A DNA stretch of 64,000 bases from Parabacteroides chongii (lineage in GTDB: Bacteria; Bacteroidota; Bacteroidia; Bacteroidales; Tannerellaceae), in the NCBI RefSeq assembly GCF_029581355.1, contig NZ_CP120849.1, positions 1,582,501 to 1,646,500 of the forward strand. Direction: 5' to 3'. Under the pieces are notes generated by a model that saw only the letters and a list, made by a program, of their open reading frames with translations, was not told the DNA's origin and did no database searches. Positions 1 to 64,000 of this stretch are shown here, in pieces. How positions within the stretch are numbered: the stretch's first letter is position 1; every line of letters starts with the position of its first letter. Both the position numbers and the translations under genes were made by a program.

Positions 1-58
1 TTAACTTTGCCACTTGTTCAGAGTAATGAATTGTTCTTCGATACCGGATTACACTCAT
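1..58 (-). CDS. 5' end of an unidentified leftward gene (partial)
   Basis: A minus-strand ATG at 58-56 opens a frame with no stop before the window edge; it encodes MSVIRYRRTIHYSEQVAKL. The start is chosen because the same leader (CTAAATCCAAAGTA) that precedes several other genes of this element lies directly upstream on the minus strand. It is divergent from the DUF1896 gene. Only 19 codons are visible, so no family can be named. Confidence 0.35.
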   Translation of the reverse strand, partial: MSVIRYRRTIHYSEQVAKL

Positions 59-75
59 ACTTTGGATTTAGTGGT

Positions 76-105
76 GGCACTCGGAGGGATACCGAGTGCC
101 TTTTT
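76..105 (+). terminator. Hairpin with T-tract between divergent starts
   Basis: A perfect 9-bp stem (76-84 with 92-100) with a 7-nt loop is followed by five T on the plus strand. It looks like a rho-independent terminator read rightward. It lies between two divergent starts and downstream of a TAACTTTG promoter-like box at 2-9, so it could instead be a leader attenuator of the DUF1896 gene. Confidence 0.6.
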
Positions 106-160
106 CTTCCTTTTTCCAACCGATTATCCCGTTAATTATCAATCCGCTAAATCCAAAGTA

Positions 161-613
161 ATGAACAACAAGAAGAAAAACGAGGGTCAGACCGACTTTT
201 CCTATTACGGTCTGTACCTGCTGGACTATCTCCGCACGAACAAGTTTGAACAGGCTGACGACACCGCTTTCATACGGGAACGGGCCGACCGTGCCGCCGA
301 AACGTATGAGAGGGCACGGCTTGAAGGCTATCCCGCCGATGGTGCGCAGGAACTGGCGATGGACACGCTGCTGCGCGGGCTGCATTATTCCCGTTACGCC
401 ATCCTCCGCGAAGTCGTGGAAAACGAGTTTGCCGATGAAGTGCCGGAAGAGAAGCGTGAAGCCTTTGTCCTGAAACTGCTGCCGCTTGTCGGCAACGTGT
501 TCTCCGTCTATGACCTCTCGGATGACAATTTCGCCCTGTCTTCCGATTACGACCTGCTCTACACGGAGCTGACGGGAGCAACCGTCCTTTACTTAGACGA
601 ATATGGCGTTTAA
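161..613 (+). CDS. DUF1896 family protein
   Basis: A 150-residue acidic soluble protein of the DUF1896 type, which I recognise from Bacteroidales conjugative elements, where it sits next to the large methylase/helicase gene. No catalytic motif is visible and its function is unknown. The start at 161 is preferred over the upstream in-frame ATG at 14. It directly follows the recurring leader CTAAATCCAAAGTA, and the upstream residues are hydrophobic and encode the terminator hairpin. Its stop overlaps the start of the next gene by 11 nt, so the two are probably translated together. Confidence 0.75.
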   Translation: MNNKKKNEGQTDFSYYGLYLLDYLRTNKFEQADDTAFIRERADRAAETYERARLEGYPADGAQELAMDTLLRGLHYSRYAILREVVENEFADEVPEEKREAFVLKLLPLVGNVFSVYDLSDDNFALSSDYDLLYTELTGATVLYLDEYGV

Positions 614-1808
614 CCGCAAACAGAAACTGCGGGACAACATCGAGGCGATACGGACGGCATTCATCCTTGACAGGGAAAATAGGACAGCGACAACCGAAGA
701 GCGTGCCATACTTCAAAGGTACTGCGGTTTCGGCGGTCTGAAATGTATCCTCAACCCTGCAAAGGAACTGACGGATGCCGTCCGGTGGGCGAAATCCGAC
801 CTCGAACTGTTCGCCCCGACGGTGGAGCTGCACAGGCTTATCCGTGAGAACAGCAAGGACGAAACAGAGTACAAGCGGTTTGTGGATTCGCTGAAAGCGT
901 CCGTGCTGACCGCTTTCTACACCCCCAAAGAGATAACCGACACCATCGCGGACGTGCTGGCAGATTACAGCGTCCGCCCCGCCCGTATGCTCGAACCGTC
1001 GGCAGGTGTCGGCGTGTTCGTGGATTCCATGCTGCGGCACAGCCCCAATGCGGATGTGATGGCTTTCGAGAAGGATCTGCTCACGGGTACAATCTTGAGG
1101 CATCTCTATCCCGACCAGAAAATGCGCACCTGCGGTTTTGAGAAAATCGAAAGACCGTTCAACAATTATTTCGACTTGGCGGTGTCCAACATTCCGTTCG
1201 GTGACATTGCCGTGTTCGACGCGGAGTTTCAGCGGAGCGACTCTTTCGGCAGACGCTCCGCCCAGAAAACCATCCACAACTATTTCTTTCTCAAAGGACT
1301 GGATGCCGTGCGTGACGGCGGTATCGTGGCGTTCATCACCTCGCAAGGGGTATTGAATAGCACCAAGACCTCCGTGCGTAACGAGCTGTTCAGTCAGGCC
1401 AATCCGGTATCCGCGATACGCCTGCCCAACAACCTGTTCACGGACAACGCGGGCACGGAGGTGGGCAGTGACCTGATTGTCCTGCAAAAGAACCTCAGCA
1501 AGAAGGAAATGTCGCAGGACGAGCGGCTGATGACCGTGATACAGACGGACACGAAAACCGCCCTGACCGACAACGCCTATTTCATCCACCACCCGGAACG
1601 CATCGTGCATACGATGGCGAAACTTGACACAGACCCCTACGGGAAGCCCGCTATGGTTTATCTGCACGAGGGCAAGGCAGCAGGCATCGCCGGGGATTTG
1701 CGCCGTATGCTCGACGAGGATTTCCATTACAGGCTTGCCATGCGCTTGTATTCGGGTTCAATCCGGCAGGCAGGAACGGAAGAAAAGTTGCCGTTCAAAA
1801 TAAAGTAG
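603..1808 (+). CDS. N6-adenine DNA methylase domain, fragment 1 of a giant methylase/helicase
   Basis: N-terminal part of the very large methylase/SNF2-helicase protein carried by CTnDOT-type elements. SAM-binding motif I reads LEPSAGVGVFVD (about residues 129-140). The catalytic motif IV equivalent is SNIPFGD (about 194-200), in place of NPPF/NPPY. An upstream region YCGFGGLK is also typical. The frame closes at 1808 after LPFKIK. Reading continues naturally in another frame if one C is restored at about 1796 (TTC then CAA), giving [12 protein letters not shown]. The protein is therefore cut by a one-base deletion. DNA modification, perhaps protecting the transferred element, is the family-level inference. 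Confidence 0.8.
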   Translation: MAFNRKQKLRDNIEAIRTAFILDRENRTATTEERAILQRYCGFGGLKCILNPAKELTDAVRWAKSDLELFAPTVELHRLIRENSKDETEYKRFVDSLKASVLTAFYTPKEITDTIADVLADYSVRPARMLEPSAGVGVFVDSMLRHSPNADVMAFEKDLLTGTILRHLYPDQKMRTCGFEKIERPFNNYFDLAVSNIPFGDIAVFDAEFQRSDSFGRRSAQKTIHNYFFLKGLDAVRDGGIVAFITSQGVLNSTKTSVRNELFSQANPVSAIRLPNNLFTDNAGTEVGSDLIVLQKNLSKKEMSQDERLMTVIQTDTKTALTDNAYFIHHPERIVHTMAKLDTDPYGKPAMVYLHEGKAAGIAGDLRRMLDEDFHYRLAMRLYSGSIRQAGTEEKLPFKIK

Positions 1809-1825
1809 AGCGTCCTGCCATAAAA

Positions 1826-3265
1826 TTGGAAACAGTATCCTCGGCGCAGACGGTGGAAACTCCGACAGAAAAGCCGCAACCCGCAGATGAAAAGCCGGAG
1901 ATAGAACCGCGCCCGCAATATTCCGCAGGCGTGCAGCTCACCCTGCTTGACCTCTGGGGGATGACGGAAGAGGTCAGCCAACCGAAAACCTCCAAAAAGA
2001 AAAAGACGGTGAAAAAGGCAGTTACGGCAAAGTCCACTCCGCCCAAACCGAAAGTCACGGTTACACCGACAGCTCCAACTGCAAAACCCGCAATGGAGAA
2101 TAAGGAGGTGAAAGCGGAGAACACCGCCAAGCCTGCCGACCCGGACGACATCTATGCCACACTGGACTGGGATACCAATCCTCCCATCAACGGTTTCTAT
2201 GAAATGATGATGGGTTTGACGCCGGAGCGTAGGAAAGAACTTCGGGAACTGGCAAGGCAGCATAACGAGAAACAAGTGGCGGAAAAGACGGAAGTGAAAG
2301 CCGTGCCGGAAACTTCCCGTGAGCAGCGACGACAGGAGGAAACACAGCCGGAGGCAGTCGCCGCACCTGCCGTTACAGATACCCCATCGGAAGCGGTGGG
2401 GACTTTCCTTTTCCCCGACATCGAAGCGGAAAAGCCGAAGGAGGAAGTCGTGGACCTTTCTCCGCGTGCCTACCACCGCACGCCGGAGATGCACCTGCGC
2501 GAAGGGTCGCTGGTGGCTGACCGGGGGCGTCATAACATCGGCTACCTGAAAGACATCACGCCATACGGGGCGACATTCCAGCCGCTCGACCTGAAAGGAT
2601 ACCAGAAGGAAAAGGCGTTGTTGTATGTGTCGCTGCGTGACGCCTACGAGCGTCTGTACCGTTATGAATCGCTCCGGCGCGAGGCAAATGTTCCGTGGCG
2701 AGAGCATCTGAATACCTGTTACGATGAGTTTGTCATGCGCTACGGCAACCTCAACGCCAAGCAGAACGTGAAGTTAGTGATGATGGATGCGGGCGGGCGC
2801 GACATCCTTTCGCTGGAACGGATGGAAAACGGAAAGTTCGTCAAGGCGGACATCTTCGAGCATCCTGTTTCCTTCGCGGTGGAGAGCCATGCCAACGTAG
2901 GCTCTCCCGAAGAAGCCCTGTCTGCGTCGCTCAACAAATATGGTACGGTCAATCTCGACTATATGCGGGAGATAACCGACAGCACGGCGGAGGATTTGCT
3001 CACTGCCCTGCAAGGGCGCATCTACTACAATCCGCTCGTGACCGGTTACGAAATCAAAGACCGTTTCATCGCCGGAAATGTCATAGAGAAAGCGGAACGC
3101 ATAGAGGCATGGATGGGTGACAATCCCGAAAATGAGCGTATGCCGGAGGTGAAGCAGGCGTTGGAGGCTCTGAAAGATGCCGAGCCGCAGCGCATCGCCT
3201 TCGAGGATCCGGACTTCAATTTCGGGAACGCTGGATTCCGGCGGGTGTCTATGCCGCCTACATGA
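1826..3265 (+). CDS. Methylase/helicase, fragment 2 (linker and middle region)
   Basis: Continuation of the methylase protein in a second frame; coding really resumes at about 1798. Residues 1-200 are Pro/Lys/Glu-rich low-complexity linker, followed by a folded segment from about residue 215. At about 3224-3226 a run of three G replaces the four needed to stay in frame. One added G gives [19 protein letters not shown] and joins directly to the next fragment. The present ending, FRRVSMPPT, is therefore an out-of-frame tail. There is no independent start signal at 1826, so this piece is probably not translated by itself. Confidence 0.7.
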
Positions 3266-6114
3266 GCCGGCTGTTCGACACGGAGGTGAAAATCGCCTAT
3301 TCCGCAAGCATGGACGAGTTTTCGGTGGTGTGCGGCTACCGCACCATGAAAATCACGGACGAGTTTCTCGTGAAGGGGTATTACCGGAACTATGACGGTA
3401 TGCACCTCCTAAAACACGCCCTGCACAACACCTGCCCTGACATGATGAAGTCCATCGGCAAGGACGAGCATGGCAACGACATCAAGATGCGCGACAGCGA
3501 GGGAATACAACTCGCCAACGCCAAGATTGACGAGATACGAAACGGCTTCTCCGAATGGCTCGAAGAGCAGTCGCCGCAGTTCAAGGAGCGGCTTGTGACG
3601 ATGTATAACCGCAAGTTCAACTGTTTCGTGCGCCCGCGCTACGACGGCTCCCATCAGACCTTTCCCGACCTCAACCTGAAAGGGCTGGCAAGCCGGGGTA
3701 TCAAGAGCGTCTATCCCTCACAGATGGATTGCGTCTGGATGTTGAAACAGAACGGCGGCGGAATTTGCGACCACGAGGTGGGAACCGGTAAGACGCTGAT
3801 AATGTGCATCGCCGCGCATGAGATGAAGCGTCTGAATTTGGCACACAAGCCGATGATTATCGGGCTGAAAGCCAACGTTGCGGAGATTGCAGCCACCTAT
3901 CAGGCGGCATATCCCAACGCACGTATTCTGTACGCTTCGGAGAAGGACTTTTCGACCGCCAACCGTGTGCGCTTCTTCAATAATATAAAGAACAACGACT
4001 ACGATTGCGTCATCATGTCGCACGACCAGTTCGGCAAGATACCGCAGTCGCCGGAATTGCAGCAGCGCATCCTGCAAGCAGAGCTTGACACGGTGGAGGA
4101 AAACCTCGAAGTGCTACGGCAGCAGGGAAAGAACGTGTCGCGGGCGATGCTGAAAGGATTGGAGAAGCGCAAGCACAACCTTGAAGCGAAGCTGGAGAAG
4201 GTGGAACACGCCATAAAGTCACGCACGGACGACGTGGTGGATTTCAAGCAGATGGGCATCGACCACATCTTCATAGATGAGAGCCACCAGTTCAAGAATC
4301 TGACTTTCAACACGCGCCACGACCGTGTGGCGGGATTGGGAAACAGCGAGGGAAGCCAGAAGGCACTTAACATGCTCTTTGCCATACGCACCATACAGGA
4401 GCGCACAGGAAAAGACTTGGGTGCGACCTTCCTCTCCGGCACGACTATCAGCAACTCACTGACTGAATTGTACCTGCTGTTCAAGTACCTGCGCCCGAAG
4501 GAGCTGGAACGGCAGGACATAAGGTGTTTCGACGCTTGGGCGGCGATATTTGCCAAGAAGACGACGGATTTTGAATTTAACGTGACGAACAATGTGGTCC
4601 AGAAGGAGCGTTTCCGCTACTTCATCAAAGTGCCGGAGCTTGCCGCCTTCTATAATGAAATCACGGACTACCGCACGGCGGAGGATGTGGGCGTTGACCG
4701 TCCTGCCAAGAACGAGATACTGCACCATATACCGCCCACGCCGGAACAGGAGGACTTCATACAGAAACTGATGCAGTTCGCCAAGACGGGCGATGCCACC
4801 TTGTTGGGCAGGCTGCCGCTTTCGGAAACGGAAGAAAAGGCGAAGATGCTCATCGCCACGGACTATGCCCGGAAAATGGCACTCGACATGCGCATGATAG
4901 ACCCGAATTACGAAGATCATCCCGACAACAAAGCGAGTCACTGTGCCAAGATGATCGCGGAGTATTATCAAAAATACGACGCCCAGAAAGGCACGCAGTT
5001 CGTTTTCTCTGATTTGGGGACATACCAGCCGGGCGACGGGTGGAACGTCTATTCGGAAATCAAGCGCAAACTGACGGAGGACTACGGTATACCGCCAAGC
5101 GAGGTGCGCTTCATTCAGGAGTGCAAGACCGACAAGGCGCGGAAGGCGGTGATAGACGCCATGAACGCCGGGACGGTGCGTGTGCTGTTCGGCTCTACCT
5201 CTATGCTCGGAACGGGTGTGAACGCCCAGAAACGGTGTGTGGCTATCCATCATCTCGATACGCCGTGGCGACCGTCCGACTTGCAACAGCGTGACGGACG
5301 CGGAGTTAGGGCAGGTAATGAGATTGCCAAACATTTCGCCGGGAACAACGTGGATGTAATCATCTACGCGGTGGAGAAGTCACTGGACAGCTACAAGTTC
5401 AACCTCCTGCACTGCAAGCAGACTTTCATAAGCCAGCTCAAAAGCGGTGCGATGGGTGCGCGTACCATCGACGAGGGGGCAATGGACGAAAAATCGGGCA
5501 TGAATTTCTCGGAATACATGGCGTTGCTCTCCGGCAATACCGACCTGTTGGACAAGGCGAAACTGGAAAAGCGGATCGCATCGCTCGAAGGGGAACGCAA
5601 GTCGTTCAACAAGGGCAAGCGTGATTCGGAGTTCAAGCTGGAGTCAAAGACCGGCGAGTTGCGCAACAACACGGCTTTCATAGATGCCATGACGGAGGAC
5701 TGGAACCGCTTCCTGTCGGTGGTGCAGACCGACAAGGAGGGCAACCGCCTTAATATAATAAAGGTGGACGGAGTGGATTCCGCCGATGAGAAGGTCATCG
5801 GAAAGCGTTTGCAGGAGATAGCCAAGAATGCCACGACCGGAGGGTTGTACACGCAGGTCGGTGAACTTTACGGTTTTCCGATAAAGGTGGTGAGCGAAAG
5901 GATACTCAAAGAGGGATGGAGTTCACCGACAACCGCTTCGTGGTCGAGGGGAACTACAAGTACACCTACAACAACGGGCATCTGGCGATGGCTGACCCGT
6001 TGGCCGCCGCCCGCAACTTCCTCAACGCGATGGAGAGGATACCCTCCATCATCGACCAGTACAAGGCGAAGAACGAGGTGCTGGAGATGGAGATACCGCA
6101 GTTACAGGAGATAG
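3262..6114 (+). CDS. SNF2/DEAD-like helicase domain, fragment 3 of the methylase/helicase
   Basis: Superfamily-2 helicase half of the same protein. Walker A is VGTGKT at about residue 172 and the Walker B box is IFIDESH at about 336. A C-terminal RecA-like lobe carries motif VI as [12 protein letters not shown] at about 672. A charged coiled-coil region follows. Residues after about 883 ([11 protein letters not shown] onward) are out of frame: one G is missing in the run at 5913-5915, and restoring it leads into fragment 4. ATP-driven DNA translocation coupled to methylation is the expected role from family architecture; it is not shown here. Confidence 0.75.
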
Positions 6115-6416
6115 CGGGTAAGGTGTGGAAGAAGGAGGACGAGCTGAAGCAGTTGAAGTCCGAACTTGCCGCCCTTGACCGAAAAATTCAGCTGGAGCTT
6201 GCGCCACCCACGCCCGAAGTCGCAGAAAAGGAGAATGAAGGGCAACAGCTCAAGCCGGAAGCGGAAGATGTGAGGAACAGGCAGGCGCAATATCCCGAAA
6301 ATGCACCGCCGCAGATACGCAGTCCGGCGGATAGTATCGTTGCCAACCATGTCATAATCGGGCGTCCGGGACTGTATGCCAAGGAGGAAACCCGGTCCAA
6401 AGGATTGAAAATATAA
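5916..6416 (+). CDS. Methylase/helicase, fragment 4 (C-terminal coiled coil)
   Basis: C-terminal end of the same giant protein in a third frame. It begins at [16 protein letters not shown], continuous with fragment 3 when the missing G at 5913-5915 is restored. It holds a Leu/Glu/Lys heptad-rich coiled coil (about residues 45-95), a Pro/Glu-rich linker and a basic tail. Overlap with the out-of-frame end of fragment 3 explains the 199-nt double coding. It could in principle start on its own at the internal ATG, but nothing supports that. Confidence 0.65.
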
Positions 6417-6439
6417 CCTAAGGAATTTTATCTGAAGTA

Positions 6440-6543
6440 TTAATAAGGGCTATCCCAAAAGGTCTAAAAGTAAATTTTATCCTTTCTGCAAGTATCTATA
6501 GGATGGCAACTGCATTTTTTTCTTTTTGGGCAGCCCTTATTAA
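6440..6543. repeat. MITE-like element with 22-bp terminal inverted repeats
   Basis: TTAATAAGGGCT begins the left repeat (6440-6461) and its complement ends the right repeat (6522-6543). The arms are near-perfect over about 20 bp and enclose some 60 bp with no coding capacity. Non-autonomous IS derivative is the likeliest reading. It lies 24 bp after the methylase gene, so as RNA it could also act as a terminator-like stem. Confidence 0.6.
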
Positions 6544-6907
6544 AATTTATTCTTATTTTAGGTTATATACATTCATGTCCATTTATGTAAAAAATTCCTG
6601 CTGACCTTGTTTATGTCTTGTCAGTCACCATTTGCAAAACCATATTTGACCCTCAAAGAGGCTGAATTTGATAAGTAACTTGCTACATACTCATAATAAG
6701 GAGCTAAATAGAACACGAATGGGAAATACACAAATGCTAAACTAAAGAAGATATTGGCCAAAATAAACGCTATACCGAGAGAGAAACTTGATTTTTCAAC
6801 TTCCTAAAACGGTGTTGTTCAAACATTTCTACTTATTTGTACTTGCCAGTTGAACCTACGCTTCCCTAATAAAATGTCTATGGTAAAAAGTTAAAAAATC
6901 CTCCCAC
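6544..6907. other. AT-rich noncoding stretch
   Basis: No convincing ORF, RNA gene or strong repeat was found here. It separates the MITE-like repeat from the left boundary of the nested element. It is presumably the original upstream flank of tetQ before the IME inserted. Confidence 0.4.
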
Positions 6908-6939
6908 TTTTGTTAGATATATTTTTTTGTGTAACTTTG
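6908..6939 (+). promoter_or_regulatory. Displaced Bacteroidales promoter overlapping putative IME attL
   Basis: TTTTG at 6908-6912, a 19-bp spacer and TAACTTTG at 6932-6939 form a near-ideal Bacteroidales -33/-7 promoter pointing rightward. No plus-strand gene follows. The segment around GTGTAACTTTGGAAT matches GTGTAATTTTGTAAT just upstream of tetQ (18887-18901). Together they look like the two att copies made by insertion of the 12-kb nested element. This would be the original tetQ promoter, now separated from its gene. Confidence 0.5.
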
Positions 6940-7078
6940 GAATACCTTTGTTAGTTCCTTATACAAAGGACTTTGAGAGAATTACCCAATTTTGAGGTAA
7001 TGACTTGGCAACTGTGACATTTGCTGCGTTCTTCCTCATTTTGCTTCAAAGCAATAGCTCGTGGTGCAAATATATGAT

Positions 7079-7111
7079 ATTGGGGTGGAAACAGCAAATG
7101 TCCACCCCAAT
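7079..7111. terminator. Hairpin downstream of the restriction gene
   Basis: An 11-bp perfect stem (7079-7089 with 7101-7111) has an 11-nt loop. It lies 19 bp beyond the stop of the leftward restriction gene. The T-tract is weak on both strands, so termination is likely but not certain. Confidence 0.5.
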
Positions 7112-7130
7112 AATTATCAATAATTGTCAG

Positions 7131-8060
7131 TTAAGGAAATAGAATATCCTCTTTTGATATATTCCAATTATCAAAACTAAATTTCCACCGTTCCTCCATA
7201 AATTGCAGCATCAACAAACCACGCTTCTTTATTTCATCTCGAGTCCATTCTTTATGTTTAGAAACTTCAATTTCACTATACGAGCCATTATAGTATCCTA
7301 TTTCTTTTCCGTCTTTGTTTAGCAGACATTTCTTTTTGTCAAAATCGTAATTCTGCAACTTTGATTTTTAGAACGATTTAATAGTAATAGATTTCCCAAA
7401 GAATTCAAATACTGACGTTTTTCTGAAGGTTTAAGATGCCCAAAACGATTTTTCCAATAAATATCATTAGGTGATTGTGGGTATATGTGTTCAATTGTAT
7501 CCTCTTTCTTTCTCTTGTTAAAGTCCTCCCAAGAGACTTTCATATTAGCATTGTCTTGTAGGTACAATTCATATTCATAGAGAAAATACCTAAGTCCGCT
7601 CCATGAATAAAAGCCTTCTCTATCATTTTTGAGAATAGTTCTTTTATATGATTTTTGAATCTTTCCAAATCAAACCATCCATAATAGTTTTCATCGTCTT
7701 CCCCATCCGTCAAAAAGTCAATATCTGCCGTAATTGTTTCTATATCCAACTGTCCCATATAATACTCTCTTGTCTTTCTGTAAAGATTGCTATTTTGCGT
7801 ATTTGAAGAACGGTGTGATACAGCAAAAACCAAGAAATTGAATCTTTCACAAGCATCTAAAAAATTCCAAATTAAATCCTCATTGGTTTCTTTGGTAAAT
7901 ACAGCCATTATCATTGGAGGGAAAGCACCCCAGCCAACTCGTTCTAACTTCTGAATGTGCTCTTTTATTCTATCTGAATGGTTAGAATATTGGATGTTAA
8001 ATATGTAGAACCATTGTTTTACACACTTAGATAGGCTGTCGATATAATTTTTTATATGCT
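7131..8060 (-). pseudogene. C-terminal half (DUF1524 HNH) of GmrSD-like restriction protein, interrupted and frameshifted
   Basis: The minus-strand frame runs from 8058 without a start; it is the continuation of the DUF262 gene at 10949-11958. It contains a DUF1524 nuclease signature, IEHIYPQSPND followed by NSLGNLLLLNRSKNQS, as in GmrSD-type type IV restriction enzymes. Two further one-base deletions break it. A run of four A at 7609-7612 (plus strand) needs five. The AA at 7357-7358 needs three, after which translation continues to DILFP at 7131. The gene is disrupted by the IS4351-like element at 8061. Known GmrSD-type enzymes cut modified phage DNA; here the activity is presumably lost. 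Confidence 0.75.
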
Positions 8061-9208
8061 GAATTCAAGTTCCAAATGCAACGGAATTCATATTAATAAT
8101 TTGTTTAAATTTTTCGTTTGGTGTGAGGTATCCAAGTCTTTTACGAGGTCTATTATTTAGATTGTTTTCAATCCATTTAATACGCTTGTTGGTTACTTCA
8201 CTAAAGTCCGTACCCTTTGGGATATACTGCCTGATAAGACCGTTAGTATTTTCATTGGCACCACGCTCCCAAGAGTGGTATGGCTTACAAAAATAGAAAT
8301 TAATATCTAATTTTTGTGCTATATCCTCGTGTTTTGCAAATTCTTTTCCATTATCAGCCGTTATTGTGTGTATTAAGTTTTTTACTTTTCGTAATGCCCA
8401 TACTGTAATCTTTGCTACAGGGATGGCTTCTTTCCCTGATAGCTTACGTATCCATACTCTGCTTGTTGCTCTATCATTAATGGTTAGAATAGCACCTTTG
8501 TGATTCTTTCCAATAATTGTATCTATCTCTAAATCACCAAATCTTTCTTTTTGCTCTACAATTGAAGGTCGCTGATCAATCTCCACTCTATTCGGAATAA
8601 ATCCTCTACCTGCGTTTTTAGAACCACGCTTTGAATATTTGCGTCCTTGCCTTCTAAGAGATTTATGAAGATCCCCACCTTGTCGTTTATCTTGCCATAT
8701 CCAACAATATATAGTTTCGTGAGATACCATAGCTATATTTTCTACTTGGCTTCTGCCCACTATCTGCTCTGGGCTCAAGTCCTTTCGTAGAAGCTTTTTT
8801 ACACGCTTCTTCATAGCTTGTGTAAATACCTCCTTTCGCTTCTTTTCAACCTTACGTTTATCTGCCTTTCTTTGGGCAAGATCAGGGTTGTATTTTCCAC
8901 TACGACTATCGCAATTGCGTTTTATTTCTCTATAAATATTACTCCTATCAACTCCAATAGCTTCAGCTATATCTTTTTTACTCATCGGAACTTGCAACAT
9001 CTTAGAAATTGCATACCTTTGCTTTTCGGTTATATGTTTACTCATCTACAACTTTTATTTCTTTGGACGGACAATAAAAACAAAGATAGTAACATTTATC
9101 CATTCAGCAGAGAACAGAGGGAATTGTCTCTCTTTTCTCTCTGAAAAAAATATTACTTATGCAGCTATTAATCCTTTTCTTTAAAAGTTGCATTTATAAC
9201 TTGAACTC
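8061..9208. mobile_element. IS4351-like insertion sequence (IS30 family)
   Basis: Terminal inverted repeats of 22 bp lie at 8061-8082 (GAATTCAAGTTCC...) and 9187-9208, matching at 19 of 22 positions. The 1148-bp length and single 326-codon transposase fit IS4351, the IS that flanks erm(F) in Bacteroides Tn4351. Its left end lies exactly where the restriction gene is interrupted. No second copy is present at the far side of the erm gene, so a complete composite transposon is not visible. Confidence 0.85.
8065..9045 (-). CDS. IS30-family transposase (IS4351-like)
   Basis: 326 residues. The N-terminal HTH (SKKDIAEAIGVDRSNIYREI) is of the IS30 type. The DDE core shows D175 in EIDTIIG, D231 in TADNGKEF and E265 in NENTNG, so the catalytic triad is complete. 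It catalyses cut-and-paste or circle-mediated transposition of the surrounding element. The length equals that known for the IS4351 transposase. The stop lies inside the left inverted repeat. The gene is intact with no frameshift, unlike the restriction gene it interrupts. Confidence 0.9.
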   Translation of the reverse strand: MSKHITEKQRYAISKMLQVPMSKKDIAEAIGVDRSNIYREIKRNCDSRSGKYNPDLAQRKADKRKVEKKRKEVFTQAMKKRVKKLLRKDLSPEQIVGRSQVENIAMVSHETIYCWIWQDKRQGGDLHKSLRRQGRKYSKRGSKNAGRGFIPNRVEIDQRPSIVEQKERFGDLEIDTIIGKNHKGAILTINDRATSRVWIRKLSGKEAIPVAKITVWALRKVKNLIHTITADNGKEFAKHEDIAQKLDINFYFCKPYHSWERGANENTNGLIRQYIPKGTDFSEVTNKRIKWIENNLNNRPRKRLGYLTPNEKFKQIINMNSVAFGT

Positions 9209-9225
9209 AAGAATGAATAAAATTT

Positions 9226-9232
9226 AAAGGAG
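9226..9232 (+). promoter_or_regulatory. Strong Shine-Dalgarno before the nitroreductase gene
   Basis: AAAGGAG lies 6 nt before the ATG at 9239. Most genes in this window have no such site, as is usual in Bacteroidales. This suggests that the nitroreductase gene came from a different donor or needs strong expression. Confidence 0.55.
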
Positions 9233-9238
9233 ACAAAA

Positions 9239-10057
9239 ATGCCACAAATTCTTATAGACAGAAAAACATGTTCTAAATGCAATACTTGCGCAACTGTATG
9301 TGTAATGGGAATCATTGATAAATCGACAGCCTTAAATTATCCAACCATACCTGAAGAAAAATTGGATTATTGTTTAAAATGTGGTCATTGTGAGTCTTTT
9401 TGTGCACAGAAGGCTCTTACCTTAGATTTCCTTCTTGACGAAAAAATTAATACGTCTTTTTTGGATAGTCAGATTGAACCACAGAATATAGCATTGTATA
9501 TAAAAAGTCGACGTTCTGTGAGACATTATTCTTCAAAGACAGTTAATAAAGAGTTAATTGCTAAAGTTATTGATATAGCCCGTTATGCTCCATCTGGAGG
9601 GAATGGACAACCAGTAAAATGGATTGTTATTCATAAACCATCAGAGGTAAATCGTGTTGCAAGTTTAACCGTTGATTGGATGCGAACTATTCAAAACACA
9701 TCACATCCTCTAGCAGATTATGTACCTGCAATAATTTCAACTTGGGATAGTGGTTTGGATTTGATTTGCCATAATGCTCCCCATTTACTTTTTGCACATG
9801 TTCCTATTGAGCCAATTGATGACCCTACCGAAGCAATTATTGCTTTGACTCATTTTGATATTGCTGCGCCCGCTTTTGGTATCGGTACATGTTGGGCTGG
9901 ATTCGTAAAGTTGGCTATAGACAATTATAAACCATTAAAGGATTTGTTATCAATACCAGAAGAACGTAAAGCGGCTTGTCCAATGCTATTTGGATATTCA
10001 AGTTATAAAATAACTTCTATTCCGAGACGCAATCCTGTGGATATTACATGGAAGTAA
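9239..10057 (+). CDS. Ferredoxin-nitroreductase fusion (4Fe-4S plus FMN nitroreductase)
   Basis: 272 residues. Two 4Fe-4S motifs lie at C11-C14-C17-C21 and C45-C48-C51-C55. An FMN nitroreductase domain follows, starting at about residue 88 with SRRSVRHYS and including APSGGNGQP. Such fusions reduce nitro compounds or related substrates with electrons from the clusters; the substrate here is unknown. The start lies 31 bp outside the IS4351-like end, so an outward IS promoter could drive it. It converges on the erm gene across a shared hairpin. It is not a nim gene (NimA-J are small PNPOx-like proteins). A role in nitroimidazole activation or resistance is only speculation. Confidence 0.8.
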   Translation: MPQILIDRKTCSKCNTCATVCVMGIIDKSTALNYPTIPEEKLDYCLKCGHCESFCAQKALTLDFLLDEKINTSFLDSQIEPQNIALYIKSRRSVRHYSSKTVNKELIAKVIDIARYAPSGGNGQPVKWIVIHKPSEVNRVASLTVDWMRTIQNTSHPLADYVPAIISTWDSGLDLICHNAPHLLFAHVPIEPIDDPTEAIIALTHFDIAAPAFGIGTCWAGFVKLAIDNYKPLKDLLSIPEERKAACPMLFGYSSYKITSIPRRNPVDITWK

Positions 10058-10104
10058 AATAGAAGTTACTTAATGACTAAAATGGTGTATTAAACAGTTA
10101 ATCT

Positions 10105-10142
10105 TGATTCAGTAAAAAAAATAATTTTGTTTTACTGAATCA
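10105..10142. terminator. Bidirectional terminator between convergent genes
   Basis: A perfect 13-bp stem (10105-10117 with 10130-10142) has A- and T-rich inner arms. It lies between the converging nitroreductase and erm genes, which suits termination of both transcripts. Confidence 0.75.
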
Positions 10143-10161
10143 GACTCTAATCAACTAACAA

Positions 10162-10962
10162 TTAAGAGGGATGGTTTTTTTCAGGAACTCTCTCCAACAT
10201 TTCCAAAAAACAACATTCCCATTGTTTTGCAGCCAAACTAACAATTTGACAATTAAGATTTATTCCATATTTATCAGCAATAACTCTGACTTGACTTTTT
10301 CTGAATATTGTCTTTAATACAGTTCTGGCTGGCAAATCGGGTTTTTGCAACAAGAAAGTGAGAAAATTCAGATATTTTCTTTTCAATTCATAACTTATTG
10401 ACATTTTTTTTCTTTCAATCTTTAAAAGTGCTGACTTGACTTTTGGTGGTGGCAAAAAACTCTCATGAGATATTTCATACATAAGTTTTAAATCAAAAAA
10501 AGTATGATAAAACACAATATATGGATTGAAAACTTTTTTTGAAAATAACTTTTGGGCAGGTTCAAGTTGCATTATCAATGAACCACCCATAAAATGCTCA
10601 ACACTATCAAACATCAAGGATTTTAAAATTTCAGAAGTTATTCTGAAAGGGATATTAGACACAACTTTAAAATTTCTTTTTGGTATGGTGTAACATCTAA
10701 AATCACAATCAATAATTTTGACATTCGTGTTGTTAGAAAACTTGTTTTTTAGAATGGACAATAGCGATTTATCATTCTCTATTGCAATTAGATTTGTGCA
10801 TTGACGAACTAAATGAACAGTCAAAAATCCTTTTCCGGCACCAATATCTATAACAGTGTCGGATTCATTTATTTTCGCAATTTTAATTGCATCATCTATC
10901 AGCACTTTATCTATAGTAAAATGCTGTCCCGTGTATCTTACGGGCAGTTTATTTTTTATCAT
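10162..10962 (-). CDS. erm: 23S rRNA (adenine-N6) dimethyltransferase, Erm(F)/Erm(35)-like
   Basis: 266 residues, the length of ErmF, with closely similar ends (KLPVRYTGQHFTIDKV and EMLERVPEKNHPS). It is clearly divergent in the middle from the ErmF I remember, so the allele is uncertain. SAM motif I is DIGAGKGF (39-46) and the catalytic motif IV is NIPF (103-106), so it should be active. It dimethylates A2058 of 23S rRNA and gives macrolide-lincosamide-streptogramin B resistance. The start lies about 9 bp inside the junction with the broken restriction gene and overlaps its premature stop. No own promoter is visible, so readthrough from the restriction operon probably expresses it. Confidence 0.85.
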   Translation of the reverse strand: MIKNKLPVRYTGQHFTIDKVLIDDAIKIAKINESDTVIDIGAGKGFLTVHLVRQCTNLIAIENDKSLLSILKNKFSNNTNVKIIDCDFRCYTIPKRNFKVVSNIPFRITSEILKSLMFDSVEHFMGGSLIMQLEPAQKLFSKKVFNPYIVFYHTFFDLKLMYEISHESFLPPPKVKSALLKIERKKMSISYELKRKYLNFLTFLLQKPDLPARTVLKTIFRKSQVRVIADKYGINLNCQIVSLAAKQWECCFLEMLERVPEKNHPS

Positions 10963-11958
10963 TACTTATTTCTTTAATTGAGATATTCCCACTTAATACA
11001 TTTTTTGCGGTGAATTTTTTCTTAAGTAAAAACTCGGCATACACATCAGATTGACTTCTATCGTATGTGAAATACATTATCCAATGATTAAACAAGAAGT
11101 CATCATCATCTAATGGATTATCTTTGTTTTTACCTAAATATTCATATATGGTTTTCCATGTTTCATTAATATCTGTTCTTAATCGTCCTTTTGTTTCATC
11201 ATCTTCATGTAATAAAGTGGACAAATATATTAGACGGTTTTTTAGTAGTTCCAAATGAGACAAATCTTTTCCTCTATTGTTCATTGTCTCAAATGTTACA
11301 TATACATCTAATGAGTCATCTATTTCATAATAATTGAATTTCAACCTGTTTATTGCCTTATCAAAGATAGCTTCTTTATCCTCTTTACTCAATGACTTAA
11401 GTCTATTTTTGAAATATTCTTTTGCAAACATAAGATTTGCTGTATACAATGTTTCGGGATACTTGTCTGCAGCAGAGGATTCTTGTTCTAAAATCTTTGT
11501 CTTGAAATACTCATCGCTTGGATTATCCTTTTCATATCCAAATACAAAAGACTTATATAGCTGGTTGTAAGAACGATACAAAAAACGGTCTATCCATTCA
11601 CTCTTTTGTCCGTAATTAATGCCTTCATTGTCATTAAACGTACATAAAATTTCATGCAATAAGATAATTAAAGTAGTCAATCTCTGCTGTCCATCTATTA
11701 CATAATATGCGGACAGCCCTTTTTGAGAAGCCATAAATCATCTTTCCATTTTTCGATATTGGATACCTCATTTGCATTTATTGGTTCTACTGTCAATAAT
11801 CCAATATAATGTATTTTATTGGGGCTAAGGTTTTGGATATCTTCCCAAAAGTCATCTAACTGGCGTTCTTCCCAAGAATAGCCACGTTGAAAATCAGGAA
11901 TACGAAAAATTTTATTGTTGAATATTTCTGATAATGACAAAAGCTTTGTATCGCTCAT
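10949..11958 (-). pseudogene. N-terminal half (DUF262) of GmrSD-like restriction protein, interrupted and frameshifted
   Basis: It starts at 11958 with MSDTKLLSLSEIF. The DUF262 signature FQRGYSW lies near residue 22 and IDGQQRLTTLI follows further on. One base is missing at the CCC/TTTTT run at 11717-11724 (plus strand); restoring it joins WLLKKG to LSAYYVIDGQQRL. The frame then runs to ISIKEI at about 10971, where the erm-side insertion begins and a stop follows 6 codons later. The remaining half resumes at 8058. The DUF262 part is ParB-like and is thought to use nucleotides to control the DUF1524 nuclease. A secreted-protein gene lies 17 bp upstream, perhaps in the same transcript. Confidence 0.75.
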
Positions 11959-11974
11959 ACTTTTAGACTGCTAA

Positions 11975-12452
11975 TCAATTTTTGTTTTCTATATATTCTA
12001 ATATGTCATCCATCGTTGCTTTGAAAAAACGACCATAATCGCTTGATACATTTATAGGCTCCCGTGATTTTGAAGCACTTTTGTCCTAATGAACGACTAA
12101 AAGAAAGTTGGTATTTTTTTCCACATACCGTAAAATCAAAGACCTCACCCTTTGTTCCTGTCTCTAAGGCTTCTGATAGGTCTTTCAAATTTTTAATCAT
12201 CTCATCTTTACTGCCAAGAAAAAAAACGATTGGTTGATGATATTTTGAATTATTAGGTAAAGTTACAGAATACACTTCTACTTCATCTATAATTGTTTTA
12301 TTTAGCGCCACAGAACCATTTGTAAAAGATTTCACTTTCTCGATTTTAGCAACTTTTTTTAGTTGAGCATTTGTGTAGGTTGGCACAGACAATAGTAATG
12401 TTAAGACAAGTATGCACTTTAAACATACACTTGTTCTCTTTAATACTCTCAT
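11975..12452 (-). CDS. Small exported protein of unknown function, frameshifted near its C terminus
   Basis: The start at 12452 gives a clear signal peptide (ILVLTLLLSVPTYTNA, cleavage about residue 29). A beta-rich domain with no motif I recognise follows. In the present frame it stops at 12006 after SFFQSNDG. Removing one G from the run at 12061-12063 instead gives EPINVSSDYGRFFKATMDDI and a natural stop at 11975-11977, 17 bp from the restriction gene. I take the longer version as the original. Its role next to a restriction gene is unknown. Confidence 0.6.
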
Positions 12453-12506
12453 AATTAGATACGTTTAAATTGTTAAAAATAAGCGTGAACCGTATGCCAC
12501 ACTCTT

Positions 12507-12622
12507 ACTTGAAGGTCGTAGGAAACCTTGAATACAGATGTAACAATAGCAGCCCACGCTATAGCGTGAGAACCACTATGCTATCCTTGTATTCAGATTG
12601 AAAATTTCCTACGTTTTCAAGT
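12507..12622. repeat. Three-tier imperfect palindrome with central CACGCTATAGCGTG
   Basis: Three nested arms pair: 12507-12513 with 12616-12622, 12517-12525 with 12605-12613, and 12529-12536 with 12588-12595. A 14-bp perfect palindrome (12555-12568) sits in the interior. It is noncoding and lies between the MobV gene terminator and the exported-protein gene. The architecture matches the stem at 24693-24813. It could be a structured RNA, an attenuator or a DNA recombination/replication site. Confidence 0.6.
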
Positions 12623-12704
12623 ACAAGATAAGCATAACGCTTCTTCTTTTTCTCGTATGTCTTTGAAAAGGGTTGCCCCAATCCGAATACAAAAGTATAA
12701 AAAA

Positions 12705-12733
12705 TCCGTGATATGTCATTCAACTATCACGGA
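12705..12733 (-). terminator. Terminator of the MobV relaxase transcript
   Basis: A 9-bp stem (12705-12713 with 12725-12733) is followed on the minus strand by six T. It lies 13 bp past the relaxase stop. Confidence 0.8.
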
Positions 12734-12745
12734 CTTTATTTTGAT

Positions 12746-14049
12746 TTACAAATTAATACCCCGATTTTGTCTCCTTGCTTGTGGTCTCAGCTTCTCAATA
12801 AACTCCTCTTTCTTCCGTCTGAACCAACTGACATGTGAAACTCCGTCTATGTGGAGGTTGAAATTCCCCTCCTTGTCCTCTTTCAGTGAGCATATCGTTT
12901 TGTCTGCCTTGAAATGCTGGTTAAACTCACAAGAATAGAGTTCCCCTTTGATGGAAACATCCTTGAACGTGCATAACTTTCTGATGAGAGCATCGCCAAA
13001 GTTCAGCGTATCACGCAGAAATTTGATGGTTGGCATCAGCTTCTCCACATACGGGAAATAGTGCTTGACATAATCCACGAATTCGGACAGCTTGCGGTGC
13101 CGCTGTTCGTAAGCATCCGTTATCTCCTGTATGTGCTTTGCCTGTTGCTGTTCCTGTGTCGAGCTTCTTCTTCAAGTTCGAGGATGCGGTCTTGCAAATC
13201 CTCGTTTCTGCGTTCCAAAATCTTAACTTTGTTGCTTCCGAAAAGAGAACCGACACTTTCTGCAATGTGGATCGCTGCTGTGGTGGCTGCGCCTTTCAGT
13301 TTCTCGGTCTGCACCTCTTTCTTGGCTCGTCTGAGTTCCTGCTCCGCTTCGGTTTTCTGCTCCTGCAAATCCACCACTTCCGATTTCAAGCTGTCAGCAA
13401 GTTTCTGTATGTCTCGATAATACTGCTGTGTGGACTTGTGACGAGCCTGTGAGCCGTCTATGCCACGTTGCAGACCGTACTTTGCCATCGCTATGGCATA
13501 ACTGTCCTGGTAGGATTTCAGCTTCAAGCGTGTCATGATATCATCGGCACACAGGCGGACGGCATTGGTTGGTTTCTTTCGATACCGCTTCTTTACCTGT
13601 TCCTCACGTTTCTTGCGCTTGCGCTCTCCCTTGACAATCGGAACGAGGGTAATATGTATGTGTGGCGTTTCCTCGTCCCTGTGCAGGTGTGCAGCCACGA
13701 TATTCTCCTTGCCGAACAGGTCGGCAAAGTATTTCATATTGTCGGCACACCATTCGTCAAGTCTGCCCTCCTTTTCGATACGCTTCATATCCTCGTGCGT
13801 TCCCGACACATTGATACGGATAGCCCGAACTTGGTTGTTCCCGATTTTGCGTGTCAGTCCTGCTTCCTCCAATCTCTTTTGAATGGCTGCCGTGCGGTCT
13901 TTTATTCCATCGGGGTATGTGACGAGTTTTCGGTTAAGGTGTGTGCGTGTGGGGTCTGCGTTCTTCGGTATGATGAAACGCTCGATGTGGGCGGTCGTTC
14001 CGCTGTCGGAACCGTGCGCCTTTTCCATGTGTAATACTACGAATCCCAT
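12746..14049 (-). CDS. MobV-family relaxase (frameshifted)
   Basis: The catalytic N-terminal part (13120-14049, 309 residues) has the MobV/Pre histidine motif HLHRDEETPHIHITLVP, with metal ligands H121/H123 and H130/H132. A long coiled coil follows. At about 13161-13163 one base is missing; adding it converts EEARHRNSN to EEASTQEQQQAKHIQEITDAY. The frame then runs on through VDYVKHYFPYVEKLMPTI to the stop at 12746. The relaxase domain is complete, so nicking could survive while the C terminus is lost. It nicks oriT and pilots the nested element through a channel supplied in trans, presumably the surrounding Tra system. Confidence 0.8.
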
Positions 14050-14135
14050 ATATAATTCCTTTCTTATTCTGCTTGTGAAACATCGTTTGATTATTGCTTA
14101 TGTACGGCTGTTGCCGTTGGTCTTGGAGAGTCCAG

Positions 14136-14229
14136 AGAGGTGCAACCTCTTTGGCTTATTGGGGAATTTTCAGCGTTGCTTGCAATGCGGCTCGGAAAAT
14201 TCCCTAATAAGCTACGGTATTTTCCATCG
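14136..14229. other. Putative oriT of the nested element
   Basis: Just upstream of the MobV gene are clustered inverted repeats. An 18-bp pair with one mismatch (14154-14171 with 14195-14212, core GGGAATTTTC) encloses a small GTTGC/GCAAT stem. It is flanked by AGAGGT/ACCTCT (14136-14150) and by a TACGG...CCGTA stem to its right. Position and symmetry fit a MobV oriT. No nick site can be proven from sequence alone. Confidence 0.5.
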
Positions 14230-14259
14230 GTAAATATCCGTACCGCTGCAAGCATCCCC

Positions 14260-15226
14260 TTACATCTTCAACCCTTTCTTTTTCGGTGGCTGTATCATCC
14301 GCCTTGCGGATTGGACTTGCTTCTTCTCCGTTATCGGTTTTTCCGATTGGGACATGGGCTTGTCGCACAGGTAAGCGTTCAGGTCTTTGTGTCCGTTGTA
14401 GTTGTCGGAGAAGTCGCAGATGCGACCACTGAACTCTCTCGCCAAGTCAAGTAGGCATTTCTTCCTGCCTCGTCATTGTCAAACAGGCAATGGATGCGCT
14501 CGTACCTATGCAGCACGTCTATGGCTTTGGAAACATTGGCAATCGAATTAAGGATGATGTAATCCTGCCCATCAAGGTTGGGTATGATCGGGCAGTTCCT
14601 CATCCGCAACGTAAGAAATGACAGGTAGTCCATCATACCCTCGAACACTAGGCATTTTTCTCTCGGTTCTCCTGCTGGCATATATGGCTGATGTCCTTCG
14701 GTGCGATGCAGCCCTTGAAGAAACGGTTGCGCACTTCAAACCCTCCAGCCACATTCGGGAAGCCGATGGCGAAATAGGGCTTGCCGTTATGGATGAAGTG
14801 CAGTTCCTTACATTCCAATCTTGCCAAGTCGGTGTTTATGCCCCTTTCCTGCAAGTAACGGAGCAATGCAGGATGGGTAAGTTCTCCCACCTCTAACTGG
14901 TGGAAACTCGGTTCGGATGACTGCTGGCGAAAAGAGAAAGATACGGGACGGATGTGCGGTACTCGCTCCGCTATCTTATTGAGCAAGTAAGGCACATAGT
15001 CGGTTGCGTATAGTTCCTCTGCCAATGCGATGATGATGTTGCCGCCCTTGCCAAGTCCGAAATCGTACCACTTGTTAAGCTCGGTGTTTACCTTGAAAGA
15101 GGCATCCTTTTCTTCTCTCAACGGTGATTTGTACCAAAGGCTGTTGCCTTGTTGTTTGACGGGCGTATAGCCCAAACTTTGCAGATAGTCTGCAATGCGT
15201 ATGTTCTTTACTTCCTGTATGTTCAT
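14260..15226 (-). CDS. DNA primase (CHC2-like and Toprim), frameshifted twice
   Basis: The start at 15226 (MNIQEVKNIRIADYL) replaces longer alternatives, since the aligned TraP-type proteins begin here. The N-terminal half has a zinc-finger-like fold typical of mobile-element primases (WYKSPLREEKDASFKVN, WYDFGLGKGGN). The Toprim part includes CLVFEGMMDYLS and HCLFDNDEAGR. Two one-base deletions break it: the run at 14655-14659 needs six T, and one C is missing at 14448. Corrected, it ends at 14260 with PKKKGLKM. It resembles TraP (49530-50420) of the host element. It would make primers on the transferred single strand. Confidence 0.7.
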
Positions 15227-15237
15227 AATTTTCCTAT

Positions 15238-15490
15238 GGTTTGATGATGATTGTAAAACCGATGAATTGATGAATGTGTATGACAAACTATTGGATAACA
15301 ATATTATACATCCTCATCATAGTTTCATCAAAGCACTTACCAAAAGAGAAAATCATCATTTGCCATATAGCGTATGGTCTGCCTGACCTGTTTCCTTTTT
15401 CATCAGTAAGATGTTTTTGATGAATGTTTGATGAGAGTACAAACCTTTATATATCAGTGTAGTTATATCCTTATTCATCATTTTATCAAA
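15238..15490. repeat. Iteron-like cluster of GATGA/TCATC repeats
   Basis: About nine copies of GATGA or its complement TCATC are packed in 250 bp between the primase and helicase genes, several as TTGATGA or TTCATCA. The spacing is irregular and the orientation mixed. An origin or regulator-binding region for the nested element is plausible. The cluster is seen directly; the role is inference. Confidence 0.45.
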
Positions 15491-15494
15491 ATAA

Positions 15495-16741
15495 TCAGAG
15501 TGTTGTCAACTGTTCTCTTGTTACGGTATAAAACCGTCCTATCCTCCGTATGGGAGAATAGCGGCACTCTCGGGTATAGTCCACTTGATAGGTGTTGTAA
15601 GTAAGCGTATTCGGTGCAGGAGTTAATTTCCAGCACTCCTGCAATACCTTACGGACTTGGTGCTTCTCCACCTTTACCTGTGAGTGTACCAGCAAAAAGA
15701 AGAAGGTCGTTGTAGCAGAAAGAGAAAGTATCCGTACCAACACTATCCATGATGTCAAGGATAAGTTCTTGCATCTCTATCTCCAATCGGTTGCGGTTGC
15801 TGCGGATTATCTTCTGTAAGGCTTCTGTATGCAGCAAGGATGGGGCAAACCACATACGGCTTTCCTTTTCGGAGGATAGCTGTCTGTGTTGCAGGAAATG
15901 AAGAAAAGCGGGTATCTCCGCTTTCAGTTTGCAGAAAGTCGGTATCATCGGACTGCAAGCGTTCAATCTTGCGTACCCAATAGCGTGTTTCTCCTGCATC
16001 TATGATTACGGGCAGATACTCGTTGTTGGAGCATAGCACGAACTTGGCAAAGAACGCTATCTCGTCACGGTCTTTGCCTTTAGCTTCCACCTTATAGGAT
16101 AGGGTTGTACTGAGGTTCTTCAACCTCTCGCTGTCCTCCCTGCGGTTGAGCAGCACCTCATCCACCACGATGAGGAGCTTTCCTGCCCAATCGGAATTGA
16201 ACTGGCTGCGGAAATCCTCGTTGGTGTTGAACGTGACATTGTTCTGAAAAAGGGCTTTCAGAAAGTTGAGAAACGTACTCTTGCCTGTGTTGCGTTCTTC
16301 AGATACCAACAGCAGGATGGGCAACTTTTGGATGGGTTGCAGGTAGAGCAGTTGCAGATAGTCCATCCCCAACTCGTATTGCTCTCCGAAGATGTGCCGT
16401 ATCAATGATTGGATGTGCGAGAAATCACCCTCCTTTGGTCGGTGGTCTATCGGTTCATAGAGGTTAAGGAACTTACCGACCACAGGGCGGTAGCCGATGT
16501 GTTCGGGTACGGTGCAGAAACCGTCATACTTGGGAACGCTGCCGATGTAGTCCTTGCCATAGTCTTGGCGCAGGGTCTCGTTGTTCCACGCGATGCGTTT
16601 CTTTACATACCCTCCGTTCAGTCTCGGCTGCTCCACAATCTTGTAGAGCGATGTTCCCACTCGGATGAACTCTTCTTTTGCCACGCTGCCATCTGATGGC
16701 GGCTTGTGGCTGTCTTGTTGTTTGTTAGCTGACATAATCAA
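15495..16741 (-). CDS. VapE/phage-primase-like P-loop helicase, frameshifted twice
   Basis: It starts at 16741 or 16735 (MSANKQQDS). A superfamily-3-like ATPase core follows: Walker A SEERNTGKSTF, Walker B LLIVVDEVLL and a downstream arginine region. It resembles the VapE/DUF5906 helicases that partner primases in phages and Bacteroidales mobile elements. One extra A (run complementary to 15928-15930) and one extra T (complementary to 15694-15698) shift the frame. Corrected, the protein runs through LKAEIPAFLHFLQH and LLVHSQVKVEKHQV to the stop at 15495, about 415 residues. The likely role is unwinding during replication of the excised element. Confidence 0.7.
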
Positions 16742-16893
16742 ATGGTTTTAAGTTTGAAAAATACCAGCCACAAAAGTATAATCATTTAATGAATAGGTTG
16801 TTACGCAAAATACAGCAGAATATAGAAAAAAGCCCCTCGGAACAAAAACTTTCAAAGGTTTGTCAATGGAGTCGGATTGGAAAGACAAAAAAA

Positions 16894-16932
16894 CTCCCGA
16901 AATGCGAATGGTCGGATTTCGCTTTTCGGGAG
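16894..16932 (-). terminator. Terminator of the int-HTH transcript
   Basis: A 15-bp imperfect stem (16894-16908 with 16918-16932, CTCCCGAAA arms) is followed on the minus strand by seven T. It separates the int/HTH unit from the helicase gene. Confidence 0.8.
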
Positions 16933-17034
16933 AAAAAATCAGAGTATCTGTCGTATTGTTGTGCTGACGTACAGATTTAATGACTGCATTACGTCAGTCT
17001 CTCATCCCAATCTACGAGAGGTATTTGGGCTTGA

Positions 17035-17394
17035 CTATTTCGGCATTGCCCAACGAAAAGAAGATGGTTTGTTTCTTTTTCGCAAGTACAGCCTTTTCAT
17101 GATGGCATTGCGCACCCGCTTTGCTCCGAATGTGCCGAAGTGGAAAGCGAGGGCAATTATCGTTTCAAGGTTGTAAAACTCCATGCTGCACTTGTCGGAT
17201 AGGCGTATGGTACGCTTTATCTCGTACTCCCTCAATGCGCCACTTTTGCAAAGAGCCTTTATCCCTGCCCGAACGGTCGGGGCGGTGACACCGAACAAAT
17301 CCAACAACTCGGATTCGTTCATCCATACATCGGTTGTGTCATTTGGCAAAATAACATTGCCGAACTCGTCTATTGTGATGGTACTTCTTTCCAT
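17035..17394 (-). CDS. Small HTH protein (excisionase-like or regulator)
   Basis: 119 residues from the ATG at 17394 (MERSTITIDEFGNV). The longer in-frame start at 17421 would overlap int. A winged/HTH-like segment, WMNESELLDLFGVTAPTVRA, spans about residues 25-45, and a basic C terminus follows. Genes of this type sit directly behind the integrase in Bacteroidales IMEs. They are thought to regulate int or assist excision. It is separated from int by 4 bp, so the two are co-transcribed. Confidence 0.65.
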   Translation of the reverse strand: MERSTITIDEFGNVILPNDTTDVWMNESELLDLFGVTAPTVRAGIKALCKSGALREYEIKRTIRLSDKCSMEFYNLETIIALAFHFGTFGAKRVRNAIMKRLYLRKRNKPSSFRWAMPK

Positions 17395-17398
17395 AGCC

Positions 17399-18622
17399 CT
17401 ATGCCATTGTTGTGTTCCCAAAAGATTGGTTCAGTTTGTCACCGAACATTGTAAGGTCGTGGTCTATCTTCTGCGTGGTTATTTTCGCATAGAGTTGGGT
17501 TGTAACGATGTTCGTATGTCCTAACACACGGCTGACGCTTTCAATCGGCATACCTTTGCTTAGAGCAAGGGTTGCGAACCCATGCCTCGCACAATGGAAT
17601 GAGATGTCCTTTGTGATTCCGCACTCTTTTATCATCTTTTTCAATGGCTTGCATATAGACCAATAGTTCAGATTCGGGAAAACGGACTTGTCCGTTTGGA
17701 ACTCCTCGTAACGCTTGATAATCTGCAAAGGGATGTCAAGCAGTTTCACTTGGAACGGGACTTTGGTCTTGTGCCGTTTGGATAATATCCACTTCTCTCC
17801 GTTCACCTCCACTATATCATCGGTGGTCAGTCCCTTGACATCCACGAATGACAGTGCGGTAAAGCTGGCAAAGACAAAGATGTCACGGATGTAGGAAAGT
17901 TTGGCATCCGCAAATTCGTGTGTCATCAATGTTTTCAGTTCTTCTTCCGTCAGATACTCACGATCCTTTATGTTAGGGCTTATATGGAACTGCGCAAACG
18001 GATTTCTCGGTATTAGTCCGTTGAAGTGCGCACGCATGACCACACCTTTCAGCCACATGCAGTTAGTCCATATACTGCCATTCTGCAATCCTCTGTCGGT
18101 GGAAAGGAAAACGGCAAACTCCTTGATGAAGTCGGGTGTCAGTTCAAGCATAGACAGGTCGCTTCGCTTGTAGTTAGCCTTGATGAATGCCGCCACATGG
18201 TTTCTTGCACGAACCCTTGCCATGTAAGTTCCTTTTACACGGTCCGTCCCCACACGCTTTTGAAACGTTGCGTTGTCCTTGTCAAACGCTCCAAGCAGTG
18301 TTTCATACTCGCTGCCGATTCCTTGATAGGCATTGCGCACCATTTCTGCCGTAACATACGCCTCTCTGTCTGAAATGCGCTGGTAGTGCTTGATGATTTG
18401 CGCCTTGATGTTGTCTAAAGCGTGGTTAATGTCCCTCGCTTCAATACTCTTGCCTTTGGCTCTGTTGCCCTTCGCATCCCAAAGCGCTTTCGGGATGGTC
18501 TGCTTGCAACTGAACTGCGCCACAGAACCGTTGATTGTCACTCGTCCCATGATGGGGACAATACCGTTTTTCTCCTTGCTGCCGTTCACGTAGAACAGCA
18601 CTTTGAATGTACTTCTTGCCAT
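17399..18622 (-). CDS. int: Tyrosine recombinase (integrase) of the nested element
   Basis: 407 residues from the ATG at 18622, with a TAACTTTG promoter box 17 bp upstream on the minus strand (18640-18647). An arm-binding and SAM-like core precede the catalytic domain. The nucleophile is Y378 (TTQLYAKI), with H343-x-x-R346, H369 (LGHTN) and K285. The first catalytic Arg is replaced by Ser258 in FTALSFVDV, the substitution known for IntDOT-type integrases. It catalyses integration and excision of the IME. The gene is intact, unlike most neighbours in this element. Confidence 0.9.
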   Translation of the reverse strand: MARSTFKVLFYVNGSKEKNGIVPIMGRVTINGSVAQFSCKQTIPKALWDAKGNRAKGKSIEARDINHALDNIKAQIIKHYQRISDREAYVTAEMVRNAYQGIGSEYETLLGAFDKDNATFQKRVGTDRVKGTYMARVRARNHVAAFIKANYKRSDLSMLELTPDFIKEFAVFLSTDRGLQNGSIWTNCMWLKGVVMRAHFNGLIPRNPFAQFHISPNIKDREYLTEEELKTLMTHEFADAKLSYIRDIFVFASFTALSFVDVKGLTTDDIVEVNGEKWILSKRHKTKVPFQVKLLDIPLQIIKRYEEFQTDKSVFPNLNYWSICKPLKKMIKECGITKDISFHCARHGFATLALSKGMPIESVSRVLGHTNIVTTQLYAKITTQKIDHDLTMFGDKLNQSFGNTTMA

Positions 18623-18886
18623 ACTCGTTTTTTTGTTTGCAAAGTTAAATATCAACGAGTTAAACCTTGCTACGCAAAACGGTGACAAACGGTGCAATAG
18701 CGTCCTACATGTATTAAATCTTACATCTTCTTGGGTAATGATTTGCAAACCGTTCTCCTGCTATATTCTGCTTTTCCTTGCATTTTCCGCTTTTTCGGTT
18801 TGACCTCATCTGACACCGTAACGACATTGGTACAAAGTCTTTTAGCGTCATTTCTCCCATCTCTCTCGGTTGTTCCAGCATTTTCG
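18623..18886. other. Right terminal region of the nested element
   Basis: No gene is present. It holds the int promoter (18640-18647, minus strand), two direct AAACGGTG repeats 10 bp apart (18677 and 18687) and a related AAACCGTT (18747-18754). These look like integrase arm-type binding sites between int and the putative attR. Confidence 0.5.
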
Positions 18887-18901
18887 TGTAATTTTGTAAT
18901 C
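18870..18901 (+). promoter_or_regulatory. Promoter of tetQ-rteA-rteB overlapping putative IME attR
   Basis: TAATTTTG at 18889-18896 is a Bacteroidales -7 box. The only -33 candidate, TTG at 18870-18872, lies 16 bp away, shorter than the usual 19-21. The box is within the att-like repeat shared with 6930-6944. Insertion of the IME seems to have replaced the original -33 region. Confidence 0.65.
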
Positions 18902-18904
18902 GTT

Positions 18905-19030
18905 ATGCGGCAGTAATAATATACATATTAATACGAGTTAGTAATCCTGTAGTTCTCATATGCTACGAGGAGGTATTAAAAGGTGCGTTTCGACAATGCA
19001 TCTACTGTAGTATATTATTGCTTAATCCAA
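18905..19030 (+). promoter_or_regulatory. tetQ attenuator leader with 3-codon leader peptide
   Basis: ATG CGG CAG TAA (18905-18916) encodes the tripeptide MRQ. The sequence from its stop codon, 18915-18924, is a perfect 10-bp complement of 19010-19019, just before the tetQ ATG, so the start region can be masked. This matches the translational attenuation described for CTnDOT tetQ, in which tetracycline stalls ribosomes on the leader and frees tetQ and the downstream rte genes. Confidence 0.75.
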
Positions 19031-20956
19031 ATGAATATTATAAATTTAGGAATTCTTGCTCACATTGATGCAGGAAAAACTTCCGTAACCGAGAATCTGC
19101 TGTTTGCCAGTGGAGCAACGGAAAAGTGCGGCCGTGTGGATAATGGTGACACCATAACGGACTCTATGGATATAGAGAAACGTAGAGGAATTACTGTCCG
19201 GGCTTCTACGACATCTATTATCTGGAATGGAGTGAAATGCAATATCATTGACACTCCGGGACACATGGATTTTATTGCGGAAGTGGAGCGGACATTCAAA
19301 ATGCTTGATGGAGCAGTCCTCATCTTATCCGCAAAGGAAGGCATACAAGCGCAGACAAAGTTGCTGTTCAGTACTTTACAAAAGCTGCAAATCCCGACAA
19401 TTATATTTATCAATAAGATTGACCGTGCCGGTGTGAATTTGGAGCGTTTGTATATGGATATAAAAACAAATCTGTCGCAAGATGTCCTGTTTATGCAAAC
19501 TGTTGTCGATGGATCGGTTTATCCGGTTTGCTCCCAAACATATATAAAGGAAGAATACAAAGAATTTGTATGCAACCATGACGACGATATATTAGAACGA
19601 TATTTGGCGGATAGCGAAATTTCACCGGCTGATTATTGGAATACGATAATCGCTCTTGTGGCAAAAGCCAAAGTCTATCCGGTGCTACATGGATCAGCAA
19701 TGTTCAATATCGGTATCAATGAGTTGTTGGACGCCATTTCTTCTTTTATACTTCCTCCGGCATCAGTCTCAAACAGACTTTCAGCTTATCTCTATAAGAT
19801 AGAGCATGACCCCAAAGGGCATAAAAGAAGTTTTCTTAAAATAATTGACGGAAGTCTGAGACTTCGAGACGTTGTAAGAATCAACGATTCGGAAAAATTC
19901 ATCAAGATTAAAAATCTAAAGACTATTTATCAGGGCAGAGAGATAAATGTTGATGAAGTGGGTGCCAATGATATCGCGATTGTAGAAGATATAGAAGATT
20001 TTCGAATCGGAGATTATTTAGGTGCTAAACCTTGTTTGATTCAAGGATTATCTCATCAGCATCCCGCTCTCAAATCCTCCGTCCGGCCAAATAAGCCCGA
20101 AGAGAGAAGCAAGGTGATATCCGCTCTGAATACATTGTGGATTGAAGACCCGTCTTTGTCCTTTTCCATAAACTCATATAGTGATGAATTGGAAATCTCG
20201 TTATATGGTTTGACCCAAAAGGAAATCATACAGACATTGCTGGAAGAACGATTTTCCGTAAAGGTCCATTTTGATGAGATCAAGACTATCTACAAAGAAC
20301 GACCTATAAAAAAGGTCAATAAGATTATTCAGATCGAAGTACCACCCAACCCTTACTGGGCCACAATAGGGCTGACTCTTGAACCCTTACCGTTAGGGGC
20401 AGGGTTGCAAATCGAAAGTGACATCTCCTATGGTTATCTGAACCATTCTTTTCAAAATGCCGTTTTTGAAGGGATTCGTATGTCTTGCCAATCTGGTTTA
20501 CATGGATGGGAAGTGACAGATCTGAAAGTAACTTTTACTCAAGCCGAGTATTATAGCCCGGTAAGTACACCTGCTGATTTCAGACAGCTGACCCCTTATG
20601 TCTTCAGGCTGGCTTTGCAACAGTCAGGTGTGGACATTCTCGAACCGATGCTCTGTTTTGAGTTGCAGATACCCCAAGTAGCGAGTTCCAAAGCTATTAC
20701 AGATTTGCAAAAACTGATGTCTGAGATTGAAGACATCAGTTGTAATAATGAGTGGTGTCATATTAAAGGGAAAGTTCCATTAAATACAAGTAAAGACTAT
20801 GCCTCAGAAGTAAGTTCGTACACTAAGGGCTTAGGCATTTTTATGGTTAAGCCATGTGGGTATCAAATAACAAAAGACGGTTATTCTGATAATATCCGCA
20901 TGAACGAAAAAGATAAACTTTTATTCATGTTCCAAAAATCAATGTCATTAAAATAA
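19031..20956 (+). CDS. tetQ: Tetracycline-resistance ribosomal protection protein TetQ
   Basis: 641 residues from the ATG at 19031. An in-frame start at 18983 is rejected because it lies in the attenuator and adds 16 unrelated residues. EF-G-like GTPase: G1 AHIDAGKT, G3 DTPGH and G4 NKID, followed by the elongation-factor domains. It binds the ribosome and expels tetracycline by GTP hydrolysis. The stop overlaps the rteA start (TAATGG), so the operon is translationally linked. It is intact and nearly identical to the TetQ I know from CTnDOT. Confidence 0.97.
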
Positions 20957-23274
20957 TGGAGCGGTCAGGAAATTTCTATAAGGCAATACGGTTGGGATAT
21001 ATACTTATCTCCATTCTTATCGGATGTATGGCATATAATAGCCTCTATGAATGGCAGGAGATAGAAGCATTAGAACTTGGCAATAAAAAAATAGACGAGC
21101 TCCGAAAAGAAATAAACAATATCAATATTCAAATGATAAAATTTTCTCTATTGGGTGAAACAATACTGGAATGGAACGATAAAGATATCGAGCATTACCA
21201 TGCACGGCGTATGGCAATGGACAGTATGCTCTGCCGTTTCAAGGCCACCTATCCAGCAGAGCGCATCGATAGTGTGCGCAGTCTTTTAGAGGATAAGGAA
21301 CGACAGATGTTCCAGATAGTCCGGTTAATGGATGAACAACAATCTATTAACAAGAAGATAGCCAATCAAATTCCGGTTATTGTACAGAAAAGTGTGCAGG
21401 AACAGTCCAAAAAGCCAAAACGAAAAGGTTTCTTAGGCATATTCGGCAAAAAAAAGGAAGTAACTCCAGCAGTATCAACCACTATCCTTCATTCGGTCAA
21501 TAGAAACGTAATCAGCGAACAGAAAGTGCAGGATCGCCAATTGTCGGAAGAAGCCGACAGCCTTGCAGCTCGTAATGCAGAACTTAACAGACAACTGCAA
21601 GAATTGATTTGCCAAATAGAAGAAAAGGTACAAACCGAACTGCAAAGCCGGGAAAACGAAATAGTTGCCATGCGTGAAAAGTCATTTATGCAAGTAGGCG
21701 GTTTAATGGGATTCGTTCTTCTATTGTTGTTAATTTCCTACATCATCATACATCGTGATGCAAAAAGCATTAAACAATACAAGCACAAGACAACTGATTT
21801 GATAAGGCAACTGGAACAATCCGTACAACGGAACGAGGCACTGATAACGTCAAGGAAGAAGGCGGTACATACTATCACCCATGAACTGCGCACACCGCTG
21901 ACAGCAATAACAGGCTATGCCGGACTGATACGGAAAGAACAGTGTGAGGATAAGTCCGGGCAGTATATCCAAAACATACTGCAATCCTCCGACCGTATGC
22001 GGGATATGCTTAACACTTTGCTTGACTTCTTCCGCCTGGACAACGGCAAGGAACAGCCCCGTCTGTCACCCTGCCGGATTTCAGCAATCACGCACACACT
22101 TGAAACGGAGTTCATGCCTGTTGCCGTGAACAAAGGGCTGTCCTTGTCCGTGAAGACTGGACACGATGCCATTGTATTGACCGACAAAGAGCGAATAATA
22201 CAAATCGGGAATAACCTGCTGTCAAACGCTGTCAAGTTCACAGAAGAAGGCGGTGTTTCTTTGATTACTGAATATGATAATGGAGTTCTGACACTGGTCG
22301 TTGAAGATACAGGTACAGGCATGACAGAAGAGGAACAGAAACAAGCGTTCGGTGCGTTTGAACGTCTATCAAATGCCGCCGCAAAGGAGGGTTTCGGGCT
22401 TGGGCTTGCCATAATGCGTAATATTGTGTCGATGCTTGGCGGAACAATCCGTTTAGACAGCAAGAAAGGGAAAGGCAGTCGTTTCACAGTTGAAATTTCT
22501 ATGCAGGAAGCTGAAGAACAGCTTGGATATACAAGCAATACACCTGTTTATCATAACAATAAATTCCATGATGTTGTCGCCATTGACAATGATGAGGTAT
22601 TACTTCTGATGCTGAAAGAGATGTATTCCCAAGAAGGAATACACTGCGACACTTGCACCGATGCTGCGGCACTGATGGAAATGATACGCCAGAAAGAATA
22701 CAGCCTGTTGCTGACAGACTTGAATATGCCCGATATAAACGGTTTCGAATTGCTGGAACTGTTGCGTTCGTCCAACGTGGGCAATTCACCAACAATCCCG
22801 GTGGTTGTGGCAACCGCTTCGGGCAGTTGTAACAAAGGGGAACTATTGGCAAAAGGCTTTGCCGGATGCCTGTTCAAACCGTTCTCCATATCGGAACTGA
22901 TGGAGGTTTCCGACAGGTGTGCCATAAAAGCGACACCGGACGGGAAACCGGACTTTTCCGCCTTATTGTCCTATGGCAATGAAGCCGTCATGCTGGAAAA
23001 GTTGATAACTGAAACAGAAAAGGAAATGCAGGCGGTACGGGATGCAGCAAAAGAAAAAGACCTGCAAAAGCTGGATTCCCTGATCCACCACCTGCGCAGT
23101 TCGTGGGAGGTGCTCCGTGCCGACCAACCGCTGAATGTACTTTACGGATTGCTTCGTGGCGATGCTCTCCCGGATGGTGAAGCGTTAAGCCATGCCGTGA
23201 CTGCCGTGCTGGATAAGGGAGTGGAAATAATACGGTTGGCAGAAGAGGAAAGGAGAAAATACGAAGATGAATAA
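20956..23274 (+). CDS. rteA: Hybrid sensor histidine kinase RteA
   Basis: 772 residues. It has an N-terminal membrane helix (about 11-28), a helical sensor region, a second membrane helix (about 250-270) and a HisKA H-box HTITHELRTPL (about 306). A HATPase with N-box NNLLSNAVKF and G-box GFGLGLAI follows, then a receiver domain with Asp in LLTDLNMPD (about 587), and a C-terminal Hpt-like helix bundle (HHLRSSWEVL). It phosphorylates RteB. It is co-expressed with tetQ, and its stop overlaps the rteB start by 8 nt. The signal sensed is not known. Confidence 0.95.
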   Translation: MERSGNFYKAIRLGYILISILIGCMAYNSLYEWQEIEALELGNKKIDELRKEINNINIQMIKFSLLGETILEWNDKDIEHYHARRMAMDSMLCRFKATYPAERIDSVRSLLEDKERQMFQIVRLMDEQQSINKKIANQIPVIVQKSVQEQSKKPKRKGFLGIFGKKKEVTPAVSTTILHSVNRNVISEQKVQDRQLSEEADSLAARNAELNRQLQELICQIEEKVQTELQSRENEIVAMREKSFMQVGGLMGFVLLLLLISYIIIHRDAKSIKQYKHKTTDLIRQLEQSVQRNEALITSRKKAVHTITHELRTPLTAITGYAGLIRKEQCEDKSGQYIQNILQSSDRMRDMLNTLLDFFRLDNGKEQPRLSPCRISAITHTLETEFMPVAVNKGLSLSVKTGHDAIVLTDKERIIQIGNNLLSNAVKFTEEGGVSLITEYDNGVLTLVVEDTGTGMTEEEQKQAFGAFERLSNAAAKEGFGLGLAIMRNIVSMLGGTIRLDSKKGKGSRFTVEISMQEAEEQLGYTSNTPVYHNNKFHDVVAIDNDEVLLLMLKEMYSQEGIHCDTCTDAAALMEMIRQKEYSLLLTDLNMPDINGFELLELLRSSNVGNSPTIPVVVATASGSCNKGELLAKGFAGCLFKPFSISELMEVSDRCAIKATPDGKPDFSALLSYGNEAVMLEKLITETEKEMQAVRDAAKEKDLQKLDSLIHHLRSSWEVLRADQPLNVLYGLLRGDALPDGEALSHAVTAVLDKGVEIIRLAEEERRKYEDE

Positions 23275-24589
23275 GACAAAAATAATTGTGGTGGAAGACA
23301 ACATCGTGTATTGCGAATATGTCTGCAATATGCTGTCACGGGAGGGCTACCGCAATATGAAGGCTTACCACCTCTCAACCGCGAAGAAACATCTGCAACA
23401 GGCAACAGATAATGATATCGTGGTTGCCGACCTGCGTCTGCCTGACGGCAGTGGCATAGACCTTTTGTGCTGGATGCGAAAGGAGGGAAAGATGCAGCCC
23501 TTCATCATTATGACCGACTACGCCGAAGTTAATACCGCCGTGGAAAGCATGAAACTCGGCTCGATAGACTATATTCCCAAACAGCTTGTGGAGGATAAAC
23601 TTGTCCCCCTGATCCGTTCCATACTGAAAGAACGTCAGGCAGGACAACGCCGTATGCCTATATTCGCCCGTGAAGGTTCCGCCTTTCAGAAAATCATGCA
23701 CCGCATAAGGCTGGTAGCCGCCACCGATATGAGCGTGATGATATTTGGTGAGAACGGCACGGGCAAGGAGCATATTGCCCACCTGTTGCATGACAAGAGC
23801 AAACGTGCAGGCAAGCCATTTGTGGCGGTGGACTGCGGTTCACTCTCCAAAGAGCTTGCACCGTCGGCTTTCTTCGGACACGTCAAAGGTGCATTTACAG
23901 GTGCGGACAATGCCAAGAAAGGATATTTCCATGAGGCGGAAGGCGGCACGTTGTTTCTGGACGAGGTAGGAAACCTCGCGTTGGAAACCCAACAGATGTT
24001 GCTCCGTGCCATACAGGAGAGGCGGTATCGCCCGGTCGGAGACAAGGCAGACCGGAATTTCAATGTCCGCATCATCGCTGCTACCAATGAAGATTTGGAG
24101 GTATCGGTGAATGAAAAGCGTTTTCGGCAGGATCTTCTGTACCGCCTGCACGACTTCGGGATAACCGTTCCTCCGTTGCGTGACTGTCAAGAAGACATTA
24201 TGCCGCTGGCAGAGTTCTTCCGTGATATGGCAAACAGAGAGCTGGAGTGTAGCGTGAGCGGGTTCAGTTCCGAAGCACGTAAAGCGTTGCTGACACACGC
24301 ATGGCCGGGCAACGTGCGGGAACTTCGGCAGAAAGTTATGGGTGCTGTATTGCAGGCGCAGGAAGGTGTTGTCATGAAAGAGCATCTGGAACTTGCCGTG
24401 ACGAAACCGACCTCTACTGTCAGCTTCGCCTTGCGCAATGACGCGGAGGATAAGGAGCGGATATTGCGTGCGTTGAAACAGGCAAACGGCAACCGGAGTG
24501 TCGCCGCAGAACTGCTCGGCATAGGCAGGACAACACTATACAGCAAACTTGAAGAGTATGGACTTAAATATAAATTCAAGCAATCATAG
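23267..24589 (+). CDS. rteB: Sigma-54-type response regulator RteB
   Basis: 440 residues. The receiver domain has Asp in VVADLRLPDGSG (about 54). The AAA+ domain has Walker A GENGTGKE (about 159-166) and the sigma-54 loop GAFTGA (about 207). The Fis-type HTH at the C terminus is NRSVAAELLGIGRTTLYSKL. It activates rteC in CTnDOT. The architecture is NtrC-like and complete. Translation is coupled to rteA. Confidence 0.95.
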   Translation: MNKTKIIVVEDNIVYCEYVCNMLSREGYRNMKAYHLSTAKKHLQQATDNDIVVADLRLPDGSGIDLLCWMRKEGKMQPFIIMTDYAEVNTAVESMKLGSIDYIPKQLVEDKLVPLIRSILKERQAGQRRMPIFAREGSAFQKIMHRIRLVAATDMSVMIFGENGTGKEHIAHLLHDKSKRAGKPFVAVDCGSLSKELAPSAFFGHVKGAFTGADNAKKGYFHEAEGGTLFLDEVGNLALETQQMLLRAIQERRYRPVGDKADRNFNVRIIAATNEDLEVSVNEKRFRQDLLYRLHDFGITVPPLRDCQEDIMPLAEFFRDMANRELECSVSGFSSEARKALLTHAWPGNVRELRQKVMGAVLQAQEGVVMKEHLELAVTKPTSTVSFALRNDAEDKERILRALKQANGNRSVAAELLGIGRTTLYSKLEEYGLKYKFKQS

Positions 24590-24692
24590 CCCGTAATTCA
24601 CTGAATTTGGCTATCTTTGCATAACATTTGAGAAAAACGGCGATTGGCAGGAGCTTTTCGCCGCCAACATATAGGATAAGACCGCAAGGCGT

Positions 24693-24813
24693 TTCAAGCG
24701 AAAATCTGGTAAATTGGAACTACGGAGACGATTGCGTGATGCTTATGCTATGCTTACGCATAGCGTGCATTCACGTACTCTCCGTAAAGGCTTTACCAGA
24801 GCCATCGCTTGAA
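24693..24813. repeat. Three-tier imperfect palindrome downstream of rteB
   Basis: Nested arms pair: TTCAAGCGA (24693-24701) with 24805-24813, CTGGTAAA (24706-24713) with 24792-24799, and TACGGAGA (24721-24728) with 24779-24786. Inside are CGTGATGC/GCATTCACG and CTATGC/GCATAG (24748-24763). The lower arms are perfect and the spacers between tiers unpaired. It is noncoding and ends 55 bp before the RibD-like gene. The architecture matches 12507-12622. Confidence 0.7.
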
Positions 24814-24868
24814 GGTAGTGTGAATTGCACGCTACTTTTTTACCCTTGCCTAACGAAAGGAAACGATT

Positions 24869-25291
24869 ATGGGTAAAGTTCAGATTCTCGCCGTACTGAC
24901 GATGGACGGATGTCTTTCTTCAGAGTTATATGATAAAGCACATCAGGATTTGTGCCTTGACCGTTGCGGTCTTGATGAAATCAGGAAGAAAGCCTTTTAC
25001 CGTGTGACACCGGACTATTCCATTTCAATGCTGCACGAATGGAGAAAAGACTGCACAAACATCCGTTACCTCGCGGAAGCCACACCGGACACGGCAGACT
25101 ATATAAACGGACTGCTGCGGATGCACGCTGTGGATGAAATCATACTATACACCGTTCCTTTCATATCCGGAAGCGGACGACATTTTTTTAAGTCGGCTCT
25201 GCCAGAGCAACACTGGACGCTTTCCTCTTTGAAAAGCTATCCCAACGGTGTATGTCGCATTATCTATATCCTTGATAAAAAAGCAAGATAG
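24869..25291 (+). CDS. RibD/dihydrofolate-reductase-like domain protein
   Basis: 140 residues. The N-terminal strand VQILAVLTMDGCLSS and the later VDEIILYTVPFISGSGRHFF are typical of the RibD C-terminal/DHFR-like fold, so NADPH-linked reduction is possible. It is shorter than free-standing reductases, about 175 residues, and the glycine-rich middle part is missing or replaced. A gene of this kind is usual between rteB and rteC in CTnDOT relatives. Its role in transfer or resistance is unknown. Confidence 0.65.
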   Translation: MGKVQILAVLTMDGCLSSELYDKAHQDLCLDRCGLDEIRKKAFYRVTPDYSISMLHEWRKDCTNIRYLAEATPDTADYINGLLRMHAVDEIILYTVPFISGSGRHFFKSALPEQHWTLSSLKSYPNGVCRIIYILDKKAR

Positions 25292-25411
25292 CCAAAATGT
25301 GCGGCAAGCATACATTTCTATTTTCAGGAATAGAATAAATGTTCCGATTACAAACAATTTAAGTCGGAGATAATTTGTCCTTGTGAAAAAATACTGAATT
25401 TTATACCTCTG

Positions 25412-25449
25412 AAATCCAGCACTTTGTAAAATTGAGTGTTGGATTTTTT
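25412..25449 (+). terminator. Terminator between the RibD-like gene and rteC
   Basis: A 12-bp stem with one G-T pair (25412-25423 with 25435-25446) runs into six T. It separates the RibD-like transcript from rteC, which therefore needs its own, RteB-activated promoter. Confidence 0.8.
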
Positions 25450-25530
25450 ATTTTCTGCCGCGTTTTTGCCAATTATATTCATGTGCGCGCACGCAGAAAA
25501 CAAAGTGTAATTTTCAAAATTGACAGAACC

Positions 25531-26133
25531 ATGAATTATTTCTTGCTGGCGGAAACCGACTTTTTCCGCCTGATAAACGAAGCCGGCGACTGCAATATGG
25601 AAACGGCATACACGGCTTTCGCCACCCAAGTGATCGAACTGTGCAACGGCGGCATGGACATGAACCTTACCGTCATCGCGCTTGCCTACATCGAAATCGA
25701 GTTGCAGCACCATCCCGTACGTAATCTGTCAGAAGAAAAAGAGATTGCCGCCTACGTCAGCAAGGCTCTGTCTTTCGTAAGAAAGATGCAGAAATTCCTT
25801 GCCACGCCCCAAGTGCCACCACTAATATCCGCCAACAACGCAACAGAAACCACCGCCAGCCTTCTTCAATGGACGGGCAATGCCATCGACCTCGTGGAAC
25901 TTATCTACGGCATAGACGTGATGGGCTGCATCAACAACGGCAATATGCCGCTCAAACAGCTCGCCCCACTTCTCTATAAGATATTCGGGGTTGATTCTAA
26001 AGACTGCTACCGCTTCTACACTGATATCAAACGCCGGAAGAACGAAAGCCGCACCTATTTCATTGACAGGATGCAGGAAAAACTGAACGAGAGAATGTTG
26101 CGTGATGAGGAGTTGGAGCGGATGAGAAAATAA
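25531..26133 (+). CDS. rteC: Tetracycline-regulated transfer regulator RteC
   Basis: 200 residues from MNYFLLAETDFF. A longer in-frame start at 25432 lies in the terminator stem and is rejected. It is an all-helical protein with a C-terminal basic stretch, FYTDIKRRKNESRTYFIDRM. RteC of CTnDOT binds inverted repeats and activates the excision operon (xis2c/xis2d/exc), which is not in this window. A palindromic GTGCGCGCAC near 25483 in the leader might bind a regulator. Confidence 0.9.
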   Translation: MNYFLLAETDFFRLINEAGDCNMETAYTAFATQVIELCNGGMDMNLTVIALAYIEIELQHHPVRNLSEEKEIAAYVSKALSFVRKMQKFLATPQVPPLISANNATETTASLLQWTGNAIDLVELIYGIDVMGCINNGNMPLKQLAPLLYKIFGVDSKDCYRFYTDIKRRKNESRTYFIDRMQEKLNERMLRDEELERMRK

Positions 26134-26156
26134 AAAAATATCCATTACATATGAGA

Positions 26157-26185
26157 AGACAGGAATACTCGTATCCTGTCTTTTT
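26157..26185 (+). terminator. rteC terminator
   Basis: A stem AGACAGGAATAC/GTATCCTGTCT (26157-26168 with 26171-26181) with one bulged A is followed by a T-run. It lies about 25 bp after the rteC stop. Confidence 0.8.
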
Positions 26186-26408
26186 ATTTTCATTTAATTA
26201 TATATTAATTAGCACAATATATGTGAGTTTTTCATTCCTATAAGGACAAATTTCAGAAACGTATGTCTGGTAAATTATTGAGTCATCATAGTATGAACAT
26301 ATATCATTACTAAAAACAATGAAACAACTTCCATAAGATTGTGGTTGTAAAAATCGCCATTTAATAGCCCGTTTTTTTTGTAAAATTCGCCAATTAAAAA
26401 AATATGAT

Positions 26409-26416
26409 TATCTTTG
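26409..26416 (+). promoter_or_regulatory. Bacteroidales -7 box before the DUF4143 ATPase gene
   Basis: TATCTTTG fits TAnnTTTG and lies 18 bp before the ATG at 26435. No well-spaced -33 TTTG is visible. The rest of 26186-26408 is AT-rich and shows no gene. Confidence 0.6.
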
Positions 26417-26434
26417 CATTATATTTTATAAGGT

Positions 26435-27565
26435 ATGGAAACAGTAAATAGAATACTTCAAGAGAAGATTACAGCACGAATCGCGCCCAATAAAGCAGTA
26501 CTGATTTTTGGTGCTCGCCGTGTTGGTAAAACGGTAATGATGCGTAAAATTGTGGACAACTATTCAGGTAGGACGATGATGCTCAACGGCGAAGACTACG
26601 ACACATTAGCACTATTGGAGAATCGCTCAATAGCCAATTATCGGCATTTATTGGATGGTATTGATTTGCTGGCTATTGATGAGGCACAGAACATACCACA
26701 AATCGGTAGTATTCTGAAGTTGATAGTTGATGAAATACCGGGAATAAGTGTCTTGGCAAGTGGTTCTTCGTCATTCGATTTGCTGAATAAGACTGGTGAA
26801 CCGTTGGTCGGCCGCAGTACGCAATTTCTCCTTACACCATTCTCGCAACGGGAAATCGCACAGACGGAAACGGCACTTGAAACCCGCCAGAACCTCGAAG
26901 CGCGCTTGATTTACGGTTCCTATCCCGAAGTAGTAATGATGGAGAACTATGAACGTAAAACAGACTACCTACGTGATATTGTCGGTGCATACCTGCTTAA
27001 AGATATCTTAGCAATTGACGGCTTAAAAAATTCGAGCAAGATGCGCGATCTACTGCGATTGATAGCTTTTCAGTTGGGCAGCGAAGTTTCTTACGAAGAG
27101 TTAGGTAAACAACTCGGCATGAGCAAGACGACCGTTGAAAAATACCTCGACCTATTGGAAAAGGTCTTCGTTATCTATCGTCTGGGGGCTTATTCGCGTA
27201 ACCTACGCAAGGAGGTTACAAAAGCTGGCAAGTGGTACTTCTACGACAACGGCATTCGCAATGCCATTATCGGGGCTTTCTCACCGCTGGCCATTCGGCA
27301 GGATGTCGGTGCGCTGTGGGAGAACTACATCATCGGAGAGCGGCGCAAAGCGAACTTCAATGAGGGACTGCACAGGGAGTTCTATTTCTGGCGCACCTAC
27401 GACAAACAGGAAATCGACCTGATTGAGGAGAGTGCCGACAGTCTTACCGCCTTGGAGTTCAAGTGGGGAAATAAAATGCCGGCCGCACCGAAAGCCTTCC
27501 AAGAAGCCTATCCCTATGCCGAGTTTCATGTGGTAAATCGGGAGAATTATTTGGAGTTCGTATAA
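26435..27565 (+). CDS. AAA ATPase with DUF4143 domain
   Basis: 376 residues. Walker A is GARRVGKT (26-33) and Walker B is LLAIDEAQNI (about 78). A sensor segment reads LASGSSSFDLL. A winged-helix stretch (VSYEELGKQLGMSKTTVEKY) leads into the C-terminal DUF4143 nuclease-like fold ending EFKWGNKM...FHVVNREN. The family is common in anaerobes and of unknown role, often suspected in toxin-antitoxin-like or defence functions. It lies 16 bp before the KAP NTPase gene, so they probably form one operon. It is intact. Confidence 0.85.
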   Translation: METVNRILQEKITARIAPNKAVLIFGARRVGKTVMMRKIVDNYSGRTMMLNGEDYDTLALLENRSIANYRHLLDGIDLLAIDEAQNIPQIGSILKLIVDEIPGISVLASGSSSFDLLNKTGEPLVGRSTQFLLTPFSQREIAQTETALETRQNLEARLIYGSYPEVVMMENYERKTDYLRDIVGAYLLKDILAIDGLKNSSKMRDLLRLIAFQLGSEVSYEELGKQLGMSKTTVEKYLDLLEKVFVIYRLGAYSRNLRKEVTKAGKWYFYDNGIRNAIIGAFSPLAIRQDVGALWENYIIGERRKANFNEGLHREFYFWRTYDKQEIDLIEESADSLTALEFKWGNKMPAAPKAFQEAYPYAEFHVVNRENYLEFV

Positions 27566-27581
27566 TCAATAAATTACGTAT

Positions 27582-29618
27582 ATGGAAACAAAACTACAAT
27601 CCAAACAGCAATATCCGCGGTTTATCCAAAATAAACCGTGTGGTATTGACAAATTCGATGGAGGTTCGCAAGAAAGGTTGGCAAAAACTATTGCTCGCCA
27701 TTTTTGTCAGAATGATTCATTGGATGAGGAATGTACTTTACCTCGAATTATCGGCATCGAAGGTATTTGGGGATCTGGAAAATCCAACGTGGTTAAAATG
27801 TTGGAACGTGAATTATCAGACGACTATTACTTTTTTGAGTATGACGCATGGGGACATCAAGAGGACTTGCAACGCCGCTCTATATTGGAATTGCTTACAA
27901 GCAAACTTATTGATGATGGTATCCTATCTGGAAATGCAACAATAAAAGTCAAAGGTGGAGGTACGAAAACCGTATCATGGTCTGAAAAGCTGAAATATTT
28001 ATTAGCCCGTAAAACGGAGACCGTAACCGAAAAATATCCCCTTATCAGTAATGGTATGGTTGCGGCATTTTTGGTTGCAGTTTTAACTCCGATATTTACA
28101 TTTATTGCGTATGCAGTAAAACCTACACCCACAACATGGTGGTTTTCTTTATTGTCTATTATCATAGCTGCACTGCCAGTTCTTATTGCATTGTGCGTTT
28201 GGAAATGGGCATATAGCAAAGATCATAAATATGGATGGAGTTATATGTTAGCTATTTATCAAGATAAAGTCGAAAAGGACGTTTGCTATGAGACTTTGAG
28301 CGAAGACGAACCAACGGTTTACGAGTTCAAAACATGGATGCAAGACATTTCTGATTTTATCAAGGAAAAAGGACAACGTAAATTAGTCCTTGTTTTTGAC
28401 AACATGGATCGTCTCCCCGCTGAAAAAGTAAAAGAATTATGGTCTTCTATCCATACGTTCTTCGCCGATAGCGGTTTTGAAAATGTTTGGGCTGTTATTC
28501 CTTTCGATGAAACACATTTAGCTTGTGCATTCGGAGATGAGACCGACGAACAAACGAAACAACTGACCAAGTATTTTATCAATAAAACTTTCCCTATTGT
28601 TTATCGTGTTGCTCCTCCTGTTATTACCGACTATCGAAGTATATTCAACAAACTGTTTGTTGAAGCATTTGGAGAAACAGAAAATGAAGCGAAAGAAACT
28701 ATAAATCGGATATTCAGATTGGTAAATCCTAATGCCAATGTTAGGGAAATTATATCATATATCAATGAGATGGTCGCTCTTAAACAAGAGTGGTGTAACG
28801 AAATTTTGATGATAAACATAGCATTGTTCTGTTTGAAGAAGACGGATATTCTGGCAAATCCAGTAGAACAAATATTGTCCGGCGACTATCTGAATGGCAT
28901 TCAAACAATAATTAACAATGATCTGCAAACACAACGCGAAATTGCAGCTTTGGTATATGGTGTCGATGTTGAAGATGCTCGACAAATTCCATTGAAAAAA
29001 TATATTGAAGGCTGCATCAACGGAGAAGAAGACCACGACATAAATCAATATGCAGAGACTAATAAACAATTTGACACTGTATTAGAAGAAGTTATACAAT
29101 GTATGGACAATGCGCTTATCGATAAGATTATACATTGTTTGCATAAATTAACTCGAAAGAGCGATGTTATTCTGCGTGTATGGCAAAGAATAGCACAATT
29201 GAAATTAAAAGAATCCATAGAGAAGCAGGTGTTCCCTGTCGAATACCAAGAACTGCTGTTGCATTTAGACACGGAAAGCCAAAACCATGTGATTGCTCAA
29301 TTATATAAGAAGATAGTTCGGTTCAATGACTTCAATGGCGGCGACTATTTCAAAACGTTAGATGCAATAGACAGGTTTATTGCGCAAAATAAGTTGGCGT
29401 GCGATTTTACGTCATTGATTGAAGCAAAAACAGTCAAGCCAAATACATTTATCGATTATATTCAAGCTGCAAATGCAACAGATGCTGCCTATCGGGATAA
29501 CGCGACAACTAAAGCATATAAATATTATCAAGTAGCAACAAATTCGGAGGCGCTCGATAATTATTTGGCAAACTTACTACCCGATAATTTCGACCATGCA
29601 GATATTGTAAAACGTTAA
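27582..29618 (+). CDS. KAP-family membrane P-loop NTPase, N-terminal part
   Basis: 678 residues of a larger protein. Walker A is GIWGSGKS (61-68). Two membrane helices at about 155-210 are inserted within the NTPase, the hallmark of KAP NTPases. Walker B is LVLVFDNMDR (about 267). The family includes PifA of plasmid F, which excludes phage T7, so a membrane-linked defence role is possible. The frame ends at DIVKR because four A (29609-29612) stand where five are needed. With the fifth it continues DIVKTLKDNSTYTFP into the next piece, giving about 1084 residues in all. Confidence 0.8.
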   Translation: METKLQSKQQYPRFIQNKPCGIDKFDGGSQERLAKTIARHFCQNDSLDEECTLPRIIGIEGIWGSGKSNVVKMLERELSDDYYFFEYDAWGHQEDLQRRSILELLTSKLIDDGILSGNATIKVKGGGTKTVSWSEKLKYLLARKTETVTEKYPLISNGMVAAFLVAVLTPIFTFIAYAVKPTPTTWWFSLLSIIIAALPVLIALCVWKWAYSKDHKYGWSYMLAIYQDKVEKDVCYETLSEDEPTVYEFKTWMQDISDFIKEKGQRKLVLVFDNMDRLPAEKVKELWSSIHTFFADSGFENVWAVIPFDETHLACAFGDETDEQTKQLTKYFINKTFPIVYRVAPPVITDYRSIFNKLFVEAFGETENEAKETINRIFRLVNPNANVREIISYINEMVALKQEWCNEILMINIALFCLKKTDILANPVEQILSGDYLNGIQTIINNDLQTQREIAALVYGVDVEDARQIPLKKYIEGCINGEEDHDINQYAETNKQFDTVLEEVIQCMDNALIDKIIHCLHKLTRKSDVILRVWQRIAQLKLKESIEKQVFPVEYQELLLHLDTESQNHVIAQLYKKIVRFNDFNGGDYFKTLDAIDRFIAQNKLACDFTSLIEAKTVKPNTFIDYIQAANATDAAYRDNATTKAYKYYQVATNSEALDNYLANLLPDNFDHADIVKR

Positions 29619-30835
29619 AAGATAATTCTACCTATACGTTTCCAACGCTTTTGCAAGCGATCACGAATTGCATTGATGAACAGAATGTAAATAAAGATAA
29701 TATAGGGGCTATATTTACAACCTATCGTTTATTGGCATCTGACGAAGAAAGACCTTTACCTGTAACGTTAGATTCAACCTACATAAATCAGTTGCATTCT
29801 GAATTAGAAACTGATGGCCGAAACATTAAAGAGTCTGGATATTACGATTTAGTCGCCATGCAATTGGCACATGGTCATTCCGTTTCCTTAATAGAGGGTG
29901 GAGATATAAAATATGTTGCAGAACTCATGGACTATTATGTGGATCATGGAGACTTATTAGTAAATAGTGTGGGATGGAATATACCGCTATTAAATGAAAC
30001 ACTACAATACATGGTAAATCATAAACTTGGCTATAAATTATTGCTCTCAGACATATTGCCCCAATTTGAAGATATTAAGAACAGAATAGGTGTAACGGAT
30101 GAGGTATTTATCGAGCATTTAGCAGAGTGGAATACCGATTTGGATAAGTATATCACTAAGAACAATATTAAAGATGTAATTCCTGACGCATCTTTTTACG
30201 ATTTGACCACTAAAATAAGCAATGTCCTGACCGATCATATCAATAAAATAGCGTTCGAAGCGTTGTCTGAAATAAGTGTTGATACATTATACGCCCAAAG
30301 AACAGCACATACATCATATTATTGGTTTGTCGCAATAAAACATTTACTGGCTAAAATCAAATCCTTGCCAGATAACTTGACTGAATTTGGCAAAAAGATT
30401 CTGATGGATATTGCTTCTGGAACTCAAAGTTTGAATCCTTTCCCTAATTGTTTCAAGAATATAGTTGAAAGATTGGATAAACGAAAAATTAAATCGACAG
30501 TTACCGATATAAGAAATGATTTCTGCATCGGTAAAAAGACTATCAATGCAATAAAGTTTCAATTTTTCGAAACATGGCTTAGATCGCATGGTAATTTGAA
30601 AAGTCAAGCTGGAGACGTTATTGATAAAATAGTGAAACCTGTAATTTCCGATGGGGCATGCCGTTCATTGATTCTGCAAAACAAAGATTTTTATATGGAT
30701 TTAATAAATACAGCAGGGGATGATGCTTATGAATTGAAAAAGAGTCTCCGAAACCTCATACAAAAAGATTCAGATCCGCAATTGGTTAAATTTGTCAATT
30801 CGATAGATTCAGTACCTGAGGTTGAAACCGCGTAA
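29619..30835 (+). CDS. KAP-family NTPase, C-terminal part (after frameshift)
   Basis: Continuation of the KAP protein; the first available ATG is at 29651, but coding similarity starts at the frameshift. It is an all-helical repeat-like region with no recognised domain, perhaps the sensor or partner-binding half. Ends EVETA at 30835. It is probably not made as a separate protein unless it re-initiates. Confidence 0.65.
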
Positions 30836-30840
30836 GTATT

Positions 30841-30973
30841 TGTCTAACAAGTCCGAATTTTACGATTTTACCCGTCAGAACTGAAGTGCCCCCCAAAAAA
30901 ATTGTATCCAACTTTTGGGGGTCACTTCAAACTTCGATAGGGATAATTTTCAATTTTGGGGACTTGTTAGACA
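30841..30973. repeat. MITE-like repeat at the 3' end of mobC, with an inner hairpin
   Basis: Perfect 14-bp inverted repeats TGTCTAACAAGTCC lie at 30841-30854 and 30960-30973. Between them is an inner stem, TGAAGTGCCCCCCAAAA paired with TTTTGGGGGTCACTTCA, with one mismatch (30882-30929). The inner arms resemble IS3-family ends. The right arm supplies the stop codon of mobC. The inner stem could also terminate the KAP and mobC transcripts that converge here. Confidence 0.65.
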
Positions 30974-32064
30974 GTCTCATTATCTGGTAGCAGTTTACAC
31001 AGCACCGGATCGTTTTTGATACGCTCCAGTTCCTCCTGCACAATCTGCTTCACCTCTTCCTTGATGCGCCGGTAGTTCGCCTGCACCGTTTCCTTCATGC
31101 GGTCGTTGCCGTCCTCGTCCGTGAAGTTTGTAATGACGGGAATTTTCTTGTAGGCACTTTCTTCCCGTTTCACCTTTTCGGCATCCACCACAATCTCGCA
31201 ATGAAAAATCTTCTGCTCGATACGCTCGTTGAAGTTGTCGGATACAGAACCGACAAACATTCCCTGCGTAAGCCCGGAAATCTTACTCGGTGGAATGAGC
31301 GCGTCCATCTGCGTGTTGATGGAGGTGGAAACATCCTGCCGGTTGATGGAGATGGACTGCCGTTTCTGCAACACCTTACCGAACCGCTCGGAGAGCGTCT
31401 TGGCTGTTTCCCCCACCACCTGACCGGAGAAAATATTGCCGACAGTGTTCATCACCACTTTCGCCTCTTTGTCCCCGTAGTCACGCACTAACTGGCTGAA
31501 ATCCTGAAAGCCCAGACACACGGCAACCTTGTTGCTTCGGGCGGTAGCTATAAGATTGTCCAACCCTTTGAAGTATATTGTGGGCAACTCGTCGATGATG
31601 ACCGATGACTTCAGCATCCCCTTCTTGTTGATGAGCTTCACGATACGGGAATTATACAGACCGAGTGCCGCACCGTAGATATTCTGACGGTCGGGATTGT
31701 TACCCACGCAGAGGATTTTCGGCTCTTCGGGATTGTTGATGTCCAGCGTAAACTCGCTGTCTGACATCACCCAGTAGAGCTGCGGTGAAATCATCCTCGA
31801 AAGCGGGATTTTTGCCGACGCTATCTGACCCATGAGCTGCTCCGCAGCCCCTCCAAGCCACGCATCCATGAACGGCGAAAGGTAGTTCTCCAGCTCCGGA
31901 TAAGAGGTCAGTATCGGAAATATATCCTCGTAACGGCGGTTCAGAAACTCGATAGCATGGGGAAACGTGCAAAACTTCCCGTTCTGATAGATTTTGAGAT
32001 ACCAGATAATACTGGCAAACAGAATGATAGGTGACTCCACGAAGAAGTCGCCCTGCTTTTGCAC
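30967..32064 (-). CDS. mobC: MobC coupling protein, exon 2 (after the group II intron)
   Basis: 365 residues, the C-terminal part of the TraG/VirD4-type coupling ATPase. The exon starts with VQKQGDFFVESPI and follows T-W of exon 1 exactly. Walker B is VIIDELPTIYF, with TARSNKVAVCLGFQDFSQL after it. The last residues, LLPDNETV and stop, fall in the inverted repeat at 30960-30973, so the native C terminus may have been altered. It links the relaxosome to the membrane channel in CTnDOT transfer. Confidence 0.9.
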   Translation of the reverse strand: MQKQGDFFVESPIILFASIIWYLKIYQNGKFCTFPHAIEFLNRRYEDIFPILTSYPELENYLSPFMDAWLGGAAEQLMGQIASAKIPLSRMISPQLYWVMSDSEFTLDINNPEEPKILCVGNNPDRQNIYGAALGLYNSRIVKLINKKGMLKSSVIIDELPTIYFKGLDNLIATARSNKVAVCLGFQDFSQLVRDYGDKEAKVVMNTVGNIFSGQVVGETAKTLSERFGKVLQKRQSISINRQDVSTSINTQMDALIPPSKISGLTQGMFVGSVSDNFNERIEQKIFHCEIVVDAEKVKREESAYKKIPVITNFTDEDGNDRMKETVQANYRRIKEEVKQIVQEELERIKNDPVLCKLLPDNETV

Positions 32065-32105
32065 ATCGGGTAAGTCAAGGGCATTGCTGCCCCCTTCTCC
32101 CCTAA

Positions 32106-32139
32106 GAACCGTACATGAGAGTTTCCCCTCATACGGCTC
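32106..32139 (-). ncRNA. Group II intron domain V
   Basis: The 34-nt hairpin reads GAGCCGTATGAGGGG on its 5' side and closes with a GAAA tetraloop. It carries the AGC-type catalytic triad and matches the canonical domain V almost base for base. It is the ribozyme's catalytic core, 41 nt from the 3' splice site. Confidence 0.9.
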
Positions 32140-32185
32140 AAGCAACTCAATATTTCTATTTGTTGTTAGAAATCGGCTCATACTT

Positions 32186-33838
32186 TCAACATTTTCGTTT
32201 ATTTCGCTTGTAGCAGTTGTTGTGGACAAGTTGCCGTACAATCGAACTACCAACAGATATTTCGTTGACGTTCCATGCTTTTGTACAATCTATTTCCTTG
32301 CCACATAACGGACAAATCCGGTTCTGCTTGTTCCATAAATATAAGAGAGACTTACGTCCTTTGAGAGATTCCAGCATTTGTTGCTCCTTTCGCTGAAAGA
32401 AATAATCATCGTATTCCGGGTCGAAAGGGTTTGCCTCACCTTTGATTTGCTTGTACGGGGTATAATGTATATCCGACAACCTTTTAAGGGTCAGGTAGTT
32501 CACTTTCTTGCTCTTGGTTTCATATTTCCATGCAAACGTCCATTTACGCCCCCGAATTTCATGCCAATATTTGTCTGCAACCCAAGACTTGCGTTTCTTT
32601 GGATGGCGACGTAAAGCCCATTTCTTCGTGAGATTGTAAATGTGATTGTCACAACCATGAAAAGCATCGGTTGATGCACCATATCGGTAATAGTTGCCCC
32701 AACCTGTGATTACAGGATTAAGCATTCGTATCAGCGATTCCTGCTTACACATTTTATGTCCTTTAACGATGTCACCGATTTTTGCCCTGAAGCGTTTCTG
32801 TGCATCTTTGGACGGGGATGTGTATAGCCTTTTGCCAAACTTCCTCACATTGAAACCTAAGAAATCAAAACCGTCGTATATGTTCGTAATGGTAGTTTTC
32901 TCTTCGGATAAGGTCAGCCCTCTTTCTTTGAGAAATTCTATCACGATAGGTTTGACTTCGTTTTCCAATAGCTCCTTATCTCGACCTGTGATTATAAAGT
33001 CATCCGCATAACGAATAAGGTTTACCTTGTAGTGGAATGTCTTATTGTTGCGCCATAATCTTTTGAATCTTTCAGCCAAGAGTGGTTGAAGTCCGTCAAG
33101 TGCTATATTTGCAAGTGTCGGTGATATGATACCTCCTTGTGGTGTACCCTCTTCTGTCGGGAATAGTTTGCCATTGTATACAGCTCCACATTTCAGCCAT
33201 TTTCTGAGTATCGTCTTATCCATAGGGATATGATTAAGAAGCCAGTCGTGGCTGATATGGTCGAAGCAGCCTTTAATGTCTCCCTCCAAAATCCATTCGG
33301 GGGAATGCTGGCGGTTTAGAACCGTATCAATCTGACGGATAGCGTCCATTGTCCTGCGTTTCTTGCGGAAACCATAAGAAAAGCGGTCGCCTGTCGTTTC
33401 GGCTATCGGTTCCAATGCCATGAGATATAATGCCTGCATCGCCCTGTCTTTCATTGTCGGTATTCCCAACGGTCGGAGTTTACCGTTCTTTTTCTTGATG
33501 TGAACCCTACGAAGCGGCTGCGGATTGTAACCACGACGTTTCAGTTCACCGATTGCTTTGTACTTGCGCTTGGGAGAATCCCAAAGCTGTTTATCTACTC
33601 CAGACGTTTTCTTCCCTTTGTTGGAAGTAACCCTCTTTACCGCCAATGCCTTGGCGTAAAAAGAGTGGGTCAGCATCCACTGCAAGGCTTTCACCTTGTT
33701 ATGTCTGCCTTCCTTTTGAGCCTTTACAATACGCGCTTGTAGCTTTCGGACATAGGCTTCACACTTGGACCAGTCCATTCCGTCCCAAGTTAGATTCCTA
33801 CTATCAGCAGGCGCACACGATGTTTTAGTTTCGTTCAT
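32186..33838 (-). CDS. ltrA: Group II intron reverse transcriptase/maturase
   Basis: 550 residues. RT domains are present with active-site YADD (277-280) and the TPQGGIISPTLANI block. A maturase/X domain follows, then a C-terminal zinc/HNH-like segment (CPLCGKEID ... HNNCYKRN). That segment retains its cysteines but has a poor HNH core. It assists splicing and copies the intron into DNA. The gene lies in domain IV and has no frameshift. The symbol is used in the general LtrA-like sense. Confidence 0.9.
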   Translation of the reverse strand: MNETKTSCAPADSRNLTWDGMDWSKCEAYVRKLQARIVKAQKEGRHNKVKALQWMLTHSFYAKALAVKRVTSNKGKKTSGVDKQLWDSPKRKYKAIGELKRRGYNPQPLRRVHIKKKNGKLRPLGIPTMKDRAMQALYLMALEPIAETTGDRFSYGFRKKRRTMDAIRQIDTVLNRQHSPEWILEGDIKGCFDHISHDWLLNHIPMDKTILRKWLKCGAVYNGKLFPTEEGTPQGGIISPTLANIALDGLQPLLAERFKRLWRNNKTFHYKVNLIRYADDFIITGRDKELLENEVKPIVIEFLKERGLTLSEEKTTITNIYDGFDFLGFNVRKFGKRLYTSPSKDAQKRFRAKIGDIVKGHKMCKQESLIRMLNPVITGWGNYYRYGASTDAFHGCDNHIYNLTKKWALRRHPKKRKSWVADKYWHEIRGRKWTFAWKYETKSKKVNYLTLKRLSDIHYTPYKQIKGEANPFDPEYDDYFFQRKEQQMLESLKGRKSLLYLWNKQNRICPLCGKEIDCTKAWNVNEISVGSSIVRQLVHNNCYKRNKRKC

Positions 33839-34480
33839 TTGCTTTCCTCCTTTTGAAAGTTCTAAAAGTTATCTTGTAAAGAGTTACCATATACGGAAGT
33901 CTGCCCACTTTCGTGTCGGATGATGTCACCAATAACAACCCGTGATGTTGATTCAATCCGTATCCACCCCATTACAGGGTGGCATTCGCTTTTTCCGTTA
34001 TCTCATACCTGCACCCCATTCGGCTTGCCTTGCGGTTCGCTTACTCGCATTCTTACGAGAGAGATACAGGCTTGCCCTGTTCCACGTAATTGACAAACGG
34101 ATAGTTTAGGTTCTGCCAAGTCCGCCGGCAGTGCTGTGTCCGTGTAACCCCAACATGGGCAAGGGTTATCCGACTGCTTACCTTTTGGTGAGAGCTAAAG
34201 TATCTTGCGCTCCTTCAAACCTTACGACGGCTAAAGTCAGTTCACTTACGTTAACCATGCTATCCAGCCTCGCCACTCAACGGTATGATACTAACCGTCC
34301 TTGACATTCCCTTACGGTTCAGTCTTGTCCTTTCGGAAAGTGTACTTTGTCCTATAAGCTTGGCACAACCCATCACTGGAGATGCACCTTATAGTAGGCT
34401 ACCGCTGACGGAACAGCGGGTTAAATCATGCAATTAATATTACTGTCTAACAATCAATTACGTGACTTTACAGGTCACAC

Positions 34481-35401
34481 CCACGTTTTATTGAGGTTGA
34501 GCATTATTGTGTAGGCACTCTCATAGGCATCCGTAATATCTTCCATAAAATCCGGGTGAATGGGATTGCACCGATGAGAGCGTCGCGGGTCGTCGAAGTT
34601 GATCACATAGAACTTCGGCTTTACCTTGTAGCCGTCCGGGTGGTTCAGCAAATGGTTGTAGGCAATAGTAGATAGGTCGGGATACTTGAAATCGTAGATG
34701 TATTGACTAAAGCCCTTTTCAATCTGTTGCTTGATAAAATTGTTTACCACGGCATAGGACTTGCCGCTGCCCGGCGTACCCAACACGATGGACGCACGGA
34801 AGGGATTAACTACATTGATCCAACCGTTGTTCCAGCGTTTCCTGTAATAGAAACGTGTCGGCAGATTGACCGAATACTCGCTTTCGATAAGCCTCGTTTC
34901 CTGCATGAAACTCTCGTTCTCGTTGTTGAAAACATCCTCCATCAAATTGTGTTTCAACAGGCGGCTCATCCACAGACCACCCATCAACAGGCAGACATAG
35001 CCCGTTCCAATGGTAAGGACATACAGTCCCGTCACCGCTTCAAGCGGCAGCGGCAGGGGCAGCAACCACCAGTTCAGGAAAAACAGCACGAACCCGACGG
35101 CAAATGCTGTCCAGATTCTCCCCCAAGTGATTTTCTCACCCTTGACACCCTTCGTACCCAGACAGGACAAGGCAAGCAAAAGGACGGAAAACAGCTTCGT
35201 GTAGAGAATGGAATGGAACAGCCCCGCCGTGCGGTCGAAGTTCAGAAGGATTTTGTCCACCACGCCGATGTTCACGCCCCACAGCCGGATGGCTTCGTAG
35301 CAGAACCAGTACACGTTCATGACCACTAAAATGATACTCACGGCACGCAGAAAATCCATGATTTTCGCCAATGCCCTCAAATCGTCTTCTTGTTGTGACA
35401 T
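34481..35401 (-). CDS. mobC: MobC coupling protein, exon 1
   Basis: 307 codons. Four membrane helices lie in the first 140 residues. Walker A is GTPGSGKSYAVV (about residue 201), followed by QYIYDFKYPDLS. The exon ends at LNLNKTW where the intron begins; unspliced RNA would stop two codons later. Together with exon 2 the protein is 672 residues. It is a VirD4-type DNA pump at the inner membrane. mobC lies 30 bp after mobB in the same direction. Confidence 0.9.
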
Positions 35402-35431
35402 ACATTGATTTTTTAATTGTTGATACTCTGA

Positions 35432-36679
35432 TTACATACCCAAGCCCTTGCGTTTTTTCTTCTTTTTGCGCTTCATCGCCCGGATGAAAGCCTCTTCCTC
35501 GGCATCTACCGCCGGACCTTCGGGAGTGAGCAAGCCCATACCGCCCGATATATCTTCACTGTCGTAGGCGGTCTGCCCGTGTGCCTTGTCCGCAGCATCC
35601 ACAGGGATGGATAGCGGTATCGGCGGTTGTCCGGCGTATGGCAGGGTGAAGTGTTCCTGCAAGGCATTCGCCGAAAGCTCCTTACCCATGCGCGAACCGT
35701 TCAGCACGCATCCCGTGCGGTGGTCGATGAAGGTAGCCCCATAGATGCGCCCTTCCTCTGTGTAGCGCAGTACGGTGTCGATGCCCTTCTCTTTGAGTTG
35801 GGATACAAATTTGTCCTTGTCATAAGTGCCTTGCAGCACGGAAAGGACGGTGCGTTTCGTCATGTCTGCCAGTTTCCTATCCTTGATTTCCGATTTGGAA
35901 CGGACAAACTTCTTCTGTACGGCTTCATAGCCTGCGGACTTCCCGAAAAGCGAGGATTTGAACGGGTTGCCCACCTTGTTACCCTTGTCGTCCGTGACGG
36001 AATAGACCAGCCCGTGATACTCCCGTCCGCGCACGTTGCCCCTCGCTTCCTCCACCGTCATATTATATAAGGAAAGGAGCGCACGGTATTCGCCCATCGT
36101 CTGGAAACGGTACTGCCCATTCAGAGCCTTCACGGTGTTGCCTACCTGCTTCTTCACATCACCTGCCGATGCGGCCACCTTGCGCAACGGATTATCCAAT
36201 CTCTGATTTTTACGTTCTGCCGGATGCAATCCGTACTTCTGTTCCAGTTCCCTGCGGATACGGTCGCTGCGGCGGTAGAGAAAATCCCGGTTGAGCCTTT
36301 TCCCGTTCTCGTCCACGTTGACCGTCACGATGTGCAGGTGGTGGCGGTCGATGTCCTCGTGCTTGAATACAAGATAAGGCTGGTTTCCGAAACCGAGTTT
36401 TTCCAGATACTCGCGGGCGATATTCTGCAACTCAATATCGGTCAGCACATCCTCCGGGTGCGGGTTGAGAGAGATATGCACCACCGGCTTCTCGATCTTC
36501 ATCTGCGGTGGCAGGAAGGTGAGAAAACCCTCCATCGCCTTGCCTATGTCCACCGTTCCCGAACCGTCATTGTAGATGCGGTTGGTGGTGAGAAGCCGCC
36601 CCTGCGCCTCGTTAATCTTCTCCCCGTTGTAGGCAATCGCGCCGTACAACGAACTTCCTACACTGATTTTTGCGACCAT
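35432..36679 (-). CDS. mobB: Relaxase MobB
   Basis: 415 residues. The relaxase metal-binding motif is DRHHLHIVTVNVD (H113, H114, H116). A candidate catalytic Tyr lies near the N terminus (Y12, Y17 or Y36). The second half is basic and ends in a Lys-rich tail (MKRKKKKKRKGLGM). It nicks oriT and stays bound to the transferred strand. The start overlaps the end of mobA by 22 nt, so the two are translationally coupled. Confidence 0.9.
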   Translation of the reverse strand: MVAKISVGSSLYGAIAYNGEKINEAQGRLLTTNRIYNDGSGTVDIGKAMEGFLTFLPPQMKIEKPVVHISLNPHPEDVLTDIELQNIAREYLEKLGFGNQPYLVFKHEDIDRHHLHIVTVNVDENGKRLNRDFLYRRSDRIRRELEQKYGLHPAERKNQRLDNPLRKVAASAGDVKKQVGNTVKALNGQYRFQTMGEYRALLSLYNMTVEEARGNVRGREYHGLVYSVTDDKGNKVGNPFKSSLFGKSAGYEAVQKKFVRSKSEIKDRKLADMTKRTVLSVLQGTYDKDKFVSQLKEKGIDTVLRYTEEGRIYGATFIDHRTGCVLNGSRMGKELSANALQEHFTLPYAGQPPIPLSIPVDAADKAHGQTAYDSEDISGGMGLLTPEGPAVDAEEEAFIRAMKRKKKKKRKGLGM

Positions 36680-37086
36680 TTTGCCTCCATTTCCCTTGAA
36701 AGTTCCACAATCCGGCGGCTCAGTTTCACGAGTTCGACGGTGTGTTGCTCTAATTTGTAGAGCAACGCCATCGCCTTTTTCTCTGAAAAATGCAGCCTCA
36801 GTTCCTTCACGACTTGGTTGTAATTCGTACCCACGGCACGGAATTGTGCATGAAAATCCGACAGTTTGGTGTAATAGTCCACCAACGTCTTGTCCACCTT
36901 CAGCACCTTGAACGGTTGCCCGAAGAAGTGCGCTTTGAGGAAAACAGACCGTGCATAGACACCCGATTTTCCGAACATGGCGAGGAAACGGTTGTGTTCC
37001 TCCTCGTTGAAACGGACGGTGTACCGGTACACCGCCGGATCAAGTTTGGGATTTCTCCCTGATTTGCTTTTCCTTTTCTCTTTCAT
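36658..37086 (-). CDS. mobA: Relaxosome accessory protein MobA
   Basis: 142 residues, basic N terminus (KEKRKSKSGRNPKLD). A ribbon-helix-helix-like strand YRYTVRFNEEEHNRFLAMF lies at about 21-39, as in MobC/BfmC-type relaxosome proteins. It probably binds oriT and helps MobB. Its ATG follows the recurring leader CCGCTAAATCCAAAGTA on the minus strand, and the noncoding region upstream is the likely oriT. Confidence 0.85.
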   Translation of the reverse strand: MKEKRKSKSGRNPKLDPAVYRYTVRFNEEEHNRFLAMFGKSGVYARSVFLKAHFFGQPFKVLKVDKTLVDYYTKLSDFHAQFRAVGTNYNQVVKELRLHFSEKKAMALLYKLEQHTVELVKLSRRIVELSREMEAKWSQKSV

Positions 37087-37751
37087 ATTACTTTGGATTT
37101 AGCGGATTGACGGCATAAGCCGCCGCTTCGGATTACAGCACCGCAGTTCTGAAAGGCTTCCCGACTTCGGAGGGAAAGCCCGCCCCCTGCAAGGGCAAGT
37201 GCTTTTCGTGGCTGCTCAAAATATTTTGAGCGGCTGAAAAGACATCTTGCTATGTTCAGGTGAACATAAAAATCCGCCTCCGGACGGATTGGGGGAATGC
37301 CTTTCAAACTCCGGGCTGCGCCACCGGCTGCGTACCCTGCCGTTCGGGTGCAAAGTTAGGGTGATAAATCCGTGTCTGACAGAGGCGTAAGTGTGCCGAA
37401 TGGTGCCAATCGGCGCAACATGCTGCCACTTGCCGGAGAAGTGATACAAGTACTGAAAATTCATTGTTTATTTGCAGCGTGATTCGGATGTGGGACTGAA
37501 AATACACTCCTTCCGCCAGATGTTCGGACATCAATCCAAACGGATGAAAACAGGTGTACATATTCAGCCGGTTTTCCAAGCACACGTCCATGCGGACGGA
37601 TAAAGGCGTGGGTGATTGGACAGACCGATGAATGCCCGCAGGCACAGCCGGATTAAAGAGTGAATAAATAAATGGAAGTGCGTGCGTATGTATGAATGGC
37701 AATACGCTACCGCTACCGGACAGATGTATAACCAAATAAATTATCAGACAA
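37087..37751. other. Noncoding region between mobA and traA, probable oriT
   Basis: Contains the perfect 18-bp palindrome GCTCAAAATATTTTGAGC (37213-37230), a stem ATCCGCCTCCGGACGGAT (about 37271-37288) and a CTTCCC/GGGAAAG stem (about 37157-37179). It separates the divergent mob and tra operons, where CTnDOT oriT and tra promoters lie. No ORF here is convincing. The nick site is not identified. Confidence 0.5.
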
Positions 37752-38507
37752 ATGAAAGAAGCAACTTATGTGGCAATCTCCACGCAGAAAGGTGGAGCGG
37801 GTAAGACAACCCTGACAGTGCTTGTGGCAAGCTACCTGCACTATGTGAAAGGCTATAACGTAGCCGTAGTGGACTGCGATTTTCCGCAGTACAGCATCCA
37901 TGATATGCGCAAGCGTGACATGAAAGCCGTCATGGAGGATGAGCATTACAAGGTGCTGGCGTATGAGCAGCTCAAGCGGTTGAAGAAAAATCCGTACCCA
38001 ATCAGATGCAGCCGTGCGGAAGACGCGATAAGCACCGCCGAAAATCTGGTAGAAGCGCAGCCCGACCTCGATTTCGTGTTCTTCGACCTGCCGGGAACCA
38101 TCAACAACGCCGACGTGGTACAGACCATTTCCAAAATGGACTATATCTTCACGCCCATCATCGCCGACCGTGTGGTGATGGAGAGTTCCATCAAGTTCGC
38201 CACTGTCATCAACGAACAGATGATAAGTACGGGCAAGTCCGGCATCAAAGGGATTTATCTCGTGTGGAACATGGTGGACGGACGCGAAAAGACAGAACTG
38301 TATAAGGCATACGACAAGGTCTGTGCCGAGTTCGCCCTGCCTATTTTGGAAACATACCTGCCTGATAGCAAGCGTTTTCGCAAGGAAACGGCGGCAGAAC
38401 GCAAGGCGGTATTCCGATCCACAGCCTTCCCTGCGGACAAAACGCTGATACGCGGCAGTAACCTTGACAAACTTGCGGATGAGATTCTCGGTATCATTAA
38501 AAGCTGA
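37752..38507 (+). CDS. traA: ParA/MinD-type ATPase TraA
   Basis: 251 residues. The deviant Walker A is STQKGGAGKTTL (about 10-21), with Walker B VFFDLPG. It is a ParA-family partition-like ATPase, the first gene of the CTnDOT tra operon. A role in locating or stabilising the element is inferred from the family. Spacing to traB is 5 bp. Confidence 0.9.
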   Translation: MKEATYVAISTQKGGAGKTTLTVLVASYLHYVKGYNVAVVDCDFPQYSIHDMRKRDMKAVMEDEHYKVLAYEQLKRLKKNPYPIRCSRAEDAISTAENLVEAQPDLDFVFFDLPGTINNADVVQTISKMDYIFTPIIADRVVMESSIKFATVINEQMISTGKSGIKGIYLVWNMVDGREKTELYKAYDKVCAEFALPILETYLPDSKRFRKETAAERKAVFRSTAFPADKTLIRGSNLDKLADEILGIIKS

Positions 38508-38512
38508 ATATC

Positions 38513-38965
38513 ATGGCAAAGAAAACAAGAATCGAGGACATCGACAGCGAAGCCGTAATCAACTCGTTCCGGCTGGATGATACAAGCATTCCACCGGAAG
38601 CGAGAAGTGCGGGTGGAAACGCACCTTCTCCACCTCCGAAAGAAGCGACACAAGAAGCAGCCGTTTCCTTGCCTGTCCCGCACTACAAAGAGGAACCGGA
38701 ACGCAGGCGCAGGAACGGCAAGCTGGAAAAACCGGATTATGATACGGTATTCATGTGCGGGTCCAATGTAACGGCAAGGCTCGGCAAGCAAGTATATATC
38801 CGCAAGGAATACCACGACCGCATACAGAAAATGCTTCATGTAATCGGAGGCAACGAGGTGACTATCGCGGCTTTTCTTGACAACGTGCTGACACACCATT
38901 TCACGCTGTTCCAAGACGAGATAGCCGAATCGTTCAAACGGCATATGGAATCCTATAACCTATAA
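38513..38965 (+). CDS. traB: TraB, DUF3408 protein
   Basis: 150 residues. The first half is disordered and the second half is a DUF3408 helix-rich domain (KQVYIRKEYHDRIQKMLHVI) that resembles a ribbon-helix-helix/ParB-like partner. It lies after traA, so a DNA-binding partner of TraA is likely. Function is not established. Confidence 0.8.
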   Translation: MAKKTRIEDIDSEAVINSFRLDDTSIPPEARSAGGNAPSPPPKEATQEAAVSLPVPHYKEEPERRRRNGKLEKPDYDTVFMCGSNVTARLGKQVYIRKEYHDRIQKMLHVIGGNEVTIAAFLDNVLTHHFTLFQDEIAESFKRHMESYNL

Positions 38966-38990
38966 ACACCCAATAAACAACAAAAAAAGT

Positions 38991-39353
38991 ATGAAAAGAA
39001 CAAAGAAGAACCGTCAGGCAGACTGCCTGCAAACAGAAAAGAGAGAGAGAACCGCTGCCCGTGCAGCAAAGTGTACAACCGACTACAATCAGGAAAATAC
39101 CGGCGGTGACTTCCGCAAGGATAAAAGCAGAGACAAACCGCTCTCGACTTTCCTGCAAGCATCGGAAATCAAAACGCGGCAATGTATATACATCAGCCGC
39201 GAGATCCATGAGAAAGTCGCCATCGTTGCCAGTCGAATGGGAAACGGCTTAAGCATCGGCAAGTTCGTGGACAACATCCTCCGAGACCATTTCCGACAAT
39301 ACGGGACACAGTACACGGAGCAGATTGAAAACGCCAAAAAAGTGAAACTATGA
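38991..39353 (+). CDS. traC: TraC, DUF3408 protein
   Basis: 120 residues. A basic disordered N terminus is followed by the same type of DUF3408 domain as TraB (RQCIYISREIHEKVAIVASRM). It looks like a paralogue of TraB. Its stop overlaps the traD start by 4 nt. Confidence 0.75.
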   Translation: MKRTKKNRQADCLQTEKRERTAARAAKCTTDYNQENTGGDFRKDKSRDKPLSTFLQASEIKTRQCIYISREIHEKVAIVASRMGNGLSIGKFVDNILRDHFRQYGTQYTEQIENAKKVKL

Positions 39354-40090
39354 CAAAGGTGTTTTTAATCGTATCGGTTGCCTGCAACGTGTGGTTTCTG
39401 TCCCTGTTGCTCTACGACCGCATCATGGAAACGAAACTTATCCGTTTCTTCAGACACATTGCCGGTCTGTGGCGGTCATTGGACAGTACGGTGGCAGAGC
39501 AGGGAAAGGATAAGGAAACGCCTCCCACAGATACCTCGGACATCATCGGCAAGAGCCGTTTCAAGATGGCTCCAACCCGGACAAAGACTGCCATACCGAC
39601 GCAGGAAGCTGCCACTTCAGAAAAAGGCATTGAGCTGTCGGAGGAAGAGGCTACTTTTGACGACGGAAACACGGAAACCGCTTCCCGTCCGCGACAAATA
39701 CCCGAAGACAAGCTCGATGAGACCTTCATGAGCATTTCACCTTCGGAACTGGAGTACGGAGAGGATGATCCGGAGGACGAAGAACCGGACAAAAAGCAGG
39801 CTTCGGGAAGCAGTTTCGAGGATATTGACATAGCAGTACGCGCCATACGGAAAGATTCACCATCCGATGAGGAAATGCGACACGCCGGGAAGGTCATGAC
39901 GGAACTAGACGGAACAGAGCTTTTCACAAGGATAACGGAACGCCTGACCGATGAAGCGATGAGCGAGAGGCTTGCAAAGGCGATGTCTGTTTTCGTGGAC
40001 ACGGTGAACATGACAGTGACACGCCAAAAGGAAAAGGTGTTCGTGATTCCCGACAATATCGAGGAGTTCGATTTCCGAAACTATGTATAA
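39350..40090 (+). CDS. traD: TraD, acidic membrane-anchored protein
   Basis: 246 residues. An N-terminal hydrophobic segment (VFLIVSVACNVWFLSLLLY) is followed by a long acidic disordered region. A conserved C-terminal helical block starts at about residue 160. It is recognised by its position and type in Bacteroidales tra operons. The biochemical role is unknown. Confidence 0.7.
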   Translation: MTKVFLIVSVACNVWFLSLLLYDRIMETKLIRFFRHIAGLWRSLDSTVAEQGKDKETPPTDTSDIIGKSRFKMAPTRTKTAIPTQEAATSEKGIELSEEEATFDDGNTETASRPRQIPEDKLDETFMSISPSELEYGEDDPEDEEPDKKQASGSSFEDIDIAVRAIRKDSPSDEEMRHAGKVMTELDGTELFTRITERLTDEAMSERLAKAMSVFVDTVNMTVTRQKEKVFVIPDNIEEFDFRNYV

Positions 40091-40291
40091 CGACTAAAAA
40101 GAATGGAAATGAAAACGTAAGACTGTATCACACCATGCGCACGGCAGTACAAGGTACAGCCAATCCGCAACGGACACACCCAAGTCCGTAGAAACAAACG
40201 GGCTACCACTAAACCAAAGTAAAGTAATCAAGTATCAACCGCCCGAAAAAGGACCATCCACCCTTTCGACGGCACAAAACAAGAACAGTTT

Positions 40292-40603
40292 ATGAACAAG
40301 AACATCAGACAAAAGTTTATCATCTCTGCGGCACTTATGATCGCCGCCACCGCTACCGCTTCCGCTCAAGGAAACGGTCTTGCAGGCATCACGGAAGCCA
40401 CCTCGATGGTGAGTTCGTATTTTGAACCCGCCACGAAACTCATCTACGCCATCGGCGCGGTGATCGGTCTTATCGGGGGCGTGAAAGTCTATTCAAAATT
40501 CTCGTCAGGAGACCCCGACACCTCCAAGACCGCCGCAAGCTGGTTCGGTGCGTGTATCTTCCTTATCGTAGCCGCCACCATCCTGCGCTCATTCTTCCTT
40601 TAA
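40292..40603 (+). CDS. traE: TraE, DUF4134 membrane protein (VirB2-like)
   Basis: 103 residues: a signal-like N terminus ending ASAQ, then two hydrophobic helices. The size and topology match prepilin-like DUF4134 proteins. A 201-bp noncoding leader separates it from traD and includes a degenerate CCACTAAACCAAAGTA leader motif at about 40207. Confidence 0.85.
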   Translation: MNKNIRQKFIISAALMIAATATASAQGNGLAGITEATSMVSSYFEPATKLIYAIGAVIGLIGGVKVYSKFSSGDPDTSKTAASWFGACIFLIVAATILRSFFL

Positions 40604-40614
40604 TATAATAATGT

Positions 40615-40947
40615 ATGGCTGAATACCCGATAAACAAGGGTATCGGCCGTCCGGTCGAGTTCAAGGGACTGAAAGCCCAGTACCTCTTCATCTTCTGCGG
40701 AGGTCTGCTCGTTCTCTTCGTCCTGTTCGTCATCCTCTACATGGTCGGCATCGGCCAGTGGATATGTATCGGCTTCGGTGCGGTATCGTCCTCCATCCTC
40801 GTATGGCAGACCTTCGCGCTGAACGCCCGGTACGGCGAACACGGGCTGATGAAGTTGGGAGCGGCACGGAGCCATCCCCGATACCTTATCAACCGGCGGC
40901 GGATCACCCGATTATTCACACGTAAACGAAAGGAAGAAACTGCATGA
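40615..40947 (+). CDS. traF: TraF, DUF4133 membrane protein (VirB3-like)
   Basis: 110 residues: a short cytoplasmic N terminus (INKGIGRPVEFKGL), two membrane helices and a basic C terminus. It is part of the mating channel at the inner membrane. It overlaps traG by 4 nt. Confidence 0.85.
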   Translation: MAEYPINKGIGRPVEFKGLKAQYLFIFCGGLLVLFVLFVILYMVGIGQWICIGFGAVSSSILVWQTFALNARYGEHGLMKLGAARSHPRYLINRRRITRLFTRKRKEETA

Positions 40948-43448
40948 GAAATACATCGAAAATGACTACACTGGAAAACAGGTTCCCGCTGCTGGCAGTG
41001 GAACACGGCTGCATCATCTCCAAAGACGCCGACATCACGGTGGCTTTCGAGGTGGAACTGCCGGAGCTTTATACCGTGACAAGCGCGGAGTACGAGGCGA
41101 TACACGGCTGCTGGTGCAAGGCGATCAAGGTCTTGCCGGATTTCTCCGTCGTCCACAAGCAGGACTGGTTCATCAAGGAGAAGTACAGACCGGAGTTGCA
41201 GAAGGACGATATGAGTTTCCTCTCGCGGAGCTTCGAGCGTCATTTCAACGAGCGTCCGTACCTGAAACACACGTGCTACCTCTACCTGACCAAGACGACA
41301 AAGGAGCGTAACCGTATGCAGAGCAATTTCAGTACGCTGTGCCGGGGGCATATCATCCCGAAGGAGCTGGACAGGGAAACCGCCGCGAAGTTCATGGAGG
41401 CGACGGAACAGTTCGAGCGCATCATGAACGACAGCGGTTTTGTCAGGCTGCGCCGCCTCTCCACCGACGAGATTGTGGGGACGGACGGCAAAGCCGGGCT
41501 GCTGGAGCGGTACTTCTCGCTCCTGCCCGAAGATAACGCCACGTTGCAGGACATCGAGCTTTCGGCAAGGGAGATGCGCATCGGCGACAACCGGCTGTGC
41601 CTGCACACCCTTTCCGACGCGGAAGACCTGCCCGGCACGGTGGCGACAGACACCCGTTACGAGCGGCTGTCCACCGACCGCTCGGACTGCCGCCTCTCCT
41701 TCGCCTCCCCCGTGGGGCTGCTGCTGCCGTGCAACCACATTTACAACCAGTATGTGATTATCGACAACAGCGAGGAGAACCTGCAGAGGTTCGAGAAGTC
41801 CGCCCGCAACATGCAGTCGCTCTCCCGCTATTCAAGGAGCAACAGCATCAACCGCGAGTGGATAGACCAGTACCTGAACGAAGCCCATTCCTACGGTCTG
41901 ACCTCTGTACGGGCGCACTTCAACGTCATGGCGTGGAGCGACGACGCGGAGGAGCTGAAGCATATCAGGAACGATGTGGGAAGCCTGCTGGCAAGCATGG
42001 AGTGCGTGCCGCGCCATAACACCATCGACTGCCCGACACTCTACTGGGCGGCCATGCCCGGCAATGCGGCGGACTTCCCTGCGGAGGAGAGTTTCCACAC
42101 CTTCATCGAGCAGGCGGTGTGCCTCTTCACGGAGGAAACCAATTACCGCAGTTCGCCCTCGCCCTTCGGCATCAAGATGGTGGACAGGCTCACGGGAAAA
42201 CCGCTGCATCTCGATATTTCCGACCTGCCGATGAAAAAAGGCATCACGACCAACAGAAACAAATTCGTGTTGGGGCCCAGCGGAAGCGGCAAATCCTTCT
42301 TCATGAACCACCTCGTGAGGCAGTATTGGGAGCAGGGCACGCACGTGGTACTGGTGGACACGGGAAACTCCTATCAGGGACTGTGCGAGATGATACGGCG
42401 CAAGACGGGCGGCGCGGACGGCGTGTATTTCACCTACACGGAGGAGAAGCCCATCAGCTTCAATCCGTTCTACACTGATGATTATGTGTTCGACGTGGAG
42501 AAGAAGGACAGCATCAAGACGCTGCTGCTGACGCTCTGGAAGTCGGAGGACGACAAGGTGACGAAAACGGAGAGCGGTGAACTGGGCAGTGCGGTGAACG
42601 CCTACATCGAACGTATCAAGGCAGACCGGAGCATCGTGCCCTCGTTCAATACTTTCTACGAGTATATGCGTGACGACTACCGCAGGGAACTGGCGGAGCG
42701 CGAGATAAAGGTGGAGAAGGAAGACTTCAACATCGACAACATGCTGACCACCATGCGGCAGTATTACCAGGGCGGACGCTACGACTTCCTGCTCAACTCC
42801 ACGGAGAACATCGACCTGCTGGGCAAGCGGTTCATCGTCTTCGAGATTGATTCGATAAAGGAAAACCGCGAACTGTTCCCGGTAGTTACCATCATCATCA
42901 TGGAGGCTTTCATCAACAAGATGCGACGGCTGAAAGGCGTGCGGAAACAACTGATAGTGGAAGAGGCTTGGAAGGCTCTTTCTTCGGCGAACATGGCTGA
43001 ATATCTGCGTTATATGTACAAGACGGTCAGAAAATATTACGGTGAGGCAATCGTGGTGACGCAGGAGGTGGACGACATCATTTCCTCCCCCGTTGTTAAA
43101 GAGAGCATCATCAACAACTCGGACTGCAAGATACTTCTCGACCAAAGAAAGTACATGAACAAGTTCGACCAGATTCAGGCGTTGCTCGGACTGACGGAGA
43201 AGGAGAAGTCGCAGATACTCTCCATCAACATGGCGAACAACCCTTCAAGGTTCTACAAGGAGGTGTGGATAGGCTTAGGTGACACGCAGTCGGCGGTCTA
43301 TGCCACCGAGGTGAGTGCGGAGGAGTATCTGGCATACACCACCGAGGAAACGGAGAAGGTGGAGGTTTACCGTCTGGCGGAGCAGCTGGGCGGCGACATC
43401 GAAGCCGCCATCCGGCAGCTTGCCGAAAGGCGGAGAAACAGACAATAA
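40944..43448 (+). CDS. traG: TraG, VirB4-type conjugation ATPase
   Basis: 834 residues. Walker A is GPSGSGKSFF (about 443) and Walker B is QLIVEEAWKAL (about 668). A C-terminal Q-rich switch (VVTQEVDDI) follows. It energises pilus or channel assembly. This TraG is VirB4-like and distinct from the VirD4-type coupling protein, called MobC here. Intact. Confidence 0.95.
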   Translation: MRNTSKMTTLENRFPLLAVEHGCIISKDADITVAFEVELPELYTVTSAEYEAIHGCWCKAIKVLPDFSVVHKQDWFIKEKYRPELQKDDMSFLSRSFERHFNERPYLKHTCYLYLTKTTKERNRMQSNFSTLCRGHIIPKELDRETAAKFMEATEQFERIMNDSGFVRLRRLSTDEIVGTDGKAGLLERYFSLLPEDNATLQDIELSAREMRIGDNRLCLHTLSDAEDLPGTVATDTRYERLSTDRSDCRLSFASPVGLLLPCNHIYNQYVIIDNSEENLQRFEKSARNMQSLSRYSRSNSINREWIDQYLNEAHSYGLTSVRAHFNVMAWSDDAEELKHIRNDVGSLLASMECVPRHNTIDCPTLYWAAMPGNAADFPAEESFHTFIEQAVCLFTEETNYRSSPSPFGIKMVDRLTGKPLHLDISDLPMKKGITTNRNKFVLGPSGSGKSFFMNHLVRQYWEQGTHVVLVDTGNSYQGLCEMIRRKTGGADGVYFTYTEEKPISFNPFYTDDYVFDVEKKDSIKTLLLTLWKSEDDKVTKTESGELGSAVNAYIERIKADRSIVPSFNTFYEYMRDDYRRELAEREIKVEKEDFNIDNMLTTMRQYYQGGRYDFLLNSTENIDLLGKRFIVFEIDSIKENRELFPVVTIIIMEAFINKMRRLKGVRKQLIVEEAWKALSSANMAEYLRYMYKTVRKYYGEAIVVTQEVDDIISSPVVKESIINNSDCKILLDQRKYMNKFDQIQALLGLTEKEKSQILSINMANNPSRFYKEVWIGLGDTQSAVYATEVSAEEYLAYTTEETEKVEVYRLAEQLGGDIEAAIRQLAERRRNRQ

Positions 43449-43490
43449 GCAATCAATAAAACAGATTTATCAACGAAAAAAGAAAAGCGT

Positions 43491-43871
43491 ATGAGTATTT
43501 CAAGAATGAAGATGCTGAAAATCAGCGAGTGTTTAATAGGATTGGCAGTCGTGATGCTACAATCCTGCGATATGGCGGATAACCGCCGCGACCAATTGTG
43601 CGGAAACTGGACAAGCATGGAAGGAAAGCCCGACGTGCTCATCTACAAGGAGGGCGAAGCCTACAAGGTGACGGTGTTCAAACGGAGCGGCATCCGCCGC
43701 AGGCTGAAACCGGAAACCTACCTCCTGCAGGAGGAGAACGGCAACCTGTTCATGAACACGGGATTCCGCATCGACGTGTCCTATAACGAGGCTACCGACG
43801 TGCTGACCTTCTCTCCGAACGGGGACTATGTGCGTGCAAGCCACGAACCGGAGAACCCGGCAGAAGAATAA
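43491..43871 (+). CDS. traH: TraH, DUF3876 lipoprotein-like protein
   Basis: 126 residues. A lipobox-like signal ends in LQSCDMAD (Cys about 23). A small beta-rich DUF3876 domain follows. It is probably anchored in a membrane, with a role in the mating channel inferred from its fixed place in the operon. Confidence 0.75.
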   Translation: MSISRMKMLKISECLIGLAVVMLQSCDMADNRRDQLCGNWTSMEGKPDVLIYKEGEAYKVTVFKRSGIRRRLKPETYLLQEENGNLFMNTGFRIDVSYNEATDVLTFSPNGDYVRASHEPENPAEE

Positions 43872-43899
43872 GAATGTACAACCGCTAAATCCAAAGAAT

Positions 43900-44535
43900 A
43901 TGAGTATGAAAACAAGAATGGCAATCGCCGTATGCCTGTGCCTGCTTTTCGCAGGCAGGGCTTCCGCCCAATGGGTGGTGAGCGACCCCGGCAATCTGGC
44001 GCAGGGTATCATCAACGCCTCGAAGAACATCGTCCACACCTCGAAGACCGCCACCAACATGGTGAACAACTTTCAGGAAACGGTGAAAATCTACCAGCAG
44101 GGCAAGAAATATTACGATGCGCTCAAATCGGTGAACAATCTCGTCAAGGATGCCCGCAAGGTACAGCAGACCATCCTGATGGTGGGCGACATCACGGACA
44201 TCTATGTGAACAACTTCCAGAAGATGCTCCATGACGGGAACTTCACCCCCGAAGAGCTGTCGGCAATCGCCTTCGGCTATGCGAAGCTGTTGGAAGAGAG
44301 CAACGACGTGCTGACAGATTTGAAGAACGTGGTGAACATCACCACGCTCTCCATGACCGACAAGGACCGCATGGACGTGGTGGAGCGGTGCTACTCCAAG
44401 ATGAAGCGTTACCGTAACCTTGTGGGTTACTATACCAACAAGAACATCAGCGTGAGTTACCTGCGTGCGAAGAAGAAGAATGACCTCGACCGCATCATGG
44501 GACTGTACGGGAACATGGACGAAAGATACTGGTAG
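43900..44535 (+). CDS. traI: TraI, DUF4141 (VirB5-like)
   Basis: 211 residues from the ATG at 43900. A longer in-frame start at 43828 lies inside traH and is rejected. A signal peptide ends ASA-Q, and a long amphipathic helical domain typical of VirB5-like proteins follows. The ATG follows the recurring leader CCGCTAAATCCAAAGAAT. Confidence 0.8.
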   Translation: MSMKTRMAIAVCLCLLFAGRASAQWVVSDPGNLAQGIINASKNIVHTSKTATNMVNNFQETVKIYQQGKKYYDALKSVNNLVKDARKVQQTILMVGDITDIYVNNFQKMLHDGNFTPEELSAIAFGYAKLLEESNDVLTDLKNVVNITTLSMTDKDRMDVVERCYSKMKRYRNLVGYYTNKNISVSYLRAKKKNDLDRIMGLYGNMDERYW

Positions 44536-44538
44536 CCT

Positions 44539-45597
44539 ATGGAATTTGACAACCTTCATCAGATATTGCGCTCGCTTTACGAGCAGATGATGCCGCTTTG
44601 CGGTGACATGGCGGACGTGGCGAGAGGCATCGCCGGACTGGGCGCATTGTTCTACGTTGCCTGCCGGGTATGGCAGTCGCTGGCGAGAGCCGAAGCGATA
44701 GACGTGTTCCCCATGCTCCGCCCGTTCGCCGTCGGTCTGTGCATCATGTTCTTTCCGACAGTGGTGCTCGGTACGGTGAACAGCATTCTGTCACCCGTCG
44801 TGCAAGGCACTGCAAAACTGCTTGAAACACAGACGCTGGACATGAACGAATACCGCAAGCAGAAAGACAAGCTGGAATACGAGGCAAAAGTGCGCAACCC
44901 GGAAACCGCCTACCTTGTGTCCAACGAGGAGTTTGACAAGCAGCTGGAGGAACTGGGCTGGTCTCCCACCGACATGATGACGATGGCTGGAATGTATATA
45001 GACCGGGGGATGTACAACATGAAGAAGAACATCCGTGACTTCTTCCGGGAGATACTGGAACTGATGTTCCAAGCCGCCGCCCTCGTGATAGACACCATCC
45101 GCACGTTCTTCCTCGTGGTGCTGGCGATACTCGGCCCGATAGCCTTCGCCATTTCCGTGTGGGACGGCTTCCAGAGTACGCTCACGCAATGGTTCTGCCG
45201 CTATATACAGGTTTATCTGTGGCTTCCGGTATCGGACATATTCAGCACCATACTGGCGAAGATACAGGTGCTGATGCTGCAAAGCGACATCGAGCGTATG
45301 CAGGCTGACCCGAACTTCTCGCTGGATTCGAGCGACGGGGTGTATATCGTGTTCATGATTATCGGCATCATCGGCTACTTCACGATACCCACTGTTGCGG
45401 GCTGGATCATCCAAGCCGGTGGCATGGGCAGTTACGGGCGCGGTGTGACGCAGCTTGCCGGACGCGGAGCGGCTCTTGCAGGGGGTGTCGCAGGTGCTGC
45501 GGCAGGAAACGCAGCCGGGCGTGTCGGACGTGCCGGGATAAATATGGGCAAGGCGGCATGGAACCATACCGCCGGACGCCTTCTCAAACGGAAATAA
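44539..45597 (+). CDS. traJ: TraJ, polytopic channel protein (VirB6-like)
   Basis: 352 residues with at least five to six membrane helices and a Gly/Ala-rich basic C terminus (AAGNAAGRVGRAG). It is the central inner-membrane component of the mating channel, lying 3 bp after traI. Confidence 0.85.
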   Translation: MEFDNLHQILRSLYEQMMPLCGDMADVARGIAGLGALFYVACRVWQSLARAEAIDVFPMLRPFAVGLCIMFFPTVVLGTVNSILSPVVQGTAKLLETQTLDMNEYRKQKDKLEYEAKVRNPETAYLVSNEEFDKQLEELGWSPTDMMTMAGMYIDRGMYNMKKNIRDFFREILELMFQAAALVIDTIRTFFLVVLAILGPIAFAISVWDGFQSTLTQWFCRYIQVYLWLPVSDIFSTILAKIQVLMLQSDIERMQADPNFSLDSSDGVYIVFMIIGIIGYFTIPTVAGWIIQAGGMGSYGRGVTQLAGRGAALAGGVAGAAAGNAAGRVGRAGINMGKAAWNHTAGRLLKRK

Positions 45598-45615
45598 CCT
45601 ATAAAATCAGACAGA

Positions 45616-46239
45616 ATGGAATTCAAGTCACTCAAGAACATCGAAACATCGTTCAGGCAGATACGCCTGTTCGGTATCGTCTTCCTCGCCCTTTGTACCG
45701 TGATAACGGTCTGGAGCGTGTGGAGTTCCTACCGCTTTGCGGAGCGGCAGAGGGAAAAAATCTATGTACTGGACAACGGCAAGTCGCTGATGCTGGCACT
45801 CTCGCAGGACCTTTCGCAGAACCGTCCGGCAGAGGCACGGGAACACGTGCGCCGCTTCCACGAGCTTTTCTTCACGCTCTCGCCGGAAAAGAGCGCGATT
45901 GAGCACAACGTGAAACGTGCCCTGCTGCTGGCGGACAAGAGCGTGTACCACTACTATTCGGACTTTGCCGAGAAGGGATACTACAACCGGATTATCACAG
46001 GGAACATCAACCAGGTGCTGAAGGTGGACAGCGTGGTGTGCGACTTCGACAGCTATCCCTACCGTGCCGTGACCTATGCCACGCAGAAGATCATCCGGCA
46101 GAGCAACGTCACCGAGCGCAGCCTCGTGACCACGTGCCGGCTGCTCAACTCGTCCCGTTCGGACGACAATCCGAACGGATTCACCATCGAGGGGTTCACC
46201 ATTATCGAAAACAAGGATTTGCAGACAATCAAAAGGTAA
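45616..46239 (+). CDS. traK: TraK (VirB8-like)
   Basis: 207 residues: one N-terminal membrane helix (about 15-37, IVFLALCTVITVWSVW), then a periplasmic NTF2-like domain. It has the size and topology of VirB8-type channel proteins. Confidence 0.85.
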   Translation: MEFKSLKNIETSFRQIRLFGIVFLALCTVITVWSVWSSYRFAERQREKIYVLDNGKSLMLALSQDLSQNRPAEAREHVRRFHELFFTLSPEKSAIEHNVKRALLLADKSVYHYYSDFAEKGYYNRIITGNINQVLKVDSVVCDFDSYPYRAVTYATQKIIRQSNVTERSLVTTCRLLNSSRSDDNPNGFTIEGFTIIENKDLQTIKR

Positions 46240-46245
46240 CAGGGT

Positions 46246-46578
46246 ATGAAAGGAAAAAGTATAAGAAAATCACAGTGGAACGCATACCAGAAACTCCACG
46301 ACAAGAAGAAAATGTGGGTGGCAAGGCTCAAAAGCTATCTGGACGGCTTGCCGCCGAAGACACGCAGGCGCATCGTGCTGGTCATGTTTGCCATTTTCGC
46401 CGCGCTTGCCCTCCACACCTTCAGCAAAGCCGTCCATGACATCGGCAGGAGTGACGGCAGCCGGATGAGGATAGACCACGCCGGGCAGGTGGAGCTGTTC
46501 GTGAAGCCTGACAAGAACAATAGTTTTACACCTTATTATAATATGTATGGAACAGACAAAGAACGAAACAAGGATTGA
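46246..46578 (+). CDS. traL: TraL, small membrane protein
   Basis: 110 residues: a basic N terminus, one membrane helix (VLVMFAIFAALALHTF) and a short periplasmic tail. Its 3' end overlaps traM by 32 nt in another frame, so expression is coupled. Confidence 0.8.
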   Translation: MKGKSIRKSQWNAYQKLHDKKKMWVARLKSYLDGLPPKTRRRIVLVMFAIFAALALHTFSKAVHDIGRSDGSRMRIDHAGQVELFVKPDKNNSFTPYYNMYGTDKERNKD

Positions 46579-47890
46579 GGGCAATACCGGAAACACGGCT
46601 GCGCCCGACAACAGGGAAAAACAGAAAAAGGAGCGTAAACCGCTGACCGAAGCACAGAGGCTGCAACGTCAGAAAATGATCGTGCTGCCCGTCATGGTGC
46701 TGGTGTTCATCGGGGTGATGTGGCTGATATTCGCCCCGTCCTCCGAGACGGAGCAGGAACCGGGAACGGGAGGTTACAACACCGAGATGCCGGATGCGGA
46801 CAAGGCAGACCGCCAGATAATCGGCGACAAACTGAAAGCCTACGAGCAGGCGGCGATGGAGGAACGGCTGGAGGAAAGGGACCATGCCGTGCGGCAGCTG
46901 GGCGACATGTTCGACCGTGAAACGGGAGATACAGGGGATGGCGGCGGCTTCGACCTCTCCACTCCCGAAGGAAAGGAAGACGGGTCTGCCACACAGACCA
47001 TCCGCTCTTCCGCAGCCGCCTACCGCAACCTGAATGCCACGCTCGGCAACTTCTATGAAGAACCCGCACGGAACGATGCGGAGATGGAGAAACTGATGGA
47101 GCGTATATCCCTGCTGGAGTCGGAACTGGAAAGTGAAAAGGAAAAAGCTTCCACAATGGACGAGCAGGTGGCACTGATGGAGAAGTCCTATGAACTGGCA
47201 GCGAAATACATGGGCGGACAGAACGGCACACAGACGGCAAAACCCTTCTCCGTTCAGAAAGCAGGGAAGAACAAAGCGGAACCCGTCAGGCAGGTGGAAC
47301 GTCAGGTGGTATCCTCGCTCGCACAACCTGCGGGCAATGCGGAGGTTGCCGCTACCTGCCCGCAGGAGCGTAACCGGGGCTTCAATACAGCGGTAGGCGG
47401 AACAGCCATATCGGACAAGAACACCTTGTCGGCTTGCGTCTATGGGGCGCAGAGCGTGACGGACGGGCAGGCGGTCAGGCTGCGGCTGCTGGAGCCGATG
47501 GCGATAGCGGATAAAATCATTCCCCGTAATGCGGTGGTGGTCGGCACCGCCAAGATACAGGGGGAACGGCTCGAAATCGGAATCAGTTCGCTGGAGTATG
47601 ACGGCAGCATCATCCCGATAGAGCTGGCAGTCTATGACACGGACGGACAGCCCGGCATCTTCATCCCGAACTCGCTGGAACTGAACGCTGTCAAAGAGGT
47701 CGCCGCCAATATGGGAAGCTCACTCGGCAGCAGCATCAACATCTCCACCAATGCCGGGGCGCAGCTTGCCTCTGATTTGGGCAAGGGGCTGATACAGGGC
47801 ACAAGCCAATACATATCCAAGAAGATGCGTACCGTGAAAGTACATCTGAAATCGGGGTACAGGGTCATGCTCTATCAGGAAGAAAATTAA
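46547..47890 (+). CDS. traM: TraM (VirB10-like)
   Basis: 447 residues: one membrane helix at about 44-65, a long coiled linker and a C-terminal VirB10/TrbI-like beta domain (about 290-447). It spans the envelope and forms the core complex with TraN. Its start overlaps the end of traL. Confidence 0.9.
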   Translation: MEQTKNETRIEGNTGNTAAPDNREKQKKERKPLTEAQRLQRQKMIVLPVMVLVFIGVMWLIFAPSSETEQEPGTGGYNTEMPDADKADRQIIGDKLKAYEQAAMEERLEERDHAVRQLGDMFDRETGDTGDGGGFDLSTPEGKEDGSATQTIRSSAAAYRNLNATLGNFYEEPARNDAEMEKLMERISLLESELESEKEKASTMDEQVALMEKSYELAAKYMGGQNGTQTAKPFSVQKAGKNKAEPVRQVERQVVSSLAQPAGNAEVAATCPQERNRGFNTAVGGTAISDKNTLSACVYGAQSVTDGQAVRLRLLEPMAIADKIIPRNAVVVGTAKIQGERLEIGISSLEYDGSIIPIELAVYDTDGQPGIFIPNSLELNAVKEVAANMGSSLGSSINISTNAGAQLASDLGKGLIQGTSQYISKKMRTVKVHLKSGYRVMLYQEEN

Positions 47891-47937
47891 GAAAACAACC
47901 AATCAAAAATTTTATTTACCACTAAATCCAAAGTAAT

Positions 47938-48942
47938 ATGAGAAAAGTAATCATGATGTTTGCCCTTGCTATGGGCATCGTAACTGTCCATGCGCAGGAG
48001 AACGTAACCGTTGCTGAAGAGAACAACGGAAGTAAGCAACAGACGGACGCACAGCCGGTATTGACCAAGGAGGTCTATCCGCAGAAGGAGGCGGACGGCG
48101 ACCTGTATCACGGTCTGACGAAGAAACTGACTTTTGACCGCATGATACCCCCTCACGGTCTGGAAGTGACCTACGACAAGACCGTGCATATCATCTTTCC
48201 GGCAGAGGTGCGCTATGTGGATTTGGGTTCTCCCGACCTGATAGCCGGAAAAGCGGACAGAGCGGAGAACGTGATCCGTGTGAAGGCTACCGTGAGAAAC
48301 TTCCCGAACGAGACCAACATGTCAGTAATCACGGAGGACGGAAGTTTCTACACGTTCAACGTGAAGTACGCCGCCGAACCGCTGCTGCTCAACGTGGAGA
48401 TGTGCGACTTCATCCACGACGGGGAATCGGTGAACCGTCCGAACAACGCGCAGGAAATCTACCTGAAGGAGCTGGGCAGCGAAAGCCCGATGCTGGTGCG
48501 CCTTATCATGAAGTCCATACACAAGCAGAACAAGCGTGAGGTGAAGCATATCGGCAGCAAGTGTTTCGGCATCCAGTACCTGCTGAAAGGCATCTACACG
48601 CACAACGGTCTTCTCTATTTCCACACGGAAATCAAGAACCAAAGCAACGTGCCTTTCGATGTGGACTACATCACGTGGAAAATCGTGGACAAGAAGGTGG
48701 CGAAGCGTACCGCCATGCAGGAGCAGATAATCCTGCCGCTCCGTGCGCAGAACTACGCCACCTGCGTGCCGGGCAAAAAAAGCGAGCGTACGGTCTTCAC
48801 GATGGCGAAGTTCACCATTCCCGATGACAAGTGCCTCGTGGTGGAACTGAACGAGAAGAACGGCGGTCGCCACCAGTCCTTCGTGATTGAGAACGAGGAT
48901 CTGGTGCGTGCCAACACGATTGACGAACTTCAAGTGCGCTGA
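47938..48942 (+). CDS. traN: TraN (VirB9-like)
   Basis: 334 residues: a signal peptide (MFALAMGIVTVHA), then DUF4138/VirB9-like beta domains. It is the outer part of the core complex. The ATG follows the recurring leader CCACTAAATCCAAAGTAAT, one of five in the window. 2 bp separate it from traO. Confidence 0.9.
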   Translation: MRKVIMMFALAMGIVTVHAQENVTVAEENNGSKQQTDAQPVLTKEVYPQKEADGDLYHGLTKKLTFDRMIPPHGLEVTYDKTVHIIFPAEVRYVDLGSPDLIAGKADRAENVIRVKATVRNFPNETNMSVITEDGSFYTFNVKYAAEPLLLNVEMCDFIHDGESVNRPNNAQEIYLKELGSESPMLVRLIMKSIHKQNKREVKHIGSKCFGIQYLLKGIYTHNGLLYFHTEIKNQSNVPFDVDYITWKIVDKKVAKRTAMQEQIILPLRAQNYATCVPGKKSERTVFTMAKFTIPDDKCLVVELNEKNGGRHQSFVIENEDLVRANTIDELQVR

Positions 48943-48944
48943 CC

Positions 48945-49520
48945 ATGAGAAAGTACATCGCAATCATCATCGCGTCGCTTGCCCTTTTCACGGGGCAGGC
49001 GCACGCCCAACGATGCCTGCCGAAAATGCAGGGTATCGAAGTCAGGGCGAACATGACGGACGGCTTCAAGCCCGGCGGCAATGACGGAGGGTACAGTTTC
49101 GGGGCGGCTTTATCCACCTATACGAAAAGAGGAAACAAGTGGGTGTTCGGCGGCGAATATCTCTTGAAGAACACCCCGTACAAGGACACCGCCATACCTG
49201 TGGCGCAGTTCACGGCAGAGGGCGGCTACTTCTTCAAACTGCTGACGGATGCCCGAAAAATCATTTTTGTCTATGGGGGTGTTTCGGCTCTCGCCGGATA
49301 TGAGTCGGTGAATTGGGGGAAGAAGATGCTGTATGACGGAGCCACACTGCACGACCGGGACGCTTTCATCTATGGCGGTGCGCTGACGCTTGATGTGGAG
49401 TTTTATGTGGCAGACCGTATCGCCCTGCTCGCCAATCTCAGGGAACGCCTGCTGTGGGGTGGCGACACGAAGAAGCTGCACTGCCAATGGGGTGTGGGCA
49501 TAAAGTTCATCATCAACTGA
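48945..49520 (+). CDS. traO: TraO, exported conjugation protein
   Basis: 191 residues: a signal peptide ending AHAQ, then a beta-rich domain resembling a small outer-membrane barrel, consistent with conserved TraO. Its precise role is not known. Confidence 0.8.
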   Translation: MRKYIAIIIASLALFTGQAHAQRCLPKMQGIEVRANMTDGFKPGGNDGGYSFGAALSTYTKRGNKWVFGGEYLLKNTPYKDTAIPVAQFTAEGGYFFKLLTDARKIIFVYGGVSALAGYESVNWGKKMLYDGATLHDRDAFIYGGALTLDVEFYVADRIALLANLRERLLWGGDTKKLHCQWGVGIKFIIN

Positions 49521-49529
49521 AAGGCGTGT

Positions 49530-50420
49530 ATGGAACGGACGGACATTGAAAACATGAAGCGGATACCCCTTGCGGACTTCCTCGCACGGTTGGGGCATGA
49601 GCCTGTCCGAAGAAGCGGAAACGAGCTGTGGTATCGTGCGCCGTACCGCAACGAGCGAACAGCCTCGTTCCGTGTGAACGTGGCGAAACAGCTCTGGTAC
49701 GACTTCGGCTTGGGCAAGGGCGGCGACATATTCACGCTTGCCGGGGAGTTTGTCCGAAGCGGTGATTTCATGGTGCAGGCGAGGTTCATATCGGAAGCCG
49801 CCCATATGCCGCTAACGGCATTGCCGGCTTTTGAACCGAAGCCCCCGGAGCCGGTCTTTGAGGAAGTGGAAGCCGCCCGGCTTCTCCTCTCTCCGCTGAC
49901 GGAATATCTGAAAGAGAGGGGTATCCCTTACGTTGTCGCATCGCGTCACTGCTGCCGCCTGAACTATGGTGTGCACGGGAAAAGGTATTTTGCAGTCGGT
50001 TTCCCCAATGTGGCGGGCGGTTATGAAATCCGCAGCCGCCATTTCAAGGGTTGCGTGCCGCCGAAGGATGTGTCGCTGATAAGGACGGAAACCACCGGCA
50101 CTGACGCCTGCTGCGTGTACGAGGGATTTATGGACTTCCTTTCCGCTGTCACGCTCGGCATAGGCGAAAGGTGCGACCACCTTGTACTGAACTCGGTCGC
50201 CAACGTGAAGAAGGCGCTGAGGTATCTGGACGGTTACGGGCGCATCGGCTGTTTCCTTGACCGTGACGATGCGGGACGAAGGACGCTTGAAGCCCTGAAA
50301 GAACGGTATGGCGGGCGTGTCGCAGACCGCTCCGCCCTCTATGACGGTTGCAAGGACTTGAACGAGCACCTGCAACGGACAACGAAAAAACAGAATATCA
50401 ACCATCTAAAAATCAAATGA
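49530..50420 (+). CDS. traP: TraP, DNA primase (CHC2-like and Toprim)
   Basis: 296 residues. N-terminal primase zinc-finger-like part (WYRAPYRNERTASFRVN, WYDFGLGKGGD), then Toprim motifs CCVYEGFMDFLSA and GCFLDRDDAGRR. It is a paralogue of the IME primase at 14260-15226 and would prime second-strand synthesis in the recipient. Its stop overlaps the traQ start (ATGA). Confidence 0.85.
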   Translation: MERTDIENMKRIPLADFLARLGHEPVRRSGNELWYRAPYRNERTASFRVNVAKQLWYDFGLGKGGDIFTLAGEFVRSGDFMVQARFISEAAHMPLTALPAFEPKPPEPVFEEVEAARLLLSPLTEYLKERGIPYVVASRHCCRLNYGVHGKRYFAVGFPNVAGGYEIRSRHFKGCVPPKDVSLIRTETTGTDACCVYEGFMDFLSAVTLGIGERCDHLVLNSVANVKKALRYLDGYGRIGCFLDRDDAGRRTLEALKERYGGRVADRSALYDGCKDLNEHLQRTTKKQNINHLKIK

Positions 50421-50920
50421 CAATGAATATACCGAACAACAAGAGAACATCATTTTTCAAGGCGTTGGCACTTTGCCTGTTCGCCGCCATGTCATTCACA
50501 TCCGTATCGTGCGACGATGACATGGACATCCAGCAATCCTATCCCTTCACGGTGGAAACGATGCCGGTACCCAACAAGGTTACGAAGGGTCAAACGGTGG
50601 AAATCCGCTGTGAGCTGAAAAAGACGGGCGATTTTGCGAACACGCTATATACCATCCGCTATTTCCAGTTCGAGGGGGAAGGCTCCCTGAAAATGGATAA
50701 CGGCATCACGTTCCTTCCCAACGACCGTTACCTGCTCGAAAACGAAAAGTTCCGCCTGTATTACACGGCAGCGGGCGATGAAGCGCATAATTTCATCGTG
50801 GTGGTGGAAGATAATTTCGGAAATTCCTTTGAGTTGGAATTTGATTTTAACAACCGGAATGCGGAAGGGGAAAGCCAGACCGTCACGTATGCCGGCAACT
50901 TCAAACCTATGCCAAGATGA
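50417..50920 (+). CDS. traQ: TraQ, DUF3872 lipoprotein
   Basis: 167 residues from the ATGA overlap at 50417; the ATG at 50423 is an equally good start. The lipobox is FTSVSCDDD, and a beta-sandwich DUF3872 domain follows. It is conserved at this place in tra operons. It overlaps the lysozyme gene by 4 nt. Confidence 0.85.
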   Translation: MTMNIPNNKRTSFFKALALCLFAAMSFTSVSCDDDMDIQQSYPFTVETMPVPNKVTKGQTVEIRCELKKTGDFANTLYTIRYFQFEGEGSLKMDNGITFLPNDRYLLENEKFRLYYTAAGDEAHNFIVVVEDNFGNSFELEFDFNNRNAEGESQTVTYAGNFKPMPR

Positions 50921-51444
50921 TGCGTGTGTTCATGGCTATCCTCTGTTCGTTTTGGGCGGTTTGCTCCGTGTCTGCACAGAGCAACCGCCAAGAGGGAACG
51001 GACAGGCAGGCGGCTATCTACCGTCTGCCGCTTATGGAACGGGCGTTTCTGTGTACCCGCCACTTTGAAGGCTGGCATGACCAAAGCTGCTATCCCTATG
51101 TGGGTTGGGGACACCGTTTACAAAAAGGTGAAAGCTATTCGGCACGCACGATGACGAAACGGCAGGCAGACGCACTGTTAAGGAAAGACTTGCGGAAGTT
51201 CATCGGCATATTCCGAAATTTTGGACGTGACAGCGTGCTGCTTGGCACGCTGGCTTTCAATGTCGGTCCGGCGAAGCTCTTGGGGAACGGGCGATACCCC
51301 AAAAGCCAGCTGATAAAAAAGCTGGAGGCTGGTGACAGGGACATTTACCATGAGTATGTTGCTTTCTGTCATTATAATGGTAAACGGCACGCCATGCTGC
51401 TTAAACGGAGAAAGGCGGAGTTTGCGTTGCTGTATGTTCCATAA
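50917..51444 (+). CDS. Exported GH24-like lysozyme
   Basis: 175 residues: a signal peptide ending VSAQ, then a phage-lysozyme-like domain with catalytic E in HFEGWHD (about 50) and the YVGWGHRLQKG block. It would open peptidoglycan locally for the mating channel. It is the last gene of the tra operon and is followed by a strong terminator. Confidence 0.85.
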   Translation: MMRVFMAILCSFWAVCSVSAQSNRQEGTDRQAAIYRLPLMERAFLCTRHFEGWHDQSCYPYVGWGHRLQKGESYSARTMTKRQADALLRKDLRKFIGIFRNFGRDSVLLGTLAFNVGPAKLLGNGRYPKSQLIKKLEAGDRDIYHEYVAFCHYNGKRHAMLLKRRKAEFALLYVP

Positions 51445-51478
51445 ATATCAGTATATGTCAGACATCTGACCAAAAAAA

Positions 51479-51511
51479 ATCCGATGAAGTTGATGGCTTC
51501 ATCGGATTTTT
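51479..51511 (+). terminator. Terminator of the tra operon
   Basis: A perfect 11-bp stem (51479-51489 with 51497-51507), A-tract before and T-tract after, lies 35 bp past the lysozyme stop. The T-tract on both strands could also stop leftward RNA. Confidence 0.85.
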
Positions 51512-51714
51512 CTCCTTGTAAAAATACCGTTCCTGCAAGATTGTTTTTTCGCATAATATAAGAATGAACTCCTGACATTACAGCATTCACGCTAACAAGC
51601 AAATCTTTTTGAGATTTTTGTTATCTATTGCATAAACGCGTTGTCAGTTTTCGGTAAGAAGCCGATAGTGTGTTTTTTAATTTTACTTTTAATTTCAATA
51701 TTTAACATCTAATA

Positions 51715-52905
51715 CTATTTTTTCTTTATAGCATACTTACGTGATAAGAGCGAACCTACAGCACAAATTACAAATAGAATTCCAGTAGAATAACAAGTGT
51801 TTCCTATTCCTGTTAAAGGTGAAACTAAACCGCCTAATGCAAAAGAAACAGCTCCAAGTAATGCAGAGGCACTACCTGAATGTTGGCGACCAAATTCCAT
51901 AGATAATGCTGTTGAACAAGTGAAGCATAGGCCTAAAGACAACAGAATGCCTATAAGTAGAAGTTCATATACCCAAAAATTACATCCGTAGATTAGAGCA
52001 ATTGCTTCTGAAACTGCAAATAACAACAATCCATAACAACCCCACATCGTTCCTTTCTCTATTTGCTTGAATTTTGCACCAACAGATGCTGACACAACAA
52101 TTGCAACTGCATTCATTCCAAAACAGAGACTGAATTGTTCAGGGGTGAAACCGAAATATTGCTGCATTATAAAAGGGGCTGAGGCTATATTAGTAAAGAT
52201 TGCAGCTTGGGCAAACCCAAGCTGCAACATATAGCCCATGTAAGAACGATTCTTCAGTAAAGGTTTATAGTCAGAAATAGTATGAAGGAAAGTAGACTGA
52301 AGACGCCTTTCCACGGGCAATGATTCTCGGAAAAAACATACAGCGATTAATAGAACTACACCTATGCCAAGCAATACAGCAAATATGCCTTCCCAACCCG
52401 TTGTCTTCACCATCATACCACCAATAACAGGTGCCAGTACAGGTGCAAAACCGTTAATAGAACCCACAACAGCCAGCATCTTCGCCAGTTGATGCCCATC
52501 GTAGAGATCGGTAGCGATTGAACGTGCAATGACAATGCTTCCCGAAGCCGCCATACCCTGAAACAATCTGAATAATACGAATAAGCAAATTGTATCGGAA
52601 TACAAACAGAATAAGGTAGATAGAATATAAAATAGTATCGTACCTACTAATAAAGGTTTACGCCCATAACGATCACTTAACGGACCGAATGCCAGTTGTC
52701 CTAATCCTAATCCGACCATACAACATGTCAAACTGAGCTGTACCATGGAGGCTGACGTATCAAATGATTCCATCATGGCAGGCAGAGCAGACAAATACAT
52801 ATCTGTTACAAAGGGGCCAAAAGCTGTTAGCATTCCTGATAAAAACGTAACAAATAAGGTGTACTTAAAATTCCGCACACCTATGCTATGATTTACCAGA
52901 TTCAT
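51715..52905 (-). CDS. Bcr/CflA-type MFS multidrug transporter
   Basis: 396 residues with 12 predicted membrane helices. MFS motif A is FGPLSDRYGRKPLL in loop 2-3. The MYLSALPAM start of the Bcr/CflA drug:proton antiporters is visible near residue 36. It would move drugs to the periplasm, possibly feeding the RND pump. Its start overlaps the outer-membrane factor gene by 4 nt, so it is the last gene of a four-gene operon. No substrate can be assigned. Confidence 0.9.
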   Translation of the reverse strand: MNLVNHSIGVRNFKYTLFVTFLSGMLTAFGPFVTDMYLSALPAMMESFDTSASMVQLSLTCCMVGLGLGQLAFGPLSDRYGRKPLLVGTILFYILSTLFCLYSDTICLFVLFRLFQGMAASGSIVIARSIATDLYDGHQLAKMLAVVGSINGFAPVLAPVIGGMMVKTTGWEGIFAVLLGIGVVLLIAVCFFRESLPVERRLQSTFLHTISDYKPLLKNRSYMGYMLQLGFAQAAIFTNIASAPFIMQQYFGFTPEQFSLCFGMNAVAIVVSASVGAKFKQIEKGTMWGCYGLLLFAVSEAIALIYGCNFWVYELLLIGILLSLGLCFTCSTALSMEFGRQHSGSASALLGAVSFALGGLVSPLTGIGNTCYSTGILFVICAVGSLLSRKYAIKKK

Positions 52906-54272
52906 AAAGTACCTCCTCCTAAGGCATGATAAAGAGTTATGACAGATTGTAACTGAGTAAACTTATCCGTAGCCATGCTTAAACGGGCAGTCAACAGAGA
53001 CTGCCGGGCAGTCAGCAATTCCAGATAAGTAGCATTTCCTGTCTGATACAACGATTCGGATGTCTGCACAGAACGCTCCAGTTCCTTGCATTGCTGACTA
53101 TGGAATTTCCACATACGACCGGCTGACTCTACCGCATAGAGCGCATTGTTCACTTCCTCTCCTGCATCCAATAAAGTTTGCTTATAAGACAATAAAGCTA
53201 TCTGTTCTTCTGATTTGGAAACCCGTAAGTTAGAAACTAACTTACCCCGGTTGAAAAGAGGCTGGGTTAAACTACCCAATGCTGATAGAATCCAGCCACT
53301 CGGATTTGCGATAACCTGTCCCAACGAATTGGTCCACCCGGCTTCACCACTCAATGTCAGATTGGGATAAAATGCCGATCGTGCCTGATTGGTATTGTAA
53401 TAAGCACTGGCTAAAACCATTTCAGCCTGTACTACATCAGGACGTTTCGAAAGCAGCCGCAAGGGAATACCTATATTATAATGTTGCGGAAACTCTTGGG
53501 CTGACAAACTTGAACGCTTGATGGTTTGGGATGTCTTTCCCAAAAGCGTACATAGGCTGTTTTCTGCCTCTCGCTGCTGACGCAACAAATCATTATGGGT
53601 AGCTTCCAATTCATATAAACTGGCACGAGCTTGTGTTACGGCATTTTCCGTTTCCTCACCTATTTTCCATTTCGCTTCCATCAGTCTCACTTGTTCTTTC
53701 CAAACTTCTAAAGTCTTCTGACTTAAAGTTATTTGCTCATCCAATAGTAATAAAGTGTAATACCCATTGGCTATGTTAGCTATCAACTCAGAACGAACTG
53801 CCTGCTGGTAAGCTTGCTGTTGCAGCAAAGAGGTATGGCTGCCCTTCTTGGCATTTCTCAGATTTCCAAACAAATCAATTTCCCAACTTGCCTGAACTGG
53901 CAATTCATACGATTTTACAGTTTTTCCTCCATCAGTGCTGGTCAGTGTCCCTTGAGGAGATAAGGACAATGACGGAAGAAATGCAAGACGAGCCGACATA
54001 AGCTGTGCTTTGGCCTGTTCCGTGCGAAGCATAGCTATTTGTATGTCTGTATTGTGTTGTAAACCATATTCTATCCACAACTGCAACTGCTCATCCTGAA
54101 ATAAATCTTGCCAGGATATATCACCCAACGTAACTGAATCATTGGATGTTATTTCTATTGAGTCACGATAAAGGCTGTCAACAGGCAATCCTTCCGGACG
54201 TTTATAATTCTGATAAATGTGACAACTGCTCAATAGAGTCACACATGCCAAACAATATCCTATTCTTTTCAT
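52902..54272 (-). CDS. Outer-membrane efflux lipoprotein (TolC/NodT family)
   Basis: 456 residues. The lipobox is LLSSCHIY (Cys 17). Two OEP repeats rich in coiled coil follow (RTEQAKAQLMSARLAFLPSLS and RPDVVQAEMVLASAYYNTNQ). It forms the exit duct of the pump. The overlap with the RND gene is 4 nt. Confidence 0.9.
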   Translation of the reverse strand: MKRIGYCLACVTLLSSCHIYQNYKRPEGLPVDSLYRDSIEITSNDSVTLGDISWQDLFQDEQLQLWIEYGLQHNTDIQIAMLRTEQAKAQLMSARLAFLPSLSLSPQGTLTSTDGGKTVKSYELPVQASWEIDLFGNLRNAKKGSHTSLLQQQAYQQAVRSELIANIANGYYTLLLLDEQITLSQKTLEVWKEQVRLMEAKWKIGEETENAVTQARASLYELEATHNDLLRQQREAENSLCTLLGKTSQTIKRSSLSAQEFPQHYNIGIPLRLLSKRPDVVQAEMVLASAYYNTNQARSAFYPNLTLSGEAGWTNSLGQVIANPSGWILSALGSLTQPLFNRGKLVSNLRVSKSEEQIALLSYKQTLLDAGEEVNNALYAVESAGRMWKFHSQQCKELERSVQTSESLYQTGNATYLELLTARQSLLTARLSMATDKFTQLQSVITLYHALGGGTL

Positions 54273-57200
54273 AAAATTCTATCTTCTTTTCGTTTACCCA
54301 TTACCCGCTCTTCCAAATACTGAAATGTGATGAAAAATACAGGCGTAACAAATAATAAAGCGATGGTGCCTATCAGCATTCCACCAACTGTTCCTACACC
54401 TAATGACGTGTTTCCATTGGCACCAACTCCAGATGCAAACATCAGTGGAAGCAGACCGAATATCATGGTAAGCGCTGTCATCAGAATGGGTCGGAGGCGC
54501 ACTCCTGCAGCTGATACCGCAGCTTGTGTAAGTGACATGCCTTCTTTTCTTCGTTCGGATGCATATTCTGTCAGAAGAATGGCTGTTTTAGAAAGCAATC
54601 CAATCAGCATAATCAAACCGGTTTGTAGGTAGATATTATTTTCGACACCCCATAATCGGGCAAATAGGAAACTTCCCATCAAGCCAAATGGTACTGAAAG
54701 AATTACAGCCATCGGGATAAAAAGACTCTCATAAAGAGCACAAAGAATCAAATAAATGAACAATATACAGACTCCATAGATAATAACGGTGTCATGCGAA
54801 TCACTCATCTGTTTTTCTTCGCGTGTCATACCCGAAAACTCATAGCCGTAGCCTGTAGGCAAGGTTTGAGCCGCCACTTCATTAACAGCCCGGATTACAT
54901 CACCCGAACTGTAACCGGTTGCAGGCATTCCTTGTATATTGATGGAAGAAAACATGTTGAAACGTGTCAGTGATTCAGAACCGTAAGTTTTTGTCAATGT
55001 AACAAACTGGCTGACCGGTGCCATGCCCCCTGAAGTCTTGACATAAATATTATCCAAAGACTGGATACTATTCCGGCTGTCTGAAGGAGCCTGCAAGATA
55101 ACTCTATACAATTTGGTAAAACGGTTGAAGTTGGAGGCATACACGCTTCCCATATAGCCAGACAATACAGACAGTACTTCTTCGGTAGTTGTACCGGCAC
55201 GTTGACACTGCGCCTCGTCTACATCCACTCGGTACTGGGGGAAATCAGCACTGAAGGAAGTGTAGGCCATTTGCACTTCAGGACGCTGGTTCAAGACTTC
55301 TAAAAATCGATTGGCCACTTCACTTAAAGCCTCAATACCTTTTCCGGAACGGTCTTGCAGATATAATTCAAAACTGTTTCCTGTACCATATCCGGAAATC
55401 ATAGGCGGAGAAAATATAAAAATCTTCGCATTCTTTACGTGAGCTGTACGGCGATAGATTTCGGCAGAAATGGCATCCACACTCCCTGCTTCCGTCTTCC
55501 GCTCATCCCAATGTTTTAATTTTATAATGAACATGCCATGAGAGGCTCCACTGCCTGAACCCATACCAAAACCTGCCACTTTATTGAAGCTGTCGATGTG
55601 AGGTATTTCTTTCAATTCTTCTTCTATTTCATTCATAATGCTCAGTGTTTCCGAAAGTGAACTGCCAGCCGGAGCATCCATGCTAATGAAAATAGAACCT
55701 GTATCTTCAGATGGAACCAGACCGGTTTTAGTGGTTCCCATCAAATAAACCAGCAAAAGTACTGAAGCAACCAAAACTCCCCATGCCTGCCATTTACGTT
55801 TAATGAAATATTTAGCTCCAATTTTATATTTTAATACGATGCGACGGAAGGCACTGTCAAAAGCCAGCCGGAAACGAGTGGAAAACTCTGGTTTACGTCC
55901 TTCTATAAGCATTTCATTGGGTCGTAGGATTAAGGCGCAAAGGGCAGGGGAAAGGGTCAGGGCATTGACGGCGGAAATACCCACTGCAACAGCCATCGTG
56001 ATACCAAATTGGGTATAAAATATTCCCGAAGTACCGCCCATAAATGAGACAGGGACAAACACAGCCATAAATACCAGGGTGGAGGTAACAATAGCCGATG
56101 AAATACCTCCCATAGCATTGACAGTGGCCTGATAAGGTGAACGGTATCCTTCGTCAAAGCGAACCTGAACCGCTTCCACTACAATGATAGCATCATCCAC
56201 AATGGTACCAATAGCCAACACCAAGGCGAAGAGAGTCAGCAAGTTAATACTGAAACCAGCCACATACAATACAGCAAATGTACCAATCAATGATACAAAA
56301 ATGCTGATGGTAGGAATCAGGGTGGAACGAGGGTTCTGCAAGAATATATACACCACCAACACTACCAAAATAATGGCCTCAATCAGCGTTTTGATAACTT
56401 CATGAATAGAAGCATCCAAAAAGTTTTTAGTACTCATGAGTTCCACAACTTCCACATCTTCAGGCAGTGATTCTTTCAACTCCTCCAAGTAACGGTCAAT
56501 TTCTGTAATGATCTCATTGGCGTTGGTTCCTGCCATCTGATTAATCATACAGGTACTTCCCGGACACCCATTGACTGTTCCCGAATAGGAGTAACTTTGC
56601 GCACCCAGCTCTACAGTAGCTATATCCTTCAATTTCAGTACCCGCCCGTCTGCATAAGCTTTTATGACAATTTCTTCAAACTCCTTTTCCGTTTCCAGGC
56701 GTCCCCGGTATTTTAATGTATATTGGTAGACATTTTGGGAATCTTCACCAATAGCTCCTGCGGCAGCCTCTATGTTTTGACTGGCTAAAGCCGATTCAAC
56801 ATCACTGGGAACCAACTCATATCTGGCCATTATATCGGGTTTTAACCAAATACGCATGGCATAAGCTCCTCCCATTACATTTACTTCACCTACACCCGAA
56901 ATGCGTTGAATCTGTGGCTTTACGTTTATGTTCAGATAGTTTGTCAGAAAATTTTCATCATACGTCCCTTTCGGACTGTATAAGCCAAATATTTTCAACA
57001 TACTACTTTGCCGCTTCATGGTGGTTACTCCTACTTTGGTAACTTCAGCCGGTAGTAGTGAAGTAGCTGATGATACTTTATTTTGTACGTTGACAGCAGC
57101 CATGTCAGGGTCAGTTCCCTGCTTAAAATAAACTGTTATTTCCGCACTGCCCGTATTGCTGGCTGTAGAAGTCATGTAGGTCATATTTTCGACTCCATTT

Positions 57201-57409
57201 ATAGCTTCTTCCAAGGGTACAATTACGCTTTTCTGTACCGCTTCGGCATTGGCACCACTATAGGTGGTAGAAACCCGGATGGTAGGCGGTGCAATATCTG
57301 GATACTGTTCAACAGACAAAGCATATAGACCGATTAATCCCGCCACAAAAATGACTACAGAAATCACCATGGACAAAATGGGACGGTCAATAAAATGTTG
57401 CAGTTTCAT
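54269..57409 (-). CDS. RND multidrug efflux pump (HAE-1 family)
   Basis: 1046 residues, the normal length, with 12 membrane helices and two large periplasmic loops. The proton-relay DD motif (GTIVDDAIIVVEAV) is present in TM4, and the second-half Lys and Thr are expected in the matching helix. It starts MKLQHFIDRPILSMVIS as in AcrB/MexB relatives. It exports drugs using the proton gradient, with the adaptor and outer-membrane partners encoded beside it. It overlaps the adaptor gene by 4 nt. Confidence 0.95.
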   Translation of the reverse strand: MKLQHFIDRPILSMVISVVIFVAGLIGLYALSVEQYPDIAPPTIRVSTTYSGANAEAVQKSVIVPLEEAINGVENMTYMTSTASNTGSAEITVYFKQGTDPDMAAVNVQNKVSSATSLLPAEVTKVGVTTMKRQSSMLKIFGLYSPKGTYDENFLTNYLNINVKPQIQRISGVGEVNVMGGAYAMRIWLKPDIMARYELVPSDVESALASQNIEAAAGAIGEDSQNVYQYTLKYRGRLETEKEFEEIVIKAYADGRVLKLKDIATVELGAQSYSYSGTVNGCPGSTCMINQMAGTNANEIITEIDRYLEELKESLPEDVEVVELMSTKNFLDASIHEVIKTLIEAIILVVLVVYIFLQNPRSTLIPTISIFVSLIGTFAVLYVAGFSINLLTLFALVLAIGTIVDDAIIVVEAVQVRFDEGYRSPYQATVNAMGGISSAIVTSTLVFMAVFVPVSFMGGTSGIFYTQFGITMAVAVGISAVNALTLSPALCALILRPNEMLIEGRKPEFSTRFRLAFDSAFRRIVLKYKIGAKYFIKRKWQAWGVLVASVLLLVYLMGTTKTGLVPSEDTGSIFISMDAPAGSSLSETLSIMNEIEEELKEIPHIDSFNKVAGFGMGSGSGASHGMFIIKLKHWDERKTEAGSVDAISAEIYRRTAHVKNAKIFIFSPPMISGYGTGNSFELYLQDRSGKGIEALSEVANRFLEVLNQRPEVQMAYTSFSADFPQYRVDVDEAQCQRAGTTTEEVLSVLSGYMGSVYASNFNRFTKLYRVILQAPSDSRNSIQSLDNIYVKTSGGMAPVSQFVTLTKTYGSESLTRFNMFSSINIQGMPATGYSSGDVIRAVNEVAAQTLPTGYGYEFSGMTREEKQMSDSHDTVIIYGVCILFIYLILCALYESLFIPMAVILSVPFGLMGSFLFARLWGVENNIYLQTGLIMLIGLLSKTAILLTEYASERRKEGMSLTQAAVSAAGVRLRPILMTALTMIFGLLPLMFASGVGANGNTSLGVGTVGGMLIGTIALLFVTPVFFITFQYLEERVMGKRKEDRIL

Positions 57410-58539
57410 AAGCTTTCCTCCTTCTTTTCCGACTCATCAGCCACTGGTGATTGTACCAATGTGCCTTCTTTTAACAAACCTGCTCCTTCTGCTACAATCA
57501 CATCTCCGATCTTCAAACCTTCTTCCACGATATATTCGGATCCGTTATTTAATTCATATACTTGAATAGGAGTGGAAACAGCTTTGCCATCCACAACTTT
57601 ATAAGCAAAAATACGGTTTTGAATATCGTAAGTGCCTTCTTGAGGTACAACCACGCATTGCTTACGCTCATAGGGTATGACCACATTGGCAGATCCTCCA
57701 CTTAAAATACGCCTGTCCGGATTATCAAACACAGCCCGTAAGCTGACTGTTCCTGTGACCTTGTCAATGATACCACTCACGACATCCACTTTCCCCTGTA
57801 GCGGATAAATGGAATGGTCGTTCAATTCCAGTGACACCGGAGGGAATGTAGCTAACAGACTATCCAATGTGCTGTATTGAGACATCATAGACAACACTTG
57901 CTTTTCAGATAATGAAAAATAAGCATACATCTGAGAATTATCAGAGACTCGAATAAGCGGTTCTGTCATAGAAGCACTGACCAAAGCCCCTATACGGAAA
58001 GAAGTCATCCCGGCATATCCGTCCACCGGGCTTTTTACTTCGGTATAGGAAAGATTATTGGCAGCATCCTTCAACTCAGCTTGAGCCTGCATCAGGGTAG
58101 CTTTTGCACTTTTATAATTGTTCCGGGCCGTGCGAAGCTCATATTCGGAAATCACGCGGTCACGGTACAAAAGTTCTTTGCCTTCCAGAGTCTGTTTGGC
58201 TGTGGCTTCATTGGCTTCAGCCGTAGCCACAGCTGCTTCTGCTTTTAACAAAGCTGCTTGATAAGGGACTTGATCTATTACAAAAAGTACTTGTCCTTTT
58301 CGAACCTTAGCCCCTTCTTCCACGCAAACTTGTGTAATCGTACCCGACACCTGGGGACGAACTTCAACATCTTGTTTGCCTTCTACAACAGCTGAATACT
58401 TTACCGAGAAAGTTCTGGTTTCCGGTTTCAAGGTCAGCAAGGGATAATTCACCTGATTCCCACGTACCTGCTCCTTTTGATGGCAACTTTGCAACCAGCA
58501 GGCACACAATCCTAATACTAAAAATCTACTTACCTTCAT
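57406..58539 (-). CDS. RND membrane-fusion adaptor lipoprotein
   Basis: 377 residues. The lipobox is CWLQSCHQK (Cys 19). A lipoyl/hairpin/beta-barrel order (VEVRPQVSGTITQVCVEEG, then coiled coil, then VKSPVDGYAGM) is typical of AcrA-like adaptors. It is the first gene of the efflux operon. The promoter lies in the 190-bp gap to the divergent AraC gene. Confidence 0.9.
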   Translation of the reverse strand: MKVSRFLVLGLCACWLQSCHQKEQVRGNQVNYPLLTLKPETRTFSVKYSAVVEGKQDVEVRPQVSGTITQVCVEEGAKVRKGQVLFVIDQVPYQAALLKAEAAVATAEANEATAKQTLEGKELLYRDRVISEYELRTARNNYKSAKATLMQAQAELKDAANNLSYTEVKSPVDGYAGMTSFRIGALVSASMTEPLIRVSDNSQMYAYFSLSEKQVLSMMSQYSTLDSLLATFPPVSLELNDHSIYPLQGKVDVVSGIIDKVTGTVSLRAVFDNPDRRILSGGSANVVIPYERKQCVVVPQEGTYDIQNRIFAYKVVDGKAVSTPIQVYELNNGSEYIVEEGLKIGDVIVAEGAGLLKEGTLVQSPVADESEKKEESL

Positions 58540-58729
58540 ATAATACTATTATTAAATTTTGCGTCAAAATTAGGAATGATTAAAAACAGAGCTGTTATTC
58601 AAATAACGCCAGCATTTGTCCATTTGAGACATAATCAACTAAAATTAGCAATTGAATGATTTTATAACATTATCCAGCTTTTAAAACGATTGAAAAACAC
58701 TAAATTTGCATTTATAAAGTTCCCGATGT
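58540..58729. promoter_or_regulatory. Divergent promoter region of the efflux operon and AraC gene
   Basis: Rightward, TAAATTTG at 58701-58708 lies 21 bp before the AraC ATG. Leftward, TAATTTTG (complement of 58565-58572) lies 25 bp before the adaptor ATG. Neither has a perfect -33 box, which suits activator control. Confidence 0.6.
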
Positions 58730-59608
58730 ATGAATCTACAAGAATTATTTCCCAGATTTTCTCCTAGTCGGATGTTATCCAACCAGGTACTATTAATTGT
58801 TGGTCAAGAATTAAAACAATTGATAAGCCAAAGCATTGAAGGCTGTCGAGTATTTATATTGGTATGTAGTGGCAAAATAAACCTCTCTATTGATAGTCGT
58901 TCTTATAATATGGAGGAAAATGATTTTATGGATGTGCTCGAAGGTGTTCCCATCCACTTTAAATCTTGCAGTGACGATCTGCATGCTTATTGTCTTTTTC
59001 CCAATTATAAGTTTGCGCGTAACTCTCTAAAACTCTTTCGACCAGGACCGGAAAATTATTTTCTAGAACGAACAAAGTTTCCTATCTTACATCTTACTGA
59101 GGAAGAAGCACATCGTATTCAACAGCAAATGGTCTTGTTAAAAGAAAGTTTGGAATCATTACAGCATTACTATCGAAATGATTTAGTACAGACTTACTTC
59201 CGTAGTTTCATGTTGGAAGAAGGAAATCTCATGTTTTCACGTGCTAATGCAATGACTGCCGGAAACACGCTGATTATTAACAAAAAAGACATCTTGTTAA
59301 TGAATTTCATGAAATTGATTTGGGAAAATGCCATTACAGAACATGGTGTCGCATTCTATGCTGATAACTTGTGTGTTTCAACCAAGCACCTGACTCGATT
59401 GACGAAAGAAGCGTTTAAACAGACACCCCACGAAATGATATGCAAAGAAATCATTCATCATGCTTTGGACATGTTGGATAATCATGAGATAAGTATCCAG
59501 CAAATATCCGAAGAACTAAATTTTGCAGATATGGCATCTTTCAGCAAATTCTTTAAAAAGCATATGCAGGTATCACCTGTCGCTTATCGTCAACTTCATT
59601 TGTCTTAG
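58730..59608 (+). CDS. AraC-family transcriptional regulator
   Basis: 292 residues. An N-terminal cupin-like sensor domain precedes a C-terminal double HTH (YADNLCVSTKHLTRLTKEAF and ISIQQISEELNFADMASFSKFF). It is divergent from the efflux operon and is its likely regulator. The ligand is unknown. Confidence 0.9.
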   Translation: MNLQELFPRFSPSRMLSNQVLLIVGQELKQLISQSIEGCRVFILVCSGKINLSIDSRSYNMEENDFMDVLEGVPIHFKSCSDDLHAYCLFPNYKFARNSLKLFRPGPENYFLERTKFPILHLTEEEAHRIQQQMVLLKESLESLQHYYRNDLVQTYFRSFMLEEGNLMFSRANAMTAGNTLIINKKDILLMNFMKLIWENAITEHGVAFYADNLCVSTKHLTRLTKEAFKQTPHEMICKEIIHHALDMLDNHEISIQQISEELNFADMASFSKFFKKHMQVSPVAYRQLHLS

Positions 59609-59779
59609 ACAGTTATCATATGTTTCCTGCCATGAAGTTTTCATTTGTGAGGTTATTGGAAATCATGTTTGTGCTTATGCCACCGCTCCTTTGCAAGATG
59701 ATTTTTTGGTTTTACCAAATTGCTTCCATAAAACTTGCTTTTAAGACTGACATCGTAGATTGGGACAAAGGTTTCTTTG

Positions 59780-59833
59780 CTACTTTCTTTTCCGCCCTAT
59801 GCTCATGAAAGAAAGTAGGCGGCTCTCGCCGCC
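59780..59833 (-). terminator. Tandem stems ending the leftward gene cluster
   Basis: A perfect 11-bp pair CTACTTTCTTT/AAAGAAAGTAG (59780-59790 with 59808-59818) is followed by GGCGGCTCTCGCCGCC (59818-59833). On the minus strand a GC hairpin is followed by a T-rich stretch just past the 59840 stop, as expected of a terminator. The pair could also mark the junction where the efflux cargo joined the element. Confidence 0.55.
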
Positions 59834-59839
59834 CACCAC

Positions 59840-60148
59840 TCAAAAATGCGTGTAAAGTCCTGTCACCATAGTGAATACCTCTTCCAGCATATCACAATAT
59901 ACGCCTTCGTGCGTGGCTATGTCCGTTTTCCTGCACTCAAAGGTCTTTTTGTTGAAGGTCTTGCGGTAGAAACGCATATTATATAAATCTGCTCCCGCAT
60001 CGTAGATAATGTCAAGGCGGTTGGCACTCGTCTTGTTACGTGCAAGGCTCATGCGCAAGCCGTTACCCATATCAATGAAATCCTTGCTTCCCGTCATAGT
60101 GGCAAAGCGTCTGCCACCAATCTGCTTCCAAATGGTCTTAGCTATCAT
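59840..60148 (-). CDS. Conserved small element protein, unknown function
   Basis: 102 residues (MIAKTIWKQIGGRRFATMTGSKDFIDM start), basic, no signal peptide or membrane helix. It contains a GNGLRMSLARNKTSANRLDI block that I recognise as common on Bacteroidales conjugative elements. Function unknown. It is the last gene of the leftward cluster. Confidence 0.75.
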   Translation of the reverse strand: MIAKTIWKQIGGRRFATMTGSKDFIDMGNGLRMSLARNKTSANRLDIIYDAGADLYNMRFYRKTFNKKTFECRKTDIATHEGVYCDMLEEVFTMVTGLYTHF

Positions 60149-60193
60149 GTTTTCAAGTCTTTATGGTTGGCGGTGTGAACACCGCCAACTTGT

Positions 60194-60439
60194 TCAACAT
60201 TCGGTTATCTCGGAAATGGGTGTATGTCGTTTCAACCATTCCAACAGACACTCCATATTGTACTCGCTTGTTATGACTGCCGTGTAGGTGTCAATGGCGG
60301 TAAACCTGCTGCTCTCATAGTTGTCTATCCATCCCTTTAGGCTGTCCGTTCCCCACGCTTTGGCATCCTCGAAAATACTGTCCAATACCTTGATAGGCTC
60401 GCCAAACTTGACAATCGTAGTCTGATAGATTACGCTCAT
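60194..60439 (-). CDS. Small hypothetical protein
   Basis: 81 residues, mostly helical, with a WIDNYESSRFTAIDTYTAVI block. No recognised motif. Its start overlaps the end of the next upstream gene by 4 nt, so the two are translated together. Confidence 0.7.
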   Translation of the reverse strand: MSVIYQTTIVKFGEPIKVLDSIFEDAKAWGTDSLKGWIDNYESSRFTAIDTYTAVITSEYNMECLLEWLKRHTPISEITEC

Positions 60440-60669
60440 TTCTTGTCCTCCTTTCTGCTTTTAGCCATAAGCCACTTGTCCCTTTCTGCTCGGCACTCGC
60501 CCAATGTGGGCTTCACACAAGAGAAAAGTTCTCCGTCCGTGTGATGACGGTAGTCGTACTGCACAAGGGTGCGTCTTTTCCTGCCGTAACCTAATTGGAA
60601 ACTTTCATACTTTTCCGTACCTGCCGTTTGGCAGGTACTCACTCCATTGATGGTCATTCGTGTACTCAT
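60436..60669 (-). CDS. DUF3873-like small protein
   Basis: 77 residues, MSTRMTINGVSTCQTAGTEKYE start. The basic GYGRKRRTLVQYDYRHHTDGELF core suggests the DUF3873 family of Bacteroidales elements. Function unknown. It has a 4-nt overlap with its downstream neighbour. Confidence 0.7.
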   Translation of the reverse strand: MSTRMTINGVSTCQTAGTEKYESFQLGYGRKRRTLVQYDYRHHTDGELFSCVKPTLGECRAERDKWLMAKSRKEDKK

Positions 60670-60674
60670 ATCAT

Positions 60675-60878
60675 TTACTTTTGAATAAATCTTTCCAAAT
60701 ACTTCTCTTGTATGCCGAGTGCTTCGGCATAGATACTTAATTGGACTGCATAACGGGTATTGTAATAACTCCTTTCCATTTCGTTTGTGGATAATCCGAT
60801 ATGTTCCCTTATATCGTTCAAATGTCTTTTGACAATATGCTTGTAGTAGCGGTTTCTTTTTTCTCTTTCGTTGGTCAT
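60675..60878 (-). CDS. Small hypothetical basic protein
   Basis: 67 residues, basic helical N terminus (MTNEREKRNRYYKHIVKRH). No known motif. It fits the tight spacing of the operon, 5 bp before the next gene. Confidence 0.65.
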   Translation of the reverse strand: MTNEREKRNRYYKHIVKRHLNDIREHIGLSTNEMERSYYNTRYAVQLSIYAEALGIQEKYLERFIQK

Positions 60879-60898
60879 AATTCCATTCTGTTTATAGG

Positions 60899-61165
60899 TT
60901 AAAAATGTACTGACAGCACTCTGTTCTGCATCACCATTTCGGGGTCGCTCGTGTAGCGTTGGTGCATATAGAAATGGTGTGAGCCGAAGCCGTAAAGGAA
61001 GAACTTGTCAAGTTCGTGCTTCTCGGCAAAGTCCTTTACGCTTCGCCTTAACTGCTCCTCACTCGTTGCAAGAGTGAGAAGGTTTACAAATTCAAGGAAC
61101 ATCTTTGGGATTGTATCATCCCAAAGACAAACCATACTTTCAATTCTTACTTCCATATTGTTCAA
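60899..61165 (-). CDS. Small hypothetical protein
   Basis: 88 residues from MNNMEVRIESM; the ATG at 61156 is an alternative start. It is acidic, with a FVNLLTLATSEEQLRRSVKDF helix. Function unknown. It lies between the PcfJ-like gene and the small proteins. Confidence 0.65.
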   Translation of the reverse strand: MNNMEVRIESMVCLWDDTIPKMFLEFVNLLTLATSEEQLRRSVKDFAEKHELDKFFLYGFGSHHFYMHQRYTSDPEMVMQNRVLSVHF

Positions 61166-61180
61166 TATTATAGGTTTATA

Positions 61181-62518
61181 TTATGCCGCTTTCATCCGTT
61201 CACGGATAAGGTTGGCGTTCTTGTTCACAAGGTCTATGATACGCTCGTGATATTCGGTGTCTTGGTTGTACTTGCCGTGACACTGCACAACTTTGAAGGT
61301 GCGCAAGTCCACCTCAACGGTTTCAATTATCTCACCGCCAATCCTTGCCGAGAGTATGAGGGTGTCGGCTTTCTTATAGTATTCACTGCCGAACACGCAG
61401 ATGTTCTGCGTCTTGCCCTCGTTGTAATACTCGTCTATGCTTTCAAGCACCTTGACGATTATTTCCTCGTCAGTGATTACCAATCCGAAGAATTTGGATT
61501 TGTTGGCGATGAAATCCTCCGCATCTTTCTTTTGTTGGAGTTGTCGCTGCTGCTCACGCTCACGCTTTTCAATCTCCCACCTGCGCTGTCGCTCAATCCG
61601 TTCCTTCTCATGTATGGCTTCAATCTTTCGGGTTGCCTTATCGTGTGCCACCATGAAATCTTCGGGACAAATGTTCTTCGAGTTACGGAGGTCTTGACCG
61701 AGTTTTTTGAGCATACGTAGATAGTCGCACCACATGGAGAGGTTGTGTATCTGATATTTATGACGTTTGGCAATCAGATATGACGCCCAACATTCATCGG
61801 CTATCATTGGATTGAAAAGAAAGTATTTCATATCCTCAATCTCACCGCCTTTCATAAGGGTTTCAATTCTTGGGTCTGAAAGCAAAGCCTTGAAAAGACG
61901 CACGGGGGAAATTCCGTGAAAATCGCCCTTGAAACCATTGCGTCTGAGTTGGGGCAATATCTTCATATTGGGGTACACATTCCCCCACACCACCACATCA
62001 TCATAAAGGCTGTTGTGTGGTCTGACCTCCATATTACTATCCAAAGCCCATACATCGCAATAGCAGAAAGCGAAGCCACGAAGCAGAGCCATGTCAGTGA
62101 TGATACCTTTGGGTGAAATCCAACGCTGCACAACCTCGTGGCAGTAGAATTTCATCGGCTCGCCTTTCCTGCTCTCGCATCTGACCTGTGCCACACGGAT
62201 TAACTGATAGCCTTTGCAGGTGGTTATCACGCTGAAATACTGCGTTTCCTTGTGAGTGCGCTTTCGGGTGTCTCGCACTTTGAGTTCTGTACGGCATTGG
62301 GGGCAGGTACAACCATCAAGGCTATCGCATAATCCGCTGTTGCTGTGCCACTCGTGACCGCAGTCGGAACAAGTGATGTTTCCTTTCTTGGTGCGGTAGC
62401 CGATATGTTCAACACAATGGCGGTATGCCCAATCAATTTGTGTCGCGGATATGGGGCGAAGGTTGGTGGAAAGTCTTGCCACCTCTTTTTGTATGCGTGT
62501 CTTGGGTTTCATAATCAA
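61181..62518 (-). CDS. PcfJ-like protein
   Basis: 445 residues. A zinc-ribbon-like segment at about 46-82 (ITCSDCGHEWHSNSGLCDSLDGCTCPQCRTEL, split here as CSDCGHEW and CPQCRTEL) is followed by the PcfJ domain and a charged Arg/Gln coiled coil. Pcf proteins come from enterococcal pCF10 transfer operons, where they interact with relaxase and DNA. Its start overlaps the PcfK-like stop by 4 nt. A role in relaxosome or plasmid maintenance is inferred. Confidence 0.8.
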   Translation of the reverse strand: MIMKPKTRIQKEVARLSTNLRPISATQIDWAYRHCVEHIGYRTKKGNITCSDCGHEWHSNSGLCDSLDGCTCPQCRTELKVRDTRKRTHKETQYFSVITTCKGYQLIRVAQVRCESRKGEPMKFYCHEVVQRWISPKGIITDMALLRGFAFCYCDVWALDSNMEVRPHNSLYDDVVVWGNVYPNMKILPQLRRNGFKGDFHGISPVRLFKALLSDPRIETLMKGGEIEDMKYFLFNPMIADECWASYLIAKRHKYQIHNLSMWCDYLRMLKKLGQDLRNSKNICPEDFMVAHDKATRKIEAIHEKERIERQRRWEIEKREREQQRQLQQKKDAEDFIANKSKFFGLVITDEEIIVKVLESIDEYYNEGKTQNICVFGSEYYKKADTLILSARIGGEIIETVEVDLRTFKVVQCHGKYNQDTEYHERIIDLVNKNANLIRERMKAA

Positions 62519-62925
62519 AAGTCAAATAGGGAGGGTTGTACAATAGTTTCTTTTTTCGCTGCCGGTCTGTTGCGGTTCTGCAACTTGCGGACTTCCTCTT
62601 CTTGATATTTTTGGATAGCCTTCTGCCGTGCTTCCGCCTTTTCCTCTGCCGTGAGTTCCACAATATGGTTCACCGCCACTTGGCAGTTCATCGGTTTGCC
62701 CACTTCTATCTCGTTTTCTTCATAGTAGTGGATGGCTTGCCCGAATATCTCTCCGTCCGTGAAGCCGTTGCAACCGCTGTTCTTCACATAGTTCAGAATG
62801 TAGGTCACGCAGTCGTCTATGTTCTTGGCAGGGTTGCTGAAACTTTTGGCAAAGAGTTGGTCTTCCTCTGCACGTTGCTCCAAGTACATCTGTATCGTTT
62901 TCTTAAAATGGTCAGTTCCTTTCAT
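62515..62925 (-). CDS. PcfK-like protein
   Basis: 136 residues. The PcfK-type helical core is FSNPAKNIDDCVTYILNYV, with a basic C-terminal tail. It is always paired with a PcfJ-like gene in Bacteroidales elements. Function is unproven. Confidence 0.8.
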   Translation of the reverse strand: MKGTDHFKKTIQMYLEQRAEEDQLFAKSFSNPAKNIDDCVTYILNYVKNSGCNGFTDGEIFGQAIHYYEENEIEVGKPMNCQVAVNHIVELTAEEKAEARQKAIQKYQEEEVRKLQNRNRPAAKKETIVQPSLFDF

Positions 62926-62937
62926 ATCGCTGTCGTT

Positions 62938-63159
62938 TTAGATTGTTTCTTTCAGTATCTCTCTCCAATAGGTCGGCTCCACTTCGCTCAATAGGAATTC
63001 GGTAAAATCCTTTCGGGTGTCCTTGTTCAGTTCGTGGTAGAGTTTACGAAACACGGATATATTGCCGTTGATGTATGTTTCCACCATATACTCGAAGATG
63101 TTGTCCACCTCATAGTATCTGCACTGCTGTGCTGCTGTCTTGCTGTTTCTCTTTGCCAT
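62938..63159 (-). CDS. Small hypothetical protein
   Basis: 73 residues from the ATG at 63159 (MAKRNSKTAAQQCRYY). A longer in-frame start at 63333 runs through the neighbouring membrane-protein gene and is rejected. No domain recognised. Confidence 0.65.
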   Translation of the reverse strand: MAKRNSKTAAQQCRYYEVDNIFEYMVETYINGNISVFRKLYHELNKDTRKDFTEFLLSEVEPTYWREILKETI

Positions 63160-63170
63160 ATCGGTAAGTA

Positions 63171-63386
63171 TTAAAGGGTGAATAACCAAAGGATAAGACC
63201 GAAGAAGGCAATGGTGGAAAGGATAGCCACGATTATACCTATTGCCACTCGGAACAATCCGTTTACAATCTCTGAAATGATGCCCAAGAGGATGCCGAAC
63301 ATCCCAAAGGCGGTGCGCACGATTAAACCGCATACTGCAAGTCCTATGTTCTGCGCCACTTGTCTGAAATTTGCCGTTGCTGTCAT
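63171..63386 (-). CDS. Small membrane protein
   Basis: 71 residues with two hydrophobic helices (FGMFGILLGIISEIVNGLF and VAIGIIVAILSTIAFFGLIL). It is the first gene of the leftward cluster. Function unknown. Confidence 0.65.
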   Translation of the reverse strand: MTATANFRQVAQNIGLAVCGLIVRTAFGMFGILLGIISEIVNGLFRVAIGIIVAILSTIAFFGLILWLFTL

Positions 63387-64000
63387 ATCTACGTTGTTTT
63401 TGATTTTTTTTGTTTTTAATGCGGATTCAAGAGCTGAGGGAGTTGAGTTTCAAACTATCTTATCTGCCTCTCGTTTATCCGACATTTTTTTTAATGCGTC
63501 TTTCTGTCGCATCGGTCGTTTTCGTTTCGGGTGCTCAAAAAGGTAGGGATTAGGGGATGCAAGGTTTTTCGGAAAAATACTACCCGCAGGGCTGGAGATT
63601 TTTCCAGAAAACAGGAGGCTTGACCTTGCATTCCCGTAAAATCCCGGAATTACCTTTGCGCCCAGAACGAAAATGACTGACTGATGCGGCTACTGAAAGG
63701 CGTAAAAATGGAGGTAAACGGAAGTAAAGGCAGATTCGAGAGAAAACTTCAGAGAGAAATCCACAAAAAGAAGAAAAGACAAAGAGAAAGGAAATACTGC
63801 CGGAAGCGTGAAACCGGGCAAACCATATGCAAGGAAGTATGGTTTATCCGTCTGACCAAACCCGTTTGGTCGGGCAAATAAACCATTCTTCCCGATTTGC
63901 CTGCTGTGGGTGACGGCTTGTCCCATTTATGGGCGGGCGGTCACATGCAGCTTTCCGCTACCGGCTCAAAAAAACAGCAAAAAGAAAAAATCTCAGAAAA
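63387..64000. other. Noncoding end region with clustered hairpins
   Basis: No convincing gene. From 63800 on there are several stems: GACCAAAC/GTTTGGTC (63854-63871), GGTTTAT/ATAAACC (63841-63884), AAACCATA/TATGGTTT (about 63818-63844) and a two-part stem GTGAC-CCCAT/ATGGG-GTCAC (63910-63944). It may be an origin, regulatory RNA or attachment-proximal region; the sequence does not decide. Confidence 0.45.

What the first reader, a model, noticed from the sequence alone, without database searches (positions are those of the whole stretch)
6908..18901. A 12-kb mobilizable element seems to have landed in the tetQ promoter
A near-perfect Bacteroidales promoter (TTTTG, 19-bp spacer, TAACTTTG at 6908-6939) faces no gene. 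At the far end, the tetQ -7 box TAATTTTG (18889-18896) has no well-spaced -33 box. The two boxes share GTGTAAnTTTGnAAT, and an integrase with AAACGGTG repeats lies just inside the right copy. Removing 6933-18889 would rebuild a perfect tetQ promoter. Splitting the promoter would change tetracycline induction of tetQ-rteAB, and so of transfer, until the element excises. Excision could act as a switch.
Basis: partly seen in the sequence, partly recalled or inferred. Interest (0 to 1): 0.78.

Follow-up and report, generated by a model that had tools for sequence, protein, structure and literature searches.

The report
Mobile element inside the tetQ promoter
A 12-kb hitchhiking DNA element sits exactly in the promoter of a tetracycline-resistance gene of a gut bacterium, and relatives of the element are found at the same promoter signal in front of many other genes, including housekeeping ones.

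Summary
Window 6300-6943 and 18881-19500 are one uninterrupted stretch in four plasmid records, and 24 of 29 tetQ-leader loci read in the genus have the native promoter. The window has 11,957 bp between two GTGTAA copies (6929, 18886): an integrative mobilizable element (IME) with a whole tyrosine integrase and a MobV relaxase gene that is split here but whole in two relatives. No searched record shares the junction. The tetQ -7 box was hit because it is this integrase family's kind of target: in 60 of 76 relatives' loci the right end is followed by TAnnTTTG (0.3% expected), and a co-directional gene starts 5-100 bp on in 42 of 74, against 184 of 579 other such boxes. Those genes include pheT, lysS and PBP1A-type and FtsK-type genes, so insertion need not silence what follows. 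A second natural empty site (PBP1A-type gene) shows that the box belongs to the target. The 'excision switch' is not supported: there are no expression or excision data, and mobilization and replication genes are broken. One other tetQ locus has three changed bases at the crossover, a possible excision scar.

The parts
6908..6912 (+). original -33 box of the tetQ promoter, left behind at the left junction
   Evidence: same bases and 19-bp spacer in natural uninterrupted loci
6929..6939 (+). left junction (attL): GTG plus the element's own box TAACTTTG
   Evidence: differs from the uninterrupted site after GTGTAA; same left end in relatives
6932..7060 (.). left end of the element, conserved in relatives
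   Evidence: 80-93% identity to 6 of 12 fetched relatives; 13 more left ends by motif (some are the same copies)
6996..7011 (+). left copy of the end repeat GGTAATGACTTGGCAA (possible arm site of the integrase)
   Evidence: 3 mismatches in 16 to 18734-18749; role inferred
7131..7914 (-). pieces that look like the far part of a GmrSD-type gene (recalled likeness; the one piece searched, 7540-7914, had no Pfam or NCBIfam hit)
   Evidence: ORFs
8065..9045 (-). IS30-family transposase
   Evidence: NF033563, 317 bits
9239..10057 (+). nitroreductase-type protein with 4Fe-4S domain
   Evidence: Pfam PF00881
10162..10962 (-). Erm 23S rRNA methyltransferase gene, about 71% identical to ermF DNA
   Evidence: NF000499 above cut-off, Erm(F) model below its cut-off
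10949..11958 (-). pieces of a GmrSD-type gene (first part)
   Evidence: PF03235 on 10949-11734; ORFs
12746..14049 (-). MobV relaxase gene, in two pieces here (309 and 110 aa), one 434-aa ORF in two relatives
   Evidence: NF041497
14260..15301 (-). primase-type gene (CHC2 zinc finger), in three pieces here, one ORF of 321/341 aa in two relatives
   Evidence: PF01807
15495..16741 (-). helicase-type gene (DUF5906), in pieces here, one 415-aa ORF in two relatives
   Evidence: PF19263
17035..17421 (-). small protein (128 aa; 136 aa in two relatives), possible regulator or excision factor
   Evidence: no family hit; role a guess
17399..18622 (-). tyrosine integrase, whole (407 aa)
   Evidence: PF00589, PF17293, PF13102; 99% to two relatives
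18734..18749 (+). right copy of the end repeat GGTAATGATTTGCAAA
   Evidence: a related motif in 69 of 78 right ends of relatives
18873..18885 (+). right core half TTCCAGCATTTTC, end of the element
   Evidence: conserved in 78 relatives' loci
18886..18896 (+). right junction (attR): GTG plus the target's own -7 box TAATTTTG
   Evidence: identical to uninterrupted loci from here on
18905..19030 (+). tetQ leader (short leader ORF at 18905; folded region), unchanged
   Evidence: fold z -2.73
19031..20956 (+). tetQ
   Evidence: Pfam EF-G domains; start by comparison with the AMR call in L002
20956..24589 (+). rteA and rteB, whole, followed by an rteC-type gene at 25432-26133
   Evidence: same lengths as in NZ_OR675140

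Best explanation
An integrative mobilizable element integrated, by its own tyrosine integrase, into the tetQ promoter of a CTnDOT-type ICE (tetQ-rteA-rteB-rteC). The integrase's target looks like CAAAGATTTTnnnTAAnTTTG, whose right half is the same as the -7 box of Bacteroidota promoters, so promoters are natural targets. Integration leaves the target's -7 box and everything downstream attached to the element's right end; the old -33 box stays at the left end next to the element's own copy of the box, which explains the promoter that faces no gene. tetQ now has a hybrid promoter (its own -7 box and leader, element DNA upstream), most likely of changed but not abolished strength. Shown: the insertion, both ends, two natural empty sites, the target motif across the family. 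Inferred: recombination by this integrase, residual promoter activity, reversibility.
For: Natural uninterrupted loci. Ends shared with relatives at other places. 60 of 76 readable loci have exact TAnnTTTG right after the right end, 57 at one offset, 0.3% expected. Co-directional gene start 5-100 bp on in 42 of 74 sites against 184 of 579 other TAnnTTTG sites, Fisher p 4e-5, and 120 of 584 random positions, p 5e-10. First genes downstream include pheT, lysS, purL, lepA, ruvB, PBP1A-type, FtsK-type (20 of 42 genes searched, picked by eye). Second empty site: 3 genomes of the genus of P. plebeius have an uninterrupted PBP1A-type promoter with the same box.
Against: The window's hybrid promoter has no usual -33 box, and only 6 of 78 right ends have a TTG at spacer 18-21. 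The pheT and lysS copies (L116, L117) are among those 6, both from metagenome bins, so they do not prove that a right end without -33 still works. 16 of 76 sites lack the exact box. One relative (L110/L096) sits inside what looks like a coding sequence (read by eye). Gene calls are home-made and see only insertions that survived.
Confidence: 0.75

Rival explanations
1. Reversible switch: integration silences tetQ-rteAB and excision turns resistance and ICE transfer back on in a regulated way.
For: The -33 box is separated from the -7 box; the integrase is whole; G825 has three changed bases exactly between T-tract and box, which exchange of coupling bases on excision would leave.
Against: No excision or expression data. 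Mobilization, primase and helicase genes are in pieces. The junction was seen in no other tetQ locus. G825's own family member has other bases next to its boxes (TCG, TTG against TCT in the scar).
Confidence: 0.08
2. A trapped, decaying element that simply destroyed or strongly weakened the tetQ promoter, without a switch.
For: No usual -33 in the window's hybrid promoter and no other plus-strand TAnnTTTG with a usual -33 in 17000-18905; broken mobilization and replication genes.
Against: tetQ, rteA and rteB reading frames are whole, as if still selected; relatives sit in front of housekeeping genes.
Confidence: 0.15
3. Assembly chimera rather than a real insertion.
For: The window's own assembly is not held and the junction occurs in no other record searched.
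Against: Both junctions follow to the base the end rule seen in 78 loci of relatives and the flanks are exact in uninterrupted relatives.
Confidence: 0.02

Closest known systems
ermF region of CTnDOT, a 13-kb IME derivative inside the ICE (PMC5704250 and PMC1976400, passages seen; the original 2001 paper not seen)
   Same: An IME-derived, erm-carrying segment of similar size inside a tetQ-rteAB ICE.
   Different: The erm gene here is about 71% identical to ermF. Whether the CTnDOT segment lies in the tetQ promoter or shares the integrase could not be tested: CTnDOT's sequence was not found in the collections used.
CTnDOT-type ICE integrase (IntDOT) and its att core GTAnnTTTGC (recalled, from no call)
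   Same: Tyrosine recombinase of the same broad kind; an integrase on the tetQ contig of G001 is 39% identical; core with TAnnTTTG and mismatched bases beside it.
   Different: Only 39% identical; the left core half (TTCCAGA) and the preference for boxes with a gene close downstream are described here for this family.
Bacteroides IMEs Tn4555, Tn4399, NBU1, NBU2, Tn5520 (PMC5704250, passages)
   Same: Mobilizable elements with a tyrosine integrase (Tn4555, NBU1, Tn5520 per that review); Tn5520 is described there as preferring AT-rich regions.
   Different: That review gives MobP relaxases for Tn4399, Tn4555, NBU1 and NBU2; the relaxase here is MobV. No sequence comparison with them was made.
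Integrases of H. faecis, B. pyogenes and other Bacteroidales loci (L108, L110 and others)
   Same: 79-100% identical integrases with the same right end at other sites.
   Different: Other cargo and other targets; mobV, primase and helicase genes whole in the two compared.

Membership tests
Integrative mobilizable element | own integrase and precise ends with a short shared sequence | tested here: met
   integrase 17399-18622; GTGTAA at both ends, conserved ends in relatives
Integrative mobilizable element | natural empty site | tested here: met
   a second one for a relative
Integrative mobilizable element | relaxase gene | tested here: inconclusive
   MobV gene present but in two pieces in the window; one ORF in two relatives
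Integrative mobilizable element | no conjugation pore genes of its own | tested here: inconclusive
   none among the 11 ORFs of the element given to Pfam; smaller ORFs not searched
Integrative mobilizable element | excises and is mobilized by a helper | not testable with these tools
   needs PCR and mating
IntDOT-like tyrosine recombinase | arm-binding, SAM-like and catalytic domains | tested here: met
   PF17293, PF13102, PF00589
IntDOT-like tyrosine recombinase | TAnnTTTG-type core in the target | tested here: met
   60 of 76 exact; core of IntDOT itself recalled
IntDOT-like tyrosine recombinase | strand exchange across mismatched coupling bases | tested here: inconclusive
   bases beside the box differ between attL and attR in several relatives; chemistry not testable
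ermF region of CTnDOT | carries ermF | tested here: not met
   Erm(F) model below cut-off, 71% DNA identity
ermF region of CTnDOT | same place and ends in the ICE | not testable with these tools
   CTnDOT sequence not found in the collections used

The most novel reading that the evidence does not exclude
A widespread Bacteroidales IME family uses the host's -7 promoter box as its attachment core, and its right end serves as a replacement upstream half of the promoter. It would then re-wire promoters rather than destroy them: those of pheT, lysS, PBP1A-type and FtsK-type genes elsewhere, and here that of the tetQ-rteAB operon that governs transfer of its own ICE host.
Probability: 0.35. Interest if true: 0.75.

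Novelty: new variant of a known kind. Interest (0 to 1): 0.58.

Why it matters
tetQ-rteAB output governs both tetracycline resistance and transfer of a common gut ICE. An element parked in that promoter, from a family that is found again and again at promoter boxes, links integration-site choice to gene regulation and gives a clear test: does the element's end carry promoter activity? It also gives a simple rule (TTCCAGAGATTTTnnn followed by TAnnTTTG) for finding such insertions in genomes.

Tried and rejected
AAACGGTG as an end marker: also at 6807 in the host flank and at five other places. Equating the element with CTnDOT's ermF region: the erm differs. Another outward promoter: in 17000-18905, plus strand, only 17551 and 18889 carry TAnnTTTG and neither has a TG-ending -33 except at spacer 16. 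A usual -33 in the right ends of relatives: 6 of 78, two of the 78 cut off by a contig end. A -33 in the left flanks of the 13 left ends: by eye 3 of 13, no enrichment. Empty site of the B. xylanisolvens copy: only the genome itself and three short matches. Of the B. salyersiae copy: best match 76% identical and up to ten matches per genome, not usable. Of the Coprobacter copy: the two relatives diverge before the box. Of the P. plebeius copy: 20 loci fetched, one is the copy itself, 3 show the empty site, 16 diverge upstream. tetQ in G893/G830 and G763/G566 first looked like other insertions at the same box; they are other tetQ contexts. A first gene-start statistic was too loose (55 of 74 within 150 bp against 52% of other boxes) and was replaced. 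Structure prediction was not used. Papers on IntDOT chemistry and the 2001 ermF-region paper did not turn up in the open library.

Full report
WHAT WAS CLAIMED AND WHETHER IT IS THERE. Both boxes are there. TTTTG-N19-TAnnTTTG occurs once in the window, both strands, at 6908. At 18889 the only TG-ending candidate for a -33 box, spacers 14-23 examined, is a TTG with a 16-bp spacer.

UNINTERRUPTED RELATIVES. In four plasmid records (Phocaeicola massiliensis, Bacteroides fragilis, Parabacteroides distasonis, B. finegoldii) the two flanks are adjacent, their matches overlapping by 20 bp. The alignment shows that everything from 18886 on equals the uninterrupted site, and that the left side equals it up to GTGTAA at 6934. 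So the target's own -7 box is on the right, the element's own copy on the left, and the crossover lies in or next to GTGTAA. The insert is 11,957 bp. In the genus, 27 of 158 genomes match tetQ at 33 places; 30 were given as loci, 29 of these have the leader motif, 24 with the native promoter and 5 with another one. In 399 family genomes 44 match at 46 places, and none extends into the element's right end (at most two candidates scored per genome). In the first 119 genomes no match spans the junction. The exact insertion was seen only in the window, whose own assembly is not held.

ANATOMY. The integrase (17399-18622, minus strand) has arm-binding, SAM-like and catalytic domains and is 99% identical to copies in Heminiphilus faecis and Bacteroides pyogenes. 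A small protein (17035-17421), a DUF5906 helicase-type gene, a CHC2 primase-type gene and a MobV relaxase gene follow. In two relatives these are single ORFs of 136, 415, 321/341 and 434 aa; in the window the last three are in pieces and the small protein differs at its end. tetQ, rteA and rteB are whole, so a general sequencing error is an unlikely cause, though it is not excluded. The region between the conserved left end and about 12.7 kb is not shared with those two relatives: here a GmrSD-type gene in pieces, an IS30-family transposase, a nitroreductase-type gene and an Erm methyltransferase gene about 71% identical to ermF. Both ends carry GGTAATGAyTTG. The core halves TTCCAGA (right) and TCTGGAA (left, in many relatives) are inverted to each other.

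WHY THE tetQ PROMOTER. One scan of species genomes with a 12-sequence integrase alignment found 440 relatives, of which the tool kept the best 80. In 78 of 80 the right end is held, in 76 with flanking DNA. 60 of 76 show exact TAnnTTTG straight after it, 57 at the same offset; the density of the motif in these loci predicts 0.3% for the six offsets allowed. Of the other 16, 11 match 5 of the 6 fixed positions and 5 match 4. The loci share ancestry, so they are not fully independent. The first gene on the right is co-directional and starts 5-100 bp on in 42 of 74 sites, against 184 of 579 other TAnnTTTG sites in the same flanks (Fisher p 4e-5) and 120 of 584 random positions (p 5e-10) (home-made gene caller, surviving insertions only). 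I ran NCBIfam on 20 of the 42 first genes, picked by eye; 16 had a family at E 1e-20. Above cut-off: among others pheT, lysS, purL, lepA, ruvB, a pyrophosphatase and msrA. Below cut-off: PBP1A-type, FtsK-type, RelA/SpoT-type, TrkH-type. A second empty site: three genomes of the genus of P. plebeius have, uninterrupted, the same box and flank (one of the three with one base different beside the box) in front of the PBP1A-type gene at which P. plebeius carries the element. So the box comes from the target. With left flanks of other copies the target looks like CAAAGATTTTnnnTAAnTTTG, an inverted-repeat-like core; this consensus was read by eye. Papers give TAnnTTTG as the -7 consensus, with TTTG (PMC7366714, passages) or TG, TTG or TGTG (PMC6927303, passages) at -33; PMC7366714 adds that no -33 motif could be identified in Flavobacterium johnsoniae.

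CONSEQUENCE FOR tetQ. The old -33 box is parted from tetQ; the -7 box and the leader are kept (the leader region folds better than shuffles, z -2.73). Because relatives stand in the same way in front of housekeeping genes, I judge that transcription continues at a changed level. This is inference, and one result tells against leaning on it: only 6 of 78 right ends offer a TTG at spacer 18-21, and the pheT and lysS copies (L116, L117, both metagenome bins) are among these 6, while the window's right end is not. The PBP1A-type and FtsK-type cases (L126, L172; isolates) have no such TTG. Those genes may also have other promoters.

REVERSIBILITY. One tetQ locus (G825) differs from the commonest native promoter, over the 60 bp compared, only by three consecutive bases between the T-tract and the box. 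Excision with exchange of coupling bases would leave such a mark. G825 carries a family member elsewhere (integrase 79%), but the bases beside its boxes (TCG, TTG) are not those of the mark (TCT). Suggestive only.

LITERATURE. CTnDOT's ermF region is described as an IME derivative in the ICE (PMC5704250, passages) and as a 13-kb insertion (PMC1976400, passages); RteA/RteB control of transfer is from PMC1976400. The ten searches of the open library listed no title or abstract start that describes IMEs targeting -7 boxes. Most CTnDOT papers did not appear there, so absence from print is not claimed.

VERDICT. Observation confirmed; landing in the tetQ promoter confirmed and extended to a family-wide target rule; the switch not supported.

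Noticed in passing
L236 (G825), tetQ promoter: Three consecutive changed bases between T-tract and -7 box, a possible excision scar; the genome has a family member elsewhere whose junction bases do not match it.
   Followed up: partly
L085-L089, L239/L240, L237/L238: The tetQ leader is joined to at least three other upstream regions, each with its own TAnnTTTG box: the promoter region of tetQ has been exchanged more than once.
   Followed up: partly
L242 (G548 C1), upstream of tetQ: Native promoter kept, but different DNA starts upstream of about window position 6885.
   Followed up: no
L103 (G359), left end: The flank left of this element looks like the right end of another family member: possible tandem insertion.
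   Followed up: no
L257, L258, L262-L264: Promoters of PBP1A-type genes in some Phocaeicola genomes resemble the element's right end (ATTCC...TTT before the box), by eye; perhaps old remnants or chance.
   Followed up: no
window 603-6416: A gene that is one 5,841-bp ORF (N-6 DNA methylase) in NZ_OR675140 appears as several ORFs here; not aligned.
   Followed up: no
window 32065-34420, minus strand: Group II intron matches (RF02012 and RF00029).
   Followed up: no
window 7098-7067, minus strand: Promoter-like TTTG-N20-TATATTTG near the left end, pointing out of the element to the left.
   Followed up: no
G475 C1 2765896 and G465 C8 37470: A relative of the window's erm gene (89%) lies about 8 kb downstream of a tetQ locus.
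   Followed up: no
L107: An identical integrase on a 4.6-kb contig of a metagenome bin labelled Clostridia; probably a binning error.
   Followed up: no
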